From Candidatus Polarisedimenticolia bacterium (GTDB lineage: Bacteria > Acidobacteriota > Polarisedimenticolia > Gp22-AA2), in the NCBI GenBank assembly GCA_036001465.1, contig DASYUH010000041.1, positions 1 to 64,000 on the forward strand: DNA of 64,000 nucleotides. The letters run 5' to 3'. The notes under the pieces are model-generated. The model searched no databases, was not told where the DNA came from, and was given only the letters and a program-made list of their open reading frames with translations. Below are positions 1 through 64,000 of the stretch, in pieces (position 1 is the stretch's first letter; each line of letters begins with the position of its first letter). A program made the translations under genes and the position numbers.

Positions 1-2984
1 CGACGGCGGAGTTCAGCCGGGCGCAGGGGGGCTTCGCCAACATCACCACCAAGTCGGGCGGCAACGAGTTCAAGGGGACGTTCAAGTTCTTCTGGCGCGG
101 GAATGCCCTGGACGGCGACGGGGCGGGGATCGACGACCCGCGGCAGCACGGCGGCCTGGGGGAGCTGGGACTCAGGGACCTGCGCTTCAACGATTTCACG
201 CCGTTCCTGTCCCTGGAGGGGCCGATCGTGAAGGACCGGGCGTGGTTCTTCATGGCGCACGAATACATCCAGAAGGAGGACCCGGTCAACGCGCTGAACA
301 GCGCCTTCGTGACCGGCATCCGGGAGTTCCGGGAGTTCGCCAAGCTGACCTGGCAGGCCACTCCGAGCAACCGCCTGGCCCTGTCGATCAATTACGACCC
401 CCAGAAATACCTGAACCAGGGACTGAACAGCCTGACCCGTGTCGAGAGCGGCTATACCAGCCGTCAGGGCGGGCCGATTCTCACGGCCAAGCTGACGACG
501 ATCCTCAATCCCTACATCGTGCTCGAGACCTCGCTGGCCCACTTCGACGAGCGCCCTTCGCGGGGGCCGACGCTCGATCCCGACACGAACGACAACGGGC
601 TCCTGGTCACGGACAGGAACCACAACGGCTTCTTCGAGGCGTCGGATCGCGACGCGGGGGAGGACTACGACGTCGACGGCAGGTTCGACGTGTTCGAGGA
701 TTTCAACCGGAACCGACAGCTCGATCCGGGAGAGGACCGGGACGGGGACAATCACCTGACCCTCTCGGGACGCGGAGGGCTGCCCGGCGGATGCGAGGGG
801 ATCCTGCGCGAGGATCTCGACTGCGACGGCCGCCTCGACACCTTCAAGGAAGATCAGAACGGCAACGGCATCATGGACCCGTACGAGGACATCGACGGCG
901 ACGGGCACCTCGATCTCGGGATCGAAGACAGGAACGGCAACTTCTACCTGGACGATGCCCCGTTAGGGTCCGGCGTGTATCCCTACGGGCATCGTGCTCC
1001 GCTGCCGTCCGACCGGGACTACACCATCGACCAGACACTCGGGATCACCAGCGGCCCCTACTACCTCGATTTCTCGGACTCGAGGCGGCGCGTCACCGTG
1101 CGCCAGGACCTGAACGTCTACGTCCCGGATTACTGGGGGAGCCACGACCTGAAGTTCGGCTATGTCTTCGAGAAAGAGGACTTCGACCGGGCCACCGAGG
1201 AGCGCCCGCTCCTCGCCCCCCTCATCCTGCCGCCCCGCGCGGCGCCGAGCACCGTCCGCGCGCTCCTGCCGGCGGAGCGCCGCGTGGAGAACGACGGCCA
1301 CTCGGAGACCGGCGGCCTGTACGCCCAGGACATCTACAAGCCGTTCCCCAACATGACCCTGGCGCTCGGTCTGCGGTTCGATCGCGAGGCGGACGACACC
1401 TTCGGATATGCGTTCTTCGAGCCGGCCACGGAGCGCGCCATCTACGATCGCCTCGTGGCGCTCTCCGGCGGCGAGAAGTTGCTCACCGACGACTTCCAGG
1501 TGGGAAACAACGACGGGCGCCACAGCTTCGGCATTGCCGGGGATCCGATCCTCGTCGCGGCGCCGCAGGGGTTCACGCAGGGGAGCGCCTCCCTCGTCGA
1601 TGCGCTGAACCAGGCGGCGATCGGCCGCATGACACGCCACCACACCGAGGCGCGTTTCGTCTCGAGCCAGCTCGCGGCCCTCTTCGGCGACCTGGTGACC
1701 GGGGGAGAGGTGGATCCCCGGCGCCTGACGGCGCACGGCGTCCTGCCGCAGCAGCGCGAGCGATTTCGTCTCACCAACAACAACCTGGCGCCCCGGGTGT
1801 CGTTTTCCTGGGACCCGGCGTCGAACGGCCGCACCAAGCTGTTCGCCACCTGGGGACGCTTCTACGACAAGCTGTTCCTGAGCGCCCTGGTCGGCGAAGA
1901 GGGCCCGGACTCGATCAACCGCGAGTACCTCATCGATTGGGACGGGATCACCGGTGCGGGGGTTCCCAACAACCGGATCGGGCTGGCGACGTCGAAGGCC
2001 CCCCCCTCGGCCACCCAGGTCGACCGCGGCCTGCGAACGCCCTTCTCCGACGAGATCACGGTCGGCTTCGAGCGCGAGCTCGCCCCCGAGACGGCGCTGA
2101 TGGTGACTTATATCCGGCGCGCCTACAGGGACCAGCTCCAGGACGTCGACGTGAACCACGAGCTGCGCCTGGACCGCGAAACCGGCCGGTGGCGCGATCA
2201 AATCGGCGCGACTGTGCCGCAGCCCGGAACGGGGGAGGGGAGCATCAACCTCAAGCTGCAGAGGCGTGCGGACGGCAAGCCGGACCTGTACATCCACAAT
2301 TTCTTCTTCAACCAGGTCCTGCGCATCGCCAACACGAACGAGGCCCGCTACACCGGGGTCGAGGTGCAGCTGCTCAAGCGCCTGTCGCGCCGCTGGGAGA
2401 TGCAGACGTCCTACACGTATTCCCGGGCGACGGGCGCGGCGGAGAGCTTCGATTCCAGGCTGGGCAACGATCCCTCGACCCTCGAGCAGGAATTCGGCTA
2501 CCTCGACTTCGACCAGAGACACGTGGTGAAGCTGAACGCGACCACCTATCTGCCGGGAGACTGGCAGGTCGGCGCGTCGATGAGCTGGGCCTCGGGGCTG
2601 CCGTACTCGGTCATCTCGCGCTTCTTCGCCATGGACAACGTGGACTACCAGCAGTTCCGCACGCGGTTCGGGTTCAGCCAGGCGACGGAGGGGGCGCAGG
2701 CGACGTTCATCCCGGAGCGGCGCAACAGCCATCGAAACGATGCCACCCTCGACGTGAATCTGCGCGCCAAGAAGGCCCTGGTGGTCGGCAAGTACTCCTC
2801 CGGTGTGTTCTTCGAGGTCTACAACCTCCTGAACCGGGACGATCTGCGCGTGTACACGTACGAGCCCGACCGCGGGGATAACGCGGGCCGCGACGAGCTC
2901 GGCCAGCGCACCGCCCCCCTGCAGGTCGACGGGGTTCGCCGGTTCGGGCGGCGCTTCCAGGTCGGTTTCCAGATCGAGTTCTAG
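1..2984 (+). CDS. TonB-dependent receptor, Oar-like (5' end missing)
   Basis: Outer-membrane beta-barrel for TonB-driven uptake; substrate unknown. The reading frame is open from base 3, so the gene starts left of the window. The first residues (AEFSRAQGGFANITTKSGG) are the end of the plug domain, a motif common in Oar/CarboxypepD_reg-type receptors, and the protein ends in a barrel-like strand with a terminal F (VGFQIEF), as outer-membrane proteins do. About 130 residues encoded by bases 579-963 are an acidic insertion of repeated D-x-N/D-x-N/D-G motifs, like dockerin or thrombospondin-3 calcium loops, probably in an extracellular loop near the plug/barrel junction. The missing N-terminus should hold the signal peptide and TonB box. 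The family is clear; the ligand is not. Confidence 0.9.
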   Translation, partial: TAEFSRAQGGFANITTKSGGNEFKGTFKFFWRGNALDGDGAGIDDPRQHGGLGELGLRDLRFNDFTPFLSLEGPIVKDRAWFFMAHEYIQKEDPVNALNSAFVTGIREFREFAKLTWQATPSNRLALSINYDPQKYLNQGLNSLTRVESGYTSRQGGPILTAKLTTILNPYIVLETSLAHFDERPSRGPTLDPDTNDNGLLVTDRNHNGFFEASDRDAGEDYDVDGRFDVFEDFNRNRQLDPGEDRDGDNHLTLSGRGGLPGGCEGILREDLDCDGRLDTFKEDQNGNGIMDPYEDIDGDGHLDLGIEDRNGNFYLDDAPLGSGVYPYGHRAPLPSDRDYTIDQTLGITSGPYYLDFSDSRRRVTVRQDLNVYVPDYWGSHDLKFGYVFEKEDFDRATEERPLLAPLILPPRAAPSTVRALLPAERRVENDGHSETGGLYAQDIYKPFPNMTLALGLRFDREADDTFGYAFFEPATERAIYDRLVALSGGEKLLTDDFQVGNNDGRHSFGIAGDPILVAAPQGFTQGSASLVDALNQAAIGRMTRHHTEARFVSSQLAALFGDLVTGGEVDPRRLTAHGVLPQQRERFRLTNNNLAPRVSFSWDPASNGRTKLFATWGRFYDKLFLSALVGEEGPDSINREYLIDWDGITGAGVPNNRIGLATSKAPPSATQVDRGLRTPFSDEITVGFERELAPETALMVTYIRRAYRDQLQDVDVNHELRLDRETGRWRDQIGATVPQPGTGEGSINLKLQRRADGKPDLYIHNFFFNQVLRIANTNEARYTGVEVQLLKRLSRRWEMQTSYTYSRATGAAESFDSRLGNDPSTLEQEFGYLDFDQRHVVKLNATTYLPGDWQVGASMSWASGLPYSVISRFFAMDNVDYQQFRTRFGFSQATEGAQATFIPERRNSHRNDATLDVNLRAKKALVVGKYSSGVFFEVYNLLNRDDLRVYTYEPDRGDNAGRDELGQRTAPLQVDGVRRFGRRFQVGFQIEF

Positions 2985-2991
2985 CCTCGCC

Positions 2992-2997
2992 TATAAT
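2992..2997 (+). promoter_or_regulatory. -10 element of recG, leaderless arrangement
   Basis: A perfect TATAAT ends six bases before the recG GTG start, so transcription would begin at or next to the start codon. No Shine-Dalgarno fits in that space and no good -35 hexamer is seen. Confidence 0.5.
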
Positions 2998-3003
2998 CGC
3001 CCC

Positions 3004-5109
3004 GTGGCGATCGACCTCGCGACCCCTCTCGGGAACCTCAAGGGCATCGGCCCGAAGCGCGCGGAGGAGCTTCGGGAACGGGGGCTCGTGACGGTCGAGG
3101 ACCTGCTCTTCCACCTGCCGTTCCGCTATGAGGACAGGAGCCGCTTCCTCCCGATCGCCTCGCTCGCCCCCGGATTCCGCGCCACGGTGCGCGGACGGGT
3201 GCGGACCGCCGTGCTGCGGCGGACGCGGGCGCGCGGCTTCACGATCTTCGAGGCCCTGGTGGAGGACGACAGCGGCGCGATCCGGGTCCTCTTCTTCAAC
3301 CAGCCCTACCTGCGCACCGCGATGCCGCCGGGGCGCGAGGTGATCCTGTACGGCGAGGCGGGACCGGCGCGCTTCGGCCGCCGGGGCCTGGTGCTCCAGA
3401 CTCCGCAGTTCGAGGTCCTGTCCGACGACGACCAGGAGGCCGTCCACGCCGGCAGGGTCGTGCCGATCTACCCGCGGCTTCCGGGACTGTCCTCGCGGGC
3501 CATCCGGCGGCTGACGCACTCGGTCCTGGAGGGGCTGCCGGCCGTCCTGCCGGATCCGCTGCCTCCCGGCATGACGCGCGATCGGGGGTTCCTTTCCCGC
3601 CGCGAGGCGCTCGGGCTGGCCCACTTCCCGCCGCAGGACGCGGATCTCGAGGCGCTCAACGAGTTCCGATCCCCCTTTCACCGCCGGCTGATCTTCGAGG
3701 AGTTCTTCTTCCTGCAGCTGGGCTTCGCCCTGGCGCGACGCGAGCGCGAGACCCGGCCGAGCGAGCCGGGGCTGCGGGTGGACGATGCCATCCGCGACCG
3801 GCTGCGCGCCGCCCTGCCGTTCCACCTCACGGGCGCCCAGCGCAGGGTCCTGAAGGAGATCGCCCAGGACCTGATGTCCGGGCGGCCGATGAACCGCCTC
3901 CTCCAGGGGGACGTCGGCTGCGGCAAGACGGTGGTGGCCCTGCTCGCGGCGCTCCTGGTCGTGGAGAACGGCCACCAGGTGGCGGTCATGGCGCCGACCG
4001 AGCTCCTGGCGGAGCAGCACCATCGCTCGTTCGGCAGGATGCTCCAGGGGAGCGGCCGCCCCGTCGCCCTCCTGACCGCCGGCGTGACGGGCGCCGCCCG
4101 CCGCCAGGTCCTGGGTGGATTGCGCGCCGGGTCCATCCCCTTTCTCATCGGCACGCACGCGCTCCTGGAAGAGGACGTGCGCTTCCGTTCCCTCCGGCTG
4201 GCGATCATCGACGAGCAGCACCGCTTCGGAGTGGCGCAGCGGGCGCGCCTGCGCGCCAAGGGAAAGCGGACCGACGTGCTGGTGATGACCGCCACGCCCA
4301 TCCCGCGATCGCTCGCGCTGACGGTGTACGGCGACCTCGATCTGTCGGTCGTCGACGAGATGCCTCCGGGGCGCCGCCCCATCAGGACGGTCGTGCGCGA
4401 GGAGGAGGCGCGGCCCGGCGTGTACGACTTCCTGCGCGCCCGGGTCCGCGAGGGGAGGCAGGCCTACGTCGTCTACCCGCTGGTCGAAGAGAGCGATTCC
4501 GTCGATCTCAAGGCCGCGGTCGAGATGCACCGCAGGCTCCAGGGGGAGGTCTTCCCCGACCTTCAGGTGGGCCTCCTGCACGGCCGGTTGAAGGCGGAGG
4601 AGCGGGACCGGGTCATGTCCGATTTCGCGGCCGGTCGACTGCCGATCCTGGTCGCCACGACCGTCATCGAGGTCGGCATCGACGTGCCGAACGCGACGGT
4701 CATGGTCGTCGAGCAGGCGGAGCGCTTCGGCCTGTCGCAGCTCCACCAGCTGCGTGGGCGCGTCGGGCGCGGCGCGCACGAGTCGCACTGCATCCTCCTC
4801 CAGGGGGCGCCGGCGGGCGAGGAGGGGCGCCGGCGCCTCGACATCGTGGCCCGATCGGGTGACGGCTTCGCCATCGCCCGCGAGGACCTGCGCCTGCGGG
4901 GGCCCGGTGAGTTCCTCGGCACGCGGCAGTCGGGACTGCCCGACCTGCGCATCGGCGACATCCTGCGCGATCACGATCTTCTGGAGGACGCCCGCCGGGA
5001 GGCGTTCCGGTGCGCCGCGGCGCTGGCCGCCGGGCCGGAGCGCCAGAGCCTGGTGCGCCACCTCGAGCGCCGCTGGTCCGGCCGGCTGGGACTGATTCAG
5101 GTTGGCTAG
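3004..5109 (+). CDS. recG: ATP-dependent DNA helicase RecG
   Basis: Superfamily 2 helicase that remodels stalled replication forks and branch-migrates Holliday junctions in the cytoplasm. Its 701 residues match the usual RecG length. An N-terminal wedge/OB domain (about residues 1-270) is followed by Walker A GDVGCGKT (about 303-310), a DEQH box (about 402-405), the TATPIPRSLALT motif, QLRGRVGRG (motif VI) and the RecG-specific TRG region ending in LRLRGPGEFLGTRQSG. The GTG start is chosen because the protein begins in the usual place and a TATAAT lies six bases upstream. The upstream receptor gene ends 19 bp before it and looks unrelated. The stop codon shares a CTAG palindrome with the stop of the convergent DUF2064 gene. 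Confidence 0.97.
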   Translation: MAIDLATPLGNLKGIGPKRAEELRERGLVTVEDLLFHLPFRYEDRSRFLPIASLAPGFRATVRGRVRTAVLRRTRARGFTIFEALVEDDSGAIRVLFFNQPYLRTAMPPGREVILYGEAGPARFGRRGLVLQTPQFEVLSDDDQEAVHAGRVVPIYPRLPGLSSRAIRRLTHSVLEGLPAVLPDPLPPGMTRDRGFLSRREALGLAHFPPQDADLEALNEFRSPFHRRLIFEEFFFLQLGFALARRERETRPSEPGLRVDDAIRDRLRAALPFHLTGAQRRVLKEIAQDLMSGRPMNRLLQGDVGCGKTVVALLAALLVVENGHQVAVMAPTELLAEQHHRSFGRMLQGSGRPVALLTAGVTGAARRQVLGGLRAGSIPFLIGTHALLEEDVRFRSLRLAIIDEQHRFGVAQRARLRAKGKRTDVLVMTATPIPRSLALTVYGDLDLSVVDEMPPGRRPIRTVVREEEARPGVYDFLRARVREGRQAYVVYPLVEESDSVDLKAAVEMHRRLQGEVFPDLQVGLLHGRLKAEERDRVMSDFAAGRLPILVATTVIEVGIDVPNATVMVVEQAERFGLSQLHQLRGRVGRGAHESHCILLQGAPAGEEGRRRLDIVARSGDGFAIAREDLRLRGPGEFLGTRQSGLPDLRIGDILRDHDLLEDARREAFRCAAALAAGPERQSLVRHLERRWSGRLGLIQVG

Positions 5110-5849
5110 GAGCTTCGGGCCGGGGCGGGCAGGCGCCCGGCGCGCCGCAGCGCCTCGACGAAGTCGGCCGTCCTGGTGCCGGCTCCGGGCCAGGGTCGGG
5201 AGGGGCCGGCCGCGAGCCTGTCGAGGTCGGCCGGGACGTCGACGTCGTGGAACGGGGGCAGGAGAGAAGGGCCCACCGAGGCGCGATCCAGGGCGGCGAG
5301 AGTCGCTTCCATGACGCGGCCGGTGCTCCAGGGTATTCCTGAGAAGATCGCGGGAAGCGGGTGCCGGGCACCCACGAGGTAGTACCCGCCATCCACCGCG
5401 GGGCCGAGGACGGCCCGTGCGCCCTGCCGCAACGCCTCGAAGGCGGCACGAACGGTTGAAGGGGGGAGCCCCGGGCAATCGGAGCCGATCACCACGATCT
5501 CGGCATGGCCGTCCGCAAGCAGGCCGGTGAATGTGTCCTGCAGCCGCCGGCCCAGATCGCCCTGCCGCTGCGGCCGCAGGATCAGGCCGCGGGCCGCGGC
5601 AGCCAATTCGTCCTGGCCCGCCGCCTCTTCGGGGTCCCACGCTTCGCTGAAGGACAGAACAGGAAGCGCTCCGGCCTCCACGGCCCCCGCCCGCAGCAGC
5701 GCAAGGCTGTCGAGCAGGAGGGCCAGGTGCAGGCGCAGCGCCTCGTCCGCGCCGAGCCAGGGGGTCATCCTCGTCTTGACCTGGCCGACTCGGGGGACCC
5801 GCGCATAGAGAACGAGGGCGGAAGTCGTTCGCCTCGGCGTCCCGCGCAC
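5106..5849 (-). CDS. DUF2064 / TIGR04282 family glycosyltransferase-like protein
   Basis: GT-A-fold nucleotidyltransferase-like protein of 247 residues, of the DUF2064 family related to CofC. The N-terminal ARVPRVGQVKTRM is the nucleotide-binding loop, and VVIGSDCPGLP and GPAVDGGYYLVG are the other conserved blocks. The usual DUF2064 substrate is unproven; some members are annotated as glycosyltransferases of arsenosugar synthesis. It starts with GTG 4 bp after the stop of the copper lipoprotein gene, so it is probably the last gene of the leftward oxidase cluster, although no functional link to respiration is evident. It converges on recG with a 4-bp overlap. Confidence 0.85.
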   Translation of the reverse strand: MRGTPRRTTSALVLYARVPRVGQVKTRMTPWLGADEALRLHLALLLDSLALLRAGAVEAGALPVLSFSEAWDPEEAAGQDELAAAARGLILRPQRQGDLGRRLQDTFTGLLADGHAEIVVIGSDCPGLPPSTVRAAFEALRQGARAVLGPAVDGGYYLVGARHPLPAIFSGIPWSTGRVMEATLAALDRASVGPSLLPPFHDVDVPADLDRLAAGPSRPWPGAGTRTADFVEALRRAGRLPAPARSS

Positions 5850-5853
5850 ACTC

Positions 5854-6651
5854 CTAATCCTGGAAGGTGATGGTGGCTTCGGAGACTCCGCCGGACGTCG
5901 CGGAGATCGGCTGCTCGCGGGTCCCCAGGGTCTCGTGCCAGACCGTCAGCGTGTAGCTTCCGGGCGGGACGCCGGCCAGCGTAAAGGCCCCGCTCGCGTC
6001 CGTGACGGCGTAGTAGGGATGCGGTGCCACGATGATCCAGGCGTTCATCCAGCTGTGGACGTCGCACTTGACCTGGACCGTGTCCGGTTCCTTGAAGATC
6101 AGGTTCAGGACCTTCTTGAATTTCGGCTGCGCCTGGTTCGTCGGGGGGTTGCGTTTCGGATACGTGTGGATGTTGTGCAGGATGCCGTCGCTGTTGACCA
6201 CGTCGATGCTCGCCCCGGCCGGGACCAGAAGGACGTGCGGGGTGAACCAGCAGCCGTGCTGGTCGAGAGTCGGCCTCGGGGCCTCGGGCCACGCCCCGCC
6301 CGGGGCGATCGGGCCGAGGGAGACGACCGCGTTCCGCACGCCGCCATCCTGGCCGACCACGAGACCTTCGTCCACGTGCATCCTGGCGCCGCAGACCGCG
6401 TGGTCCTTGGTCACCTGGATCGGTCGTGGCGGACGGGGAGCGCCGGAGAAGAGAACCCGTCCGGTGATGCGCCCGCCATCGCCCGTCGCCGTCCCGGCGG
6501 AGGCCGGGGATTCCGGTGTCGCGGTCGCGGCGGGGGGCGCGGGGGCCGAGGTGCCTTCCCGCGACGGTGTCTCGGGGTTGCCGCCGCAGGCGCACGCGGC
6601 GAGCACCGCCAGGAGGAGAACAGCGCGGGAGGCGTCCCTGAGGCCCGGCAT
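5854..6651 (-). CDS. Amicyanin-like copper lipoprotein with a carboxypeptidase-regulatory-like tail
   Basis: Predicted periplasmic electron carrier, 265 residues. A signal peptide ends in a lipobox (LAACACGG), so it should be lipid-anchored, followed by a Pro/Ala-rich linker. The central domain carries a type I copper ligand set: His159 in LHNIH, then C196-x2-H199-x2-M202 in CDVHSWM, the spacing seen in amicyanin. Further conserved Cys and His lie in KDHAVCG and DQHGCWFTPH. The tail (TDASGAFTLAGVPPGSY) is a carboxypeptidase-regulatory/CnaB-like beta-sandwich. It follows oxidase subunits III and IV in the same direction and has a close paralogue behind the bc complex at 14862. Electron transfer to or from the caa3 oxidase is inferred from context; copper delivery is an alternative. 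Confidence 0.75.
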   Translation of the reverse strand: MPGLRDASRAVLLLAVLAACACGGNPETPSREGTSAPAPPAATATPESPASAGTATGDGGRITGRVLFSGAPRPPRPIQVTKDHAVCGARMHVDEGLVVGQDGGVRNAVVSLGPIAPGGAWPEAPRPTLDQHGCWFTPHVLLVPAGASIDVVNSDGILHNIHTYPKRNPPTNQAQPKFKKVLNLIFKEPDTVQVKCDVHSWMNAWIIVAPHPYYAVTDASGAFTLAGVPPGSYTLTVWHETLGTREQPISATSGGVSEATITFQD

Positions 6652-6662
6652 CGTGCGGGGCC

Positions 6663-6968
6663 TCAGGGCAGCCAGTGGATGTGGGTGGTGGCGTCCGGCA
6701 CCAGCCCGACGTACATGATGGCCGAGAGGACGAGCGGGCTGAGGACGATCAGGACGAGCGCGTATTTCTCGAACTTCAGATGCATGAAATAGAGCGCCAC
6801 CAGGGCGGCCTTGGTGAGCGCCAGCGCGCAGAGCGAAATGATCACGAAGGCCTTCGCGTTGGGCACCCGGGCCACGGCCAGCTCGATCACGGTCAGGACG
6901 GCCAGGGCGAGCCAGACCATCCAGTAGTTCGGTTCGGCGTGTCCGTCGGCTTGGCTCGACACGGGCAT
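6663..6968 (-). CDS. Cytochrome c oxidase subunit IV, prokaryotic type
   Basis: Small integral membrane subunit (101 residues, three predicted transmembrane helices) of a caa3-type heme-copper oxidase. The KAALVALYFMHLKFE stretch is typical of the COX4_pro family. Subunit IV has no cofactor and helps stabilise the complex. A GGAGGAGG lies directly against the ATG, so the in-frame GTG two codons later, with better spacing, could be the true start. It sits 18 bp behind subunit III and 11 bp before the copper lipoprotein gene, in one operon. Confidence 0.88.
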   Translation of the reverse strand: MPVSSQADGHAEPNYWMVWLALAVLTVIELAVARVPNAKAFVIISLCALALTKAALVALYFMHLKFEKYALVLIVLSPLVLSAIMYVGLVPDATTHIHWLP

Positions 6969-6986
6969 CCTCCTCCGGGGTGACGC

Positions 6987-7604
6987 TCAGACGATAAGGT
7001 ACACGAAGGTGAACACCAGGATCCAGATCAGATCCACGAAGTGCCAGTAGAGACCGGCGATCTCGACGGAGCTGTTGCGCTCGGGAGAATATCCCCCGCG
7101 GGCGCCCTTGATGAAGATGCAGATCAGGTAGATGACGCCCGACAGGACGTGGCAGCCGTGAAACCCGGTCAGGATGTAGAACGTGGCGCCGAACAGAGTC
7201 GAGACGCCGAACGGGTTCCCCTGGATCGTCAGGCCTTCATGGATGAGATGCGTCCACTCGTACGCCTGGATGCCCAGGAAGGTCGAGCCCCCGAGAATCG
7301 TTCCGAAGAGCCAGAGGAGGAGCCCCTTCCGGTCACCATGGCGGATCGCCGACAGCGCCTTCACCATGGTGACGCTGCTGCAGATGAGTATGAAGGTGTT
7401 GATCGCCGTCAGCGGCACGTCGAGGATCTGCGCGGGGTTCGGCCAGTTGCTGCTGCCGAGGCGCACGGCGCCGTAAGCCGCCAGGAGCCCGGCGAACGAC
7501 ATGGCGTCCGAGCAGAGGAAGATCCACATCATCAGCTTGCCCCATCCCGGGGTGAGCTGGTTCTCGAAGCGCTCGACTTCGTTCATGGTCGCGGCGTGCG
7601 CCAT
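6987..7604 (-). CDS. Cytochrome c oxidase subunit III (leftward copy)
   Basis: Integral membrane subunit III of a heme-copper oxidase, 205 residues, about five helices. Conserved blocks include WGKLMMWIFLCSDAMSF, FYILTGFHGCHVLSGV and LYWHFVDLIWILVFTFVYL. The frame is open further upstream, but the ATG at 7604 (MAHAATMNEVERFE) is chosen because GGGGGA lies about four bases before it and homology begins there. A second subunit III gene lies in the divergent cluster at 12775. Which copy assembles with subunit I, or whether they alternate, cannot be read from the sequence. Confidence 0.92.
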   Translation of the reverse strand: MAHAATMNEVERFENQLTPGWGKLMMWIFLCSDAMSFAGLLAAYGAVRLGSSNWPNPAQILDVPLTAINTFILICSSVTMVKALSAIRHGDRKGLLLWLFGTILGGSTFLGIQAYEWTHLIHEGLTIQGNPFGVSTLFGATFYILTGFHGCHVLSGVIYLICIFIKGARGGYSPERNSSVEIAGLYWHFVDLIWILVFTFVYLIV

Positions 7605-7699
7605 AGATTCCCCCGTCGCGGCAAGTCCCCGCGCGGCGCGGAACTCTAGCACAGGTCCCGGGGGGCCGGGCAAGAGTCGGCGCGCGGCAGGAGGGCGCG

Positions 7700-8116
7700 C
7701 TAGTTCGCCCCGTACAGCATCAGGTAGATCACCACCCCGGTCACGGACACGTACAGCCAGATCGGCAGCGTGATGCGCGCGATCCGCATGTGGCGATCGA
7801 ACCGGCCGCGCACGGCCCGGCCCGCGGTGACCAGGGCGAGCGGCACGACGGTCGCGGCCAGGACGGTGTGCGTCAGAAGGATGGTGAAATAGACGGGCCG
7901 GGCCCATCCGTTGCCGCGGTAGGGGACCGAGCCGACATGGTAGTGATACGTCAGGTAGGACGCGAGGAAGAGGGCCGAGGTGAGAAGGGCCAGGATCATG
8001 CAGGCTCTATGGGCCGCGATCCGCCGGCTCCGGATGAAGGCGTACCCGGCGACCAGGAGAACGGCGCACGATCCGTTCAGCAGAGCGTTGAGGGCCGGCA
8101 GATCCGAGACGGTCAT
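7700..8116 (-). CDS. DUF420 membrane protein (CtaM/YozB-like)
   Basis: Four-helix membrane protein of about 138 residues in the DUF420 family, members of which are needed for maturation of some heme-copper oxidases. Typical motifs are DLPALNALLNG near the N-terminus, YLTYHYHVG in the middle and LPIWLYVSVTGVVIYLML at the end. Several starts are possible (8206, 8128, 8116). The ATG at 8116 is preferred because the family consensus starts there and a TATCAT -10-like element lies ten bases upstream, overlapping the 8128 ATG. It is the first gene of the leftward oxidase cluster, divergent from subunit II. Confidence 0.85.
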   Translation of the reverse strand: MTVSDLPALNALLNGSCAVLLVAGYAFIRSRRIAAHRACMILALLTSALFLASYLTYHYHVGSVPYRGNGWARPVYFTILLTHTVLAATVVPLALVTAGRAVRGRFDRHMRIARITLPIWLYVSVTGVVIYLMLYGAN

Positions 8117-8230
8117 CGGGAGCGCCATGATAACAAAAAGGATCGGAGGCGTGCGGACCGGCGCCGCACGGATCGGCGCGACGCGTTCCGCATCGGGCCG
8201 GCGCATCGAGCCGCCCGTTCCGTGAAACTC

Positions 8231-8260
8231 TTGACTTCGCCCGCTTCGGTCGCGTATAAA
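8231..8260 (+). promoter_or_regulatory. Sigma-70-type promoter of the rightward oxidase operon
   Basis: TTGACT at 8231-8236 and TATAAA at 8255-8260, separated by 18 bases, lie about 90 bases before the subunit II start. This is one of the best promoter matches in the window. Confidence 0.65.
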
Positions 8261-8357
8261 CCGGCGGTCGCAGCGGGATCGAGGGGATCGCCGGCGTGCA
8301 CGTGCCCGCGCGGTCCCGGCATACGGGAAGTCCCAGGCGACAGGAGAGATCGACCCC

Positions 8358-9038
<681 letters not shown>

Positions 9039-9064
9039 GGCTCCCCATCGGAGGACCTGACACC

Positions 9065-10810
9065 ATGTCCGCCCAGCACGACGCGCAGCACTCGCCATCC
9101 TTCATCGGGAAATACATCTTCTCGCAGGACCACAAGATCATCGGGATCCAGTTCCTGTTCGTGAGCCTGGCCTTCATGGTCCTCGGAGGCTTCCTGGCGA
9201 TGATCGTGCGCTGGCAGCTCGGCTTTCCGGACAAGGAGATCCCGCTGGCGAACGTCCTCCCCACCAGCTGGAACCCTGCGGACCCGGCGCAGTACAACGC
9301 CGTCTTCACCATGCACGCCTCGATCATGATCTTCCTGGTGATCATCCCGATCCTCACCGGTGCGTTCGGGAACTTCCTGATTCCGCTGATGATCGGCGCC
9401 CGGGACATGGCCTTTCCGAAGCTCAACATGCTGTCGTTCTGGGTGGGGTTCTCGGGCGGGGCCGTGATCGCCTCCTCGTTCTTCGTCGAAGGAGGAACGG
9501 CCGCGACGGGCTGGACGGCCTACCCGCCACTGAGCGCCGACCCGCAGTACACCGGAGTCGCGCTCGGGCAGACCCTGTGGATCGTCGGGGTGCTGCTGGT
9601 CGGGACGGCCTCGATCATGGGGGCGGTGAACTACATCACGACCATCGTCAACATGCGAGCCCCCGGAATGCACTTCTTCCGGATGCCGCTGTCGGTCTGG
9701 GCGCTGTTCATCACGGCGATCCTGCAGCTGATGGCGACCCCGGTCCTGGCGTCGGCGCTCGGCATGCTGCTCTTCGATCGGACCCTCGGGACCCACTTCT
9801 TCAATCCGGCGGGCGGCGGGCAGGTGCTTCTCTGGCAGCACCTGTTCTGGTTCTACTCGCACCCGGCGGTCTACATCATGATCCTGCCGTCCATGGGGTT
9901 CGTATCCGACATCATGTCGACGTTCGCGCGCAAGCCGATCTTCGGTTACAAGGCGATGGTCTTCTCGCTCATGGGGATCGCCGGACTCGGCTTCATCGTC
10001 TGGGGCCACCACATGTTCCAGAGCGGCATGAACCCGACCCTGGGCACTACCTTCATGATCTCGACGATGGTCATCGCCGTGCCGTCGGCGATCAAGACCT
10101 TCAACTGGCTCGGAACCCTCTGGGGAGGGGCCATCCGTTTCACGCCGGCGATGCTCCACGCCCTGGCGTTCGTCTCGACGTTCATCATCGGCGGCCTGAG
10201 CGGCATCTTCATGGCCTCGACGCCGGTCGACATGTTCATCCACGACACCTATTTCATCGTGGCGCACCTGCATTACGTCCTGTTCGGCGGCAGCCTGTTC
10301 GGGGTCTTCGCGGCGATCAACTTCTGGTACCCGAAGATGTTCGGCAGGATGCTCAACCCCACCGTCAACCTCGTCCACGCCGTCCTGTCGTTCATCTTCT
10401 TCAACCTGACCTTCTTCCCGATGCATATCCTCGGGATGGGCGGCCACATGCGGCGGATCTACGACCCGACCCTGTACGATTTCCTCAAGCCGATGCAGCC
10501 GATGAACGAGTTCATCAGCGTCAATGCCTTCATCCTGGGGGGGGTGCAGATCCTGTTCGCGGCCAATTTCATCTGCAGCCTGTTCTGGGGGAAGAAGGCC
10601 GAACGCAACCCCTGGCATGCGAATTCGCTGGAATGGGCCGCCCCCTCGCCCCCGCCGCACGGCAACTGGGGGGAGAAGGTGCCGACGGTCTACCGCGGGC
10701 CGTTCGAGTACAGCCTGCCGGGGATGACGGAGGACTACATGCCGCAGGATCTCCCCGGGGCCGGCGCGCCCACGCCGGGCAGGACCGTCATGACGCCGGC
10801 GCGGTCCTAG
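9065..10810 (+). CDS. ctaD: Cytochrome c oxidase subunit I
   Basis: Catalytic subunit: reduces O2 to water at the heme-CuB site and pumps protons. Its 581 residues hold about twelve helices. Metal ligands are visible: His84 (TMHASIMIF, low-spin heme), His266 with the cross-linked Tyr270 (HPAVY, CuB), HH at about 315-316 (GHHMF, CuB), and the AHLHY pair at about 401/403 for the high-spin and low-spin hemes. HPAVY together with the K-channel-type context points to an A-type oxidase. GGAGG precedes the ATG. The first residues (MSAQHDAQHSPSF) lie before the usual cytoplasmic start. Neighbours supply its heme A (ctaA, ctaB). Confidence 0.97.
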   Translation: MSAQHDAQHSPSFIGKYIFSQDHKIIGIQFLFVSLAFMVLGGFLAMIVRWQLGFPDKEIPLANVLPTSWNPADPAQYNAVFTMHASIMIFLVIIPILTGAFGNFLIPLMIGARDMAFPKLNMLSFWVGFSGGAVIASSFFVEGGTAATGWTAYPPLSADPQYTGVALGQTLWIVGVLLVGTASIMGAVNYITTIVNMRAPGMHFFRMPLSVWALFITAILQLMATPVLASALGMLLFDRTLGTHFFNPAGGGQVLLWQHLFWFYSHPAVYIMILPSMGFVSDIMSTFARKPIFGYKAMVFSLMGIAGLGFIVWGHHMFQSGMNPTLGTTFMISTMVIAVPSAIKTFNWLGTLWGGAIRFTPAMLHALAFVSTFIIGGLSGIFMASTPVDMFIHDTYFIVAHLHYVLFGGSLFGVFAAINFWYPKMFGRMLNPTVNLVHAVLSFIFFNLTFFPMHILGMGGHMRRIYDPTLYDFLKPMQPMNEFISVNAFILGGVQILFAANFICSLFWGKKAERNPWHANSLEWAAPSPPPHGNWGEKVPTVYRGPFEYSLPGMTEDYMPQDLPGAGAPTPGRTVMTPARS

Positions 10811-10824
10811 GCTTCGTACGGCGC

Positions 10825-11841
10825 ATGCTGCCGCGCTCCGAGACCCCGACGGTGACCCCCTTCGAGACATGGCGGCACCGGTACGCGCTGCTCTGCACCC
10901 TCGCGACCCTGCTGCTCCTCCTGGCCGGCGGGCTGGTGACCAGCACCGGATCGGGTCTTGCCGTGCCGGACTGGCCGCTGTCGTTCGGCCGCGTCTTTCC
11001 ACCGATGACGGGCGGCGTCCTGTTCGAGCACGGCCACAGGCTCGTGGCCGCGTGCGTCGGCCTCCTCACCCTCGGACTGGCCCTCTGGTTCCATCGACGT
11101 GAGCGCCGCCCCTGGGTGCGCCGTCTGGCGTATGCGGCGGTGGGGACGGTGTTCGCCCAGGGGCTGCTCGGGGGGCTGACCGTGCTCCTGCGCCTGCCTC
11201 CATCCGTCTCGGTGCTGCACGCCTGCCTGGCCCAGGGTTTCTTCTGCATCGTCGTGGTCCTGACCCTGGCGACCTCGGAGCCGTTCCTCTCCCCGAGGAC
11301 GGACGCCGGGGCGATCGTCCCGCCCTCTCTCTGGAAGCTGGGGGCGCTCGCGACCGGGCTGGTCTACCTGCAGCTCATCCTGGGCGCCGTCATGCGGCAT
11401 ACGGGGGCGGGCCTGGCGATTCCGGACGTGCCGCTGGCATTCGGACGGATCGTGCCCCCGCTGGCGTCGTCCGAGATTGTGATCCACTTCGCCCATCGCA
11501 TCGGTGCGCTCCTCGTGGCCGTCGCCGTCTTCGTCCTCGCCGGACGCATCCTGGTGAATCATTCCGGCATCACCGGGCTCGCCGTGCCGGCGCGATGGCT
11601 GCTGCTCATGGTGGCCGCGCAGATCGGGCTGGGGGCGGCCACCGTCCTCACCCGGCTCGCGGTTCTGCCGGCGACCGCCCATGTGGTCGTGGGAGCCCTT
11701 CTGCTGTCGACCTGCCTCGTGGTGACGGTGCGGGCGGCCCGGGCACGGAGCCGGCAGCGTTCGGACGTCCCCTCGCGGGGGACGCTCCGGCCGGGACGTG
11801 CCGCGGAGGCCCCCGTGACCACGGCGGGGAGCGCGGCGTGA
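10825..11841 (+). CDS. ctaA: Heme A synthase (COX15/CtaA)
   Basis: Membrane enzyme that oxidises the C8 methyl group of heme O to give heme A for subunit I. About 338 residues in eight helices form two homologous halves, each with the TGSGLAVPDWPLSFG-type block (second copy TGAGLAIPDVPLAFG) and paired heme-ligand histidines (EHGHR, VLHACLAQ, FAHR, TAHVVVG). The open frame extends far upstream inside subunit I, so the ATG at 10825 is used, 14 bases after the subunit I stop. The stop overlaps the heme O synthase start in a GTGA tetranucleotide, suggesting translational coupling. The last 40 residues are a hydrophilic, low-complexity extension. Confidence 0.93.
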   Translation: MLPRSETPTVTPFETWRHRYALLCTLATLLLLLAGGLVTSTGSGLAVPDWPLSFGRVFPPMTGGVLFEHGHRLVAACVGLLTLGLALWFHRRERRPWVRRLAYAAVGTVFAQGLLGGLTVLLRLPPSVSVLHACLAQGFFCIVVVLTLATSEPFLSPRTDAGAIVPPSLWKLGALATGLVYLQLILGAVMRHTGAGLAIPDVPLAFGRIVPPLASSEIVIHFAHRIGALLVAVAVFVLAGRILVNHSGITGLAVPARWLLLMVAAQIGLGAATVLTRLAVLPATAHVVVGALLLSTCLVVTVRAARARSRQRSDVPSRGTLRPGRAAEAPVTTAGSAA

Positions 11842-12755
11842 GCGCCCTGCACGAGGCCGCCCAGCCGCTGGTCCGTCCGAGCGTGCGCGAACGCCTCGGT
11901 GATTTCGTCGAGCTGACCAAGCCGCGCGTGACCTCCCTGGTGCTGGTCACGACGCTCGTCGGTTTCTATCTCGGATCGCGGGGGAGCCTGGACTTCGTGC
12001 TCCTGCTGAACACGCTTCTCGGGACCGCCCTCGTCGCGGCCGGCACCAGCGCCTTCAATCAGTACGTGGAACGGGAGCAGGACGGCCTGATGCTGCGCAC
12101 CCGGCAGCGGCCGCTTCCCGCCGGCCGCATGGATCCGAATCACGCCCTGGTGTTCGCGAGCGGCCTGGCCGCCGCGGGGCTCGTGCACCTGGCGCTGACC
12201 GTGAACCTGCTCACCGCCGGTCTGGCCGCGCTGACGCTCCTCAGCTACGTGCTGGTCTACACGCCGCTCAAGCGGGTTTCATCGCTGTGCACTCTGGTCG
12301 GCGCCCTACCTGGAGCCCTGCCGCCGCTCGGAGGCTGGACCGCGGCACACGGCGACATCGCCGCCGGCGGAATCGCCCTGTTCGCCATCCTGTTCGTGTG
12401 GCAGCTCCCGCACTCCCTGTCGATCGCCATTCTCTACCGCGAGGACTACGCCCGGGGCGGGTTCCGCCTGCTGCCGGTCGTGGATCCCCATGGCGGCTCG
12501 ACCGGGAGGCAGATCCTGGCGCACTGCCTGGTCCTCCTGCCCCTCAGCCTCACGCCGTCCCTGCTCGCTCTGTCCGGCGTCTACTATTTCTACGGCGCCC
12601 TGATGCTCGGGATCGTTCTGACGGCCTGCGCCGTCCCGATCGTCCTGAACCCGACGCCCAGGGCGGCGAGGCGTCTCCTGCTCGCCTCGGTGATCTACTT
12701 GCCGGTCCTCCTCTGCCTGATGGCATTCGATCGGACGGCCCCGCCGTTCGGATAG
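11838..12755 (+). CDS. ctaB: Heme O synthase (protoheme IX farnesyltransferase)
   Basis: UbiA-family membrane prenyltransferase adding a farnesyl group to heme B to form heme O, the substrate of CtaA. Of 305 residues, the FVELTKPRVTSLVLVTT start and the NQYVEREQDGLMLRTRQRPL motif (prenyl-diphosphate/Mg binding; the first acidic residue is Glu rather than the usual Asp) identify it. The second acidic motif is YREDYARGG. The GTG start at 11838 overlaps the ctaA stop by four bases; the open frame upstream belongs to a shadow. Nineteen bases separate it from the next gene. Confidence 0.95.
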   Translation: MSALHEAAQPLVRPSVRERLGDFVELTKPRVTSLVLVTTLVGFYLGSRGSLDFVLLLNTLLGTALVAAGTSAFNQYVEREQDGLMLRTRQRPLPAGRMDPNHALVFASGLAAAGLVHLALTVNLLTAGLAALTLLSYVLVYTPLKRVSSLCTLVGALPGALPPLGGWTAAHGDIAAGGIALFAILFVWQLPHSLSIAILYREDYARGGFRLLPVVDPHGGSTGRQILAHCLVLLPLSLTPSLLALSGVYYFYGALMLGIVLTACAVPIVLNPTPRAARRLLLASVIYLPVLLCLMAFDRTAPPFG

Positions 12756-12774
12756 AGTCGCGGCGCGGAACCCG

Positions 12775-13368
12775 ATGACCCTCCAGCCCGACGATCGCAG
12801 GCACGCTCCCTCGGGGCCGGGCACGCAGAACCACCGGCTCGCGACGCTCGTGTTCCTGATGGCCGGGACGATGCTGTTCGCCGGGATGATCGGCGGCTAC
12901 CTGGTCCTGCGCTACGGCGCCCCCGTCTGGCCCGGACCCGGGCTGCCGCGGCTGCCCGTGCGCCTTGCCGGATGCAGCACCGTCGTGATCGCCCTGTCCA
13001 GCCTCGCGCTGCATCGAGGCGTGCGCGCGCTTCGCGGACTGGACGCCGCCGGGCTGAGGCGCGCCCTGTTCGCCGCGGCGGGCCTGGGGGTGCTGTTCAT
13101 GTCCCTGCAGGTCGCCCAGTGGACGATCCTCTTCGGAGCGGGCCTGTCCTTTTCGGGGACGACGTACGGATCGACCTTCTACGTCCTGACCGGCATGCAC
13201 GCCGCCCATGCGCTGAGCGGGATCGTCTGGCTCCTCATCATCGCGTTCAGGCAGCGCGAGCTGTGGGTGCCCGATAGGCGGCAGCGGGCCATCGAGGTGT
13301 GCGCCCTGTACTGGCATTTCGTCGGGGTGGTCTGGATCGGCCTGTACGTCGTGCTGTATCTTATATAA
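12775..13368 (+). CDS. Cytochrome c oxidase subunit III (rightward copy)
   Basis: Second heme-copper oxidase subunit III in the window, 197 residues and five helices, with LVFLMAGTMLFAGMIGGYLVLR, FYVLTGMHAAHALSG and CALYWHFVGVVWIGLYVVLY. It diverges clearly from the copy at 6987 (shared: YWHFV and the H-x-x-H-x-LSG block), so this is not a recent duplication. It stands after the heme synthesis genes and directly abuts the small CxxC protein gene: its TAA is followed at once by that gene's ATG. The tight linkage suggests joint assembly of one oxidase. Confidence 0.92.
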   Translation: MTLQPDDRRHAPSGPGTQNHRLATLVFLMAGTMLFAGMIGGYLVLRYGAPVWPGPGLPRLPVRLAGCSTVVIALSSLALHRGVRALRGLDAAGLRRALFAAAGLGVLFMSLQVAQWTILFGAGLSFSGTTYGSTFYVLTGMHAAHALSGIVWLLIIAFRQRELWVPDRRQRAIEVCALYWHFVGVVWIGLYVVLYLI

Positions 13369-13623
13369 ATGAAGCGCCGGCGGTCCGCCCTCCTCCTGGC
13401 CCTCTCCTGCGGGCTCCTGCGCGCGCCGGAGGTCCTGGCCCAGTGCGCCATGTGCGGCGCGGCGGCGGCATCGGGGAAGGTCGGGCGGGGGATCGCCTTC
13501 AGTGTGTACTTCCTGCTCGGCATCCTGATCCTGGTCGTGTCCTGGTTCATCGCCCTCATCTACAGGGCGCAACGACATGCCGGACACGCCTCGGGCGAGG
13601 CGCCCCCACCGGCGGGGAAATAG
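13369..13623 (+). CDS. Small membrane protein with an exported QCAMCG motif
   Basis: 84 residues, family not recognised. It has a cleavable-looking signal peptide ending at VLA|Q, then QCAMCG immediately at the predicted mature N-terminus, a short Ala/Gly stretch and one transmembrane helix (about residues 44-64) with a basic, Pro-rich cytoplasmic tail. The CxxC plus Met at the membrane surface next to oxidase genes would suit a copper or heme-thiol role in oxidase assembly, but this is inference. The ATG directly follows the stop of subunit III, and the 3' end overlaps the start of the triheme cytochrome gene by 47 bp. Confidence 0.75.
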   Translation: MKRRRSALLLALSCGLLRAPEVLAQCAMCGAAAASGKVGRGIAFSVYFLLGILILVVSWFIALIYRAQRHAGHASGEAPPPAGK

Positions 13624-14893
13624 GATCATCCGCAGCGGCGCCACGCATCCGTCCGGCCCGGCCGGATGCCCGGTCCGACTCCTTGTTCTCCTGGCCGCCG
13701 CGACCGCTCTCGTCCCGGCGTGCAGCGGGGAGCCAGGCCCGCACCGAGTGCCGGCCACGGAGGGCGGGGGTCGCGAGGAGACCCTCCTCGCGACCGAGGA
13801 TGAGAGGGCGGGCGAGGGGGTCTACCGCGCGGAGAACTGCGCGCGCTGCCATACTCTGTTCGACCGGCCGGGAGAGGACGCCCGACCCGTCCTCCCGCCG
13901 TCCCCTCTCCCCGAAACGACGGGCGCCGGATCGCGGGTCGGTCCCGACCTCGGACTGGAGGGGCACCGTCACAGCGACGAGTGGCACTACGCCCATCTCT
14001 ACGCGCCAGGCGCGGTCGTGCGCGGCTCGCGGATGCCCGCATCGCGGCACCTGTTCCGTCCCTCCGGCGGGCTTCCCTCGCCGACGCCCGACGCACGCCG
14101 CCTGGTCGCCTACCTCCAGGCGCTCGGCCGCGGGCGGCGCGACATCTGGGCGGAATGGCGGGGGCGCGAGGTGGAGGTCCCGCATCCTCCCGCCTCCGAC
14201 GGAGCGCTCGCCGATCGAGGACGGGAACTGTACCGCCGGCACTGCGCTTCGTGTCACGGGGAGGCGGGTGACGGCAGGGGAGAGGCCGCCGGCTTCTTCA
14301 CTATCGCGCCGCGTGACCTGGCCGCCGCGTCGTTCAGGTTCCGATCGACGCCGCTCGCACAGCCGCCCGCCGACGCCGACCTGTTCCGGACGATCACTCT
14401 CGGCTCCGGGACCGGCGCGGCGATGCCGTCGTTCTACTGGCTGGGGGAGCGGGACCGCTGGGCGCTCGTGCTGGCCGTGAAGGGGTTCTCACCGGCCCTG
14501 AACGGCACGGGCCTCGCTGCGGTGCCGGGGGACGCAGAAGAAGACCGCCCCGGAGCCGTGGGGCAACCGGATGCGGCCCGACTCGAGGCTGGCAGGCGGC
14601 TCTGGGATGGACTCGGCTGTGCCACCTGCCACGCAAACGACGCGGCCGGGATACCGGGCTCCGCGCCGGACCTGACGCATGCCTGCGCGCTCCGCGCCGG
14701 CGCCTCGCCCGAGGCGCTCGACCGATCGATCCGCTGGGGGATCGGGACCGCGATGCCGTCGTACGCCGACGCGGTGCCCGATGCGAGCTCCCGGCGCCTC
14801 CTGATCGACTACGTGAGGACCCTCGTGGAAGCAGGTCCGAGTATCCGGCCGGACCGCGAGCCTACTTCGCGGCGTACTCCAGATCGGCCGTGA
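13577..14893 (+). CDS. Triheme cytochrome c lipoprotein
   Basis: Periplasmic electron-transfer protein of 438 residues with three CxxCH motifs: CARCH (about residue 88), CASCH (about 223) and CATCH (about 348), each starting a class I cytochrome c domain; axial Met candidates lie in GSRMPASRH, AAMPSFY and TAMPSYAD. The first domain resembles the CcoO/FixO monoheme subunit of cbb3 oxidases (GPDLGLEGHRHSDEWHYAHLY). A signal peptide ends with a lipobox-like VPAC|SG, preceded by a long Arg-rich stretch. The ATG at 13577 is the only plausible start and lies inside the preceding gene. Subunit II lacks its own heme domain, so this protein may be its donor. The 3' end overlaps the convergent copper-protein gene by 32 bp. 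Confidence 0.85.
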   Translation: MPDTPRARRPHRRGNRIIRSGATHPSGPAGCPVRLLVLLAAATALVPACSGEPGPHRVPATEGGGREETLLATEDERAGEGVYRAENCARCHTLFDRPGEDARPVLPPSPLPETTGAGSRVGPDLGLEGHRHSDEWHYAHLYAPGAVVRGSRMPASRHLFRPSGGLPSPTPDARRLVAYLQALGRGRRDIWAEWRGREVEVPHPPASDGALADRGRELYRRHCASCHGEAGDGRGEAAGFFTIAPRDLAAASFRFRSTPLAQPPADADLFRTITLGSGTGAAMPSFYWLGERDRWALVLAVKGFSPALNGTGLAAVPGDAEEDRPGAVGQPDAARLEAGRRLWDGLGCATCHANDAAGIPGSAPDLTHACALRAGASPEALDRSIRWGIGTAMPSYADAVPDASSRRLLIDYVRTLVEAGPSIRPDREPTSRRTPDRP

Positions 14894-15563
14894 CCGAGCC
14901 GGTCGCCGGAACGGTGACCGACTTGGTCTGCTTGCCGAGCTTCTCGTGCCAGGTCTCGATCGTATAGGTCCCGGCCGGCACGCCGCTGATCGTGTAGGCC
15001 CCGGAGGCGTCGGTGAGGGCGTAGTACGGATGCTCCGCCACGACGACCCAGCCGTTCATCCAGCTGTGGACGTCGCACTTGACCTGGACGATGTCCGGCT
15101 TCGCGAACGTGGCCGGCATCACCTTCTTGAACTTCGGCTGCGCCTTGTTGAAAGGCGGGTTGTTCTTGGGGAAGGAATGGATGTTGTGCAGGATGCCGTC
15201 GCTGTTGATGATGTCGATCTCCTGCCCCGCCGGCACGATCTCCACGTGCGGGACGAACTTGCAGCCGTTCTGGTCGAGGGCCGGCTTCTTGGGCGGGGTC
15301 ATCTTCTTTCCGTCCTTCGGATCGGCGACCTTGACGACGACATACATCACGCCCTTGTCGGGGCCGACGATGAGCGACTCGTCGACATGCGTCGCCTTGC
15401 CGCACACGGCCTGGTCCTTGGTGACCTGAATCTTCGCCGGGACCGGCGCCGTTCCGGCGTACCGGACCTTGCCGACGATGTCGCCGGCGCGCGCGGGCCC
15501 CGCGGCCCAAAGCGCCAGGATGGGAACGAGGAGGGACACCGGAATCATGCGGGATCTGCTCAT
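14862..15563 (-). CDS. Secreted amicyanin-like copper protein with a carboxypeptidase-regulatory-like tail
   Basis: Paralogue of the lipoprotein at 5854 with the same layout but an ordinary Sec signal peptide (cleavage near GPARA|GDIVG), so it should be soluble in the periplasm. Copper ligands: His126 in LHNIH and C163-x2-H166-x2-M169 (CDVHSWM). ALDQNGCKFVPHVEI and the tail TDASGAYTISGVPAGTY are also shared. The ATG at 15563 is chosen over the upstream in-frame GTG (15584) because AAGGAG lies nine bases before it. It follows the octaheme cytochrome gene by 81 bp in the same direction, so it is plausibly the last gene of the bc operon and a mobile carrier between complexes. About 233 residues. 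Confidence 0.78.
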   Translation of the reverse strand: MSRSRMIPVSLLVPILALWAAGPARAGDIVGKVRYAGTAPVPAKIQVTKDQAVCGKATHVDESLIVGPDKGVMYVVVKVADPKDGKKMTPPKKPALDQNGCKFVPHVEIVPAGQEIDIINSDGILHNIHSFPKNNPPFNKAQPKFKKVMPATFAKPDIVQVKCDVHSWMNGWVVVAEHPYYALTDASGAYTISGVPAGTYTIETWHEKLGKQTKSVTVPATGSVTADLEYAAK

Positions 15564-15644
15564 GGTCGTGGGCTCCTTCTGCACAGGAACGACGATTCTA
15601 ACCTCGAAGTGGTCCGCGGCCCAGGCGAATGCCCGGACCCATCC

Positions 15645-18596
15645 CTAGGGCTGCGCCGGCCCGCCCGCACCGGAGCGCCTCAGGCCGAGCGTGAACACGT
15701 AGGCGCTGAGCGCCTTCATCTGTCGGTGCGGATCCCCGCCCAGGACGTCCGGGGGAGCCGACCCGGCGGGATCCTCCGGATCGTAGAAGGTCGGCATTTT
15801 CGTCCCGGGCATCATCTTCTGCGGGTTCGCCAGCCAGCGCTCGATCCAGTCGGCATTGAGCCGCCGGAAGGCCAGCGTCAGGTCGGGGGCCCATCCCTCG
15901 GGCGGTCCGGACGGCTTGCGCGCCCCCTGCTGGTGGCAGTTCCAGCAGTTGAAATAGTCGGGACCGAACATCCTGAGAGCCGCCTGCATCTCCGGTCCCT
16001 GCGGGGGGGCCTGAGGCAGCGTCTGGAAGGGGAAGGTCCGCTGCTCGCGTGCGGCGAAGTGATGGACGAGTCGATCGGCGTCCTCGTCCGTGAAGCCGAA
16101 CGTCGGCATGCGCACGTCCAGCCACGGCCTGATCGGCGTGGGGTTTTTCAGGAAGGAGAACAGCCAGTCCGGCTGCACCTTGTCCCCCTCCCCCTCCAGG
16201 ATGGGAGGGGAGAAGCTCGGCGCGATCGATTGCGCCTCCTCCTCGGAGCGCCCCTCGGCGACCAGGTTCTGGGCGATGGCGTCCTTGACGGCGCCGCCGC
16301 GACCGTCGAGCGCATGGCATCCCTGGCAGTTGAAGTCCCGTACCAGGCGGCGGCCGGACTCAATCGCCTCGTCGCGCGCCGACAGGAGGCGCATGCTCTC
16401 CTTCGGCATCTTCTCCTTGGTCAGGCCCTGCAGGAGGAGCGTGACGGACGAGGCCTGCTCCTCGCTGAAGCCGAACTGCGGCATGCGCAGGCGGTCGTAG
16501 AACGGCGCCTGGTGTCCGGCATCGAACGATCGCGGATCCTTGAGCTTGTGCAGGAACCAGACCGGGGCGGTGTGCTCGATGGGCTCGAATCCGAAGAGCA
16601 GGAGGTCGGCCGGCTTGCTCCCTTCCTCGGACAGGTCGGTGCCGATCTGCGGCGTCTTCTCGAATCCCGGGATGAGGTGGCACCCGAAGCAGCCGTAGCG
16701 CGCGATCGTCCGCTCCCCGAGCAGGACGTCGCGATCCGCATCGCTCATCGCGTCGATCTTCCCCTGCGCGTCCGCCGGCGGCATGCGCTGCGACAGGTAG
16801 GCGAGGAGCGCCCGGTCGCGCGCCTCGGGCTGGGGCCTGGGGGGGGCGACCTGCTCCGCGGGCGCGGAGTCGTCCTTCAAGGACGCCAGGTAAGCCGTGA
16901 CGTCGAGCGCCTCCTGCTCGGTGAGGCGCAGGCTCGGCATGCGCGTTTCGGGATTGTACTGCTTGGGGTTCCGGATCCACTGGTAGATCCACTCCGGCCG
17001 GGCCTTGCTGCCGATGCGCGACAGGTCGGGGCCGAAGCGCCGCTCCCAGGCGATCGGGTCGGCCGTCTCGCCGCGGGCCCGCGCCTGGAGGACGTCCGGC
17101 TTGACCTCGTCACGCTCGATGGCGTGGCAGCCCATGCAGCCGACCGTCCGCACCAGCCTCCGGCCGCGCATCGCGTCGCCGCGTCCGGGGAGCGGCGGGT
17201 AGGAGATGGTCTCCGACTTGGAGGTCAGGTAGGCCAGGACGCCCAGGACCTCGGCGTCCTCGCGCTCCGCATCGCCCGGCTCCTGGTTGTTCGACAGCCC
17301 GAAGAAACGCGGCATGCGCGTGCTCGGGCGGAATGCCTTCGGGTTCTTGATCCAGCGCGCCGTCCACTCCGGCAGCAGCTTGGCGGTGGGGCGCGTCAGG
17401 ATCGGGCCCACCTTCGGCCGGTTCTCGAAGCCGCGCATCTTGTGGCAGGCATAGCAGCCGTAGCGGTCGACGACCTCGGTGCCATGGTTCAGGCGGGGGG
17501 CCTGCGGCACCGCCACCACTCCCTGGTGGCACTTCAGGCAGGAGGCCTCCGTGGCGCTCCGGGCCAGCATCGGATGCTCCCAGTAGTGATCGCGCTCCCA
17601 GCCGTGCGTCTCCTCCCACTCCTTCCTCTGATCCGCCGAGTCGGGGGTGTGGACCGCGTACAGGAAGTCCACGGCCCGATCACGGCCCCCGTGGCAAGGC
17701 GTGCAGCCGAACTTCTCGATCGGGTGGGGGGACGACCCGCCCAGGAAGACGTTCAGCTTCGGGTGGGTCGCGTAGGGCTGGGGGTCCTCCTCGAACCCGG
17801 CCCGGTCCGCGGCGAGGTGGCAGGTCTGGCAGCGGTCGGCCCGGGGGACCTTGGCGAAGTTGATGTCGATCGGCACCTGGTCGAGGACCACCTGCTGGAT
17901 GCGGAGCGTCGGGGCGACGAAGTCCAGCAGGGGAGCGTTGAGCAGATCGATGGCGACCTTCATCAGCCCGGACGGCGCCACCTTCTGCAGCCTCTTTTCG
18001 AGCCGGGTGATCCCCGCGGTCAGCTCGCCGATCTTCTTTGCGGCCTCGTCCGTCCGCCCCGTGAGGACGTTGATCGCGGCCTGCGCCTCGGCCTTCTCCT
18101 TCTCGTGGAGAAGCAGCCGGACGCGCAGGTCCTCGAGCCGCTTCGCGAGCTCGTCGACGTCCTTCTTGACGGCCTCGGCGTTCGGAGCGCCCTTGTGGGC
18201 CGCCTCCTCGTAGTCGAACTTCCGGGCGTCGAACGTCGACTTGATCGTCCGGTAGCTGAGGTCGTCCCTGTAGTTGGCCACCTCGATCGCGCGCAGCTTC
18301 GCTCGAGCCTCTTCGAGGTCCTTGCCGTGCTGGGAGGCCGCCTTCTGCGCCTCCGCGAGCTGGTCCTTGAGGGCCTGCAGGGCCGACTGGTCGATCTTCT
18401 GCTCCTCCGCCTGGATCTGCGCCCGCGTCTTCTCGGCCTCGAGGCGCTGAAAGCCCTGCTGGTACCCCTTCCAGCCGCGGTGGTAGTCCTCGTAGACCAT
18501 CGCCACCAGGGTCAGCAAGAGGCCGACGCTGCTCGCGGCGAAGAGCGCGTTCATCGCCTTCATGTTTCTCAGGTATTCGTCGGTTCGCTTCGGCAC
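15645..18596 (-). CDS. Membrane-anchored octaheme c-type cytochrome with a long coiled coil
   Basis: 983 residues. One N-terminal transmembrane helix (about 15-37) is followed by a charged, heptad-rich coiled coil (about 45-230) and eight CxxCH heme sites at about residues 256, 298, 353, 381, 487, 636, 757 and 884. After the first four closely spaced hemes, the later ones sit in repeated class I-like domains with MP motifs (TRMPRFFG, TRMPSLRL, LRMPQFGF, VRMPTFGF, TKMPTFYD) that probably supply axial Met ligands. It lies 40 bp after the cytochrome b C-terminal gene, so it is likely the cytochrome c subunit of the bc complex, replacing cytochrome c1/f. The coiled coil may space or oligomerise the heme arm. 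I do not know a named family with this architecture. Confidence 0.88.
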   Translation of the reverse strand: MPKRTDEYLRNMKAMNALFAASSVGLLLTLVAMVYEDYHRGWKGYQQGFQRLEAEKTRAQIQAEEQKIDQSALQALKDQLAEAQKAASQHGKDLEEARAKLRAIEVANYRDDLSYRTIKSTFDARKFDYEEAAHKGAPNAEAVKKDVDELAKRLEDLRVRLLLHEKEKAEAQAAINVLTGRTDEAAKKIGELTAGITRLEKRLQKVAPSGLMKVAIDLLNAPLLDFVAPTLRIQQVVLDQVPIDINFAKVPRADRCQTCHLAADRAGFEEDPQPYATHPKLNVFLGGSSPHPIEKFGCTPCHGGRDRAVDFLYAVHTPDSADQRKEWEETHGWERDHYWEHPMLARSATEASCLKCHQGVVAVPQAPRLNHGTEVVDRYGCYACHKMRGFENRPKVGPILTRPTAKLLPEWTARWIKNPKAFRPSTRMPRFFGLSNNQEPGDAEREDAEVLGVLAYLTSKSETISYPPLPGRGDAMRGRRLVRTVGCMGCHAIERDEVKPDVLQARARGETADPIAWERRFGPDLSRIGSKARPEWIYQWIRNPKQYNPETRMPSLRLTEQEALDVTAYLASLKDDSAPAEQVAPPRPQPEARDRALLAYLSQRMPPADAQGKIDAMSDADRDVLLGERTIARYGCFGCHLIPGFEKTPQIGTDLSEEGSKPADLLLFGFEPIEHTAPVWFLHKLKDPRSFDAGHQAPFYDRLRMPQFGFSEEQASSVTLLLQGLTKEKMPKESMRLLSARDEAIESGRRLVRDFNCQGCHALDGRGGAVKDAIAQNLVAEGRSEEEAQSIAPSFSPPILEGEGDKVQPDWLFSFLKNPTPIRPWLDVRMPTFGFTDEDADRLVHHFAAREQRTFPFQTLPQAPPQGPEMQAALRMFGPDYFNCWNCHQQGARKPSGPPEGWAPDLTLAFRRLNADWIERWLANPQKMMPGTKMPTFYDPEDPAGSAPPDVLGGDPHRQMKALSAYVFTLGLRRSGAGGPAQP

Positions 18597-18636
18597 GGCC
18601 GCTTCGGCCTCCGGGGGTGCTGGACCCTCTCCGCCC

Positions 18637-19764
18637 TCAGATGTTGAAGAAGATCTCCGGGATGGTCACGATGTAGTGCATGTTCAACGTCCAGCGCAGC
18701 ATCATCTTGATCGGCAGGCTCAGCATGGTCAGCCCCAGGAACACCATGATGTGGAAGCGCGCCGGCCCGAGCTTCTCGTAGTGGGTCTTCAGCCACGTCT
18801 TCGCAAGGAGCGGCGGCAGCCCGAGGAAGAACGCCGCCACCAGGATCAGCCCGAAGCTCTCGCGGATCAGCGGGTTCTTGGGCAGGGCCGTTCCCAGGGT
18901 CTTCACCCAGATGATCTGCGACAGGTCGATGTTGATCAGCGGCACCAGCTTGTGCGAGTCCCAGTACTCGAACGGACCGAAGAAGTTCTGGTTCGGCCCG
19001 CGCAGGAAGGTCCCGATGATGATCAGCCAGACCCACAGGACCACGAAGCCGAACAGGAAGATCGTGATCTCCGGCTTCCTGTCCTTCCAGGTGTAGTAGC
19101 CGTTCCCCTTGGGGTTCTTGTCCATGTAAGGGATGGCGCACAGCCCCACGATGATGAGCCCCGGCAGGAGGACGCCGGCAATCCAGGGGTCGTAGTAGAC
19201 GAGCATCTCCTGCAGCCCGAGGAAATACCAGGGGGCCTTGCTCGGGTTCGGGGTCTTCGCCGGGTTGGCCGGCTCCTCGATCGGGGCCTTGAGGACGATC
19301 GACCAGAGGATCAGGAAGACGGTCCAGAGGATCAGGCAGATGAACTCGGTGTGGACGAGATCGGGCCACACCAGGACCTTCCCGTCGCCCGCCTCCTGCT
19401 TCTCGACAATCGGCTGTCCGGCCCCCGCCAGGGCGTCGTTGCGGCGCCCCTCCTTGAGAGCGAACCAGACGAAGAAGGCGACCAGGAAGATCATCGCCGC
19501 GATCGGCACGTTGTCGGGCTTGAGGACGATGGCCGCGAAATTCGCGTCGAAGCAGGCGAGGAGGAAGAAGACGCCGAGCACGGCAAACGCGATGCCGCCG
19601 GTCTTCGGCCGGTAGATCGCCCCGAGAGGCCGGGTCATGCGGCGCAGCCAGGCTGGTCCCATCTCGCCCGGGAACAGGAGGGCGAAGAACGCCACCACCG
19701 TGAGGGTGAAGAAGCGGGACGGCTCGGACAGCCAGTTGACCGCGTGCTTGAGCGTCTCGATCAT
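18637..19764 (-). CDS. Cytochrome bc complex, cytochrome b C-terminal subunit (subunit IV-like)
   Basis: 375-residue membrane protein forming the C-terminal half of a split cytochrome b. The quinol-oxidation site motif appears as KAPWYFLGLQE (the PEWY region, here APWY). It is longer than plant subunit IV, with extra N-terminal helices before VLVWPDLVHTEF and more helices after the Qo motif. It starts 13 bp after the cytochrome b N-terminal gene, consistent with obligate co-assembly. The complex would oxidise quinol (probably menaquinol or ubiquinol; not decidable here) and pass electrons to the Rieske protein and hemes b. Confidence 0.92.
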   Translation of the reverse strand: MIETLKHAVNWLSEPSRFFTLTVVAFFALLFPGEMGPAWLRRMTRPLGAIYRPKTGGIAFAVLGVFFLLACFDANFAAIVLKPDNVPIAAMIFLVAFFVWFALKEGRRNDALAGAGQPIVEKQEAGDGKVLVWPDLVHTEFICLILWTVFLILWSIVLKAPIEEPANPAKTPNPSKAPWYFLGLQEMLVYYDPWIAGVLLPGLIIVGLCAIPYMDKNPKGNGYYTWKDRKPEITIFLFGFVVLWVWLIIIGTFLRGPNQNFFGPFEYWDSHKLVPLINIDLSQIIWVKTLGTALPKNPLIRESFGLILVAAFFLGLPPLLAKTWLKTHYEKLGPARFHIMVFLGLTMLSLPIKMMLRWTLNMHYIVTIPEIFFNI

Positions 19765-19777
19765 GAACGGCGTGTCC

Positions 19778-20563
19778 TCAGACGGGTCCCGAGATTCCGC
19801 CGTCCTTGCGGACGCGCCAGAAGTGGACGGCCATCAGGATGGTCGCGACCAGCGGAATGCCCACGCAGTGCAGGACGTAGAAGCGCAGGAGCGCGCCGGC
19901 GCCGACGAACCGGCCGGCCAGGAGCGCGAAGCGCGCGTCGTTCCCGGCGTTCACCAGGCTGATGTCGCCGATCTTGAGCAGGCTCGCCCCGGGGCCCTCG
20001 TGCCCCAGGAGCGGCGTGGCCCGCGCCATGTTCGAGCCGACCGTGACCGCCCACATGGCCAGCTGGTCCCACGGGAGCAGGTAGCCGGTGAACGAGAGGA
20101 GGAGGGTCAGCACCAGGAGCAGCACGCCGACGTTCCAGTTGAACTCGCGGGGTGGCTTGTACGAGCCGGTCATGAAGACCCGCAGCATGTGCAGCCACAC
20201 GGTGATCACCATGGCATGGGCGCCCCAGCGGTGCAGCTCGCGCATCACGCCCAGGGGCACCTGCTCGCGCAGGTCCACGATGTCCACGTAGGCGTACTCG
20301 ACCGTGGGGTGGTAATAAAACATCAGCAGCAGGCCGGTCGCCACCTCCACCAGGAACAGGAAGAAGGTGATCCCCCCCATGCACCAGGTGAAGCGCAGGC
20401 GGATTCCGCTCTTGCGCACCTTGACCGGGTGCAGGTGCAGGTAGACGTTCGTCAGGACGGCCAGGCCGCGGTTGCGGGCGGTGTCCGGCGGGCCGTGCCG
20501 GAAGATGGAATTCCACACCTGGGTGTTGCGGGTGTACTCCCAGAGCTTCTTCAGAAGAGACAT
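19778..20563 (-). CDS. Cytochrome bc complex, cytochrome b N-terminal subunit (b6-like)
   Basis: 261 residues, four-helix diheme cytochrome b. Heme ligands are the paired histidines in [20 protein letters not shown] and in [20 protein letters not shown] (13-14 residue spacing within each helix pair). [13 protein letters not shown] is the conserved Qo-site segment. Heme transfer across the membrane occurs here. It is the second gene of the bc operon, 52 bp after the Rieske gene. The split into b6 and subunit IV resembles b6f-like and Gram-positive or deltaproteobacterial complexes rather than the fused mitochondrial type. Confidence 0.94.
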
Positions 20564-20615
20564 GGCACGAATCTCCCCGGGGGCTCGCGGCGCAGCCGCG
20601 GCGATCTCCCCGCCC

Positions 20616-21251
20616 TCAGACTTTCAGGAACGACTCGGGATTCTCCCACTCGCCCTTTTCGTAGGCGTAGATTTTCGTCTTGTCGATCAGGATCTGCCCG
20701 TCGTCCGCCAGCACGATGCGGTAGCGCTCCAGCGGGCGCGGGGCGGGACCTTCGTAGTTGATCCCCGAACGGTAGAAGCCGCTGCCGTGGCAGGGGCACT
20801 TGAACTTGTTCTCGGCCTCCAGCCAGTTCGGCGTGCATCCCAGGTGCGTGCAGACCGTCCGGAGCACGTAGATCTCCTGCTCGTTGCGCACGATCCAGGC
20901 CCCGAAGGACTCCTTGAAGCGTTGATCGACGGTGCCGACGAGGAAATCGCTCGGAAAGCCGGCCTTGAACTGCTGCGGCGGCTCGAACAGGACGTTCGGG
21001 AACATGAAGCGTGTCGTCGCGATCGCCCCGGCCCCGCAGGCGGCGGCGAACGCCGTCCAGGCGACGCCCAGGGTCGAGAGAAAGCCGCGGCGCGTCATGT
21101 CCGCGGCCGCCTTCGCCGGAGCGGGGGAGGGGGCGGCCGGCTTCGCGGCGGCGGGAGGGACCACCGGCTGAGCGGCCGCGGGCCCCGGCGCGGGGGCCTG
21201 GCCCTGCGGCGCCGGCGTTCCTGGAGTGGGGTTCCGGTTCTCGTCCGTCAC
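20616..21251 (-). CDS. Rieske iron-sulfur protein of the bc complex
   Basis: [2Fe-2S] protein that takes the first electron from quinol. Cluster ligands are in CTHLGC and CPCHGSGF near the C-terminus. An N-terminal Pro/Ala-rich segment of about 50 residues precedes [19 protein letters not shown], a Tat-type signal anchor. I place the start at the GTG (VTDENRN) because AGGG lies upstream and the frame further up is non-coding in character; the ATG of MTRRGFLS (21098) is the alternative and would remove the Pro/Ala segment. About 211 residues. First gene of the operon Rieske - b6 - subunit IV - octaheme cytochrome - cupredoxin. Confidence 0.93.
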
Positions 21252-21348
21252 GGAGCGACCCTGTTCGTGAAAAAAATCACAACCAGGGACGCACTGCCGC
21301 GCCTCGTGCGATCGATCGGTCAATGCGGGGCGTCCCGAAAGGCGGTGT

Positions 21349-21377
21349 ATCTTCAACCGAATCGACCGGGCTGTCAA
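21349..21377 (-). promoter_or_regulatory. Putative promoter of the bc-complex operon
   Basis: On the minus strand a perfect TTGACA (21372-21377) is followed after 17 bases by GAAGAT (21349-21354), a modest -10. Transcription would begin near 21342, about 90 bases before the Rieske GTG. No other gene explains this 280-base gap. Confidence 0.5.
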
Positions 21378-21532
21378 TACCAAAGCACCCCGCCTCCCGA
21401 CGCCGGAAGAGCCTCGCTCCGTTAGCCGGGAGACAGTTCTCGCATGGCGAGGAGGAGAGGAGACACTCGGATTCGCGGCCGCCCGCCCTGGCCCGCAACT
21501 CGGGGCCGAGGACGGCTCGGAGAGCGCAGGAT

Positions 21533-22510
21533 CTAGGGGGTCTTCCCGAGCGCCTCGATGGTCTCGAGGGCGGCCTGGCGGACACGCAGGCTCGGGTCGG
21601 ATGCCCCGAGGGCCTGCAGGGCGTCGAGCCGTCCGCGGTCGCGCAGTCCGGCGAGGGCCCGGAGGGCGTTCAGGATCGCGTCCTCCTTCTGGTCCTCCGT
21701 GAGGGATCGGGGGCGCCCCGTGTCGTCCGGCCGCTGCACCTGATCGAGGTAGGTGCGATCGATCATGCGCGCCAGGAGCGGAAGGCCGGCAGGGTCCTGC
21801 CTGCGTGCGAGGGCCAGAGCGGCGTTCCAGGCGACGTCCTCGACCGGATCGTTGAGGAGGGTCCGGAGGGGCGCCAGGGCCTCGGGCGCATCGATCCCCC
21901 CCAGCGCATAGGCCGCGATTTTGCGGAGCCCCGCATCCGGGTGATCGAGGAGGGGCAGGAGAGCCGCCGCGGCGCGCCGGTCGCCGATCGCCCCCAGCGC
22001 CCAGGCGGCGTAGATCGTGGTCTGCTCGTCCGCGTCGGCCAGGGCGGCCGTGAGGGCGTCGACGCCGCGGGGATCGCGGATCTCTCCCAGCGACAGCGCC
22101 AGGTATCGGCGAACCCGCGGATCGGCGTCGCGCGAGGCCTCGAAGAGCGCGATGAGATCAGTGGCGAACCCGGGGTCACGGACCGCATGGCCCTCCTGGG
22201 CCAGGAGTCTCGACAGCTCGAAGGCCGGCTGCCATGCGTCCACGCGACGCAGGCGGATCTCATCGAGGTAGGAGGAGGGGGGCTTCCCCTCGCCCGCGAT
22301 CATGCCGAAGAGGACATAGACCGCGATGGCCAGTCCCGCGAGCCCGACGGGGAAGAGCAGGATGGGCGACAGGCGGCGCGACGGCGCGGCCGGCTCCGCC
22401 GGCACCTCGGCCGGCTCGTGCACCGCCAGGTCGGGATCGTAACGGATGCCGCCCGGGATGTCGGTGTCCGAACGCAGATCGGGCGTCTCATCCTGCCTGC
22501 GGTCTCTCAT
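21533..22510 (-). CDS. Membrane-anchored HEAT-repeat protein
   Basis: Role unknown. About 325 residues: a hydrophilic, acidic N-terminal cytoplasmic segment, one transmembrane helix (about residues 48-70, SPILLFPVGLAGLAIAVYVLF), then tandem HEAT/PBS-lyase-like helical repeats (RRYLALSLGEIRDPRGVDAL, AAWALGAIGDRRAAAAL, AAYALGGIDAPEALAPL, WNAALALARRQDPAGLPLL), usually a protein-docking surface. The ATG at 22510 is preferred to 22519 because the latter overlaps a TATAAT; transcription from it would start at about 22510. It lies between MgtE and the bc operon, all leftward. A link to assembly of the complex is possible but not shown. Confidence 0.82.
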   Translation of the reverse strand: MRDRRQDETPDLRSDTDIPGGIRYDPDLAVHEPAEVPAEPAAPSRRLSPILLFPVGLAGLAIAVYVLFGMIAGEGKPPSSYLDEIRLRRVDAWQPAFELSRLLAQEGHAVRDPGFATDLIALFEASRDADPRVRRYLALSLGEIRDPRGVDALTAALADADEQTTIYAAWALGAIGDRRAAAALLPLLDHPDAGLRKIAAYALGGIDAPEALAPLRTLLNDPVEDVAWNAALALARRQDPAGLPLLARMIDRTYLDQVQRPDDTGRPRSLTEDQKEDAILNALRALAGLRDRGRLDALQALGASDPSLRVRQAALETIEALGKTP

Positions 22511-22517
22511 GGCGGTC

Positions 22518-22523
22518 ATTATA
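22518..22523 (-). promoter_or_regulatory. -10 element of the HEAT-repeat gene, leaderless arrangement
   Basis: Minus-strand TATAAT ends seven bases before the ATG at 22510 and overlaps the alternative ATG at 22519. The spacing is the same as for the GT39 and cutA genes. Confidence 0.5.
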
Positions 22524-22532
22524 GGTGCGGCG

Positions 22533-23921
22533 CTACGAGAGGTAGTCGAGAAGGAGCGTGCCGAGCCCCAGAAACGCCAGGAAGCCGCAGCAGTCCGTGA
22601 AGGTCGTGACGATCACCCCCGATCCCAGCGCGGGATCGAGCTTCATCCATTTCAGGACCAGCGGGATGGCGGCGCCGGCGGCGCCGGCCACGAGCAGGTT
22701 GATCATCATCGCGAGGCAGATCACCAGGCCGAGCATCGGGTTTCCCTTCCACACGATGGCGATCAGCGCCATCAGGAGGCCGGTCGCCACACCGATCGAG
22801 GCGCCGACGGTGACCTCCTTGAGGATGGCGCGCCGCGCCGAGCTGAAGTCGATCTCCCCCAGCGCGATGCCGCGGATGATGACGGTCAGGGCCTGGGTGG
22901 CGCCGTTGCCCCCCATGCCGGCGACGACGGGCATGAAGGTCGCGAGCGCCACCACCCGGGCGATGGACCCCTCGAAGAGCGACACGACCGACGAGGCCAG
23001 GACGGCGGTCCCCAGGTTGATCACCATCCAGGGGAGCCGGCGGCGCACCGACTCGCGCGCCGGCGTGCCGATGCGGTCCTCGGTGTTCAGTCCGGCCATG
23101 CGGTACATCTCGCGCGTCGTCTCGTCGGTGATGGCGTCGATGACGTCGTCGACGGTGATGATCCCTGCGAGCACGTTGCCGGAGTCGACCACCGGCACCG
23201 CCAGCAGGTTGTAGCGCGCGATGACCTCCGCGACCTCGGCGCGCGGCGTGTCGATGCGCACCTGGATTACTTTTTGATTCATGATCTCCCGCAGCTCCTG
23301 GTCGTGCCGCGCCAGGACGAGCTGCCGCAGGGACACCACGCCCTCCAGGCGCATGGTTTCGTCAACGACGTAGAGGTAGAAGACCATCTCCGCCTCCGGC
23401 TCGCTGCGGATGCGTGCGATCGCCTCGCCGACGCGCGTGTGCCGATCGAGCGCCACGAACCGCGTGGTCATCATGCCGCCGGCCGTCGCCGGGCCATAGG
23501 TCATCAGGCGATAGAGGGTGGCGGCGGTCTTCTCGTCCAGGAGCTTCAGGACGGCGTCGGCCCGTTCTTCGGGAAGGAGGCGGAGGAGATCGGTCGCCTC
23601 GTCGGGGGCCTGCCGCGACACCAGCGTCGCGACGCGCTCGTCCCCCGCGTGAGCCAGGATCTCCGCCATCTGGGCCTGCGGCAGGCCGGCCAGGACCTCG
23701 CCGGCGCGCTCGTGGGCGAGGAGGACCTCCAGGAACGCCTTGCGCTCCGCCGGCGCGAGCGACCTCAGAATCTGCACCACGTCCGGCGCGCGCATGCGAT
23801 CGAGCAGGCGCGCCACGTCCTCGAGGGCTCCGAGCCGGACGAACCGGCGGATGACCCGCGTGTAGGCGCGCCCGCCGCGCGGCGGCTTGGGCGCCTGGAC
23901 GTGCGTCTGGGTTGAGGTCAC
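22533..23921 (-). CDS. mgtE: Magnesium transporter MgtE
   Basis: Inner-membrane Mg2+ channel gated by cytoplasmic Mg2+. Of 462 residues, an N-terminal superhelical MgtE_N domain (about 30-135) precedes a CBS pair (about 140-260) and a C-terminal membrane domain of five helices with the pore motifs GMGGNGATQ and DPALGSGVIVTTFTD. Conserved acidic residues for regulatory Mg2+ sites are in both cytoplasmic domains. GTG start with GGAGATC upstream. The length and domain order match the family. No riboswitch-like leader is obvious in the 140 bases upstream. Confidence 0.96.
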   Translation of the reverse strand: MTSTQTHVQAPKPPRGGRAYTRVIRRFVRLGALEDVARLLDRMRAPDVVQILRSLAPAERKAFLEVLLAHERAGEVLAGLPQAQMAEILAHAGDERVATLVSRQAPDEATDLLRLLPEERADAVLKLLDEKTAATLYRLMTYGPATAGGMMTTRFVALDRHTRVGEAIARIRSEPEAEMVFYLYVVDETMRLEGVVSLRQLVLARHDQELREIMNQKVIQVRIDTPRAEVAEVIARYNLLAVPVVDSGNVLAGIITVDDVIDAITDETTREMYRMAGLNTEDRIGTPARESVRRRLPWMVINLGTAVLASSVVSLFEGSIARVVALATFMPVVAGMGGNGATQALTVIIRGIALGEIDFSSARRAILKEVTVGASIGVATGLLMALIAIVWKGNPMLGLVICLAMMINLLVAGAAGAAIPLVLKWMKLDPALGSGVIVTTFTDCCGFLAFLGLGTLLLDYLS

Positions 23922-24064
23922 GGGATGATCTCCGGACGGAACGGGGAACGGTGCCGGACGGGTCGTATTCTACTCTCAACGATCCGAACGGCGCGCCGGG
24001 AGAATCGGACCCGGCTCCCCGAAGAGTCCGCCCCGCGTGCTATCGTGGGCGGCCCGGAGGCGGC

Positions 24065-24574
24065 ATGAAACGATCACCCCGAAGACGAGGGCACACCCCC
24101 GCGCGCCTGACCCACCTGGATCGGAAGGGGCAGGCGCGCATGGTCGACGTGAGCGGCAAGCCGCCGACCCTCAGGGAGGCGGTCGCCGGCGGATCGATCC
24201 GGATGAGCCGCCCGGCCTGGCGCGCCATCCGCTCGGGCCGGGCCGGCAAGGGGGACGCGATCGCGCTGGCGCGCGTGGCCGGCATCGCGGCGGCCAAGAG
24301 GACCTCCGAGCTGATCCCGTTGTGCCACGCCATTCCCCTGGAGCACGTCGGCGTCGACATCCGCCTTGGCAGGGACGGGATGAGCGTCGACGTGGAGGCG
24401 ACGGCGCGCGCGCGGTGGAGCACCGGCGTCGAGATGGAGGCCCTAGTCGCCGCCGCGACCGCCCTGCTCACCCTCTACGACATGGTGAAGGCGGTCGATC
24501 GCGGCATGACGATCGAGTCGGTCCGGCTTCTGCGGAAGAGCGGCGGCCGGAGCGGCCTGTACACCCGGACCTAG
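24065..24574 (+). CDS. moaC: Cyclic pyranopterin monophosphate synthase MoaC
   Basis: Second step of molybdenum cofactor synthesis: converts the cyclic triphosphate made by MoaA into cPMP. Of 169 residues, the family motifs are LTHLDRKGQARMVDVSGK, AAKRTSELIPLCHAIPLEH and GVEMEALVAAATALLTLYDMVKAVD, holding the catalytic Lys and Asp. CHA replaces the usual CHP. The ATG at 24065 follows GGAGG by four bases; the longer open frame upstream lacks an RBS. No other moa/moe gene is in the window, so the pathway is dispersed. Confidence 0.95.
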   Translation: MKRSPRRRGHTPARLTHLDRKGQARMVDVSGKPPTLREAVAGGSIRMSRPAWRAIRSGRAGKGDAIALARVAGIAAAKRTSELIPLCHAIPLEHVGVDIRLGRDGMSVDVEATARARWSTGVEMEALVAAATALLTLYDMVKAVDRGMTIESVRLLRKSGGRSGLYTRT

Positions 24575-24598
24575 GAGCCGGCGCCGGACCCGGACAGG

Positions 24599-27349
24599 CT
24601 AGTTCGCCTGCGGCCCGACCTTGACGACGATCCAGGACTCGGGACGGAGAAAGCGGGACGCCATGTCCTTCAACCGGGCGGGGGAAGGAGCGGAGGCCGG
24701 GGCCGAAGGCTTGCCCCGGGCCCGGGTCGCGAGCCCGGCCACCTCGCGATACCCGAGGCTGCTGGCGAGCGCCGCGACGCCCTGGAGCTCGGACGTCTCT
24801 CGCGCGGCCTCGACGCGCGCGAAGTCGTCCACGTCCTTCTGATCGAGCGGTTCGAGCGCCAGCCGGCGCATCAATCGCTGGACGTCGAACACCGCCTCCT
24901 CCCGCCGCGCGGGCTGGGTGACGACCAGGATCGCCAGCGCCCCGCCGTCGCGCAGGGCCTCGGGGACCGCGCTGGCGGAAAAGGCGGCCCGCCGTCCGAA
25001 CACCATGTCCTCGAAGGACAGGACGGTCAAGGCGGCGCCCAGCAGTCGAACGTCGTCGAAATCGGGATCGGAGATGGACGTCGCGGGGACCCCGACGAGC
25101 ACGGTGCTCTGCGACCCGCTCATCAACCGGCTGACCTCGCCGGGTTGCGCGTGCTCGACCGCCGGGCCCGGCGCCACCGGGGGGCCGTCGGCCCCCTTCG
25201 GGTTCTTCCAGTCGCCGAACTGATCCTCCACCGCCTTCCTGGCGTCGGCCGCCAGCACGTCTCCCGCGATCGCCAGCACCGCCCCCCGCGGCCCCAGCCG
25301 GCGCTTCAGGAAGTCCTCGACGTCGGCCAGCGCGAGCGCATCGAGGCCTGTGGTCGTTCCGACGGCCGGATGCGCATACGGGTGACCGGCGTAGACCTTC
25401 TCGCGGAACAGCTCCAGGGTCATAAACGAGGGGTCGGTGTCGGCCCTTTCGAGCGCCTGGCGGCTGCCCCTGCGCACCGCCGCGAACGAGGCCTCGGTCG
25501 GGGTCGCCTTCCGCAACCAGCCCGCCAGGGCCTGCAGTCCGGCGTTCAGCCCGCCGGGGTCGACGCGGAAGCGAATTTCGGTCAGGTCGCGGGACACGAG
25601 GACCTCCGGCACCGGACTCGGACGCTCGGCTTCGCCGGAACTCTGGCCGCGCGCCGAAGCGGCCGGGGCCATCGGCAGAACGTGGGCGGCCACATAGGCC
25701 AGCCCCTCCTTGCCGGCCGGGTCATGTCCCGAGCCGAACGGAAGCTGCAGGGAAACCGCCAGAAGTGAGTGCCGGTGATCCTCCCGGACCACGAGCCCCA
25801 GCCCGTTGTCCAGCACCGCACGGACGGGAGGATTCGCCCCGCGGGCGTCGCGCGGATCGCCCCAGGCCTCGGGCCGCAGGCGGGCAGCCTCCTCGGGCGC
25901 GTACAGGGCGGTCTGGAGCGAGGGAGCGGGGAGGCTCGCGGCGACCCCGCCGAGCTCGTCCAGCGCCGCGTGGAAAACGTCCTTGTCCTCCTCCCTCTGG
26001 GCCGGTGTGGTCTTCGGCACGATCACCACGAGGCGTAGGTTCTCGCCCACCAGGTATTTTGCCGCGACGCGGTTGACCTCGGCGGCCGTGAGGCGGGCAT
26101 AGACATCGGGCAGGTCCCAGTAGTAGCGCACGCCGCCGAACAGGGCCGCTTCTCCCAGGCCCTCGCTGCGCTCGGCCAGGCGCTCGGCCTTCAGGCGCTC
26201 TTCGAGGAGGATCCTCCGCACGTGGCCCCGGACCTCCTCGTCCTTCATGCCGCGTTTCTTGAAGGCCACGAGCTCCTTGAGGGCCGAGGTTGCCGCGGCG
26301 TACGACAGCTCCGGCGTGGCGGGGACCATGCCGATGTAGAGCAGGCCGGCCTCCTCGAGCCGGTAATAGCTGACGCGCACCTGCGAGCCCGCGCTGTCCC
26401 GCACCAGGGCCGCCTGGATGGGGGAGCGTCCGGCTTCGCCCAGCGCCCGCGCCAGCACCTCGAACGCCGCCCGATCCGGGTGCCGGTAGCCGGGGCCGAC
26501 GAACGACAGAGTGGTCCAAGGCTCTCGCAGGTCGAGCGGCTTCTCCTTGTCGTCGTGTCCGGCAAACCCCTGGAGCGACGGGGGCTTTTCCGGCAGGGTG
26601 GCGCTTGGCGCCGCCTTGCCGAATGCCTGCTCGGCCAGGGCGAATCCCCGCCCCGGATCCAGGTCTCCTGCGAGGACCAGGGCCATGTTGTTCGGCACGT
26701 ACAGGTTCTTGTAGAAGGCCGAAAGCGGGTCATGCTTCAAGGTGCCGATGGTCTTCAGGTTACCGAGGGGCGGAAAGCGATAGGGGTGATTCGGGAAGGC
26801 GGCGCGCATCGCCTCCAGAAACGCGACCATGGACGGATCGTCGTAATACTGGTGCACCTCCTGCGACAGCGTGCCGAGCTCGAGATCGATTTCCTTGTTG
26901 TCCAGCTTGGCCCTCAGGGCCATGCCGGCCACGGCGTCCACCTGGTCCGCGACGAGGGACGATACGCCGGTCGCCGTGATGTGCGTGCGATCGTAGTTGG
27001 CCCGCACCGCGAGCGATCCCCCCCAGCGGTGGGCCCGTTTCTGGTACTCGAACGGCCCGGTGGTGTCGGTGCCGCGCTGGATGAGGTGCTCGAGGAAGTG
27101 CGCGTAGCCGGCCGATGTCTCGATCTCGTCCTTGCTCCCCGATCCGACCCACAGGCTGACGGCGGTCAGGGGGAGCGTGTGATCCTCGAGGACCACCACC
27201 TTGAGCCCGTTCGCGAGAGTGCGGCTCTCCGGCACGCCGGGTGCGGCGAAGCTGCGCGGGATAGCGGCGCCCGAGAGCAGAATCCCGAGGCAGGCGCTTC
27301 CGGCCGTGCGGCCTGATCGGATCAGGATCGATTTCATGAGACCACGCAT
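24599..27349 (-). CDS. Exported M16 zinc peptidase, two-lobed single chain
   Basis: Pitrilysin-family metallopeptidase of 916 residues holding two M16 lobes in one chain. The N-terminal half has the inverted zinc motif HFLEH (H84, E87, H88) and a later Glu in LSQEVHQYYDD; the C-terminal half (from about residue 500, NGLGLVVREDHRHSLLA) has no HxxEH and is the structural lobe. A signal peptide (GSACLGILLSGAAIPRSFA) places it in the periplasm or outside. Function is probably degradation or processing of peptides; substrate unknown. It converges on moaC with a 24-bp gap. Compare the separate catalytic and non-catalytic pair at 60550-63365. Confidence 0.9.
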   Translation of the reverse strand: MRGLMKSILIRSGRTAGSACLGILLSGAAIPRSFAAPGVPESRTLANGLKVVVLEDHTLPLTAVSLWVGSGSKDEIETSAGYAHFLEHLIQRGTDTTGPFEYQKRAHRWGGSLAVRANYDRTHITATGVSSLVADQVDAVAGMALRAKLDNKEIDLELGTLSQEVHQYYDDPSMVAFLEAMRAAFPNHPYRFPPLGNLKTIGTLKHDPLSAFYKNLYVPNNMALVLAGDLDPGRGFALAEQAFGKAAPSATLPEKPPSLQGFAGHDDKEKPLDLREPWTTLSFVGPGYRHPDRAAFEVLARALGEAGRSPIQAALVRDSAGSQVRVSYYRLEEAGLLYIGMVPATPELSYAAATSALKELVAFKKRGMKDEEVRGHVRRILLEERLKAERLAERSEGLGEAALFGGVRYYWDLPDVYARLTAAEVNRVAAKYLVGENLRLVVIVPKTTPAQREEDKDVFHAALDELGGVAASLPAPSLQTALYAPEEAARLRPEAWGDPRDARGANPPVRAVLDNGLGLVVREDHRHSLLAVSLQLPFGSGHDPAGKEGLAYVAAHVLPMAPAASARGQSSGEAERPSPVPEVLVSRDLTEIRFRVDPGGLNAGLQALAGWLRKATPTEASFAAVRRGSRQALERADTDPSFMTLELFREKVYAGHPYAHPAVGTTTGLDALALADVEDFLKRRLGPRGAVLAIAGDVLAADARKAVEDQFGDWKNPKGADGPPVAPGPAVEHAQPGEVSRLMSGSQSTVLVGVPATSISDPDFDDVRLLGAALTVLSFEDMVFGRRAAFSASAVPEALRDGGALAILVVTQPARREEAVFDVQRLMRRLALEPLDQKDVDDFARVEAARETSELQGVAALASSLGYREVAGLATRARGKPSAPASAPSPARLKDMASRFLRPESWIVVKVGPQAN

Positions 27350-27375
27350 CGGACGGGCGCTCCGAGGAAGCGGGC

Positions 27376-27404
27376 ATTATAGCGGCCGCCTGCCGGGCTT
27401 TCAA
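27376..27404 (-). promoter_or_regulatory. Sigma-70-type promoter of the M16 peptidase gene
   Basis: Minus-strand TTGAAA (27399-27404) and a perfect TATAAT (27376-27381) separated by 17 bases. The leader to the ATG would be about 20 bases. Confidence 0.65.
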
Positions 27405-27489
27405 CGGGACTCGTCGTCATGAATTTGACGATGCGCCGAAAGCCGCTCTGGCTGCGGTGTTGACGCAGAATTCCGAGCGAAGAATCCGA

Positions 27490-27518
27490 TTGCCCGCCTC
27501 ACGCTCTCGCCGTATATG
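27490..27518 (+). promoter_or_regulatory. Possible promoter of the small secreted-protein gene
   Basis: TTGCCC at 27490 and TATATG at 27513 with 17-base spacing; both are partial matches. The leader to 27639 would be about 115 bases. Confidence 0.3.
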
Positions 27519-27638
27519 AACGGGACTCAGCGCCGCAGAGTTTGAGGCCGGGCTCAATCGGGTTGGGCCCGGACCGCCAGGATGGGGCGATGGTTCGCAC
27601 GACGAATCGCCCGGCCCGGCGCATCGGGAGGATTCACG

Positions 27639-28103
27639 ATGAAAGTGTCGGTCGTGCTCTTGGGCCTCGTGTGGCCCGTTCTCACCTTTGGTCAACAGCT
27701 CTATACGAACGCCGATCTCGCGAAGTTCGACATGCCCGGGGCGTACTCGAACAAGGACCTGAGGCGCCTGCCGCCGTCTTCGATCCAGCCGCGGGCGGCC
27801 ACGGGCCTGCCGCCGTACACGCCCCCCCCGCGGGAGGACGCCCTGTACCAGAGGGCGTACGACGCCCTGCACCTGACTCGCGTCGCGCTGCAGGCGGAGC
27901 TCGACTTCGAGATGGGCCGGATCGCCTTCTCCGAATCGGCCCTGGCGGGGGACACCGGTGTCATCGCGCCGCGTCTGGGCTACCGCGCGGCCGTGGCGCC
28001 GCTCGTTCTCGAATTGCAGAAACGGGTCGCCCTTCTCGATCGGCAGATGGACTCCGTGCTCGATGCGGCACGCCGCGCCGGCGCGGTGGTCGATCAAAGG
28101 TGA
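27639..28103 (+). CDS. Small secreted protein of unknown function
   Basis: Not recognised. 154 residues with a signal peptide (MKVSVVLLGLVWPVLTFG|QQ), then a polar mature part with a Pro-rich section (LPPYTPPPRE) and a mainly helical second half (Arg/Glu/Leu-rich, QRAYDALHLTRVALQAELDF). No cysteine and no known motif. The ATG at 27639 follows GGGAGGA by six bases, which decides against the longer frame from 27582. The gene stands alone, divergent from the M16 peptidase and followed by hairpins. Confidence 0.75.
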   Translation: MKVSVVLLGLVWPVLTFGQQLYTNADLAKFDMPGAYSNKDLRRLPPSSIQPRAATGLPPYTPPPREDALYQRAYDALHLTRVALQAELDFEMGRIAFSESALAGDTGVIAPRLGYRAAVAPLVLELQKRVALLDRQMDSVLDAARRAGAVVDQR

Positions 28104-28143
28104 GGGCGATGATCATCTGGGGTTAGACGAACTGCTGCACGAA

Positions 28144-28165
28144 AGCGCCCGCACTGAGGGGCGCT
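28144..28165 (+). terminator. Hairpin downstream of the secreted-protein gene
   Basis: AGCGCCC (28144-28150) pairs perfectly with GGGCGCT (28159-28165) around an eight-base loop. No T-run follows, so it may act as a processing or bidirectional element between convergent genes. Confidence 0.3.
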
Positions 28166-28182
28166 CCCTCCTCCACGGAACA

Positions 28183-28218
28183 GACGCCACGGGCGGCCGC
28201 GACACCGTCCGTGGCGTC
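28183..28218. terminator. Second hairpin between convergent genes
   Basis: GACGCCACGG (28183-28192) and CCGTGGCGTC (28209-28218) form a perfect ten-base stem with a 16-base loop, then GATCGTTT. It is a candidate bidirectional terminator for the convergent secreted-protein and response-regulator genes. Confidence 0.4.
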
Positions 28219-28252
28219 GATCGTTTGGAGCCTGCCCGACGCGGACCGGCTG

Positions 28253-28636
28253 CTAGGCGACGCGCTTCTTGGCGATCTTGTCGACCGCCTCGATCAGGGA
28301 TTCGAGCTGGAAGGGCTTGCTCAGAAAGCCGGCGCCGACCGAGCCGAGATGGTCGACGGTGCTCTGCCCGAACAGGATGCCCGAGATGAACAGGATCCGA
28401 TCGGAGAGGCCGGGATCGAGCCGCTTGATCTCCTGCGCCAGGATGAAGCCGTTCATGTCGGGGAGCAGAAGGTCCAGGATGATCATCGAGTAGCCGCCCA
28501 CCTGGACGCGGGCGAGCGCCTCCTGGCTGTTGGTGACCGTGTCGATGGTGTAGCCGCAGCCTTCCAGGGTCTCGCGCACGAGATCGAGGACCGTGGCATC
28601 GTCGTCGACGAGCAGGATCTTCGTGGTCGGGGGCAT
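28253..28636 (-). CDS. Single-domain response regulator (CheY-like)
   Basis: Receiver domain of 127 residues without an output domain. The phospho-acceptor pocket is complete: paired Asp in LLVDDD, acceptor Asp in IILDLLLPDMNG, Ser in LFISG and Lys in LSKPFQ. It would be phosphorylated by a histidine kinase encoded elsewhere and act by protein contact. The ATG at 28636 (MPPTTKILLVDDD) has GGAG about five bases upstream and places the domain at the N-terminus; the frame is open to 28717. No kinase is nearby. A TATATT-like -10 is seen about 30 bases upstream on the minus strand. Confidence 0.92.
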   Translation of the reverse strand: MPPTTKILLVDDDATVLDLVRETLEGCGYTIDTVTNSQEALARVQVGGYSMIILDLLLPDMNGFILAQEIKRLDPGLSDRILFISGILFGQSTVDHLGSVGAGFLSKPFQLESLIEAVDKIAKKRVA

Positions 28637-28737
28637 GACACTCCACGGCCGCGCGTGGCCGACTGAACCCAATATAGGGAGCCGGATGCAGAACGCAAGG
28701 GGGCTGCCGACCGTCAAGCCATTGGCGTTCCGGACGG

Positions 28738-28743
28738 TATAAT
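28738..28743 (+). promoter_or_regulatory. -10 element of the GT39 gene, leaderless arrangement
   Basis: A perfect TATAAT ends seven bases before the ATG at 28751, leaving no room for a Shine-Dalgarno. No clear -35. Confidence 0.5.
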
Positions 28744-28750
28744 CGGCCGG

Positions 28751-30277
28751 ATGGAACGCCGGCTCGGGCCTCCTCTTCTTTTGTTATGGTTCGCGCTGGG
28801 CGCGGCGACGCTCCTGCGCTTCGTCGATCTGTCCGGCCTTCCGCCCGCGCACTATCGGGACGTGGCCACGACCGCCACCGACGCCCTGCGGGCCGCCTCG
28901 GGGCACCCGCGGCTGCACTACGCCTACGACGAGGGACTGTATTCCAATCTGATGGGGCTGGTCTTCCTGCTGCTCGGCGCCTCCGATTGGACGGTCCGGG
29001 CTCCGGGAGCGCTGTTCGGGGTCCTGACCTGCCTTGGGGTGTTCCGTCTCGGGAAGGCGCTCGGCCAGGAGAGGGCCGGACTATTCGGCGCCGTCCTCCT
29101 CGCCGTCTCCTTCTGGCATGTCCTGCTGAGCCGAAGCGGCTTCCGGGCCATCCTCCTTCCCTGTCTCCTGGTTCATTCGATCGCTCTGCTCGTCGAGGGG
29201 CTCGGGGGCAGGGGAGCCTGGCGTCCGATCGTGGGAGGAGCGCTGTTCGGGCTGGGGATCCACGTCTACCCGGCATTCCGCTTCGCCCCGCTCCTCCTGC
29301 CGGCGTACCTGCTCGTCGAATGGTCGCGCTCGCGGGAGGGGCGGGGTACGGTGCTCAGGAACATCCTGCTGTTTGGGGCGGCCGCCTTCGCCGTCGCTTC
29401 GCCGATGCTGCTCCACTACCTGCACCATCCGGAGCACTTCAATTATCCTCACCGCGTCCTGTCGGTCTTCAGTCCGAAAGTGACGGCCGCGGAGGTCCCC
29501 GCGCACCTGGCGGCGAACCTGAAGGCCACGCTCCTGATGTTCCACGTCTCGGGGGATGCGAACTGGCGCCACAATCTGAGCGGCGCGCCAATGCTCGATC
29601 CGCTCACCGGCCTCCTGTTTCTCCTGGGGCTCGTCCTGGTGTGGAGGCGACCGGCGCGGATGCCCGCACTCCTCCTCGGCTGGCTCGGGGCGCTGCTCCT
29701 CCCGAATCTCCTGTCGGTCGAGGGGGTGCCGCACGGCCTCAGGAGCTCGGGGGTCCTGCCGGCGGTGGCCCTGCTGGCGGGGGCCGGGCTCGAGAGCGCC
29801 GTCGACTTCCTGGCGCGCCGCCGCAGGCCGGGGGAGGGAACCGTACTGGCCGCGGGCGTCGTCGCCCTGATCCTGATCGGCGACTTCACGGCCTACCGGT
29901 ATTTCGTCATCTGGGGGCACGATCCGCGGATGGCGGAGGCGCACGATGTGGCGTTGAAGGCGGCCGCCCGGGTGCTGCGGGACGCGCCCCCCGGGGTCGA
30001 GCGGTTCCTGGTCGCGAACGGCACAGGATTCCCGGTCAATGGCCACCCGGTCGAAGCCGAGGTGTACCTGTTCGAGCTCCGGGACCGGCCGCCCGTCCTT
30101 CTCGGTCCGAAGGACGCAGGGCGCCTGGCCCTTTCGGATCGACCCGCCCTGGTCGCCCTGATCAGGAGGGACGACCGGATCCTCGGAATCCTGCGCCAGC
30201 TCAATCCCCAGGCGTCGATCGTCGAGGTCGGCGGCCCGGGACTGTCGCCCGAGAGCCCTGTCTACCGGGTGAACTAG
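28751..30277 (+). CDS. Glycosyltransferase family 39-like membrane protein
   Basis: Multi-pass inner-membrane GT-C enzyme of the ArnT/PMT type, 508 residues and roughly ten to twelve helices, expected to move a sugar from a polyprenyl-phosphate donor to a periplasmic acceptor. The first periplasmic loop carries an acidic pair (AYDEGLYSN), which matches the catalytic DE of the family. WTVRAPGALFGVLT and SFWHVLLSRSGFRAI are typical GT39 blocks. A soluble C-terminal domain follows the last helix (about residue 385 onwards). No glycan cluster surrounds it, so the acceptor is unknown. Confidence 0.85.
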   Translation: MERRLGPPLLLLWFALGAATLLRFVDLSGLPPAHYRDVATTATDALRAASGHPRLHYAYDEGLYSNLMGLVFLLLGASDWTVRAPGALFGVLTCLGVFRLGKALGQERAGLFGAVLLAVSFWHVLLSRSGFRAILLPCLLVHSIALLVEGLGGRGAWRPIVGGALFGLGIHVYPAFRFAPLLLPAYLLVEWSRSREGRGTVLRNILLFGAAAFAVASPMLLHYLHHPEHFNYPHRVLSVFSPKVTAAEVPAHLAANLKATLLMFHVSGDANWRHNLSGAPMLDPLTGLLFLLGLVLVWRRPARMPALLLGWLGALLLPNLLSVEGVPHGLRSSGVLPAVALLAGAGLESAVDFLARRRRPGEGTVLAAGVVALILIGDFTAYRYFVIWGHDPRMAEAHDVALKAAARVLRDAPPGVERFLVANGTGFPVNGHPVEAEVYLFELRDRPPVLLGPKDAGRLALSDRPALVALIRRDDRILGILRQLNPQASIVEVGGPGLSPESPVYRVN

Positions 30278-30307
30278 GAACCCGAAAAGGCTCCCAGACG
30301 CCCGCGG

Positions 30308-31825
30308 TCAACGCGCGACGGTCCGCCCTGGTCCGGAGAGCGCCGCGCCCGCCAGGACGCGCAACCGTGCAGCCGCCTCGCTCGCCGAGGCGCACTCGTC
30401 GACGTCCAGGACGTTCACGTCGTCCCTGTGCCTGCGGAGGAACGAGCTGACCAGCTGCCAGTCGATGTCGACTCCTGTGTCGTCCGGGACCCCGGCCCGG
30501 GCGGGAGAGTCGGCGCGTCCCGCAAAGAAGATCCGCTCGAGGAGCCCGAGCGCGCCGTCGACGCCGCCGAGACGCGCCAGGTAGCGCCCCCCGCGCAGGA
30601 AGTGCAGGGTGCATCCCGCCTCGGACGGTCGCGGGCCGGGGGCGTCTCTCAGGACGACCACCAGGTTGAGGCGCGGGCCATAGGGCGCCGGGCGCTCGTG
30701 GACGTCGAACTGCCGGTTGAGGCGCGGGCGGTGCTCGGTGATCAGGGCCGCCTCGACCAGCGCCGCCTCCATCTCGGAAGCGACCGTGTCGTACGCCAGG
30801 GAGTGGATCTGCTCCAGGACCGCCCGTCCCTTGGCCGTGCCGCGGGCCGAAGGGGCGAAATAGGACCCGAGACGCACCCGGAGGTTCTTGGCCTTGCCGA
30901 CGTAGAAGACCTCTCCGCGGGAATCGAGGAAGCGGTACACGCCGGGGACGGCGGGCAGGGCCTTGAGATCCTCCGCGGAAAACGCGCACCCCGACAGATC
31001 CACGGGCGGTGCCGGCATGTCCTGGTACTCGAGCAGGGTCTCCAGAGAGTCGACCCCGCGCTCCTTGAGAAGGGGAAGGAGCCGCAGGAACGACGCGGCG
31101 ACGAGACGGACGCGCCCCCGGCAATCGTCGGGCCCGCCGGCCTCCTCCCCCAGAGCGGCCGCCAGGTCCACGACGGCGTGGTTCGCCTTGAGCCCCAGAA
31201 GCAGATGGCCCAGCTTGGCGGCGGAAATCACCGGCGCCTGAAAGGGCAGGCCCGAGGCGGCACCCAGGCGGCGGATCGGCTCCACCTCGCGCGCCACGCG
31301 ATGGCAGACGACCGGCAGATCGCCGATCGTCTGCAACAGGTCCTCGAGGACGGCAGGAGTCAGTCCCCTGGCTGCCGGCTCGTCCCCCGGCCGGGCGTCC
31401 TCGTCGTCGGCCCAGGCGGGGAAGTGCTCCTCCTGGCAGGCCTCCCCCGCGATAACGGGCAGGAGGCTCACGACCTGGACGGCGCCGCTCCCGGCCGGCC
31501 CGGCCCCCTCCGATGCGAGGGCGACGAAGTCCGAGAGCGCCATGCCCTGCCGCGCCGGCGGGACGCCCCGGTCCGCCGCGGCATCATCCAGGGCGGGCGC
31601 GCCCGCGGCGGCGCGGGCCCCCTTCACCAGCGACCAGCCTTCGTCCGGGCGGTGCACGACGCCGGGCACCGTGGCGAGAAATGGGGCCAGCAGGCGGCGG
31701 CAGGTCTCTTCGTCGCCATGCTCGATGCGCAGGAAGCGGGAAGCCAGACTGCGGCTGGTCTCCGCCCGCCCCGTGGCGCGCAGGTGCGCGACGATCTCAT
31801 TCTGGAGGGCGGGAATCCTGGTCAT
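30308..31825 (-). CDS. GIY-YIG nuclease fused to a degenerate DnaQ-like exonuclease domain
   Basis: 505 residues. Residues about 1-75 resemble a winged helix. About 95-280 align with the DEDDh exonuclease fold of DnaQ (VVCHRVAREVEPIRRLG for the usual AHNARFD block; LLLGLKANHAVVDLAAALG for the LPGLKSHKLDALA block), but the catalytic acids are lost: LDLETTG reads as LASEGAG, AHN-D is CHR-E, and no final H-x4-D is visible. About 293-375 is a UvrC/Cho-like GIY-YIG domain with PGVYRF, FYVGKAKNLRVRLGSYF and an intact catalytic Glu in ASEMEAALVEA. DnaQ-UvrC fusions exist in other phyla; here the exonuclease part is probably a binding module. Its role may be DNA repair incision. Overlaps no neighbour; a minus-strand TATAAT lies at 31858-31863. 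Confidence 0.82.
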   Translation of the reverse strand: MTRIPALQNEIVAHLRATGRAETSRSLASRFLRIEHGDEETCRRLLAPFLATVPGVVHRPDEGWSLVKGARAAAGAPALDDAAADRGVPPARQGMALSDFVALASEGAGPAGSGAVQVVSLLPVIAGEACQEEHFPAWADDEDARPGDEPAARGLTPAVLEDLLQTIGDLPVVCHRVAREVEPIRRLGAASGLPFQAPVISAAKLGHLLLGLKANHAVVDLAAALGEEAGGPDDCRGRVRLVAASFLRLLPLLKERGVDSLETLLEYQDMPAPPVDLSGCAFSAEDLKALPAVPGVYRFLDSRGEVFYVGKAKNLRVRLGSYFAPSARGTAKGRAVLEQIHSLAYDTVASEMEAALVEAALITEHRPRLNRQFDVHERPAPYGPRLNLVVVLRDAPGPRPSEAGCTLHFLRGGRYLARLGGVDGALGLLERIFFAGRADSPARAGVPDDTGVDIDWQLVSSFLRRHRDDVNVLDVDECASASEAAARLRVLAGAALSGPGRTVAR

Positions 31826-31857
31826 GTCTCCGGACGGCAGGATGGGCGGGCGACACC

Positions 31858-31863
31858 ATTATA
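31858..31863 (-). promoter_or_regulatory. -10 element of the GIY-YIG gene
   Basis: Minus-strand TATAAT overlapping the TAA stop of the FIST gene, 32 bases before the ATG at 31825. No good -35. Confidence 0.35.
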
Positions 31864-33055
31864 CGTCGGAGCTCTCGCCGATGAGCGCCAGGACGCCGGT
31901 GTGCGTGAACAGCCGGTTCTCGCCTCGCAGGGGCGCGATTTCGGCGTTGCCGAAGAAGCCGGCGAGCGGCAGATTCCCCAGGGCGGACGAGATGTAGGCC
32001 GTGTCGATGCCGGGCATCCCGTACAGGGACGAGCCCCTGGCGGCGCAGTTGAAGTAGAGGCCGAAGCGGAATTCCTCCCTGGCGACCGCCGGCGCGAGCG
32101 GCCTGAGCATCTCCTTCAGGTCCTGGCGGGCCGCGTGCGCCTCGCGCAGCACGAAGTGGACCGGCTCGCCCTCCCTCACGGTGGCGGCGATCACCAGGGC
32201 GCCCCGCGCGGCGTCGACGCCGATGAGTTGGCGAACCAGGTACTCGCCGGGGGCCATGGTCTCCTGGTTCGGGTCGGGGGGCAGGCCGACGAACAGGTGC
32301 CCCGCGAGACGTTCGATCGAGGAGGCCAGAGGCGGGGGTAGTCGTGCGCGCAGGACGTCCAGCGCCGGACGCGAGTCGATCTTCAGGATGACGTTGCCAT
32401 CCCCGGCGGTGATGCGTCCCATCGGACCGAGAGGCTGGCAGCCCTGGGTGATGCCGATGGCACGGCGCAGGCCCCCCGACAGATGGAGCCCCGCGATGGA
32501 CCGGCTGGCGACGTTCCGTCCATAGAACTGAAAGGTGCTCCGCAGTGCCGGGTCGCCCGAGGCCGCGGCCCCCACCGCCTCGCGCCCCGGCGCGGCGCGC
32601 CCGATCTCGTGCAGGAGGTGGTCGGGCCGGGCGGCCAGAGGGTCCGGCAGGAGGACCAGGAGCCCGCCGGCCCGGCCCTGGATCTGCCGGCCGATCTCGC
32701 GGGCCGCGCCGCGCGGGTCGTCGTCGCCGATCGGCGCGTACAGGGTCTCGGCGCTCAGACGATCGGATCGCACCGCGAGCACGACGGCGCCGGGACGCCC
32801 TTCGATCTCCTCCGACCCGCTCAGGACGCCGGAAGCGCTGCAGCCCGCGATGAACTCGGTGCCGAGCGTCCTCTGGATCTCGGCCAGCATGACGGCGTAC
32901 TGGGGCCGGTGCGAGGAGGTGATGAAGGCCAGGCCCCAGTCGGCGCGCGCCGAGCCGCAGCCCTCGAGCGCCTGGCGCGCCGCGCTCCTCGCGGCGGCGA
33001 GCGCCTCGGTCTCCCCGGAAATTCCGACGCCGGCCCCGGTCCCCATCGTGGCCAC
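31859..33055 (-). CDS. FIST domain protein
   Basis: Predicted small-ligand sensing protein: FIST_N (about residues 10-220) followed by FIST_C (about 230-380), 398 residues in all. FIST_N shows FITSSHRPQYAVMLAEIQ and EFIAGCSASGVLSG; FIST_C ends with FNCAARGSSLYG and the GLPLAGFF-type block (NLPLAGFFGNAEIAP), as in the family. FIST domains are thought to bind small ligands such as amino acids; stand-alone copies have unknown outputs. The start is set at the GTG 33055 because a TATAGT lies nine bases upstream and no RBS precedes either this GTG or the ATG at 33046. Divergent from the EamA transporter with a shared short promoter region. Confidence 0.87.
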   Translation of the reverse strand: MATMGTGAGVGISGETEALAAARSAARQALEGCGSARADWGLAFITSSHRPQYAVMLAEIQRTLGTEFIAGCSASGVLSGSEEIEGRPGAVVLAVRSDRLSAETLYAPIGDDDPRGAAREIGRQIQGRAGGLLVLLPDPLAARPDHLLHEIGRAAPGREAVGAAASGDPALRSTFQFYGRNVASRSIAGLHLSGGLRRAIGITQGCQPLGPMGRITAGDGNVILKIDSRPALDVLRARLPPPLASSIERLAGHLFVGLPPDPNQETMAPGEYLVRQLIGVDAARGALVIAATVREGEPVHFVLREAHAARQDLKEMLRPLAPAVAREEFRFGLYFNCAARGSSLYGMPGIDTAYISSALGNLPLAGFFGNAEIAPLRGENRLFTHTGVLALIGESSDV

Positions 33056-33064
33056 GATATCACG

Positions 33065-33072
33065 ACTATAAT
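33065..33072. promoter_or_regulatory. Overlapping divergent -10 elements (FIST / EamA)
   Basis: The octamer ACTATAAT holds TATAAT on the plus strand (33067-33072) for the EamA gene and TATAGT on the minus strand (33065-33070) for the FIST gene. The two polymerases would compete for this site. Confidence 0.4.
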
Positions 33073-33116
33073 TCGCGGCTTCGGGCTGCCGCCGCCGGCG
33101 GCCGCGGAGGGTGGCC

Positions 33117-34094
33117 GTGCCGTCCGAGACGCGAATGCGAGAGTCGCCGTCGCCCGATGTGCGCGGATTCGCGCTCATCATCGCCTCGGCGTTCTGCTAT
33201 TCGCTCCTGTCGATCTTCGGCAAGTTCGCCCTGGCGCTCGGTCTGCCGCTTTGGCCCCTCCTGGCGTCCCGCTATCTGTTCGCCGCCGCGATCCTCTGGC
33301 TCTGGGTCCTGGGCGCGCGAGAGTACCGGCGGGCGTGCGTCCATCTCCCCGGCCGTCGCCGGGCGGAACTGATCGTGTGGGGCATCGTCGGATATTCGGG
33401 GCAGTCGGCCCTCTTCTTCCTGGCCCTGAAGCGGATTCCGGCGGGGTTGACGGAAGTGCTCCTGTACACCTGCCCCGCCTTTCTCGCCCTGATGCTCTGG
33501 GGGATCTCGCGACGTCGCCCGAAGTCGTCGCGGCTCGGGGCGATTGTCCTGGCGATGATGGGCGTCTGGCTGTGCGCCGGCCCCATCGGCGGCGCCGTGG
33601 ATGCGACGGGGGCGGCGCTGGCGGTCTTGTCGGGACTGTGGTACGCGGGTTTCCTCATCTGGATGCACCACCTGACGCCCGGCATCCCGGGAGCGGTCTC
33701 CGGCGCCTACATCATCACCGGGGCGGCCCTCTCCTTCGGGGCGGGAAGCGCGCTTCTCGGCGGCGGGTTCCTCTGGCCGCGGACGGCGATGGAGTGGGGG
33801 AGCATGGCCGGGCTCGTCCTGTCGTCGACGGTATTCGGATTCGTGCTGTTCCTGGCCGGCCTGAAGAGGGTCGGTCCTCAGGTGGCATCGGTCCTGAGCA
33901 CCTTCGAGCCGCTCGGCACCCTCCTCCTGGCCGCCTTCCTGCTCGACGAGAGGCTCCGGCCGCTGCAGTGGGCCGGCGCGGCCCTCATCATCGGGGCCGC
34001 CTTCGTCCTCGCCGCGACCGGTCCCATCGAAGAGGACCGGGTCGGTCCCGCCGACGCCCCCTTCCCGGCCCTGCCCGAGACCCCGGGTGCATGA
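33117..34094 (+). CDS. EamA family drug/metabolite transporter
   Basis: Inner-membrane transporter with two EamA repeats, ten helices in about 325 residues (family usually near 300). The first repeat starts GFALIIASAFCYSLLSIFGKFAL, and the second ends STFEPLGTLLLAAFLLDERLRPLQWAGAALIIGA, the canonical EamA finish. Substrate is unknown, possibly amino acids or small metabolites. GGAGG at 33106-33110 fits the GTG at 33117 (six-base spacing) better than the in-frame GTG at 33111, with which it abuts. The last 25 residues are a polar cytoplasmic tail. Confidence 0.9.
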   Translation: MPSETRMRESPSPDVRGFALIIASAFCYSLLSIFGKFALALGLPLWPLLASRYLFAAAILWLWVLGAREYRRACVHLPGRRRAELIVWGIVGYSGQSALFFLALKRIPAGLTEVLLYTCPAFLALMLWGISRRRPKSSRLGAIVLAMMGVWLCAGPIGGAVDATGAALAVLSGLWYAGFLIWMHHLTPGIPGAVSGAYIITGAALSFGAGSALLGGGFLWPRTAMEWGSMAGLVLSSTVFGFVLFLAGLKRVGPQVASVLSTFEPLGTLLLAAFLLDERLRPLQWAGAALIIGAAFVLAATGPIEEDRVGPADAPFPALPETPGA

Positions 34095-34207
34095 TCCGTG
34101 ACCGGCTCCCAGGACCGGCTCCCAGCGCGAATGGGCTCGCGAGGCGGCGGCGGCTGCGTTAGAATAAGCTCTCGCTGCGCACCCGGTTTCACATGACGGG
34201 ATAGGGG

Positions 34208-35122
34208 ATGAAGCCCGATTTCCGCGAGCTGGTCCAGAAACGCCTGGTCGTCTACGACGGCGGCATGGGGACCATGCTGTTCGCCGCCGGCCTCCTCGAC
34301 GGGGAGTCGCCGGAGCCCTGGAACTGGGAGAAGCCGGAGGTCGTCAACGAAGTCTACCGCGCCTATTACGAAGCCGGATCGGACGTGGTCCAGACGAACA
34401 CCTTCGGCGGCACCCCCATCAAGCTGTCGGAGCGCGACCTGCAGGACCGCACCTACGACGCCAACTGCCTGGCCGCGAAGGCCCTGAAGGGGATCTGCCC
34501 CGGGGATCGCTACGCGGCCGGGGACGTCGGCCCGATCGGCAAGTTCATGAAGCCGATGGGGGAGTTCACGCGCGAGGAGTTCGACGCCTCGTTCGAGGCG
34601 CAGGTCGAGGGGCTCGTCGACGGGGGCGTCGACCTGATCTCGATCGAGACGATGTACTCCCTCGAGGAGGCGCTGTGCGCCCTGCGCGCCGCGAAGAAGC
34701 GGTCGTCGCTGCCGGTCGTGGTCTGCATGACGTTCGATCGGAACCCGCGCGGCTTCTTCACCCTGATGGGGGAGACCGTGCCGCACTGCCTGAAGGTGCT
34801 CAAGGACAACGGGGCGGACATCGTGGGCAGCAACTGCTCACACGGCAGCCCGGTGTTCATCGAGCTGGCGCGCCTCCTGCGGGACAGCACGGACCTCCCC
34901 ATCATCGTGCAGCCGAACCGGGGGAAGCCGATTCTCGAGAAAGAGTCCATGGCCTACAAGCAGACGGTGGAGGAGTTCGTGATCGACGCCCGCACCATCG
35001 CCGCGATCGGCGTGAATGTCTTCGGCGGCTGCTGCGGCACCACGCCCGAGTTCATCGCCGGCCTGAGCCAGGCCGTGAAGCACGGCGCCCCCTGCGCCGC
35101 CTCCCGGGAGGACCGCCCTTGA
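34208..35122 (+). CDS. Homocysteine S-methyltransferase-like protein
   Basis: Zinc-dependent methyltransferase barrel of 304 residues, like the N-terminal module of MetH or betaine-homocysteine methyltransferase. It has the start LVVYDGGMGTMLFAAGL and the three zinc cysteines, one in VGSNCSHG and two in FGGCCGTTPEF. Homocysteine is the expected acceptor, and the methyl group would come from a corrinoid protein. It lacks the folate, cobalamin and activation domains of MetH; a stand-alone activation domain is encoded two genes downstream. Its stop overlaps the TTG start of the MttB-like gene. A TAGAAT lies about 43 bases upstream and GGGG just before the ATG. Confidence 0.88.
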   Translation: MKPDFRELVQKRLVVYDGGMGTMLFAAGLLDGESPEPWNWEKPEVVNEVYRAYYEAGSDVVQTNTFGGTPIKLSERDLQDRTYDANCLAAKALKGICPGDRYAAGDVGPIGKFMKPMGEFTREEFDASFEAQVEGLVDGGVDLISIETMYSLEEALCALRAAKKRSSLPVVVCMTFDRNPRGFFTLMGETVPHCLKVLKDNGADIVGSNCSHGSPVFIELARLLRDSTDLPIIVQPNRGKPILEKESMAYKQTVEEFVIDARTIAAIGVNVFGGCCGTTPEFIAGLSQAVKHGAPCAASREDRP

Positions 35123-36585
35123 GCCTCGTTCCCACCTTCAGGCCCCGCATCCAGATGCTCTCCAAGGAGATGATCGACCGGATCATCGACGAGGCGTTCG
35201 AGGTCCTCGGCACCATCGGGCTGCAGTTCGAGCACCCGAAGGCGCTGGCCCTTCTGGGCGAGCACGGCCAGCGCATCGACCGGGCGTCCGAGCGCGCCTG
35301 GCTGAGCCGCGACTTCGTCGAGAAGGCCATCCGGACGGCACCGAAATCCTTCAAGATCTGGAACGTCACGGGGGACGCCTCGATCGAGGTCGGGGGGGAC
35401 AACGTCACGTACGACCCCGGTTCGGCGGCGATCAAGATGCTCGAGACGGACGGCCACACGCGCCCCTCGACTTCGGCCGACTACATCCGCCTGGCGCGCG
35501 TGGTGCAGCAGCTCCCGCACATCCGCGCCGCGTCGACCTCGCTCGTCCCGTCGGACGTGCCGATGGAGATCTCCGACTTCTACCGGCTCTACCTGGCGGT
35601 GCAGCACTGCAACAAGCCGATCGTCACGGGGCTGTTCCGCGAGGAGTCGTTCCCGGCGACGCTCGAGATCCTGAGCGTCATCCGGGGCTCGGCGAAGGAG
35701 GCAGCCGAGAAGCCCCTGGCCATCTTCGACGCCTGCCCGTCGTCCCCCCTGCGGTGGAGCATCCTCACCTCCGAGAGCATCATGGAATGCGCCCGGCACA
35801 ACCTCCCGTCGGAGATCATCTCCGTCCCCCTGACCGGCGCGACGGGGCCGGTGACGTTCTCCGGCACCCTGGTGGTCCACACCGCCGAGAACCTGGCGGG
35901 AATTGCCCTGGCGCAGGCGGTCCGTCCGGGGGCGCCGGTGGTCTATGGCGGCGCGCCGTGCCTGATGGACATGCGGGCGGGCCAGACCCCGTTCGGATCG
36001 CTCGAGACGTACATGATCGACTGCGCCTACGCGCAGATCGGCAAGACCTTCGGGTTCCCGATCCACTCCTACATGGGCCTGTCCGACTCGAAAGTGGTGG
36101 ATGCGCAGGCGGGCTACGAGTCGGGCATGGGAGTGATGTTCGCGGCGCTCGCCGGGGTGAACATCGTCTCGGGCGTCGGCATCCTGGACTTCATCACCTG
36201 CCAGAGCCTCGAGAAGCTCGTCATCGACAACGAGCTGTGCGGCATGGCGTACCGCCTGATCGACGGGATCAAGCACCGGCACGAGAAGATGGCCATCGAC
36301 TTCCTCCCCGACGCGGTGAAGGCCGGACACTTCCTCGGCCATCCGACGACCCTCAAGCTCTTCAAGGAAGAGGGATACATGCCGGGCAAGGTGGTCGACC
36401 GCAGCTCCGCCCCCCAGGGCGGGGGCGGCCCCTCCGATTACCAGCGCGCCCAGGCCAGGGTGAAGGAGCTCCTCGCCATGGAGCCGTTCCACCTTGCCGA
36501 GGACAAGGTCAGGGAGCTCGACCGGATCGTCCTGCGCGAGTCGAAGGAGTTCGGCATGGAGGCGATCCCGGCCTTCGCCGGCTGA
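35119..36585 (+). CDS. MttB superfamily methyltransferase, non-pyrrolysine type
   Basis: 488-residue TIM-barrel methyltransferase related to trimethylamine:corrinoid methyltransferase. Canonical MttB needs an in-frame amber codon for pyrrolysine; this frame has none, so it belongs with the non-Pyl group (glycine betaine, proline betaine, carnitine or other quaternary amines). Features include TYDPGSAAIKMLE near the start, ISVPLTGATGPVTFSGTLV, and GAPCLMDMRAGQTPFGSLE in the conserved C-terminal half. The start is a TTG overlapping the previous stop (TTGA), with GGGAGGA six bases upstream; the open frame reaching further up belongs to a shadow. The substrate is not predictable from sequence. 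Confidence 0.88.
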   Translation: MSLVPTFRPRIQMLSKEMIDRIIDEAFEVLGTIGLQFEHPKALALLGEHGQRIDRASERAWLSRDFVEKAIRTAPKSFKIWNVTGDASIEVGGDNVTYDPGSAAIKMLETDGHTRPSTSADYIRLARVVQQLPHIRAASTSLVPSDVPMEISDFYRLYLAVQHCNKPIVTGLFREESFPATLEILSVIRGSAKEAAEKPLAIFDACPSSPLRWSILTSESIMECARHNLPSEIISVPLTGATGPVTFSGTLVVHTAENLAGIALAQAVRPGAPVVYGGAPCLMDMRAGQTPFGSLETYMIDCAYAQIGKTFGFPIHSYMGLSDSKVVDAQAGYESGMGVMFAALAGVNIVSGVGILDFITCQSLEKLVIDNELCGMAYRLIDGIKHRHEKMAIDFLPDAVKAGHFLGHPTTLKLFKEEGYMPGKVVDRSSAPQGGGGPSDYQRAQARVKELLAMEPFHLAEDKVRELDRIVLRESKEFGMEAIPAFAG

Positions 36586-36620
36586 GGCGCCCCGCCGTCC
36601 GCGCGCGCTCCCCCGACACC

Positions 36621-37232
36621 ATGGCTCCCATCCAGATCGCCGATCCCCTGCCGGTCACGGTGGCCCGGCCGATGGTGCTGATGCGCCTCGGCTACCGCCG
36701 ACCGGGCCAGGTGCCCGCGAAGACCGGCCTGCTCATCGACGAGGTCATGGAGGCAGGGCGGGCGCTCCTGCGCCCCCGGGCGATCTACGGCGCCTTCGAC
36801 GCCGCCACCCCCGAGGCCGGAGTGAGCCTGCTCGCCGGCGCGATCCGGGCGGAGAGCCGGTCGCTGCACGAACGCCTGCTCGGCTGCCGTCGCGCCATCC
36901 TGTTCGCCGCCACCATCGGCCCCGAGGCGGACGCCTGGATCCACGACCTGATGGACCGAGGGGAGATGACCCGGGGCCTCCTGGCGGACGCGTTCGCCAG
37001 CAGCGCCGCGATCGCCCTGGGGCTCGAGGTGGAGGCGCTCGCCGCGCGCGTCCTGGCCGCCGAAGGTCTCGCGCCCACGAAGCGGCACGCCCCGGGCTAC
37101 GGGGACTGGTCGCTCGGTGACCAGGCCCCGCTGCACGCTCTCCTCGACGCCAGCCGGATCGGCATCACGCTGACGGACGACTTCCTGATGGTCCCGGCCA
37201 AATCGATCACCGGCGTCATCGGGGGCCGTTAG
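36621..37232 (+). CDS. Stand-alone MetH activation-domain-like protein
   Basis: 203 residues resembling the C-terminal AdoMet-binding reactivation domain of cobalamin-dependent methionine synthase. Diagnostic blocks are RHAPGYGDWSLGDQAPLHALLD and the C-terminal FLMVPAKSITGVIG. It should support reductive methylation of oxidised cob(II)alamin in a partner corrinoid protein. That partner (a B12-binding DxHxxG protein) is absent here. With the two genes upstream it reads as the end of a disassembled MetH-like pathway with MttB as methyl donor module. It lies 35 bp after the MttB gene and converges on the metallophosphoesterase gene. Confidence 0.85.
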   Translation: MAPIQIADPLPVTVARPMVLMRLGYRRPGQVPAKTGLLIDEVMEAGRALLRPRAIYGAFDAATPEAGVSLLAGAIRAESRSLHERLLGCRRAILFAATIGPEADAWIHDLMDRGEMTRGLLADAFASSAAIALGLEVEALAARVLAAEGLAPTKRHAPGYGDWSLGDQAPLHALLDASRIGITLTDDFLMVPAKSITGVIGGR

Positions 37233-37242
37233 CCGCTTCCGT

Positions 37243-40200
37243 TCAGAGGCAGGCCGAGGAATTGGGGAGGATGACCCCCGCGGAGTCGGAGCCCAACGGT
37301 CTCTCCCCGCAACTGTTCCATCCGCTCACGAGGTAATAGAAGCCCTGCTGTGCCCCCGGCATCTCCGGGTCGGCCGCCGTCGTGCCCGTGGTGCGCGCCA
37401 CGAGGCAGGCGTGGTCATAGGCGAAGGGGAGTCCAATGAAGAGCGCGCCCCGATAGACATTGAACGCGGCGGCCTGGGGAACCGGCGACCAGGCCAGGTC
37501 GTCCGGGGCGGGGCCCAGGCCGAGGGAGTCGTCAATCTGCCCCGGGAGCGCGCTCACGCCGCCGTCCAGGGGGGCGCAGTCGAGGCCGTCCGGGGCACCG
37601 TCCCCGTCGTCATCCGGGTCGCAGGCATCCCCGGCCCCATCGGCGTCCGTGTCAGTCTGGTCGGTGTTCGGAATGGCCGGGCAGTTGTCGCATGCGTCCC
37701 CGCTCCCGTCGCCGTCGCCGTCCTCCTGTCCGGGATTGTCCGTCTCCAGGCAGTTGTCGCAGACATTCCCCACCGTGTCGGAATCGGCGTCGTACTGGGA
37801 AGGGTCGGGGACGAGCGGACAGGCGTCGCCCGTGTCGGACACGTCGTCGCCGTCGCCGTCCCGGTTGAGGATCGGGCAGGACACCGTGGGAACGATGTCC
37901 CCGCCTGCGCTGTCCCGGCCCGCCGCGCTCTCCGCGCAGGTGTTGCGCGCGCTCACCAGATAGTAGAAGGAGAGGCCGGCCTGGGGCGCCTCCGGGTCCA
38001 CGAGCTCCGTGCCGGGGACTTCGGCCTGCAGGCAGGTCTCGTTACGGGAGCGCGGACCGGTCGGCGCGAAGGTGCCGCGGTACACATTGGCGGTGTACCC
38101 GCCGCGACTGCGATTCCAGCGCAGCAGAGTGTCCGTGGCGGCCCCGGCCCGCTCCAGTCGCAGCGTGTCGGCGATCGGGGACGGAGGGGAGGACACGCTG
38201 CGCAGCAGGGGAGCGCAGTCCGCCGCGTCGGCGACGCCGTCGTTGTCGTCGTCGTCATCGCACGCGTCGCCACTGCCGTCCCCGTCGGCGTCCTCCTGCC
38301 CGGGATCGGGGACACAGGGGCAGACGTCCGTGCCGTCGGGGGTCCCGTCGCCGTCCGCGTCCGCGGTGCCGTCTCCGGACCGCACGCAGATCAGGCTCGG
38401 CTTTACCTTCGAGCTGGATCCCGCGACGTTCGAGGCGGTGAGGCGCACGCTGTACAGCCCGGGAGCGGCGTACGCGTGGGAGGGGCTCCGCTCCAGGCTG
38501 TCGACCGACCCGTCGTCGTCGAAGTCCCAGGACCACGCCGTCGGGCCGCCGAGCGATCGATCGGTCAGCTGGACCAGGAGGGGCGCGGTGCCCGAGGTTG
38601 GTGTCGCGTCGAAATCGGCCGCCGGCGCCGTCACACCCTTGATCATCGTGAAGGAGTCCCGCGTCACACCGGAGGAGTCCAGGAACCTGGCGTCGAGCCG
38701 GCGATCGTTCACGTCCAGGACCAGGGACCCCAGGGTGTTGAGCGACAGGAACATGGCCGGGTGGTCCAGGGGGCCGCCTCGGGCCTCGCCGGAGCTGCCG
38801 GCCACGACGTAGACCGCCCCCTCATGCGGCGCCGGTCCGGCGGACGGCTTGCTGTAGGCCCCCTGCCCGTCGGTCCGGCCGTCCCCGCCGTCCATCTTCA
38901 TCGCGTCGCCGAAGGTCGTGGAGGGCCCGTAGTGGCCGTTGATGAGGAACGAGCGCTCGTAGGAGTGGCTGTGCCCGGTGAGCACCAGATCGACGCCCCC
39001 CTGCTCGAGGATCGGCAGGGCATGCTTACGCATTTCAATCAGCTCGATCTCGGCGTCCGAGTCGTGCGATCCCTTGCTGTAGGGCGGGTGGTGCCAGAAG
39101 GCGATGATCCACGGCTGATTCGTGGACAGCACGTCCTGCTGCAGCCAGGTCATCATCGCGCCGCCCGTGGCCCGGCTGGTCTCGAACGACTCCAGGCAGA
39201 TGAAGTGGATGTTGGCGTGATCGAACGAGTAGTAGGCCTCCGTTCCGGAGGGGAGGCCGCCCGCCTCGCCGTTTCGTGGCAGCGTGAAGATGTCGTAGTA
39301 GGGGCCTGTCTGGGTCGCCGAGTCTGCGGTGATCCCGTCGTGGTTGCCGAGCGTCGGCCAGAGCACGGTCTGCCGCAGCATCTCGGGGAACATGTCGAAC
39401 AGGGCCGACTGGTACTGCAAATCGGTTCCGTCGGGGTAGGCGTTGTCCCCCAGCATGAGCCACAGGTTGGTGGGGCTGCCCGCGGCGAACTGGGTGTACG
39501 CGTCGCGCACGGCGCGGGCGTTGGCGTCCGCCGTGCCGGAATCGCCGACGACCCAGATACGCGTCGGCGCAGCGGTCCCTGCGGGCGGCGCGGTTTGAAA
39601 CGAGTAGGACGGATCTCCACCCACGAGGATCGCGGCGGGGGTGCCGACCGCGTAATAGTAGCGGGTCGACGGAGCCAGCCCGGTCAGGGCCAGCGAGTGC
39701 TCGGTCGTCGGCGTCGGGTCGAGGACGGAAGAGGACAGATCGGCCGGGTCGGTCCCGTACAGGACGCGGCTTCCGTTCGCCACCTCGGTCCGCCAGCGCA
39801 CGACGAGCTCCGTCGGCGTGCCCATCTGAAGATAGGGTCCCCGCGTCAGGCCACCTGTCCTGTTGGCGGAAAGGAACGGCACGACCACCAGGTCGGAGGA
39901 TGTCGCGCCACCGCTGTTCCACACGCCGACCACGAGGACGTTGACGCCGGCGTGCAGGGCGGGGAGCGCCCGCGCCGAGACGTCCACGAGCGTGCCGTAG
40001 TTCGGAGAAGTTCCGTTGCTCGACTCGTGCAACCCCGAGTTCGTGTTCCATGCCGGGGTGCCCGCGGGCATGCCGGGAGAGCGCGCCACCTCCACGCCGT
40101 TGATCCAGGCGACGTAGCCGTCGTCGTAGTCGGCGCCGAAGGAAAGGTCGGTGACCGTAGAGGGATCGTTGACGGTGAAGCGGGCGCGCGTGTAGACGGA

Positions 40201-40491
40201 AAGCGTTCCGGCCGGCACCGCCGTGCGGATGAGCGCGGAGGCACCGGGGGGAGCCGTCTCGTAGCCGACCCCATAGACGCCCGGGGTCCAGGACGAGTCG
40301 TCGAACGCTTCCGCGATGAAGCTCGTGCCGATGCCCGGATCGGACGAGTTCGCGCGATAGGTCATCGGCGAGCCGAACTGGACCAGGATGACGGAGGCCG
40401 CCGCGGCCGGCCCGGGAGCCTGGGAGACGCCTTCCAGGAGGGCGATGAGGGCTGGAAACAGAAGCGCGGTGCGCAGGCGATTCCCGCTCAT
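37243..40491 (-). CDS. Secreted multidomain metallophosphoesterase with thrombospondin-3 repeats
   Basis: 1,082 residues. In order: signal peptide; a jelly-roll/galactose-binding-like domain (about 36-200); a purple-acid-phosphatase N-terminal Ig-like domain (about 215-305); a calcineurin-like phosphoesterase (about 312-575) with VGDSG, MLGDNAYPD, LGNHDG, FWHHPPYS and LTGHSHSYER, a complete dimetal site; a PKD domain (about 640-710); then thrombospondin type 3-like Asp-rich calcium repeats interleaved with two FN3-like modules (YYLVSARNTC, YYLVSGWNSCGERPLG). It ends in SSACL. It would hydrolyse phosphate esters outside the cell, possibly for phosphate acquisition. Last gene of the giant-protein operon; the ATG overlaps the TPR stop by four bases. 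Confidence 0.88.
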   Translation of the reverse strand: MSGNRLRTALLFPALIALLEGVSQAPGPAAAASVILVQFGSPMTYRANSSDPGIGTSFIAEAFDDSSWTPGVYGVGYETAPPGASALIRTAVPAGTLSVYTRARFTVNDPSTVTDLSFGADYDDGYVAWINGVEVARSPGMPAGTPAWNTNSGLHESSNGTSPNYGTLVDVSARALPALHAGVNVLVVGVWNSGGATSSDLVVVPFLSANRTGGLTRGPYLQMGTPTELVVRWRTEVANGSRVLYGTDPADLSSSVLDPTPTTEHSLALTGLAPSTRYYYAVGTPAAILVGGDPSYSFQTAPPAGTAAPTRIWVVGDSGTADANARAVRDAYTQFAAGSPTNLWLMLGDNAYPDGTDLQYQSALFDMFPEMLRQTVLWPTLGNHDGITADSATQTGPYYDIFTLPRNGEAGGLPSGTEAYYSFDHANIHFICLESFETSRATGGAMMTWLQQDVLSTNQPWIIAFWHHPPYSKGSHDSDAEIELIEMRKHALPILEQGGVDLVLTGHSHSYERSFLINGHYGPSTTFGDAMKMDGGDGRTDGQGAYSKPSAGPAPHEGAVYVVAGSSGEARGGPLDHPAMFLSLNTLGSLVLDVNDRRLDARFLDSSGVTRDSFTMIKGVTAPAADFDATPTSGTAPLLVQLTDRSLGGPTAWSWDFDDDGSVDSLERSPSHAYAAPGLYSVRLTASNVAGSSSKVKPSLICVRSGDGTADADGDGTPDGTDVCPCVPDPGQEDADGDGSGDACDDDDDNDGVADAADCAPLLRSVSSPPSPIADTLRLERAGAATDTLLRWNRSRGGYTANVYRGTFAPTGPRSRNETCLQAEVPGTELVDPEAPQAGLSFYYLVSARNTCAESAAGRDSAGGDIVPTVSCPILNRDGDGDDVSDTGDACPLVPDPSQYDADSDTVGNVCDNCLETDNPGQEDGDGDGSGDACDNCPAIPNTDQTDTDADGAGDACDPDDDGDGAPDGLDCAPLDGGVSALPGQIDDSLGLGPAPDDLAWSPVPQAAAFNVYRGALFIGLPFAYDHACLVARTTGTTAADPEMPGAQQGFYYLVSGWNSCGERPLGSDSAGVILPNSSACL

Positions 40492-40904
40492 CGACTCCTC
40501 CCGCGCGCCCGCGGCCCAGCGTGGCCGGTCGGGACGGCGAGGCGCGCCAATCCGATGGCAGGCGCCGGACGCCCGGTGTCGAGACGCAGCCGCCCGAAGC
40601 CGAGATCGACCGCGTCGAGGCCGGGATCGATGTCCCGGGCTCGCTGGTAGTCACGCGCGGCGGCGTTCCAGTCGGCGTGCTCGCGGTGCAGCTCGCCGCG
40701 CATGAGATAGAGGGCGGCCTCCTGCGGGTGAGCGGCGATGCGCGCGTTCAGGTCGGCGATCTGCCGTTCGATCGCCTCGTGGGCCTGAGCCGGTGGAGAG
40801 AGCGCCAGGCAGGCCAGCAGCGCGCCCGCCGCGGAGCACAGGCGCGACGTCGGCCATGCCCGGCTGCCTGCGGAGGGCTGCCGGGCCCCCTCGGACGGGC
40901 GCAT
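40488..40904 (-). CDS. Short exported TPR protein
   Basis: 138 residues with a signal peptide (LCSAAGALLACLALSPPAQA|HE), one clear tetratricopeptide unit (ALYLMRGELHREHADWNAAARDYQRARDIDPGL) and a second incomplete one. The final 25 residues are Arg/Pro/Gly-rich and do not continue the TPR, so the gene may be a shortened form of a longer TPR protein. It lies 24 bp after the stop of the giant protein gene and overlaps the phosphoesterase start, so the three genes form an operon. A folding or secretion helper role is possible but unproven. Confidence 0.72.
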   Translation of the reverse strand: MRPSEGARQPSAGSRAWPTSRLCSAAGALLACLALSPPAQAHEAIERQIADLNARIAAHPQEAALYLMRGELHREHADWNAAARDYQRARDIDPGLDAVDLGFGRLRLDTGRPAPAIGLARLAVPTGHAGPRARGRSR

Positions 40905-40928
40905 CCCTCTAACCCGCTGCCCTGCCGG

Positions 40929-43900
40929 TCACGGGCAGGCGCTCGCCGGCAGGATCTCCGCACCGGACGAGGCGTGCCCGTAAGTCCCGGAGCCACAGAA
41001 GGAGCTCTGGGAGCGGACGATGTAGTAGTAGGACTCGCCCCGCGGCGGTGCCGGCCGCGTGTCGATGAAGCTGGCGTTCACAAGATCGTTCCCGCCAGGG
41101 ACGCAGGTGGCGTTCAGCGCGCCACCGTCCGGCCGGAGCCGCGAGAGGAGTCCGCCCGCCACATCGTAGTGGAGCCCGCCGCCCTGGCCTGTCCAGGTCA
41201 TCACATAGGAGCGATCGGGGGCCCGGACGAAGAGCAGGTCCAGGATCTCGGCGGGCGGTGCCGCCGAGGACAGCGGATCGAGCGGCTTGCAGTCCTGCCC
41301 GTCGGCCGTGCCGTCGCCGTCGTCATCCGTATCGGCGCAGTCGGCCTGCCCATCGTGGTCGTTGTCCGGGAAGCCGTCGTCCACGATTCCGTTGCAGTCG
41401 TTGTCCAGCCCGTCGCACCGCTCGGCCTCTCCCAGGGACAGTCGGGGGACGAGGACCAGATCGGTGGACGTGGAGAGGTTGTTCCACACGCCGATCGCCA
41501 GGACGTTGTCGCCAACCACGAGCGCCGGCAGCGCCCGCGCGGTGACGTCCCTGATCGGCGAGTAGTTCGGGGCGGCCCCGTTGCTCGATTCGTGGTCCGC
41601 CGCCGGCGTGGTCGGATTGAGCGGACCGAAAGGCATCTCGGCCGAGCCCAGCACTTCGACCCCGTTGATCCAGGCCACCGTGCCGTCGTCGTAGTCCACG
41701 CCCAGAGTCACGCTCTGGATCGCCGCCAATGCGGCGGCATCCGGGATGTTGAAGTGCGCCCGGGTGAAGACCGACAGCGTGCCGGCCGGAACGCTCGTCT
41801 TGATCAGGTTGAGGGCGTTCGGGGCCGGCGCCGTGTCGTAGCCGACGCCGTAAGTCCCCGTCGACCAGGTCGAGTCGTTGAAGCTCCTGGCCGTCCAGTC
41901 CAATCCGATGGACAGCTTCGGAACGACCACCAGGTCGGTCGAGGTGGCGGCGCCGCTGTTCCAGACACCGACCGCCAGCACGTTGGTCCCGTTGTGCAGG
42001 AGTGAAATGCTGCCGGTCAGATCAATCAGCGTTCCATAGTTAGGCAGCGCCGCATTGCTCGACTCGTGAAGCGCGGCGTTGGTGTTCCAGGCCGGGCTGC
42101 CGGCCGGCATGGTCGACGATCGCGCCACCTCGACACCGTTGAGGTAGGCGACGTACCCGTCGTCGTAGTCCGCCCCGTAGAACAGGCTCTTCACCGTCGA
42201 GACGTCGGCGAGGCTGAAGGTCGCGCGGGTGAACACCGAGAAAGTTCCCGCTGGAACGCCGGTCTTGATGAGACTCAGTGCGTTGGGGGGCGCCTCGGTG
42301 TCGTAACCGACGCCGTACGTGCCGGAATTCCAGCCGGTGTCGTCGTACGTCTCGTTGATCCAGGCGAGCCCGATTCCCGGATCGGCAGAGTTCGCCTTGT
42401 AGCGCATCGGGGAGTCGATCTGGACCAGAACCGTATCCTCGGCCGCGGTCGTCGCGTTGTTGGCGAGGTACCTCATCGAGGTGTTGATCTGCGCCACGAT
42501 GTTCGGCGTCGCGGGCGACGTGGTGCCGACGCACACGATGCTCCCGCCCGTGCACTGGGTGATGCCGGCGGAACAGACGCCCGGCTGCCCGGTCGAGCAC
42601 GCGACGCCGCCGCCCGGGTTCCCTTCGTCGATCAGCGTATTGCAGTTGTCGTCGAGGCCGTTGCAGACCTCGGGAGGCGCAGCCCCGGAGGTGCACGTGC
42701 CGGCGATGCAGGAATCACCCGCGGTGCAGGTGTTGCCGTCGTCGCAGGCGCTGCCATCGGGCTTGGACGGGTTGGAGCAGAGACCGCTTGCCGGGCTGCA
42801 GACGCCCGGCACGTGGCACTGGTCGGACGCGACGCAGACCACGGCGCTGCCTGCGGCGCAGAGACCGGATTGACAGGTGTCGCTCAGCGTGCAGGCGTTG
42901 CCGTCGCTGCAGAGCGAGCCGTTCGCCTTCGCCGGGTTGGAGCAGACGCCGGTCGCCGGATTGCAAGTGCCCGCGTCGTGGCACTGGTCGGATGCGGTGC
43001 AGACCACCGGGTTGGCGCCGGAACAGACACCGGCCTGACAGGTGTCCGTCTGGGTGCAGGCGCTTCCGTCATTGCAGGCTGCGCCGTTCGGCCTGGCGGG
43101 GTTGGAGCAGACGCCGGTGGCCGGATTGCACGTCCCCGCGTCGTGACACTGATCGGACGCCGTGCAGGTGACAGGGTTGGAGCCGGTGCAGACGCCGGAC
43201 TGGCAGGTGTCGGTCCGGGTGCACGCATTGCCGTCGTCGCACGATGCGGTGTTGTTGACGTGCCGGCACCCGAGGACCGGATCGCAGGAATCGGTCGAGC
43301 AAGGGTTGCCGTCATCGCAATTCGGCGGCGGCGTCCCGGCGCAGGCCCCGTCATGGCACACCCCCGTGCCGTTGCACACATCTCCGTCGTCGCAGGAGGC
43401 GGTGTTGTTGCTGTGCCGGCACCCGACGGGCGGATCGCATGAATCGTCCGTGCAGACATTGTTGTCGTTGCAATCAGCCGCCGGCCCGGGAGCGCAGGCG
43501 CCGTTCTGACAGGCGTCGGTCGTGGTGCACGCGTTACCGTCGCTGCAAGCCGCGCCGTTGGGCTTGGCGGGGTTGGAGCAGAGGCCGGTGCCCGGGTCGC
43601 ACGTCCCTGCGTTGTGACACTGGTCGGAGGCCGTGCAGGTGACGGTGTTGGATCCGGTGCAGACGCCGGCCTGGCAGGTGTCGGTCTGGGTGCAGGCGTT
43701 GCCGTCGCTGCAGGCCGCGCCGTTCGGCTTGGCCGGGTTGGAGCAGACTCCGGTGGCCGGATTGCAGGTTCCCGCGTTGTGACACTGGTCGGAGGCCGTG
43801 CAGGTGACGGTGTTGGATCCGGTGCAGACGCCTGACTGGCAGGTGTCGGTCTGGGTGCAGGCGTCGCCGTCGCTGCAGGCCGCGCCGTTGGGCTTGGCGG

Positions 43901-46900
43901 GGTTGGAGCAGAGGCCGGTGCCCGGGTCGCACGTCCCCGCGTCGTGGCACTGATCGGAGGCCGTGCAGATGACGGTGTTGGATCCGGTGCAGACGCCGGC
44001 CTGGCAGGTGTCGGTCGGAGTGCAGGCGTTGCCGTCGCTGCAGGCCGCGCCGTTGGGCTTGGCGGGGTTGGAGCAGAGGCCGGTGCCCGGGTTGCAGGTC
44101 CCCGCGTCGTGGCACTGGTCGGAGGCCGTGCAGGTGACGGTGCTGGATCCGGTGCAGACGCCGGCCTGGCAGGTGTCGGTCTGGGTGCAGGCGTTGCCGT
44201 CGCTGCAGGCCGCGCCGTTGGGCTTGGCGGGGTTGGAGCAGAGGCCGGTGCCCGGGTCGCAGGTCCCCGCGTCGTGGCACGCGTCGGAGGCCGTGCAGGT
44301 GACGGTGTTGGATCCGTTGCACACGCCGGCCTGGCAGGTGTCGGTCTGGGTGCAGGCGTTGCCGTCGCTGCAGGCCGCGCCGTTCGCGAGGCTGGTGTGC
44401 GTGCAGATGTCGCTCCCCGCGAAGGGCAGGCCCGTCGTGCTCCAGGTCGTCGCTCCCGTGAGGGTTCCGGCGCTGCCGCCCGCAGAGTCGGAGGCGTTCG
44501 TCAGCGACCCTTCATTGAAGCTCCAGCGGTGCACGAGCCCCGCGGCCGAGCCGATCTCGCGTCCCATTTCCGCGGCCGTCTCCGCCTGGGTCCGGGCGTA
44601 GTTCCAGATCCGGATCTCGTCGAGGCGGCCGTCGAACGGCAGCCCGACGGCGCCTGTATCGAGGCGCGCGGCGCCTATCATCGACTGGCTCGTGAAGCTG
44701 ACGGGATTCGTCCCCAGGAGGTTCGCTACCGCGGTGGCCGGGGCACCGCCGTTCAGGTGCAGGCGAAGCTGCTGGTTGCCGGGTGTGCGGTCGACGACGA
44801 AGGCGAAGTGCGCCCAGGTATTGACCGTCAGAGCCGTGCCGTGGGTCACGTCCACCTGCGTCCCCGTGGTGTTCGACTCGACGGATCCGGCGATCTGAAG
44901 GTTGCCGGTCCCGGTGAGCTGCACGGCGACCTGCGGGAAGGCTCCCTGCTGGCCGCCACGGAAGATCCCGGTCAGGGAGGCGGCGCCGCCGTCGGTGTAC
45001 ACCCACCCTTCGATCGTGAAGCTGCCGGTCCCGAAGTAATTGACGTAGTCGGGGCTGGAGTCGCTCCCGCCGCCCAGGGCAAGGTCCACGCGGTTCGCCG
45101 CCGCACCCGGCGAGGGGAATGAAACCGCCGCGTCGTTCGTGGTGTTGCAGGAATCGGCGGTGCACGAGTTCGAGTCGCTGCACTGGTAGTCCGCGGTGCA
45201 CGACGCGCAGTTCGGGATCGGCGTGTTCGAGCACGTTCCGGGAGCCACGGGGGACTTGTCCGTCGCGCTCCAGGCCGTGGCCACGTTGAAATTGGTCAGG
45301 GTGCCGTTCTGAGCGGGCGTCGTCGAGTCAGCGGCGGCCGTGCCACCGTTCTCGTTCAGACCCCAGCGGCCGATGAGGCCGGTGCCCGAGGTGATCTCCT
45401 GGTCCTTCCCGGCCTGGATCTCCGCGAGGCTTCGCGCCACGTTCCAGACCCGCACCTCGTCCAGCAGGCCCTGATAGAAGCCGGTCGCCGCACCCGTTGA
45501 GGTCAGAGTCGTGCCCAGCCCGAAGTGCTGGATGCTGGTCGATTCCGGCGTCGCCCCGGGACAGACCGTGCACGCCCCGCCGGCGCAGGTCGAGCACGAC
45601 GTGTCGATCGGCAAGGCGGCGCCGTCCAGGAAGAGCGTCCAGCACGTGCCGTTGTAGGCGGCCGCGGCATGGTGCCAGACGTTCGTGCTGATCGTCGGCT
45701 GGGCCGCCGCGGTGCACACGGGGTGATTCAGGCCGGTCGCGGAGTCCTCGAAGTCGCCCGCGAGCCTGCCTCCGGCGATCCCCAGGATGTAGTTCGCGTT
45801 GAGGTTCGGCGGGGTCTCGGCCTGTGCGGCCCCCTTCGCCACGAGCGGGATCAAGGCGGCGATGCCGCCGGTGCCGGTGGATGTGGTCACGCCTGCCCCG
45901 GTCCACTTGAACCAGGTCTCCACCGTGAAGGTCGTCGCCCCCAGGGCGGAGGTCCCGGCCGCGGCCCCCATGGTCACGTAGTCGTTGGTCCCGTCGAAGC
46001 TCAGCGCCGAGAGGTTCGGGGTCGTGCACGCGTCGGTCGTGCAGCCGTTGAAGTCGTTGCAGCTGGCGTTGGTGGTGCACGAGCCGGGGATGACGTTGGT
46101 GCAGTTCCCGTCCGGCGCCCCGGTGCAGGCATCGGAGGTCGCCGCGACGCCGTCGTTGCAGTCGGCGTTGGAATCGCAGCAGGCCGGGGTGGGGGAGTAC
46201 CAGCTCAGACAGGCGCCGCCGACGCAGGCGTCACCCGTGCAGGCGTTGGCGTCGGCGCAGGCGTTGCTGTTGTCGTTCGGGTGCGTGCAGCTCCCGCCGC
46301 TGCAGACGTCGTCGGTGCAGGGGTTGCCGTCCTCGCTGCAGGGTGCGTTGTTGTTGGTGTGAACGCAGGCGGACGACGGACTGCACGAGTCGGTGGTGCA
46401 CGGGTTGCCGTCGTTGCAATCGGCCGCGGTCGAGCAGGGAGTGCAGCCGGGGATCGGGGTGTACGAGCAGGTCCCGGAGGTCAGCGGGGCCCTGTCGGTC
46501 GGGCTCCAGGCCGGGCCGCTCGTGAGCGTCCCGTTTTCGGCGGGTGTCGTGGAGTCGCCGGCCGTCGTGCCGGCATTCTCGTTCAGGCCCCAGCGACCGA
46601 TGAGGTTGGGAGCCGAGCTCACCTCCTGGAACCGGTCGGCCTGGATCTGCGCCAGGCTCCGCGCCACGTTCCAGACGCGCACCTCGTCCAGCCGGCCCTG
46701 ATAGAAGCCTGCCGCCGTACCGGTTGATGTCAGCGTGGTGCCCAGCCCGAAGTGCTGGATGCTGGTCGATTCCGGCGTCGCCCCGGGGCAGACCGTGCAC
46801 GCCCCGCCGGCGCAGGTCGAGCACGCCGTGTCGATCGGCACGGCCACGCCGTCCAGGTAGAGTTGCCAGCAGGTGCCGTTGTAGCTGGCCGCGGCGTGGT

Positions 46901-49900
46901 GCCAGACGTTCGTGCTGATCGTCGGCTGCGCGGCCGCGGTGCACACCGGGTGGTTCAGGCCGGTCGCGGCATCCTCGAAATCCCCCGCGAGCCTGCCTCC
47001 GGCGATGCCGAGGATGTAGTTCGCGTTCACATTCGCCGGGGTTTCGGCCTGCGCGGCCCCCTTCGCCACGAGCGGGATCAGCGCGGCGATGCCGCCGGTG
47101 CCGGTGGATGTGGTCACACCCGCACCGGTCCATTTGAACCAGGTCTCCACCGTGAAGGTCGCCGCCCCCAGGCTGCCGGTCCCGGCGGACGGTCCCATGG
47201 TCACGTAATCGTCCGTCCCGTCGAAGCTCAGCGCCGCGACGTTGGCGCTGACGCACTCGTCCGCCGTGCAGCCGTCGGAGTCGTTGCAGTCCGCGCCGGT
47301 CGCGCAGACCAGGTTCACGTTGCTGCAGGTGCCGGCCGAGCAGGAGTCCGCCGTTGCGGGGTTTCCGTCATCGCAATCCGCGGCGGTCGTGCAGCAGCCC
47401 GGGGTCGGGTTGTACGGGTTCTGGCAGGATCCCGACACGCACTGATCCGTGCCGGTGCACGCGTTGCCGTCGTCGCAGCTCAGCGTCCCGGCGCAGACCC
47501 CGTTCGTGCAGATGTCGTCGTTCGTGCAGCCGTCGCCGTCATTGCAGGCGCCGCCGTCGTTGGCGGGGATGTGCAGGCAGCTCCCGCCGGTGCAGCTGTC
47601 GGCCGTGCACGGATTGCCGTCGTCGCAGCTCAACGGCAGGTACAGGCAGGCGCCGCCCACCGCCGGCCGGTCCGAGGAGTCGAAGACAGGGCTGCCGACG
47701 AGGGTGCCGTTCTCCGCCGGGCTCGTCGAATCGGTCGCCGTCGAGTCGTCGAACCCGTAATGCGCGATCAGATTGGCTGCGGTGGCGATCAGCTCGTCCC
47801 GGGCGTCCGCGATCTCGGGGGCGGACCGCTCGACGTTCCACACGCGCACCTCGTCGATCTTCCCCTGGTAGCGTCCGTTCACGCCGCCGGTCGAGGTCAG
47901 CGACGTGCCGATGCCGAAATGCTGGATGCTGTTCGGCTCGGGTGTCGCGCCCGGAGTGGTGGTGCAATTGGGCGCCACACAGGTCGTGCAGGTCGTGTTG
48001 TCGGTGGTCAATGTCTGGGCCACGCCGTCCAGGTAGAGGCGCCAGCCGTTCGCCGGGCTGTAGGTGGCCGCCACATGATGCCAGCCGGTGGCCGGGACGT
48101 TGCCGGTCGAGCAGACGGCGTGGTTCAGCCCGGTCGCCGCGTCCTCGAAGTCGGCCGCCAGCCTCCGGTTCGATCCTTCGACGTCCAGGCCCAGGAAGTA
48201 GTTCATGTTGACGTTGGCCGGTGTCTCCGCCTGGGGCGCCCCCTTGGCGACCAGCGGAATGGCGCTGGCGAGACCCTGGGTGCCGGTCGAGATGCCGGTC
48301 CCGCTGGTCCCGTTGATCCACGCCTCGATCGAGAACGCGGGCGAGGCATTGAGTCCGGCGGCGGCGCCCATGGTCACGTGGTCGTCCACGCCGTCGAGAA
48401 CGAGGGAGCGGAGGTTCGCCGCGGTGCAGCTGTCGGTCGTGCAGGCATCGCCGTCGCTGCAGTCGGGGTTCGCCAGGCACGCCGTATTCACGTTGCTGCA
48501 GGTCCCCGCCGAACAGGTGTCGGTCGTGGTCGCGATGCCGTCGTCGCAGTCCGCGGGGCTCGCGCAGCAACCGGCGAACGGGGTGTACGGGTTCTGGCAG
48601 ACGCCCCCGACGCAGGCATCGGGCCCCGTGCAGGACCGGCCGTCGTTGCAGTCGATGGGCGTGTTCTCGCAGGAGTGGCCCGACAGATTGCAGGCGTCGT
48701 TGGTGCACGGGTCGGCGTCGTCGCACTCGGCGTTCGTCCCGCAGCAGTCGGCGATCGGCGAGTGGAGGCACGATCCGCCGTTGCAGGTGTCCGTCGTGCA
48801 GAAGATGGCATCATCACACTCGGCATTCGTGGAGCACGAGGCGGTGAACGTCCACAGGGGCCCCGTGGTCGTCAGCTCGCCGTCCGAGACCTCCGCGAAC
48901 CATTCATACTCCTGCCCCGTCTCGCGCCCCGGCCACGCGGCGCACGCCCGCCCGCCGCTCGCCACGCCGGACGCCGTCCCGATGGTGGCGAACGGCGTGC
49001 CGCTGTCCATGTCGTAGCCCAGGACGAAATCGTTCTGCGCCGTCCCCGCCGTGTTGTCGGCGTGGTTGTTGATGAACTGACCGAGGGTCGGAGAGTAGGT
49101 CTGCACGTGGAACGTGTCGCTCGCCGGCGAGAAGGTCATGATCCGGAGCCACCCGTTCCCGCCGTTGGGGCGGGACTGGTAGTCCGACAGGAGCGAGTGG
49201 ATCGGGTGCCCGTCGTCGGCCAGGTCGGTGCGACGGTTCGCCTGGTCCAGGTGGCCGGCCAGCATCAGGAAGACGTTGGGCAGGTCCTTGATGGCGTTGA
49301 AGGTCGCCTGGCCCTGGTTCGAGAACGTCCCGTTGGTGTTCAACAGGTAATGGGAGGTGATGATCGCCCGCCGGTTGCTGTAGGTCGTGCTCAGGAGGGT
49401 GTGCACCCAGTTCAGCACCGCCTGCCGGGTCGGATTGTCCACGTCGTCCCACTCCAGGTGGAACGCGATGAAGTTCATCCCGCTGGCGCTGAACAGCTCG
49501 AAGTGGTTGTCCATGCTGTCGGAGTACTGCGCGGGGACCCCGAAGTCGTAGTGGCCTCCGAAATACCCCCGGCCCTGGAACCGGAAGGCCCCGAACGTCC
49601 GGTTGTAGTACTGCGTGGTGCCTCCGAACGTCCCCCCCGCGCCGCCGAACGCCGTTCCCTCGTCCGCGCCGGACCGGGCGGTCGCGAAGGGAGTCTGGTC
49701 GTGGTTGCCGACGGCGATCCCGTACGGGATGCCATGCGCGAGCCCGGTCGTGAACGAGTCCTCGAGGAGGCTGAACGCCGAGTTGGCGGTGGTCCACTGC
49801 GACGGGATGTTGTTGCCGTCGTTGGTGCAGTCGCCGAGCTGGGTCACGAAGGCGATGTTCCGGCTCAGGAGGTTGTCGACGATCCACTGCGTCTGGGCGC

Positions 49901-50906
49901 TGAAGGTCGCCGGGTAGCTCTGCGCGTAGTACTGGGTGTCCGGGAGCGCGATGAGGGTGAAGTCCTGCGGCGCGGGTTGCCCGGTGGGGCGCCCCTTGAA
50001 GGTCACCGTGAGCTGGCCGCCATCCGGGTCGCTCGCGTCCACGCACAGCGTGGGGCTGGCCGAGACGCCCGTGGAGCCGGTTGCCGGGGACTCGTTGGAA
50101 GGCGGATTGGGCGAACGGTCGGTCGTGAAGGTCACCGCCAGGCGCGGCCGGTTCGCGACCGTCGCCGCCTCGGACGAGTCGAACCCCCAGCCATCGGTGC
50201 CGCCGGGCAGGAGCGCCCAGCCGAGGTTGCTCCCGCCGGCGGACCAGGCGGCCAGGCTCGCGGTCACCCCGATCGAGAAGGGTCCGGTGGCGCTCGAGGC
50301 GCCGCTCACGTCGGCCGTCGCGACGGCCTCGATCCCGTTCGCCTGCACGCCGCCGACCAGCGAGTTCCAGGTGCTCGTGGCGCTCCAGCTCTGGATCATG
50401 CGATGGAACGCGGCGGCATTGGCGCTGACGTTGCTCACATTGACCGTGAGAGTGGCCGAAAGGATCGTGGCGCCCGGAGGAACCTGACCCGCCCCGTTTC
50501 CGATGATGCCGTCGAAGCGGATCAGGACGTGCCGCAGCGGGCTGCCATCCACGGTGATCGTCGTCGCCGCCGAGTTGTCCGCATCCGGGGTGTCGAAGGC
50601 GATCAAGGTGTCGACGGTCCCCGCGTATCCGTCCACCCCCTGCTGGAAGGTGAGGGTCGAGGAGCTCATCGCCGGGCTGATCCCCTGCGGGTCGACCTGA
50701 GTCGCCGTCGATCCAGGGGTCGCATGGGTGACCGACGGGAAGGCCTCTCGCCGAATCACCTGAGCCACGGAAGTCAGGGTCTGGGCATGGATCGTCAGGA
50801 TGACGAGTGCCGGGAGTATGAGGGCGAGGGGAAAAAATATTGCGGTGAGGTTTCGACGAGAGCGAAGCCAGGGCATCCTAAGCAAGGCGGCTAGTCTGAC
50901 GGGCAT
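40929..50906 (-). CDS. Giant secreted protein: phosphoesterase, LamG and Cys-rich repeats
   Basis: 3,325 residues. A signal-like N-terminal helix (LTAIFFPLALILPALVILTI) is followed by a DNRLRE-like domain (about 60-230), a calcineurin-like phosphoesterase (about 320-560; LPDTQYY, QLGDCTNDGN, VGNHDQ, LAGHLDQ), EGF-like Cys-rich repeats, four LamG/concanavalin-type domains (about 830-1080, 1220-1475, 1625-1885, 1930-2170) separated by Cys-rich linkers, a 165-bp-unit Cys-rich array (about 2170-2730), a MopE-like motif (CNGLDDNC), two jelly-roll domains, a second MopE-like motif (CDGLDNDCNG) and a C-terminal FN3-like module ending SACP. The ATG at 50906 has GGAGG eight bases upstream, which decides against 51101. 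Probably an adhesive or matrix protein with enzyme activity; no transporter is adjacent. Confidence 0.88.
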   Translation of the reverse strand: MPVRLAALLRMPWLRSRRNLTAIFFPLALILPALVILTIHAQTLTSVAQVIRREAFPSVTHATPGSTATQVDPQGISPAMSSSTLTFQQGVDGYAGTVDTLIAFDTPDADNSAATTITVDGSPLRHVLIRFDGIIGNGAGQVPPGATILSATLTVNVSNVSANAAAFHRMIQSWSATSTWNSLVGGVQANGIEAVATADVSGASSATGPFSIGVTASLAAWSAGGSNLGWALLPGGTDGWGFDSSEAATVANRPRLAVTFTTDRSPNPPSNESPATGSTGVSASPTLCVDASDPDGGQLTVTFKGRPTGQPAPQDFTLIALPDTQYYAQSYPATFSAQTQWIVDNLLSRNIAFVTQLGDCTNDGNNIPSQWTTANSAFSLLEDSFTTGLAHGIPYGIAVGNHDQTPFATARSGADEGTAFGGAGGTFGGTTQYYNRTFGAFRFQGRGYFGGHYDFGVPAQYSDSMDNHFELFSASGMNFIAFHLEWDDVDNPTRQAVLNWVHTLLSTTYSNRRAIITSHYLLNTNGTFSNQGQATFNAIKDLPNVFLMLAGHLDQANRRTDLADDGHPIHSLLSDYQSRPNGGNGWLRIMTFSPASDTFHVQTYSPTLGQFINNHADNTAGTAQNDFVLGYDMDSGTPFATIGTASGVASGGRACAAWPGRETGQEYEWFAEVSDGELTTTGPLWTFTASCSTNAECDDAIFCTTDTCNGGSCLHSPIADCCGTNAECDDADPCTNDACNLSGHSCENTPIDCNDGRSCTGPDACVGGVCQNPYTPFAGCCASPADCDDGIATTTDTCSAGTCSNVNTACLANPDCSDGDACTTDSCTAANLRSLVLDGVDDHVTMGAAAGLNASPAFSIEAWINGTSGTGISTGTQGLASAIPLVAKGAPQAETPANVNMNYFLGLDVEGSNRRLAADFEDAATGLNHAVCSTGNVPATGWHHVAATYSPANGWRLYLDGVAQTLTTDNTTCTTCVAPNCTTTPGATPEPNSIQHFGIGTSLTSTGGVNGRYQGKIDEVRVWNVERSAPEIADARDELIATAANLIAHYGFDDSTATDSTSPAENGTLVGSPVFDSSDRPAVGGACLYLPLSCDDGNPCTADSCTGGSCLHIPANDGGACNDGDGCTNDDICTNGVCAGTLSCDDGNACTGTDQCVSGSCQNPYNPTPGCCTTAADCDDGNPATADSCSAGTCSNVNLVCATGADCNDSDGCTADECVSANVAALSFDGTDDYVTMGPSAGTGSLGAATFTVETWFKWTGAGVTTSTGTGGIAALIPLVAKGAAQAETPANVNANYILGIAGGRLAGDFEDAATGLNHPVCTAAAQPTISTNVWHHAAASYNGTCWQLYLDGVAVPIDTACSTCAGGACTVCPGATPESTSIQHFGLGTTLTSTGTAAGFYQGRLDEVRVWNVARSLAQIQADRFQEVSSAPNLIGRWGLNENAGTTAGDSTTPAENGTLTSGPAWSPTDRAPLTSGTCSYTPIPGCTPCSTAADCNDGNPCTTDSCSPSSACVHTNNNAPCSEDGNPCTDDVCSGGSCTHPNDNSNACADANACTGDACVGGACLSWYSPTPACCDSNADCNDGVAATSDACTGAPDGNCTNVIPGSCTTNASCNDFNGCTTDACTTPNLSALSFDGTNDYVTMGAAAGTSALGATTFTVETWFKWTGAGVTTSTGTGGIAALIPLVAKGAAQAETPPNLNANYILGIAGGRLAGDFEDSATGLNHPVCTAAAQPTISTNVWHHAAAAYNGTCWTLFLDGAALPIDTSCSTCAGGACTVCPGATPESTSIQHFGLGTTLTSTGAATGFYQGLLDEVRVWNVARSLAEIQAGKDQEITSGTGLIGRWGLNENGGTAAADSTTPAQNGTLTNFNVATAWSATDKSPVAPGTCSNTPIPNCASCTADYQCSDSNSCTADSCNTTNDAAVSFPSPGAAANRVDLALGGGSDSSPDYVNYFGTGSFTIEGWVYTDGGAASLTGIFRGGQQGAFPQVAVQLTGTGNLQIAGSVESNTTGTQVDVTHGTALTVNTWAHFAFVVDRTPGNQQLRLHLNGGAPATAVANLLGTNPVSFTSQSMIGAARLDTGAVGLPFDGRLDEIRIWNYARTQAETAAEMGREIGSAAGLVHRWSFNEGSLTNASDSAGGSAGTLTGATTWSTTGLPFAGSDICTHTSLANGAACSDGNACTQTDTCQAGVCNGSNTVTCTASDACHDAGTCDPGTGLCSNPAKPNGAACSDGNACTQTDTCQAGVCTGSSTVTCTASDQCHDAGTCNPGTGLCSNPAKPNGAACSDGNACTPTDTCQAGVCTGSNTVICTASDQCHDAGTCDPGTGLCSNPAKPNGAACSDGDACTQTDTCQSGVCTGSNTVTCTASDQCHNAGTCNPATGVCSNPAKPNGAACSDGNACTQTDTCQAGVCTGSNTVTCTASDQCHNAGTCDPGTGLCSNPAKPNGAACSDGNACTTTDACQNGACAPGPAADCNDNNVCTDDSCDPPVGCRHSNNTASCDDGDVCNGTGVCHDGACAGTPPPNCDDGNPCSTDSCDPVLGCRHVNNTASCDDGNACTRTDTCQSGVCTGSNPVTCTASDQCHDAGTCNPATGVCSNPARPNGAACNDGSACTQTDTCQAGVCSGANPVVCTASDQCHDAGTCNPATGVCSNPAKANGSLCSDGNACTLSDTCQSGLCAAGSAVVCVASDQCHVPGVCSPASGLCSNPSKPDGSACDDGNTCTAGDSCIAGTCTSGAAPPEVCNGLDDNCNTLIDEGNPGGGVACSTGQPGVCSAGITQCTGGSIVCVGTTSPATPNIVAQINTSMRYLANNATTAAEDTVLVQIDSPMRYKANSADPGIGLAWINETYDDTGWNSGTYGVGYDTEAPPNALSLIKTGVPAGTFSVFTRATFSLADVSTVKSLFYGADYDDGYVAYLNGVEVARSSTMPAGSPAWNTNAALHESSNAALPNYGTLIDLTGSISLLHNGTNVLAVGVWNSGAATSTDLVVVPKLSIGLDWTARSFNDSTWSTGTYGVGYDTAPAPNALNLIKTSVPAGTLSVFTRAHFNIPDAAALAAIQSVTLGVDYDDGTVAWINGVEVLGSAEMPFGPLNPTTPAADHESSNGAAPNYSPIRDVTARALPALVVGDNVLAIGVWNNLSTSTDLVLVPRLSLGEAERCDGLDNDCNGIVDDGFPDNDHDGQADCADTDDDGDGTADGQDCKPLDPLSSAAPPAEILDLLFVRAPDRSYVMTWTGQGGGLHYDVAGGLLSRLRPDGGALNATCVPGGNDLVNASFIDTRPAPPRGESYYYIVRSQSSFCGSGTYGHASSGAEILPASACP
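42725..44390 (-). repeat. 165-bp tandem repeat array inside the giant gene
   Basis: Unit of 165 bp (55 residues, about nine cysteines; core ACSDGNACTQTDTCQAGVC and CTASDQCH-AGTC-PGTGLCSNPA). Phase points are at 42725, 42890, 43055 and 43220, then a 306-bp block of different Cys-rich repeats, then 43526, 43691, 43856, 44021, 44186 and a partial unit at 44351. The five units from 43526 to 44350 are nearly identical in DNA, and the flanking ones are more diverged, as expected for recent in-frame expansion. Every unit is a multiple of three. Confidence 0.9.
45260..47215 (-). repeat. Direct repeat of two near-identical LamG segments
   Basis: Two copies of about 0.72 kb (roughly 45260-45985 and 46490-47212), offset by 1,227 bp (409 codons), encode LamG domains 3 and 2. 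Long stretches match almost base for base, for example at 45511 and 46738. The first (47.7-48.4 kb) and fourth (44.4-45.1 kb) LamG copies are more diverged. Confidence 0.85.
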
Positions 50907-51188
50907 CAGAGTCCCTCCAGCAAGGATTCCGTGTTGACGCAGGGAGTTGTGCTGGTATTTTGAGGCCTTGCCAGGGTTTGACCACTGATAGCGTGACCTC
51001 CAGCTGGCAGGCTGAGCTGAGTGGACCGGCCTAAGCTCCAGCCCCTCGAACCAGAGCCCTGCCTCGGCTCCCGCCTGCGGCCGGGCCCATTTCCAGCACA
51101 AGAGTGTGACGGAACAAGAGTGCCCTCTAGTTACGGCAAAGAATCGCCCCTGTCAAGCGGAATATCCGGGCCGAGAGGACTCCGGACC

Positions 51189-51290
51189 AGGATGGCGTCA
51201 TGGGCAGTCGATCGCTACAACGTCACGAGTGAGAGCGATCTCCGCGACGCAATGAAGAGAACCCAGGCCTACTTGAACTCAAGAGCCATC
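51189..51290 (+). pseudogene. C-terminal remnant of a tyrosine recombinase (integrase)
   Basis: The peptide SWAVDRYNVTSESDLRDAM, continuing KRTQAYLNS, resembles the last segment of phage-type integrases, where the catalytic Tyr sits in F-x-R-Y-N-I/V followed by E-x-D-L-R-x-A. The upstream sequence in all frames shows no GHKT/HxxR block, so only the end of the gene survives. It lies about 300 bases from tRNA-fMet, a common integration target. A short match like this can arise by chance. Confidence 0.5.
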
Positions 51291-51546
51291 TCCGACCATG
51301 AGGGACTCGGACCGTGGCGGATTGCCTATCGTCACCCGCAGGGTGTCGAGGGCCTTGTTGATCCTTTTCTACCTTGTATGGCATCGAGGCCGTGAGGTCA
51401 TGGCGACGCCCGGGCAGTACACACCATCGACGCGGAGGCGAGGAAGCCGCTCACGGTTGTCGGCGATGAGCACTCTCCTCAGGTGGGTTCACAAATCATG
51501 GGGATCGCCGAGAATTCACGAGGAAGTCGGAGACTGCTCGGACAGA

Positions 51547-51576
51547 CGAAAGGGGTGGCCATGACCACCCCTTTCG
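51547..51576. terminator. Perfect 12-bp hairpin after tRNA-fMet
   Basis: CGAAAGGGGTGG (51547-51558) pairs with CCACCCCTTTCG (51565-51576) around a six-base loop, starting 16 bases after the tRNA 3' end on the minus strand. There is no strong T-run, but the stem is long and complete. Confidence 0.6.
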
Positions 51577-51592
51577 CAACTTCATGAGTACT

Positions 51593-51669
<77 letters not shown>

Positions 51670-51681
51670 TCAGGAGGGCGC

Positions 51682-51707
51682 ATTATAGGCAGCGGGCTCC
51701 CGGGCTG

Positions 51708-51711
<4 letters not shown>
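51682..51711 (-). promoter_or_regulatory. Consensus promoter of tRNA-fMet
   Basis: Minus-strand TTGACA (51706-51711) and TATAAT (51682-51687), both perfect, 18-base spacing, 12 bases before the mature tRNA 5' end. The -35 overlaps the ftsB stop codon. Confidence 0.8.
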
Positions 51712-54758
<3,047 letters not shown>

Positions 54759-54808
54759 GCGGACACTCCCGCGGCCAGACAGGATTTCCGCCGCGCGGGG
54801 CCCTTTGC

Positions 54809-54837
54809 TTGACTCTCCCCGGTCGCGGCTCCATAAT
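54809..54837 (+). promoter_or_regulatory. Promoter of cutA with leaderless spacing
   Basis: TTGACT (54809-54814), 17 bases, CATAAT (54832-54837), then seven bases to the GTG start. Both hexamers match five of six positions. Confidence 0.7.
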
Positions 54838-54844
54838 TCACGGC

Positions 54845-55186
54845 GTGAGCGAACCGTCCGTCATCCTCGTGTTCTGCACCGCATCGACCGAAAAAGAGGC
54901 CGTCGAGATCGCGCAGACCCTGGTCGAGCGCGAGGAGGCGGCGTGCGTGAACGTGGTGCCGATGATCCGCTCGGTGTATCGCTGGAAGGGAAAGATCTCC
55001 TCCGAAACCGAGCAGCTCCTGCTCATCAAGACGACGCAGGCGCTCCTCGAGGACGTCAAGAAGACGGTGAAGGAACTGCACTCCTACGAGCTCCCGGAGA
55101 TCATCGCGGTTTCGGTCGATGACGGCGACAAGAACGCCCTGGGCTGGATCGCCAGCGTGGTCAAGGGAGGCCGGGAGAATTACTGA
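54845..55186 (+). CDS. cutA: CutA1 divalent-ion tolerance protein
   Basis: Small trimeric ferredoxin-like-fold protein of 113 residues, widely conserved; linked to copper tolerance in E. coli but with an unclear biochemical role. Family blocks: VILVFCTASTEKEAVEIAQTLV, EAACVNVVPMIRSVYRWKGKI, LLIKTTQALLEDVKK and HSYELPEIIAVSV. The GTG at 54845 is chosen because the promoter -10 ends seven bases upstream, so the mRNA is probably leaderless; the frame also has an ATG at 54809 that coincides with the -35. The 3' end overlaps the convergent neighbour by seven bases. Confidence 0.95.
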   Translation: MSEPSVILVFCTASTEKEAVEIAQTLVEREEAACVNVVPMIRSVYRWKGKISSETEQLLLIKTTQALLEDVKKTVKELHSYELPEIIAVSVDDGDKNALGWIASVVKGGRENY

Positions 55187-55722
55187 CCCGGAGCATCGCC
55201 GGCCGGGGTCTTGGCCGCCTCGGGGGTCGGCGCCGGCGCCGGCGGGATGTTGAGCCGCTCGAACGCCTTCTGGAAGCTCTCCTCCATCGTCAGCTTCTGT
55301 CCCTCGGCCGTCATGTAAATCCGCTCCATCTCCTTCAGGTACACCGCTGGCGAGCGCCGCGGAGAATTGTCGTTCACGAAACGGACCACCACGCCCAGCC
55401 GTTCCTGCGGCGAGCGGCCGGCGGCAGCCAGGTCGGCCCGGAGCTTCCGCGTGGTCGCGCCGAGTGTGGTGACCGATCCCTCGACGTAGGTCTGGCGCTC
55501 GCGCGCCGTCATCTTCTGCCAGCGGGGGAAATCCAGCGTGGCCGGCAGGGGACCCAGCGGGGAGGCCGGCGGCGCCGACGGCGCCACGGGGGGCGGCGTC
55601 GGTGACGCGGCGGGCTGTTCCGACGCGGGCGGGTTCTCGATGAGGGGCGGCTCGTCCTGCGCGAAGGCGGGCAGGATGGCCGCCGCGAGAATCGTGGCCA
55701 GGGCCAGAACAGGTCGTCTCAT
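55180..55722 (-). CDS. Exported Pro-rich protein of unknown function
   Basis: 180 residues, no family recognised. Signal peptide (VLALATILAAAILPAFA|QD), then a Pro/Ala-rich linker (about residues 23-65), a globular, mostly helical domain (PRWQKMTARERQTYVEG to EESFQKAFERL, with conserved-looking RFVNDN) and a short Pro/Ala tail. No cysteine. The ATG at 55722 has GGAGGAGAG upstream; the longer frame from 55788 does not. A possible promoter lies at 55760-55788. It converges on cutA. Confidence 0.75.
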   Translation of the reverse strand: MRRPVLALATILAAAILPAFAQDEPPLIENPPASEQPAASPTPPPVAPSAPPASPLGPLPATLDFPRWQKMTARERQTYVEGSVTTLGATTRKLRADLAAAGRSPQERLGVVVRFVNDNSPRRSPAVYLKEMERIYMTAEGQKLTMEESFQKAFERLNIPPAPAPTPEAAKTPAGDAPGQ

Positions 55723-55759
55723 GGTCTCTCTCCTCCGGACCGGCGCGGGCCGGCGGCAC

Positions 55760-55788
55760 ATTCTAGCGGCGCCCGGGCCCGCCAGCAA
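55760..55788 (-). promoter_or_regulatory. Possible promoter of the exported Pro-rich protein gene
   Basis: Minus-strand TTGCTG (55783-55788), 17-base spacer, TAGAAT (55760-55765). The leader would be about 30 bases. Confidence 0.4.
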
Positions 55789-55809
55789 GAGCGTTGCCCG
55801 GGCAGGCTC

Positions 55810-56949
55810 CTAGACCGCCGCAAGCCCCTTCTCGATGTCGGCCAGGATGTCCTCGACGTCCTCGCAGCCGACAGAGATGCGGACGAGGGAGTCGGTCAGC
55901 CCCAGCTTGCGCCGCTCGTCCCCTGGCACCGAGGCGTGCGTCATCGTGCTCGGCTGGCAGATCAGGGTCTCGATCCCGCCGAGGCTCTCCGCCAGGGCGC
56001 AGAGCCGCAGCGGCGCGAAGAACCGCAGGGCGGCCTCGTCCGTTTTCAGATAGAAGGAGATCATGCCGCCCGAGCCGCGGGTCTGCCGGCGCGCCAGGTC
56101 GTGCTGCGGGTGGGACGGCAGCCCCGGGTAGAGGACGCGCGCCACCCCCTGGTGCCCCTCGAGGTAGCGGGCCACCTTCGATCCGTTCTCGTCGTGCGCC
56201 CGCATGCGCAGCGGCAGCGTCTTCAGCCCGCGCAGCACGAGCCAGGAGTCGAAGGGGGACAGGATCGCGCCCACCGAGTTCTGGACGAACTGGATCCGCT
56301 CGGCATGCTCGGGGCGCGCCAGGATGACCGCCCCGCCGACGCTGTCGGAGTGGCCGTTGAGGTATTTCGTCGTGCTGTGGACCACGATGTCGGCCCCGAG
56401 ATCGAGGGGCCTCTGGAAGGCCGGCGTCAGGAACGTGTTGTCGACGACCGAGATCAGCCGCCGGGCTCGGCAGAGCGCGGCCACCTGCGCGATGTCGGTC
56501 AGGATCATGATCGGATTGGTGGGAGTCTCGACGTACACCATGCGCGTGCCCGGGCGCAGGGCCGCTTCGATGTTCTCGATGCGGGAGGTATCGACGTACG
56601 TGAAGGACAGCCCGTAGTCCTCGAGCACGCGCGCGAAGAGGCGGTACGTGCCGCCGTAGACGTTGTGGCTGACCACGACGTGGTCGCCCGATTTGAGCAG
56701 GGTCATGACGGCGCTGATCGCCGCCATGCCCGAGGCGAAGGCGAAGCAGGCGAGGCCTCCCTCGAGCACCTTGAGGTTCTCCTCGAGCGCGGAGCGCGTC
56801 GGATTGATGGTGCGCGCGTAGTCGAATCCGGTGCTCTTGCCGGGCGACTCGTAGACGTACGTCGAGGTCTGGTAGATCGGGGTCATGACCGATCCCGTCG
56901 TCGGATCCGGGCGGACCCCGGCGTGTATCGCGTCGGTTCTGAATCCCAT
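55810..56949 (-). CDS. Cystathionine gamma-lyase/synthase family PLP enzyme
   Basis: PLP-dependent Cys/Met metabolism enzyme of 379 residues. The PLP lysine is in HSTTKYLNGHSD; other family blocks are YARTINPTRSALEENL, ASGMAAISAVMTLL, VYVETPTNP and VVDNTFLTPAFQRPLDLGADI. Its gene starts one base inside the stop of the cystathionine beta-synthase-like gene (TGATG), so the pair is translationally coupled. In that pairing a gamma-lyase working in reverse transsulfuration (homocysteine to cysteine) is most likely, but gamma-synthase cannot be excluded by sequence. Confidence 0.9.
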   Translation of the reverse strand: MGFRTDAIHAGVRPDPTTGSVMTPIYQTSTYVYESPGKSTGFDYARTINPTRSALEENLKVLEGGLACFAFASGMAAISAVMTLLKSGDHVVVSHNVYGGTYRLFARVLEDYGLSFTYVDTSRIENIEAALRPGTRMVYVETPTNPIMILTDIAQVAALCRARRLISVVDNTFLTPAFQRPLDLGADIVVHSTTKYLNGHSDSVGGAVILARPEHAERIQFVQNSVGAILSPFDSWLVLRGLKTLPLRMRAHDENGSKVARYLEGHQGVARVLYPGLPSHPQHDLARRQTRGSGGMISFYLKTDEAALRFFAPLRLCALAESLGGIETLICQPSTMTHASVPGDERRKLGLTDSLVRISVGCEDVEDILADIEKGLAAV

Positions 56950-57881
56950 CAGCGCACCTCGTCGAAAAGACCCTGGCTCAGGTAGCGTTCGGCGATGTCG
57001 GTGAACAGCGTCACGATCCGGCGTCCCGCCCCGAGCCGTTCCGCCACGCGCCCGGCCGCGAAGGCCGCGGCGCCCGAGGAGCCGCCCACCAGGACTCCCT
57101 CGCGGCGCGCCAGGAGCGCCGCCGTCGCGAACGCGTCGCGATCGGTGACCGCCACGACCTCGTCGACGAGATCGCGGTCGAGGGTCCTGGGGACGAACGA
57201 GTTTCCGATCCCCTCCACCTTGTGCGGCGCCGCCTGGCCGCCCCCCAGGACCGATCCCTCCGATTCCACCAGGATCGCCTGCACGCCCGGATTGCGCTCC
57301 TTGACGTAGCGCGCCACCCCCGAAAAGGTCCCCCCGGTCCCGGCCCCGAGAACGAGCGCGTCGATCTTGCCCTGCATCTGCACCCAGATCTCCCGGGCGG
57401 TGGTCCGGTAGTGCATGTCGGGGTTGGCGCGGTTCTCGAATTGCTGGGGCACGAACGCGCCGGGCGTCGCCGCGGCGATGGCGCGGGCCCGGCTCATGGC
57501 CCCGGGCATGCCGTCCGCCGTCGGGGTGATCTCCAGGGTGGCGCCGAGGGCGGTCATGATCTGCTTCTTCTCGCGGCTGTACTTCTCCGGCACGACCAGG
57601 ATCACCCGGTAGCCGAGAAGCGCGCCGGCGAGCGCCAGACCGATGCCGGTGTTGCCGGCCGTCGGCTCGACGATCGTCGAGCCGGGCTTGAGCAGGCCGC
57701 GGGCCTCGGCGTCCCGGATCATGCCGAGAGCCGTGCGGTCCTTGACGCTCCCTCCGGGGTTCATGTTCTCGAGCTTGGCGAAGATGGAGGCGGCGCCGGG
57801 GCGATCGAAGGAGCGCAGGTGCAGGATCGGCGTCTCGCCGATGAGGTCGAGGGCCGATTCAACCACCTGCAGCCTGGACAC
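56949..57881 (-). CDS. Cysteine synthase / cystathionine beta-synthase-like PLP enzyme
   Basis: Fold-type II PLP enzyme of 310 residues, joining serine or O-acetylserine with a thiol or sulfide. The PLP lysine is in NPGGSVKDRTAL; the phosphate/substrate loop reads EPTAGNTGIGLA, which is nearer to cystathionine beta-synthase than to CysK. GAGTGGTFSG and GGSSGAAAFA complete the cofactor site. No regulatory CBS domains. The GTG at 57881 (VSRLQVVESALDLIGETP) is where homology begins, with a run of G upstream; the open frame above is a shadow. It has a strong promoter at 57911-57940 and is the first gene of the transsulfuration pair. Confidence 0.92.
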   Translation of the reverse strand: MSRLQVVESALDLIGETPILHLRSFDRPGAASIFAKLENMNPGGSVKDRTALGMIRDAEARGLLKPGSTIVEPTAGNTGIGLALAGALLGYRVILVVPEKYSREKKQIMTALGATLEITPTADGMPGAMSRARAIAAATPGAFVPQQFENRANPDMHYRTTAREIWVQMQGKIDALVLGAGTGGTFSGVARYVKERNPGVQAILVESEGSVLGGGQAAPHKVEGIGNSFVPRTLDRDLVDEVVAVTDRDAFATAALLARREGVLVGGSSGAAAFAAGRVAERLGAGRRIVTLFTDIAERYLSQGLFDEVR

Positions 57882-57910
57882 GCGTGACCCCCGCCCTGAG
57901 GACGGGGGCC

Positions 57911-57940
57911 ATGATAGGAGATGGGCGCGCCGGGTGTCAA
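57911..57940 (-). promoter_or_regulatory. Promoter of the transsulfuration operon
   Basis: Minus-strand TTGACA (57935-57940), 18-base spacer, TATCAT (57911-57916). The leader to the GTG is about 25 bases and contains CCCCG/CGGGG complementary segments near the ribosome-binding region. Confidence 0.65.
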
Positions 57941-57991
57941 AACCGCGCCGGCGCGCCGCTGCGTCAGCGCCGCGAAGGGGCGGCGCTCCGA

Positions 57992-58684
57992 TCAGGGATG
58001 GTCGTGATGCTTCGGCTTGCCGTGCTCCTGGGACTGCGGCTTCCCCTTGCCGGGCTGGGAGGACCTGGGCTTCCCCTTGGCGGCCTTCGATCTCGGGTAC
58101 TTGCCGCGGTTCTTCTCGGCGACGAAGTGCTCGAAGGTGACCCCCTTGTTGCGCTCGGCGATCAGCGTGTACGGGCTGACGCGTTGCCGCGCGCAGGCGA
58201 CCTGCAGCTTCGCCAGGCCGACCACGTCGCGGTCGCGGATCACCAGGCGCTCGCGCGGGTGCTTCTTCCAGTAGCCCCACGCCTTGCCGTACGGCGGTCC
58301 CGGGTCGCGGCTGATGCCGGTGAACAGGACCGACGGAGAGATGTTCAGCCGGAACATGATGTCGGACCAGGAGAGGTATTCCAGGCGGAGCCTCAGGATG
58401 TCCTCGGGCTTCCGCCTCCCGGCCCGGGCCAGGAGCAGGATCACCGGGAAGTCGTCCACCGGCGAGGGGCAGCGCTGCACCAGGGACACCGCCACGTCCG
58501 GCGGCGGGGCGAAATGGTCGTTGGTGACGTTCAGGAAGACGCGCTGGTCGTCGCCCAGGCTCATGTTCGCGGTCACGTCGTAGAAGACGGCCGCTCCGGC
58601 CTGGGCGGCCGGAATCAGCGCCAGCGCGGCGGCAACGACGCCGGCGCCGGCCAGGCGGCGGGTCGCGAAGAATCGGGATCGCAT
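57992..58684 (-). CDS. Secreted protein of unknown function with a basic, His-rich tail
   Basis: 230 residues, family not recognised. Signal peptide (LAGAGVVAAALALIPAAQA|GA), a beta-rich first third (YDVTANMSLGDDQRVFLNVTN), a middle with WSDIMFRLNISPSVLF and YWKKHPRERLVIRDRDVVGLAKLQ, and a low-complexity tail of Lys/Gly/Pro/Gln ending KHHDHP, which might bind metal or acidic surfaces. It is first in a run of small leftward genes up to 60343 that may be related. Confidence 0.7.
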   Translation of the reverse strand: MRSRFFATRRLAGAGVVAAALALIPAAQAGAAVFYDVTANMSLGDDQRVFLNVTNDHFAPPPDVAVSLVQRCPSPVDDFPVILLLARAGRRKPEDILRLRLEYLSWSDIMFRLNISPSVLFTGISRDPGPPYGKAWGYWKKHPRERLVIRDRDVVGLAKLQVACARQRVSPYTLIAERNKGVTFEHFVAEKNRGKYPRSKAAKGKPRSSQPGKGKPQSQEHGKPKHHDHP

Positions 58685-58740
58685 CGACTTCCCTCCACGG
58701 TTAGGGCCCGGGACAACATAGGGCGTGGCGCCCCCGCGGG

Positions 58741-59208
58741 CTACTTCGTTTCCAGGGCGATGTGGAACTGGTCGGCCTGCTCGATGCGCCCGGTGACATC
58801 CTTGAAATCGACGGTGAACTGGGTCGTCTCACCGGGGTCGATCGTCCCGAGGGTGGTGCCGGCGGTTCCGGCGCCGATCAGGCGGGAATCCCGATCGTAG
58901 ATCGCCACCGCGATTCCCACGCTCGCCTGGTGGGACGATCCGTTGACCACCTTGACGTTCGCCTTGTACCCGGCCTTGACCCGCATGATCGTGGCCGGCC
59001 ATTCGAAGCGGATCGAGTCGGCGCGCACGTCCCCGACGCCCAGGTCGAGCGTCAGCAGCTTGTTCCCTTCGAACTTGTACCGCGCCGAGTTGGTGTCCGC
59101 GCCGGCGGGCGCGAGGGCCGCCGCCGCCGCGACGATGACGAGCAGGGCGAGGCGCAGGGACTGCGCCGCCCGCGAGCAGGATCGTGCCGGTACGCGCGCG
59201 AGGCTCAT
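58741..59208 (-). CDS. Small secreted protein of unknown function
   Basis: 155 residues with a signal peptide (LRLALLVIVAAAAALAPAGA|DT) and a predicted all-beta mature domain (YKFEGNKLLTLDLG, VKAGYKANVKVVNGSS, VGIAVAIYDRDSRLIGAGT, TTQFTVDFKDV), reminiscent of an Ig-like fold found in many exported accessory proteins. No catalytic residues or cysteine. Ten bases separate it from the DUF6982-like gene upstream, so the two are probably co-transcribed. Confidence 0.72.
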   Translation of the reverse strand: MSLARVPARSCSRAAQSLRLALLVIVAAAAALAPAGADTNSARYKFEGNKLLTLDLGVGDVRADSIRFEWPATIMRVKAGYKANVKVVNGSSHQASVGIAVAIYDRDSRLIGAGTAGTTLGTIDPGETTQFTVDFKDVTGRIEQADQFHIALETK

Positions 59209-59218
59209 GGCGCTCCTC

Positions 59219-59617
59219 TCATTCCTGGAACTGGATCTGCTTGACGGACGAGTTGACGATGAAAATGCGGGTGTTGTTCTCCTGCGGATCGGCCGGCAGG
59301 AAGAAGAATCCCAGGTTGTTGGCGGAGTACTCCTCGGTGAACCCCCAGATCGTCTCGCCGTCCCTGAATTCGACGATCGCCTTCTGCCCCTGGGTCCCCT
59401 GCGCCGCGAAGCGCTTGGCCCGGTCGACCTGCCGGCGAGCCGATCCGTAATCCTTCACGTAAAAGAGCGCCTTCAGGTCATCGAGCTTGATCGTCGTCGG
59501 GATGCCGCCCCCTTCGCTGGGAAGAAGATGAAACGTCCCGGCGTCGGGCCTGAAGTCCTGGGTGTAGCCGCGCTGGGTCCTGCCGTCCTTGAAATGGGCC
59601 ACGACCTTGTCTTCCAT
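59219..59617 (-). CDS. DUF6982-like protein with two internal repeats
   Basis: 132 residues, no signal peptide, probably cytoplasmic. Two homologous beta-rich units: KVVAHFKDGRTQRGYTQDF and KAIVEFRDGETIWGFTEEY, each followed by a hydrophobic strand and an I/L-rich segment (LKALFYVKDY, VKQIQFQE). This resembles the DUF6982 group, of unknown function. The ATG at 59617 has GGAGG five bases upstream and so is preferred to the GTG at 59623. Confidence 0.7.
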   Translation of the reverse strand: MEDKVVAHFKDGRTQRGYTQDFRPDAGTFHLLPSEGGGIPTTIKLDDLKALFYVKDYGSARRQVDRAKRFAAQGTQGQKAIVEFRDGETIWGFTEEYSANNLGFFFLPADPQENNTRIFIVNSSVKQIQFQE

Positions 59618-59671
59618 CCGCACCTCCGTGACGAAGGTCCGCCGCGTTCGGGCGATTACGATTCTGGAATT

Positions 59672-60343
59672 CTACCGGGACGCCGTCATCAGGGCGTTCC
59701 CACTCACGCACTGGATGCCCAAATTTACCAAGCCCGACGGATCATAGAGAAGTATCTCACAATCTCCGGTGCCGGGGCCCTGGATGAGTTCGATCGAGGT
59801 GCCGGGAGGATCGATCGTGGTCTGGGCGATGAAACCGATCCGGACGAGCATGGTGTCGGCGGTGAGGGTGGTGGCAGGGCAGCCGCTGAATGCGGACACG
59901 CCGATGAGCAGGGTCCCCGTTGAATTAACCTCCGAGCTGTTGACCTGGCAAGTCGGCGCGCAGGCTTGGCCGCTGCTGCAGCCGCCCAGGATGTTCGGGT
60001 CGTACTCGAAGACGCTTCCCACCTGCACGACGGACGGGTCGAAATGAATCTCGACGGTGTAGGCGTCGAAGGTGATCGGAGCGGCCGCGGTGTACAGCCG
60101 GACCTGCACCGTCTCCAGGTCGGGGAAGCCGGGGTTTTTCGGATCCTTGACGAGATAGACCGCCGGATCGGGCGAGTTGGGGAATGGGTCGATGGTCAGG
60201 GTGGCCTCGATCGGCTTGATCCGGTTCGGATTCGAATCGTTCCCGCCGCAGGCCAGGAGGAGGAGTGCCGGAGCGAGAGCGGCGGCCCACCTCGTCCGGC
60301 GTGTCCAGTTTGACGACATCCTGAGAATCGGCCTCCCTTTCAT
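59672..60343 (-). CDS. Lipoprotein with a cohesin-like domain
   Basis: About 223 residues. Signal peptide with a lipobox (ALLLLACGG), then a beta-sandwich that resembles a cohesin domain: FDAYTVEIHFDPSVVQVGS, a Cys-containing insertion (GGCSSGQACAPTC), LLIGVSAFSG and MLVRIGFIAQTT. Cohesins bind dockerins and other partners; the calcium-loop proteins in this window (37243, 40929 and the TonB receptor) are conceivable partners, but that is speculation. Start at the ATG 60343, 11 bases after a TATACT; an ATG at 60319 is possible. Confidence 0.72.
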   Translation of the reverse strand: MKGRPILRMSSNWTRRTRWAAALAPALLLLACGGNDSNPNRIKPIEATLTIDPFPNSPDPAVYLVKDPKNPGFPDLETVQVRLYTAAAPITFDAYTVEIHFDPSVVQVGSVFEYDPNILGGCSSGQACAPTCQVNSSEVNSTGTLLIGVSAFSGCPATTLTADTMLVRIGFIAQTTIDPPGTSIELIQGPGTGDCEILLYDPSGLVNLGIQCVSGNALMTASR

Positions 60344-60354
60344 GGCGCGCGGGG

Positions 60355-60383
60355 AGTATACCGGGGCGGCGGGGCACCGGCAA
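60355..60383 (-). promoter_or_regulatory. Promoter of the cohesin-like lipoprotein gene
   Basis: Minus-strand TTGCCG (60378-60383), 17-base spacer, TATACT (60355-60360), 11 bases before the ATG; near-leaderless. Confidence 0.45.
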
Positions 60384-60483
60384 GGACAGAGAGCGGCGCA
60401 TCCTCCGCCGGTGCTGCGGAGGGGCCGCAGGGGAACGTCCGCCGGCGGCCGATCCGTCACGGGCCGGCGCCGGGGCTCTCTGC

Positions 60484-60489
60484 TATAAT
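60484..60489 (+). promoter_or_regulatory. -10 element of the M16 peptidase pair
   Basis: A perfect TATAAT about 60 bases before the ATG at 60550. No convincing -35. Confidence 0.4.
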
Positions 60490-60549
60490 CCCGCCCCCTG
60501 AAACGGGCGCCGTCATCCATGGTCGGCGCGTGGTCGTCCCGAGGTTCCG

Positions 60550-61896
60550 ATGACGCGAGCCGTTCGCTGTGCCGCCCTGCTGGCCGTCCTTGCGCCCCTG
60601 TCGGCCGCGCCGATCCGCGCGCAGGAAATCCGCTTCAACGTCATTCCGTACCGTCTGGACAACGGGCTCAAGATCCTGGCCCTCGAGGACCACACCGTCC
60701 CGGCGCTGAGCTACTACACCTTCTTCCGGGTCGGATCGCGCGACGAGCGGCCGGGCCGGACCGGCGTCTCGCACCTGTTCGAGCACATGATGTTCAACGG
60801 GACGAAGAAATTCGGCGCCGGGGTCTTCGACCGCATGCTCGAGTCCAAGGGCGGGGCCTCGAACGCCTTCACCACCAGCGACATCACGGTGTACTTCGAG
60901 AACCTGCCGTCCGAGGCGCTCGACATGGTGGTCGAGCTCGAGGCGGATCGCATGGCCGGTCTCGCCGTCACCGAAGAGAGCCTGGCCAAGGAACGGGAGG
61001 TCGTGAAGGAGGAGCGACGCCTGCGCACCGACAACGACGTGGAGGGATCGCTCTGGGAGCTCCTCCAGGGGACGGCCTACCTGGCGCACTCCTATCAGTG
61101 GCCGGTCGTCGGATGGATGCCGGATCTCGACGCCATCACGGTCAAGGACTGCGAGGAGTACTTCCGGGTCCACTACGCTCCGAACAACGCCACCATCATC
61201 CTGGTGGGCGACTTCAAGCCGGACCGGGCCATCGGCCTGATCAGCAAGGCGTACGGATCGATCCCGGCCCAGCCGGCGGCGCCTCCACCCGTCGCCAACG
61301 AGCCGGAGCAGAAAGGGGAGCGCCGCGCCCTCCTCAGGCGCGCCGCGCAGCTTCCCGCCGTGGCGTTCGCCTACCACGTGCCCGCGTCGTCCTCCGACGA
61401 TCTGTTCGCCCTCGATCTCCTGCAGATCATCCTGGGAGGAGGGGAGTCGTCCCGGCTGGTGAGGCGCCTGGTGTACGAAAAGGAGCTGGCCACGCGCGTG
61501 GACGTCGAGAACATGTGGAGGATCGACCCGGGGCTGTTCGTGATCTACGCGGAGGCCAAGCCGGGCGTGACGCCGGAGGCGCTCGAGGCCGCCCTGAGCG
61601 CCGAGATCGATCTCGCCGGGAAGCAGGAGGCGGGGGCCTCCGAGCTGCAGAAGGCGAAGAACATCCGCACCACGTCCCAGGTCAAGGCCCTCAAGACCAA
61701 CGGCGGCAAGGCGGAGCAGCTCGGGCTGTTCGAGACCTACCTCGGGTCGCACACGCGGCTGTTCACCGTCCTGAAGAGCTACGAGGCGGTGACCGCCGCG
61801 GGCGTGATGAAGACGGCGGCGCGCTACCTGAGGCCCGACAACCGGACGATCGTGACCGTCGTGCCGGAAGGAGCCGGCGAGGAGGCGAAGCCATGA
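60550..61896 (+). CDS. M16 zinc peptidase, catalytic subunit
   Basis: 448 residues. Signal peptide (MTRAVRCAALLAVLAPLSAAPIRA, 24 residues, in short: a hydrophobic run ending IRA|QE), so periplasmic. The inverted zinc site is complete: H75-L-F-E78-H79 in SHLFEHMMFNG, and the third ligand Glu in VVKEERR (about residue 155). One catalytic M16 lobe followed by an M16_C domain. Probably dimerises with the product of the next gene, whose ATG overlaps its stop (ATGA). Substrates are unknown; peptides such as toxins or processed signals are typical. Confidence 0.92.
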   Translation: MTRAVRCAALLAVLAPLSAAPIRAQEIRFNVIPYRLDNGLKILALEDHTVPALSYYTFFRVGSRDERPGRTGVSHLFEHMMFNGTKKFGAGVFDRMLESKGGASNAFTTSDITVYFENLPSEALDMVVELEADRMAGLAVTEESLAKEREVVKEERRLRTDNDVEGSLWELLQGTAYLAHSYQWPVVGWMPDLDAITVKDCEEYFRVHYAPNNATIILVGDFKPDRAIGLISKAYGSIPAQPAAPPPVANEPEQKGERRALLRRAAQLPAVAFAYHVPASSSDDLFALDLLQIILGGGESSRLVRRLVYEKELATRVDVENMWRIDPGLFVIYAEAKPGVTPEALEAALSAEIDLAGKQEAGASELQKAKNIRTTSQVKALKTNGGKAEQLGLFETYLGSHTRLFTVLKSYEAVTAAGVMKTAARYLRPDNRTIVTVVPEGAGEEAKP

Positions 61897-63365
61897 GCGG
61901 GCCGGGCCGTCTGCGCGGGGCCGCCTGGGCGCTCGCGCTTCTGGGCTCGGGGCCGATCGGGGCGTTCGCCGCCCCGCCTTCCGTCCCTCCGAAGCCGTCC
62001 GCCACGGCGGCGGCCTCCGGCTTCCACGTGCCGTCTCCGGCGCGCACCATCCTGAAGAACGGCCTGACCGTCCTGGTCCTCGAGCGCCGCACGATTCCGC
62101 TGGTGCAACTCCGCCTGATGGTGAAATCGGGATCGACATCCGATCCCGCCGGCAAGGAGGGGACCGCGGCGCTCACGGCGCGGCTCCTCAAGCGGGGGAC
62201 GAAGGCCCGCCCCGCCGGACAGTTCTTCGAAGAGGTGGAGTTCGTCGGCGGATCGATCGACACGATGGCGGGCCTGGACGCCTCCTACGTCTGGGGCGAG
62301 TTCGCCACCCGGGACCTCGAGGTGGCTTTCAATCTCTTCTCCGACCTGGTCCTGAACCCGGCGTTCCGCCCCGAGGAATTCGAGAAGGAGAAGCGTCTGG
62401 CCCTGGCCGACCTCGTCGATTCCCTCGACGATCCGGGGCGCGTGGCGCAGCGGGCGTTCGCCGCCTGGCTCTACGGATCCCACCCGTACGGGCGGCCGGT
62501 GGATGGCACGCAGCGCTCCGTGACCGCGATCTCCCGGGACGACGCGGCGTCCTTCTACGAGTCGCGCTATGCGCCCAACAATGCCGTCTTGGCGATCGTC
62601 GGCGATGTCGACGCGGCGCAGGCGGCCCGGAGCGCCGAGCGCTATTTCTCGGCCTGGAAGAAGAAGACGGTCACCGCGGCCGCGGTCGCCGAGGCCGCGG
62701 GCGTCAAGGGCCGCAAGGTCCTTCTCGTGGACAAGCCGGACGCCACCCAGAGCCAGATCCGCTTCGGCAACGTGGGGATTCGCCGCGCCGACCCCGACTA
62801 CGTGCCCCTGATCGTCGGCAACACGGTCCTGGGAGGGGGCTTCACGTCCTGGCTGACGAACGAGGTGCGGGTGAAACGCGGACTCACCTATTCGATCGCG
62901 AGCCGCGTCGAGGCGCTGCGTTCCTCGGGGAGCATCTTCGTCTCGACGTTTTCCCGGAACGCCAGCGTGCTCGAGACGATCCAGGTCGCCCTCGAGCAGG
63001 TGCGCCGCCTGCGCGGCGGGGACCTTCCGCCGGAGGATCTCGACAAGTCGCGCAGCTACCTGGCCGGCCTCTACCCGCTGCGCATCGAGAGCCCCGAGGA
63101 CCTGGCGGCCGAGATCCTGAACGTCGATCTCTTCGGTCTCGAGCCGGACTTCATCAACCAGTACCAGAAGCGCGTCCGCTCGACCGCGGCCGACGCGGTC
63201 AAGCGGGTCGCCGCCAGGCGGCTGCCGATGGACGATCTGGCCATCGTCGTGGTCGGTCCGGCCCAGGCGCTCAGGAAGGACCTCGCGACGCTGGGACCGG
63301 TCACCGTTCGTCCGATTCAGTCCGCCCTGGACGGCGGGGGGGCTGCCGCGCCGGCGCGGCCGTAG
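61893..63365 (+). CDS. M16 family protein, non-catalytic partner
   Basis: 490 residues with signal peptide (LALLGSGPIGAFA|AP). It has the M16 fold blocks LKNGLTVLVLERRTIPLVQL, GNTVLGGGFTSWLTNEVRVK and LTYSIASRVE, but the zinc motif region reads GTAALTARLLKRGT, with no HxxEH. So it should not bind zinc and acts as a structural or substrate-binding half, as in other two-gene M16 heterodimers. Expressed with the catalytic gene by four-base overlap. Confidence 0.9.
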   Translation: MSGPGRLRGAAWALALLGSGPIGAFAAPPSVPPKPSATAAASGFHVPSPARTILKNGLTVLVLERRTIPLVQLRLMVKSGSTSDPAGKEGTAALTARLLKRGTKARPAGQFFEEVEFVGGSIDTMAGLDASYVWGEFATRDLEVAFNLFSDLVLNPAFRPEEFEKEKRLALADLVDSLDDPGRVAQRAFAAWLYGSHPYGRPVDGTQRSVTAISRDDAASFYESRYAPNNAVLAIVGDVDAAQAARSAERYFSAWKKKTVTAAAVAEAAGVKGRKVLLVDKPDATQSQIRFGNVGIRRADPDYVPLIVGNTVLGGGFTSWLTNEVRVKRGLTYSIASRVEALRSSGSIFVSTFSRNASVLETIQVALEQVRRLRGGDLPPEDLDKSRSYLAGLYPLRIESPEDLAAEILNVDLFGLEPDFINQYQKRVRSTAADAVKRVAARRLPMDDLAIVVVGPAQALRKDLATLGPVTVRPIQSALDGGGAAAPARP

Positions 63366-63382
63366 GACCCTGTCCGAGCATT

Positions 63383-63429
63383 CGGCCGGGCGCCTGGCTC
63401 CTGCCGGATGCCCGTTCAGCGCCCGGCCG
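63383..63429. terminator. Inverted repeat between convergent genes
   Basis: CGGCCGGGCGC (63383-63393) and GCGCCCGGCCG (63419-63429) form a perfect 11-base stem with a 25-base loop, downstream of the M16 pair and overlapping the end of the convergent gene. No T-run. Confidence 0.35.
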
Positions 63430-64000
63430 TTCCCTGGGCCAGGGCGAGCCCCTGCTGCGCGAGGAGCGAGCCCGGCTGGACCTGAAGGGCCCGCTGGAAT
63501 CGGGCGGCCGCCTCGCGACGCTCGCCGCGCGCCAGGCGGATCCAGCCCAGGTGCAGGTAGATGTGGAAGAGGGGCGGGTTCTCGGTCAGGATGCGGAGCT
63601 CGTCCTCCTTCGCCTCGGCCTCCCGCCCGACACCCAGGAGGGCGTCGATCCGCATGACCCGCGCGATGTAGGAGCGCCCGCTCCGGAGCGCCCGCTCCGC
63701 TTCCACGAGCGCAGCGGCCGCCTCCTCGCGCCGGATGGTGCCGCCGCGATAGAGCGCCGGATCGAGCAGGGGGTGCCCGTCCCGGGTCAGCGTCTGCGCC
63801 CACGGTCCCCCCTCCTCGAGATAGATGACCGCCACGTCGTCGAAATAGGCCGGCGTCCATCTCTTCAGGCGGTGCACCGCAGCGGCCGCCGTCATCATCC
63901 CCTGGTTGGGCCACTCCAGGAGGATCGCCCCGGCCTGAATGCGCTCGAGCATCGCCTCGAGGGCGTCGGCGTCGGTCAAGGCGCGCGTGTACTCGCGGTA
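63416..64000 (-). CDS. TPR-containing protein, N-terminus beyond the window
   Basis: At least 195 residues of the C-terminus are visible and the frame stays open to the window edge, so the start lies outside. Two or more tetratricopeptide-like units (IYLHLGWIRLARGERREAAARFQRALQVQPG) follow a segment reading YFDDVAVIYLEEGG, a pattern often seen in the soluble tail of polytopic membrane proteins with TPR (for instance glycosyltransferase-like ones). Function not assignable from this piece. Confidence 0.7.
   Translation of the reverse strand, partial: YREYTRALTDADALEAMLERIQAGAILLEWPNQGMMTAAAAVHRLKRWTPAYFDDVAVIYLEEGGPWAQTLTRDGHPLLDPALYRGGTIRREEAAAALVEAERALRSGRSYIARVMRIDALLGVGREAEAKEDELRILTENPPLFHIYLHLGWIRLARGERREAAARFQRALQVQPGSLLAQQGLALAQGTAGR

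Follow-up and report, generated by a model that had tools for sequence, protein, structure and literature searches.

Three co-directional genes on the plus strand (34208-37232) are predicted to encode the acceptor, donor, and repair parts of a methionine synthase that is modular, depends on B12, and is fed by an MttB-superfamily methyltransferase and not by folate, a reading whose probability we place slightly above one half (about 0.55). The window, that is, the whole stretch of DNA that was analysed, covers the initial 64 kb of contig C41. This contig belongs to the draft genome (MAG) of an uncultured acidobacterium of the gp22 type, with 4.58 Mb in 114 contigs (100% complete). An earlier sequence-only reading had recognized three linked genes at this place, and their common strand, Pfam matches, and conserved adjacency confirm this. 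The order, however, is homocysteine methyltransferase (HMT), MttB, and activation domain (ACT), and not MttB first as had been given, while the sequence supports the earlier description of a MetH split into separate parts in which another module has taken the place of the folate one. The genes, together with the transporter gene that precedes them, are as follows.

33159..34094, + strand: EamA-type transporter (PF00892), directly upstream of HMT
34208..35122, + strand: HMT, homocysteine S-methyltransferase of the MtgE/MetH module-1 type, 304 aa (PF02574, 208.6 bits)
35119..36585, + strand: non-pyrrolysine MttB-superfamily methyltransferase (donor:corrinoid), 488 aa from TTG (PF06253, 303.1 bits)
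36621..37232, + strand: ACT, stand-alone MetH activation domain for putative SAM-dependent reductive reactivation, 203 aa (PF02965)

HMT and MttB are coupled through the overlap of their coding sequences: the TGA stop of HMT (35120-35122) overlaps the TTG start of MttB (35119), and a TTGA or GTGA junction is also present in five relatives. The stop of MttB is separated from the start of ACT by 35 nt in the window, and ACT overlaps MttB in locus L072. The EamA gene is possibly part of the same operon; it lies upstream of HMT in six of the eight family loci, with none seen in L034 and L036. An EamA transporter gene is also found in a Zixibacteria cluster, where it is placed between ACT and MttB (L079:1788-2678). 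No SAM or cobalamin riboswitch was detected near the cluster in the window region or at 33 other loci, and a promoter and terminator scan at the cluster gave no matches above chance. A FIST gene upstream and a purple-acid-phosphatase-like gene downstream on the other strand were judged unrelated and merely adjacent. The stretch 37243-40491 encodes a protein of 1082 aa that combines purple acid phosphatase, PKD, and TSP3 domains, beside which a 3246-aa repetitive cysteine-rich protein is encoded on the minus strand (40929-50669).

The zinc-binding cysteine pattern of HMT consists of C210 and the CC pair 275-276; among the aligned HMTs, C210 is present in 56/56 and C275 in 55/56. Within the PDB set, HMT is closer overall to MetH than to BHMT, its best match being the N-terminal half of T. 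maritima MetH (159 bits, versus 49-54 bits for BHMT). This argues against HMT working alone as a BHMT-type betaine- or DMSP-homocysteine methyltransferase, with MttB and ACT as neighbours that share no methyl carrier, a view that we regard as very improbable. It does have a precedent in purified Phaeobacter Bmt, which forms methionine straight from DMSP or betaine in vitro in a corrinoid-free reaction (PMC12366255), and this activity can, by analogy, be raised as the main caution on the role proposed for HMT. The BHMT-named NCBIfam model PRK07534 also matches HMT, at 195 bits and thus under its cut-off of 338. Relatives, on the other hand, encode a corrinoid protein between ACT and HMT, and a reactivation domain would make little sense without a corrinoid.

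ACT is a MetH activation domain as judged from its modelled fold and its SAM motif. The match to PF02965 is weak (29.1 bits, cut-off 25), but an AlphaFold model (pLDDT 90) makes the assignment secure: in the PDB, the model is closest to TM0269 (1j6r, Z 20.9), an activation domain that stands alone, followed by the activation domains of MetH, after which the matches fall to Z 6. The ACT profile scores 76.6 bits against 1j6r, and the motif RHAPGYGDW of the window protein fits the SAM motif RxxPGY (RHAPGY). No second PF02965 match is found in the host genome. Many ACTs outside the gp22 family end in Cx2Cx4C (rows L085, L100, L102, L114, L131), possibly a metal or Fe-S site, which the window ACT does not carry.

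The MttB of the window had been read as a non-pyrrolysine enzyme, and this stands: Leu321 occupies the position of pyrrolysine 334, and the gene has no in-frame stop, so that the pyrrolysine feature of trimethylamine MttB is missing. The score against TIGR02369 is 339 bits, under the cut-off of 525. In a tree, 87 module-type MttBs are set apart from MtgB, from pyrrolysine MttB, and from the paralogues in the window genome (branch 1.74, SH-aLRT 99; the reference rows are long-branched). A methylated amine or betaine had been suggested as the methyl donor, and glycine betaine is doubtful for the module MttB because the residues that correspond to the MtgB contacts are replaced in the window and module sequences. 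Four such contacts, Y94, N199, R309, and H345, have been proposed from docking (PMC6855144), and the window MttB has S102, C206, H316, and S351 in their place, all four changed. Its pocket signature is S102/C206/H254/H316/S351; in the 87 module-type sequences, S102 never varies, and C206 is replaced once (by Thr) and S351 three times (by Ala). Other amines, or methyl-THF, may be the donor, and the families that recur near the module (61 loci) include none with an evident relation to a donor. The structure that AlphaFold predicted for MttB from an alignment of 13 rows was poor around the active site (pLDDT 69) and was left unused.

The host genome encodes four MttB proteins. The paralogue on C60 retains the MtgB-like N and R, and two further, divergent paralogues on contig C80 (L023:7084-8592 and L023:18704-19990, with L024) have pocket residues that differ again; by eye, these two share the contig with FAD-dependent, phytoene-desaturase-like genes. 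The Rfam family PYLIS_3, the pyrrolysine insertion element of mttB, scores above threshold inside the mttB genes of 14 loci (L102, at 6945-7042, L114, L115, L116, L131, L093, L079, L100, L103, L132, L135, L144, L096, and L122); these genes read through as non-pyrrolysine MttBs, and the match probably reflects shared coding sequence.

HMT, MttB, and ACT are adjacent in the same order in all eight family genomes found, the other seven having MttBs of 79-92% identity. At the lower-scoring MttB loci of the same genomes, HMT or ACT lies within 1.5 kb in 0/10 checked, and the grouping is thus not due to chance. A wider scan with one genome per species retained the 80 best relatives, chosen by MttB similarity alone, and HMT accompanies MttB in 46 of them, MtgC in 50, and ACT in 45. 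The arrangement MttB-ACT-MtgC-HMT occurs at 30 loci, HMT-MttB-ACT and MttB-MtgC-HMT at five each, and HMT-ACT-MttB, MtgC-HMT-MttB, and RACo-HMT-MtgC-MttB at two each; at 19 loci, many on short contigs, MttB has no nearby partner, and the remainder are partial. Two clusters carry RACo, a reactivator of another type, in place of ACT. The module spans about a dozen phyla, usually with its own B12 protein in the cluster, and its HMT-bearing hosts include Acidobacteriota, Zixibacteria, WOR-3, Cloacimonadota, Planctomycetota, Chloroflexota, Spirochaetota, Gemmatimonadota, Neomarinimicrobiota, Aminicenantes, and Eisenbacteria, among others. In the archaeal members (Jordarchaeia, Njordarchaeum), MttB occurs alone or with MtgC, and no HMT lies nearby. 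A classical catabolic arrangement without HMT is present in another acidobacterium (L069:3426-11259), consisting of two MttBs, MtgC, a DUF1638-like protein, a pterin methyltransferase, and RACo.

A corrinoid protein is absent from the window operon and had been expected to be shared or encoded elsewhere, and the genome search located a stand-alone MtgC-type protein on contig C52 (46.87 kb). B12-binding domains occur at ten places in the genome, and this one alone, among those annotated, resembles a stand-alone methyl-carrying corrinoid protein in length and family: it has 250 aa, the domains PF02607 and PF02310, and the motif GDIHDIG, which contains DxHxxG, and it scores 217 bits against the NCBIfam MtgC model, under the cut-off of 310. 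The gene belongs to a series that encodes an IclR regulator, the corrinoid protein, a MetV-like protein (PF12225), MetF (PF02219, 113.5 bits), a pterin methyltransferase (NF005719, 292.9 bits, above the cut-off of 259), and RACo. Besides this RACo-type activator, the ACT of the window operon is a putative reactivator in the genome. In the corrinoid protein tree, proteins of the MttB-ACT-MtgC-HMT arrangement separate from those of other arrangements, and the latter include the C52 protein (SH-aLRT 99); the window MttB likewise groups with kin of other arrangements, with weaker support. These placements fit a partnership between the window operon and the C52 protein without proving it.

No MetH was found in the host genome (PF02574 and profile searches in the draft of 114 contigs). 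The three PF02574 proteins present are the window HMT, an HMT-MTHFR fusion on C52, and an MmuM-like protein on C32, none of them MetH, and the case named beforehand as contrary, an intact MetH together with a complete Mtt system, therefore does not hold. The search for MetE yielded a split MetE-like pair on C89, with catalytic-type and N-terminal-type barrels. Given this pair and the HMT-MTHFR fusion, both of which are retained in the family of the window operon, methionine could arise otherwise, and the module need not be the only methionine synthase of its host.

Every module of MetH is thus present in the genome although MetH itself was not found, and HMT, the C52 MtgC and pterin methyltransferase, and ACT could jointly act as a conventional folate-fed MetH divided over four proteins, a reading in line with the genetics of Phaeobacter (PMC5764234), with MttB as a side entrance. 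We consider this arrangement unlikely, since a methyl-THF:corrinoid methyltransferase, that is, the pterin module, lies beside the cluster at none of the 80 loci, and neither MetF nor such a methyltransferase was seen in several of the module genomes. A second way of reading the C52 series takes catabolic methylotrophy as the primary role: MttB, together with the C52 operon, would demethylate an amine and oxidize its methyl group through THF, and HMT and ACT would merely top up methionine and SAM. The only MtbC/MtgC-like corrinoid protein found does sit with the THF branch, the host has four MttB paralogues, and such a pathway has been proposed for the growth of Ruegeria on betaine (PMC12478193); HMT is nevertheless coupled to MttB, the only ACT of the genome is located here, and across phyla the MttB clade accompanies HMT and not the methyl-THF methyltransferase, all of which make this scheme rather improbable, a shade more so than the folate-fed one.

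In the preferred reading, that of an MttB-fed methionine synthase, MttB would demethylate a small compound, probably a quaternary or otherwise methylated amine, and load the methyl group onto the Co(I) corrinoid of an MtgC-type protein. HMT would then pass the methyl group from the methyl-corrinoid to zinc-bound homocysteine, yielding methionine, and ACT would restore corrinoid that has been oxidized to Co(II) by reductive re-methylation with SAM. In the host, the corrinoid protein would be supplied by the separate C52 operon and would be shared with the THF branch, in which the methyl-THF methyltransferase, MetF/MetV, and RACo would provide a second outlet from methyl to THF and on to oxidation. 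This outlet probably competes with methionine for the corrinoid-bound methyl group, because the C52 corrinoid protein adjoins the genes for these four proteins.

Approximately 37 module genomes were searched with profiles for MetH, MetE/Mes (PF01717), MetF, and pterin-binding proteins, a search that unusual types of MTHFR or synthase would escape. Six of them (G028, G065, G070, G074, G076, and G078) have no MetH, MetE, or MetF by profile search, and their pterin-binding matches are only at the level of dihydropteroate synthase, with one additional sub-threshold match in G076. G028, which is the same genome as G063, is from an acidobacterium and is 100% complete, and the records of G070, G074, and G076 are single contigs titled "chromosome". 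G028, G074, G076, and G078 have no PF02574 protein besides the HMT of the module and no PF02965 protein besides its ACT, and additional partial PF02574 matches are found in G065 and G070. PF01053, which includes possible homocysteine-making enzymes, scores high in G028, G070, G076, and G078 and low in G065 and G074, and the latter two may therefore only recycle homocysteine. Both MetH and a full MetE are missing from 9/9 MetF-negative module genomes versus 3/19 MetF-positive ones (Fisher p 3e-5, which is indicative, as relatedness is uncorrected; the gp22 genomes were left out). Some module genomes, such as G071 and G075, also have MetH and MetF. We tentatively suggest, at somewhat less than even odds, that MttB-ACT-MtgC-HMT adds one more family to the folate-independent methionine synthases, a family that spans about a dozen phyla, uses one common donor, and is the sole methionine route in lineages without MetF, MetH, and MetE.

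If true, this would explain how the methionine cycle is closed in deep uncultured lineages without detected MetH, MetE, and MetF, namely Zixibacteria, WOR-3, TA06, Cloacimonadota, and some Acidobacteriota. It would also give a large MttB clade a function and an acceptor, and would add a route that is overlooked by genome-based predictions of methionine and folate dependence.

No description of an MttB-ACT-MtgC-HMT cluster was found in the literature searched. The module appears to be a variant of the published MtgBCDE and split-MetH idea, equipped with a SAM-dependent reactivator. In Ruegeria pomeroyi, MtgBCDE is both a glycine betaine demethylase and a methionine synthase in which MtgC and MtgD serve both functions; mtgC and mtgD mutants are methionine auxotrophs unable to use glycine betaine, and mtgE is stated to lie mostly apart from mtgBCD (PMC12478193). 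The two systems share an MttB-superfamily donor enzyme, a separate HMT, a stand-alone corrinoid protein that would be common to the donor and homocysteine branches, and a pterin methyltransferase and MetF elsewhere in the genome. Unlike the Ruegeria system, in which RamA/DUF1638 serves for reactivation, the window operon has a SAM-type MetH activation domain, its HMT is coupled to MttB, its MttB pocket differs from that of MtgB, and the clusters of its relatives are without MtgD. The split methionine synthase of Phaeobacter inhibens consists of HMT, corrinoid, and pterin modules as separate proteins; methionine synthesis there depends on the pterin module, and PF02965 proteins were not detected (PMC5764234). 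The MetH domains are likewise separate proteins in the present case, whereas the window operon includes an activation domain and has MttB in the place of the donor; in MetH itself, by contrast, the HMT, pterin, B12, and activation domains are joined in one polypeptide. MtgB, MtpB, MtcB, MtyB, and MthB are quaternary-amine methyltransferases that feed THF or coenzyme M (PMC6855144, PMC12155760); the window MttB resembles them as a non-pyrrolysine member of the superfamily with predicted methyl transfer to a corrinoid protein, but its clade stands apart from MtgB in the tree and has none of the proposed glycine betaine contacts. The folate-independent "core" methionine synthases MesA-MesD are of the MetE type and probably receive the methyl group from a corrinoid protein (MesA-C) (PMC7857596). 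The module is similar in its predicted formation of methionine without methyl-THF, and it differs in having, for homocysteine, an HMT of the MetH type that is accompanied by its own partners for donor, corrinoid, and reactivation.
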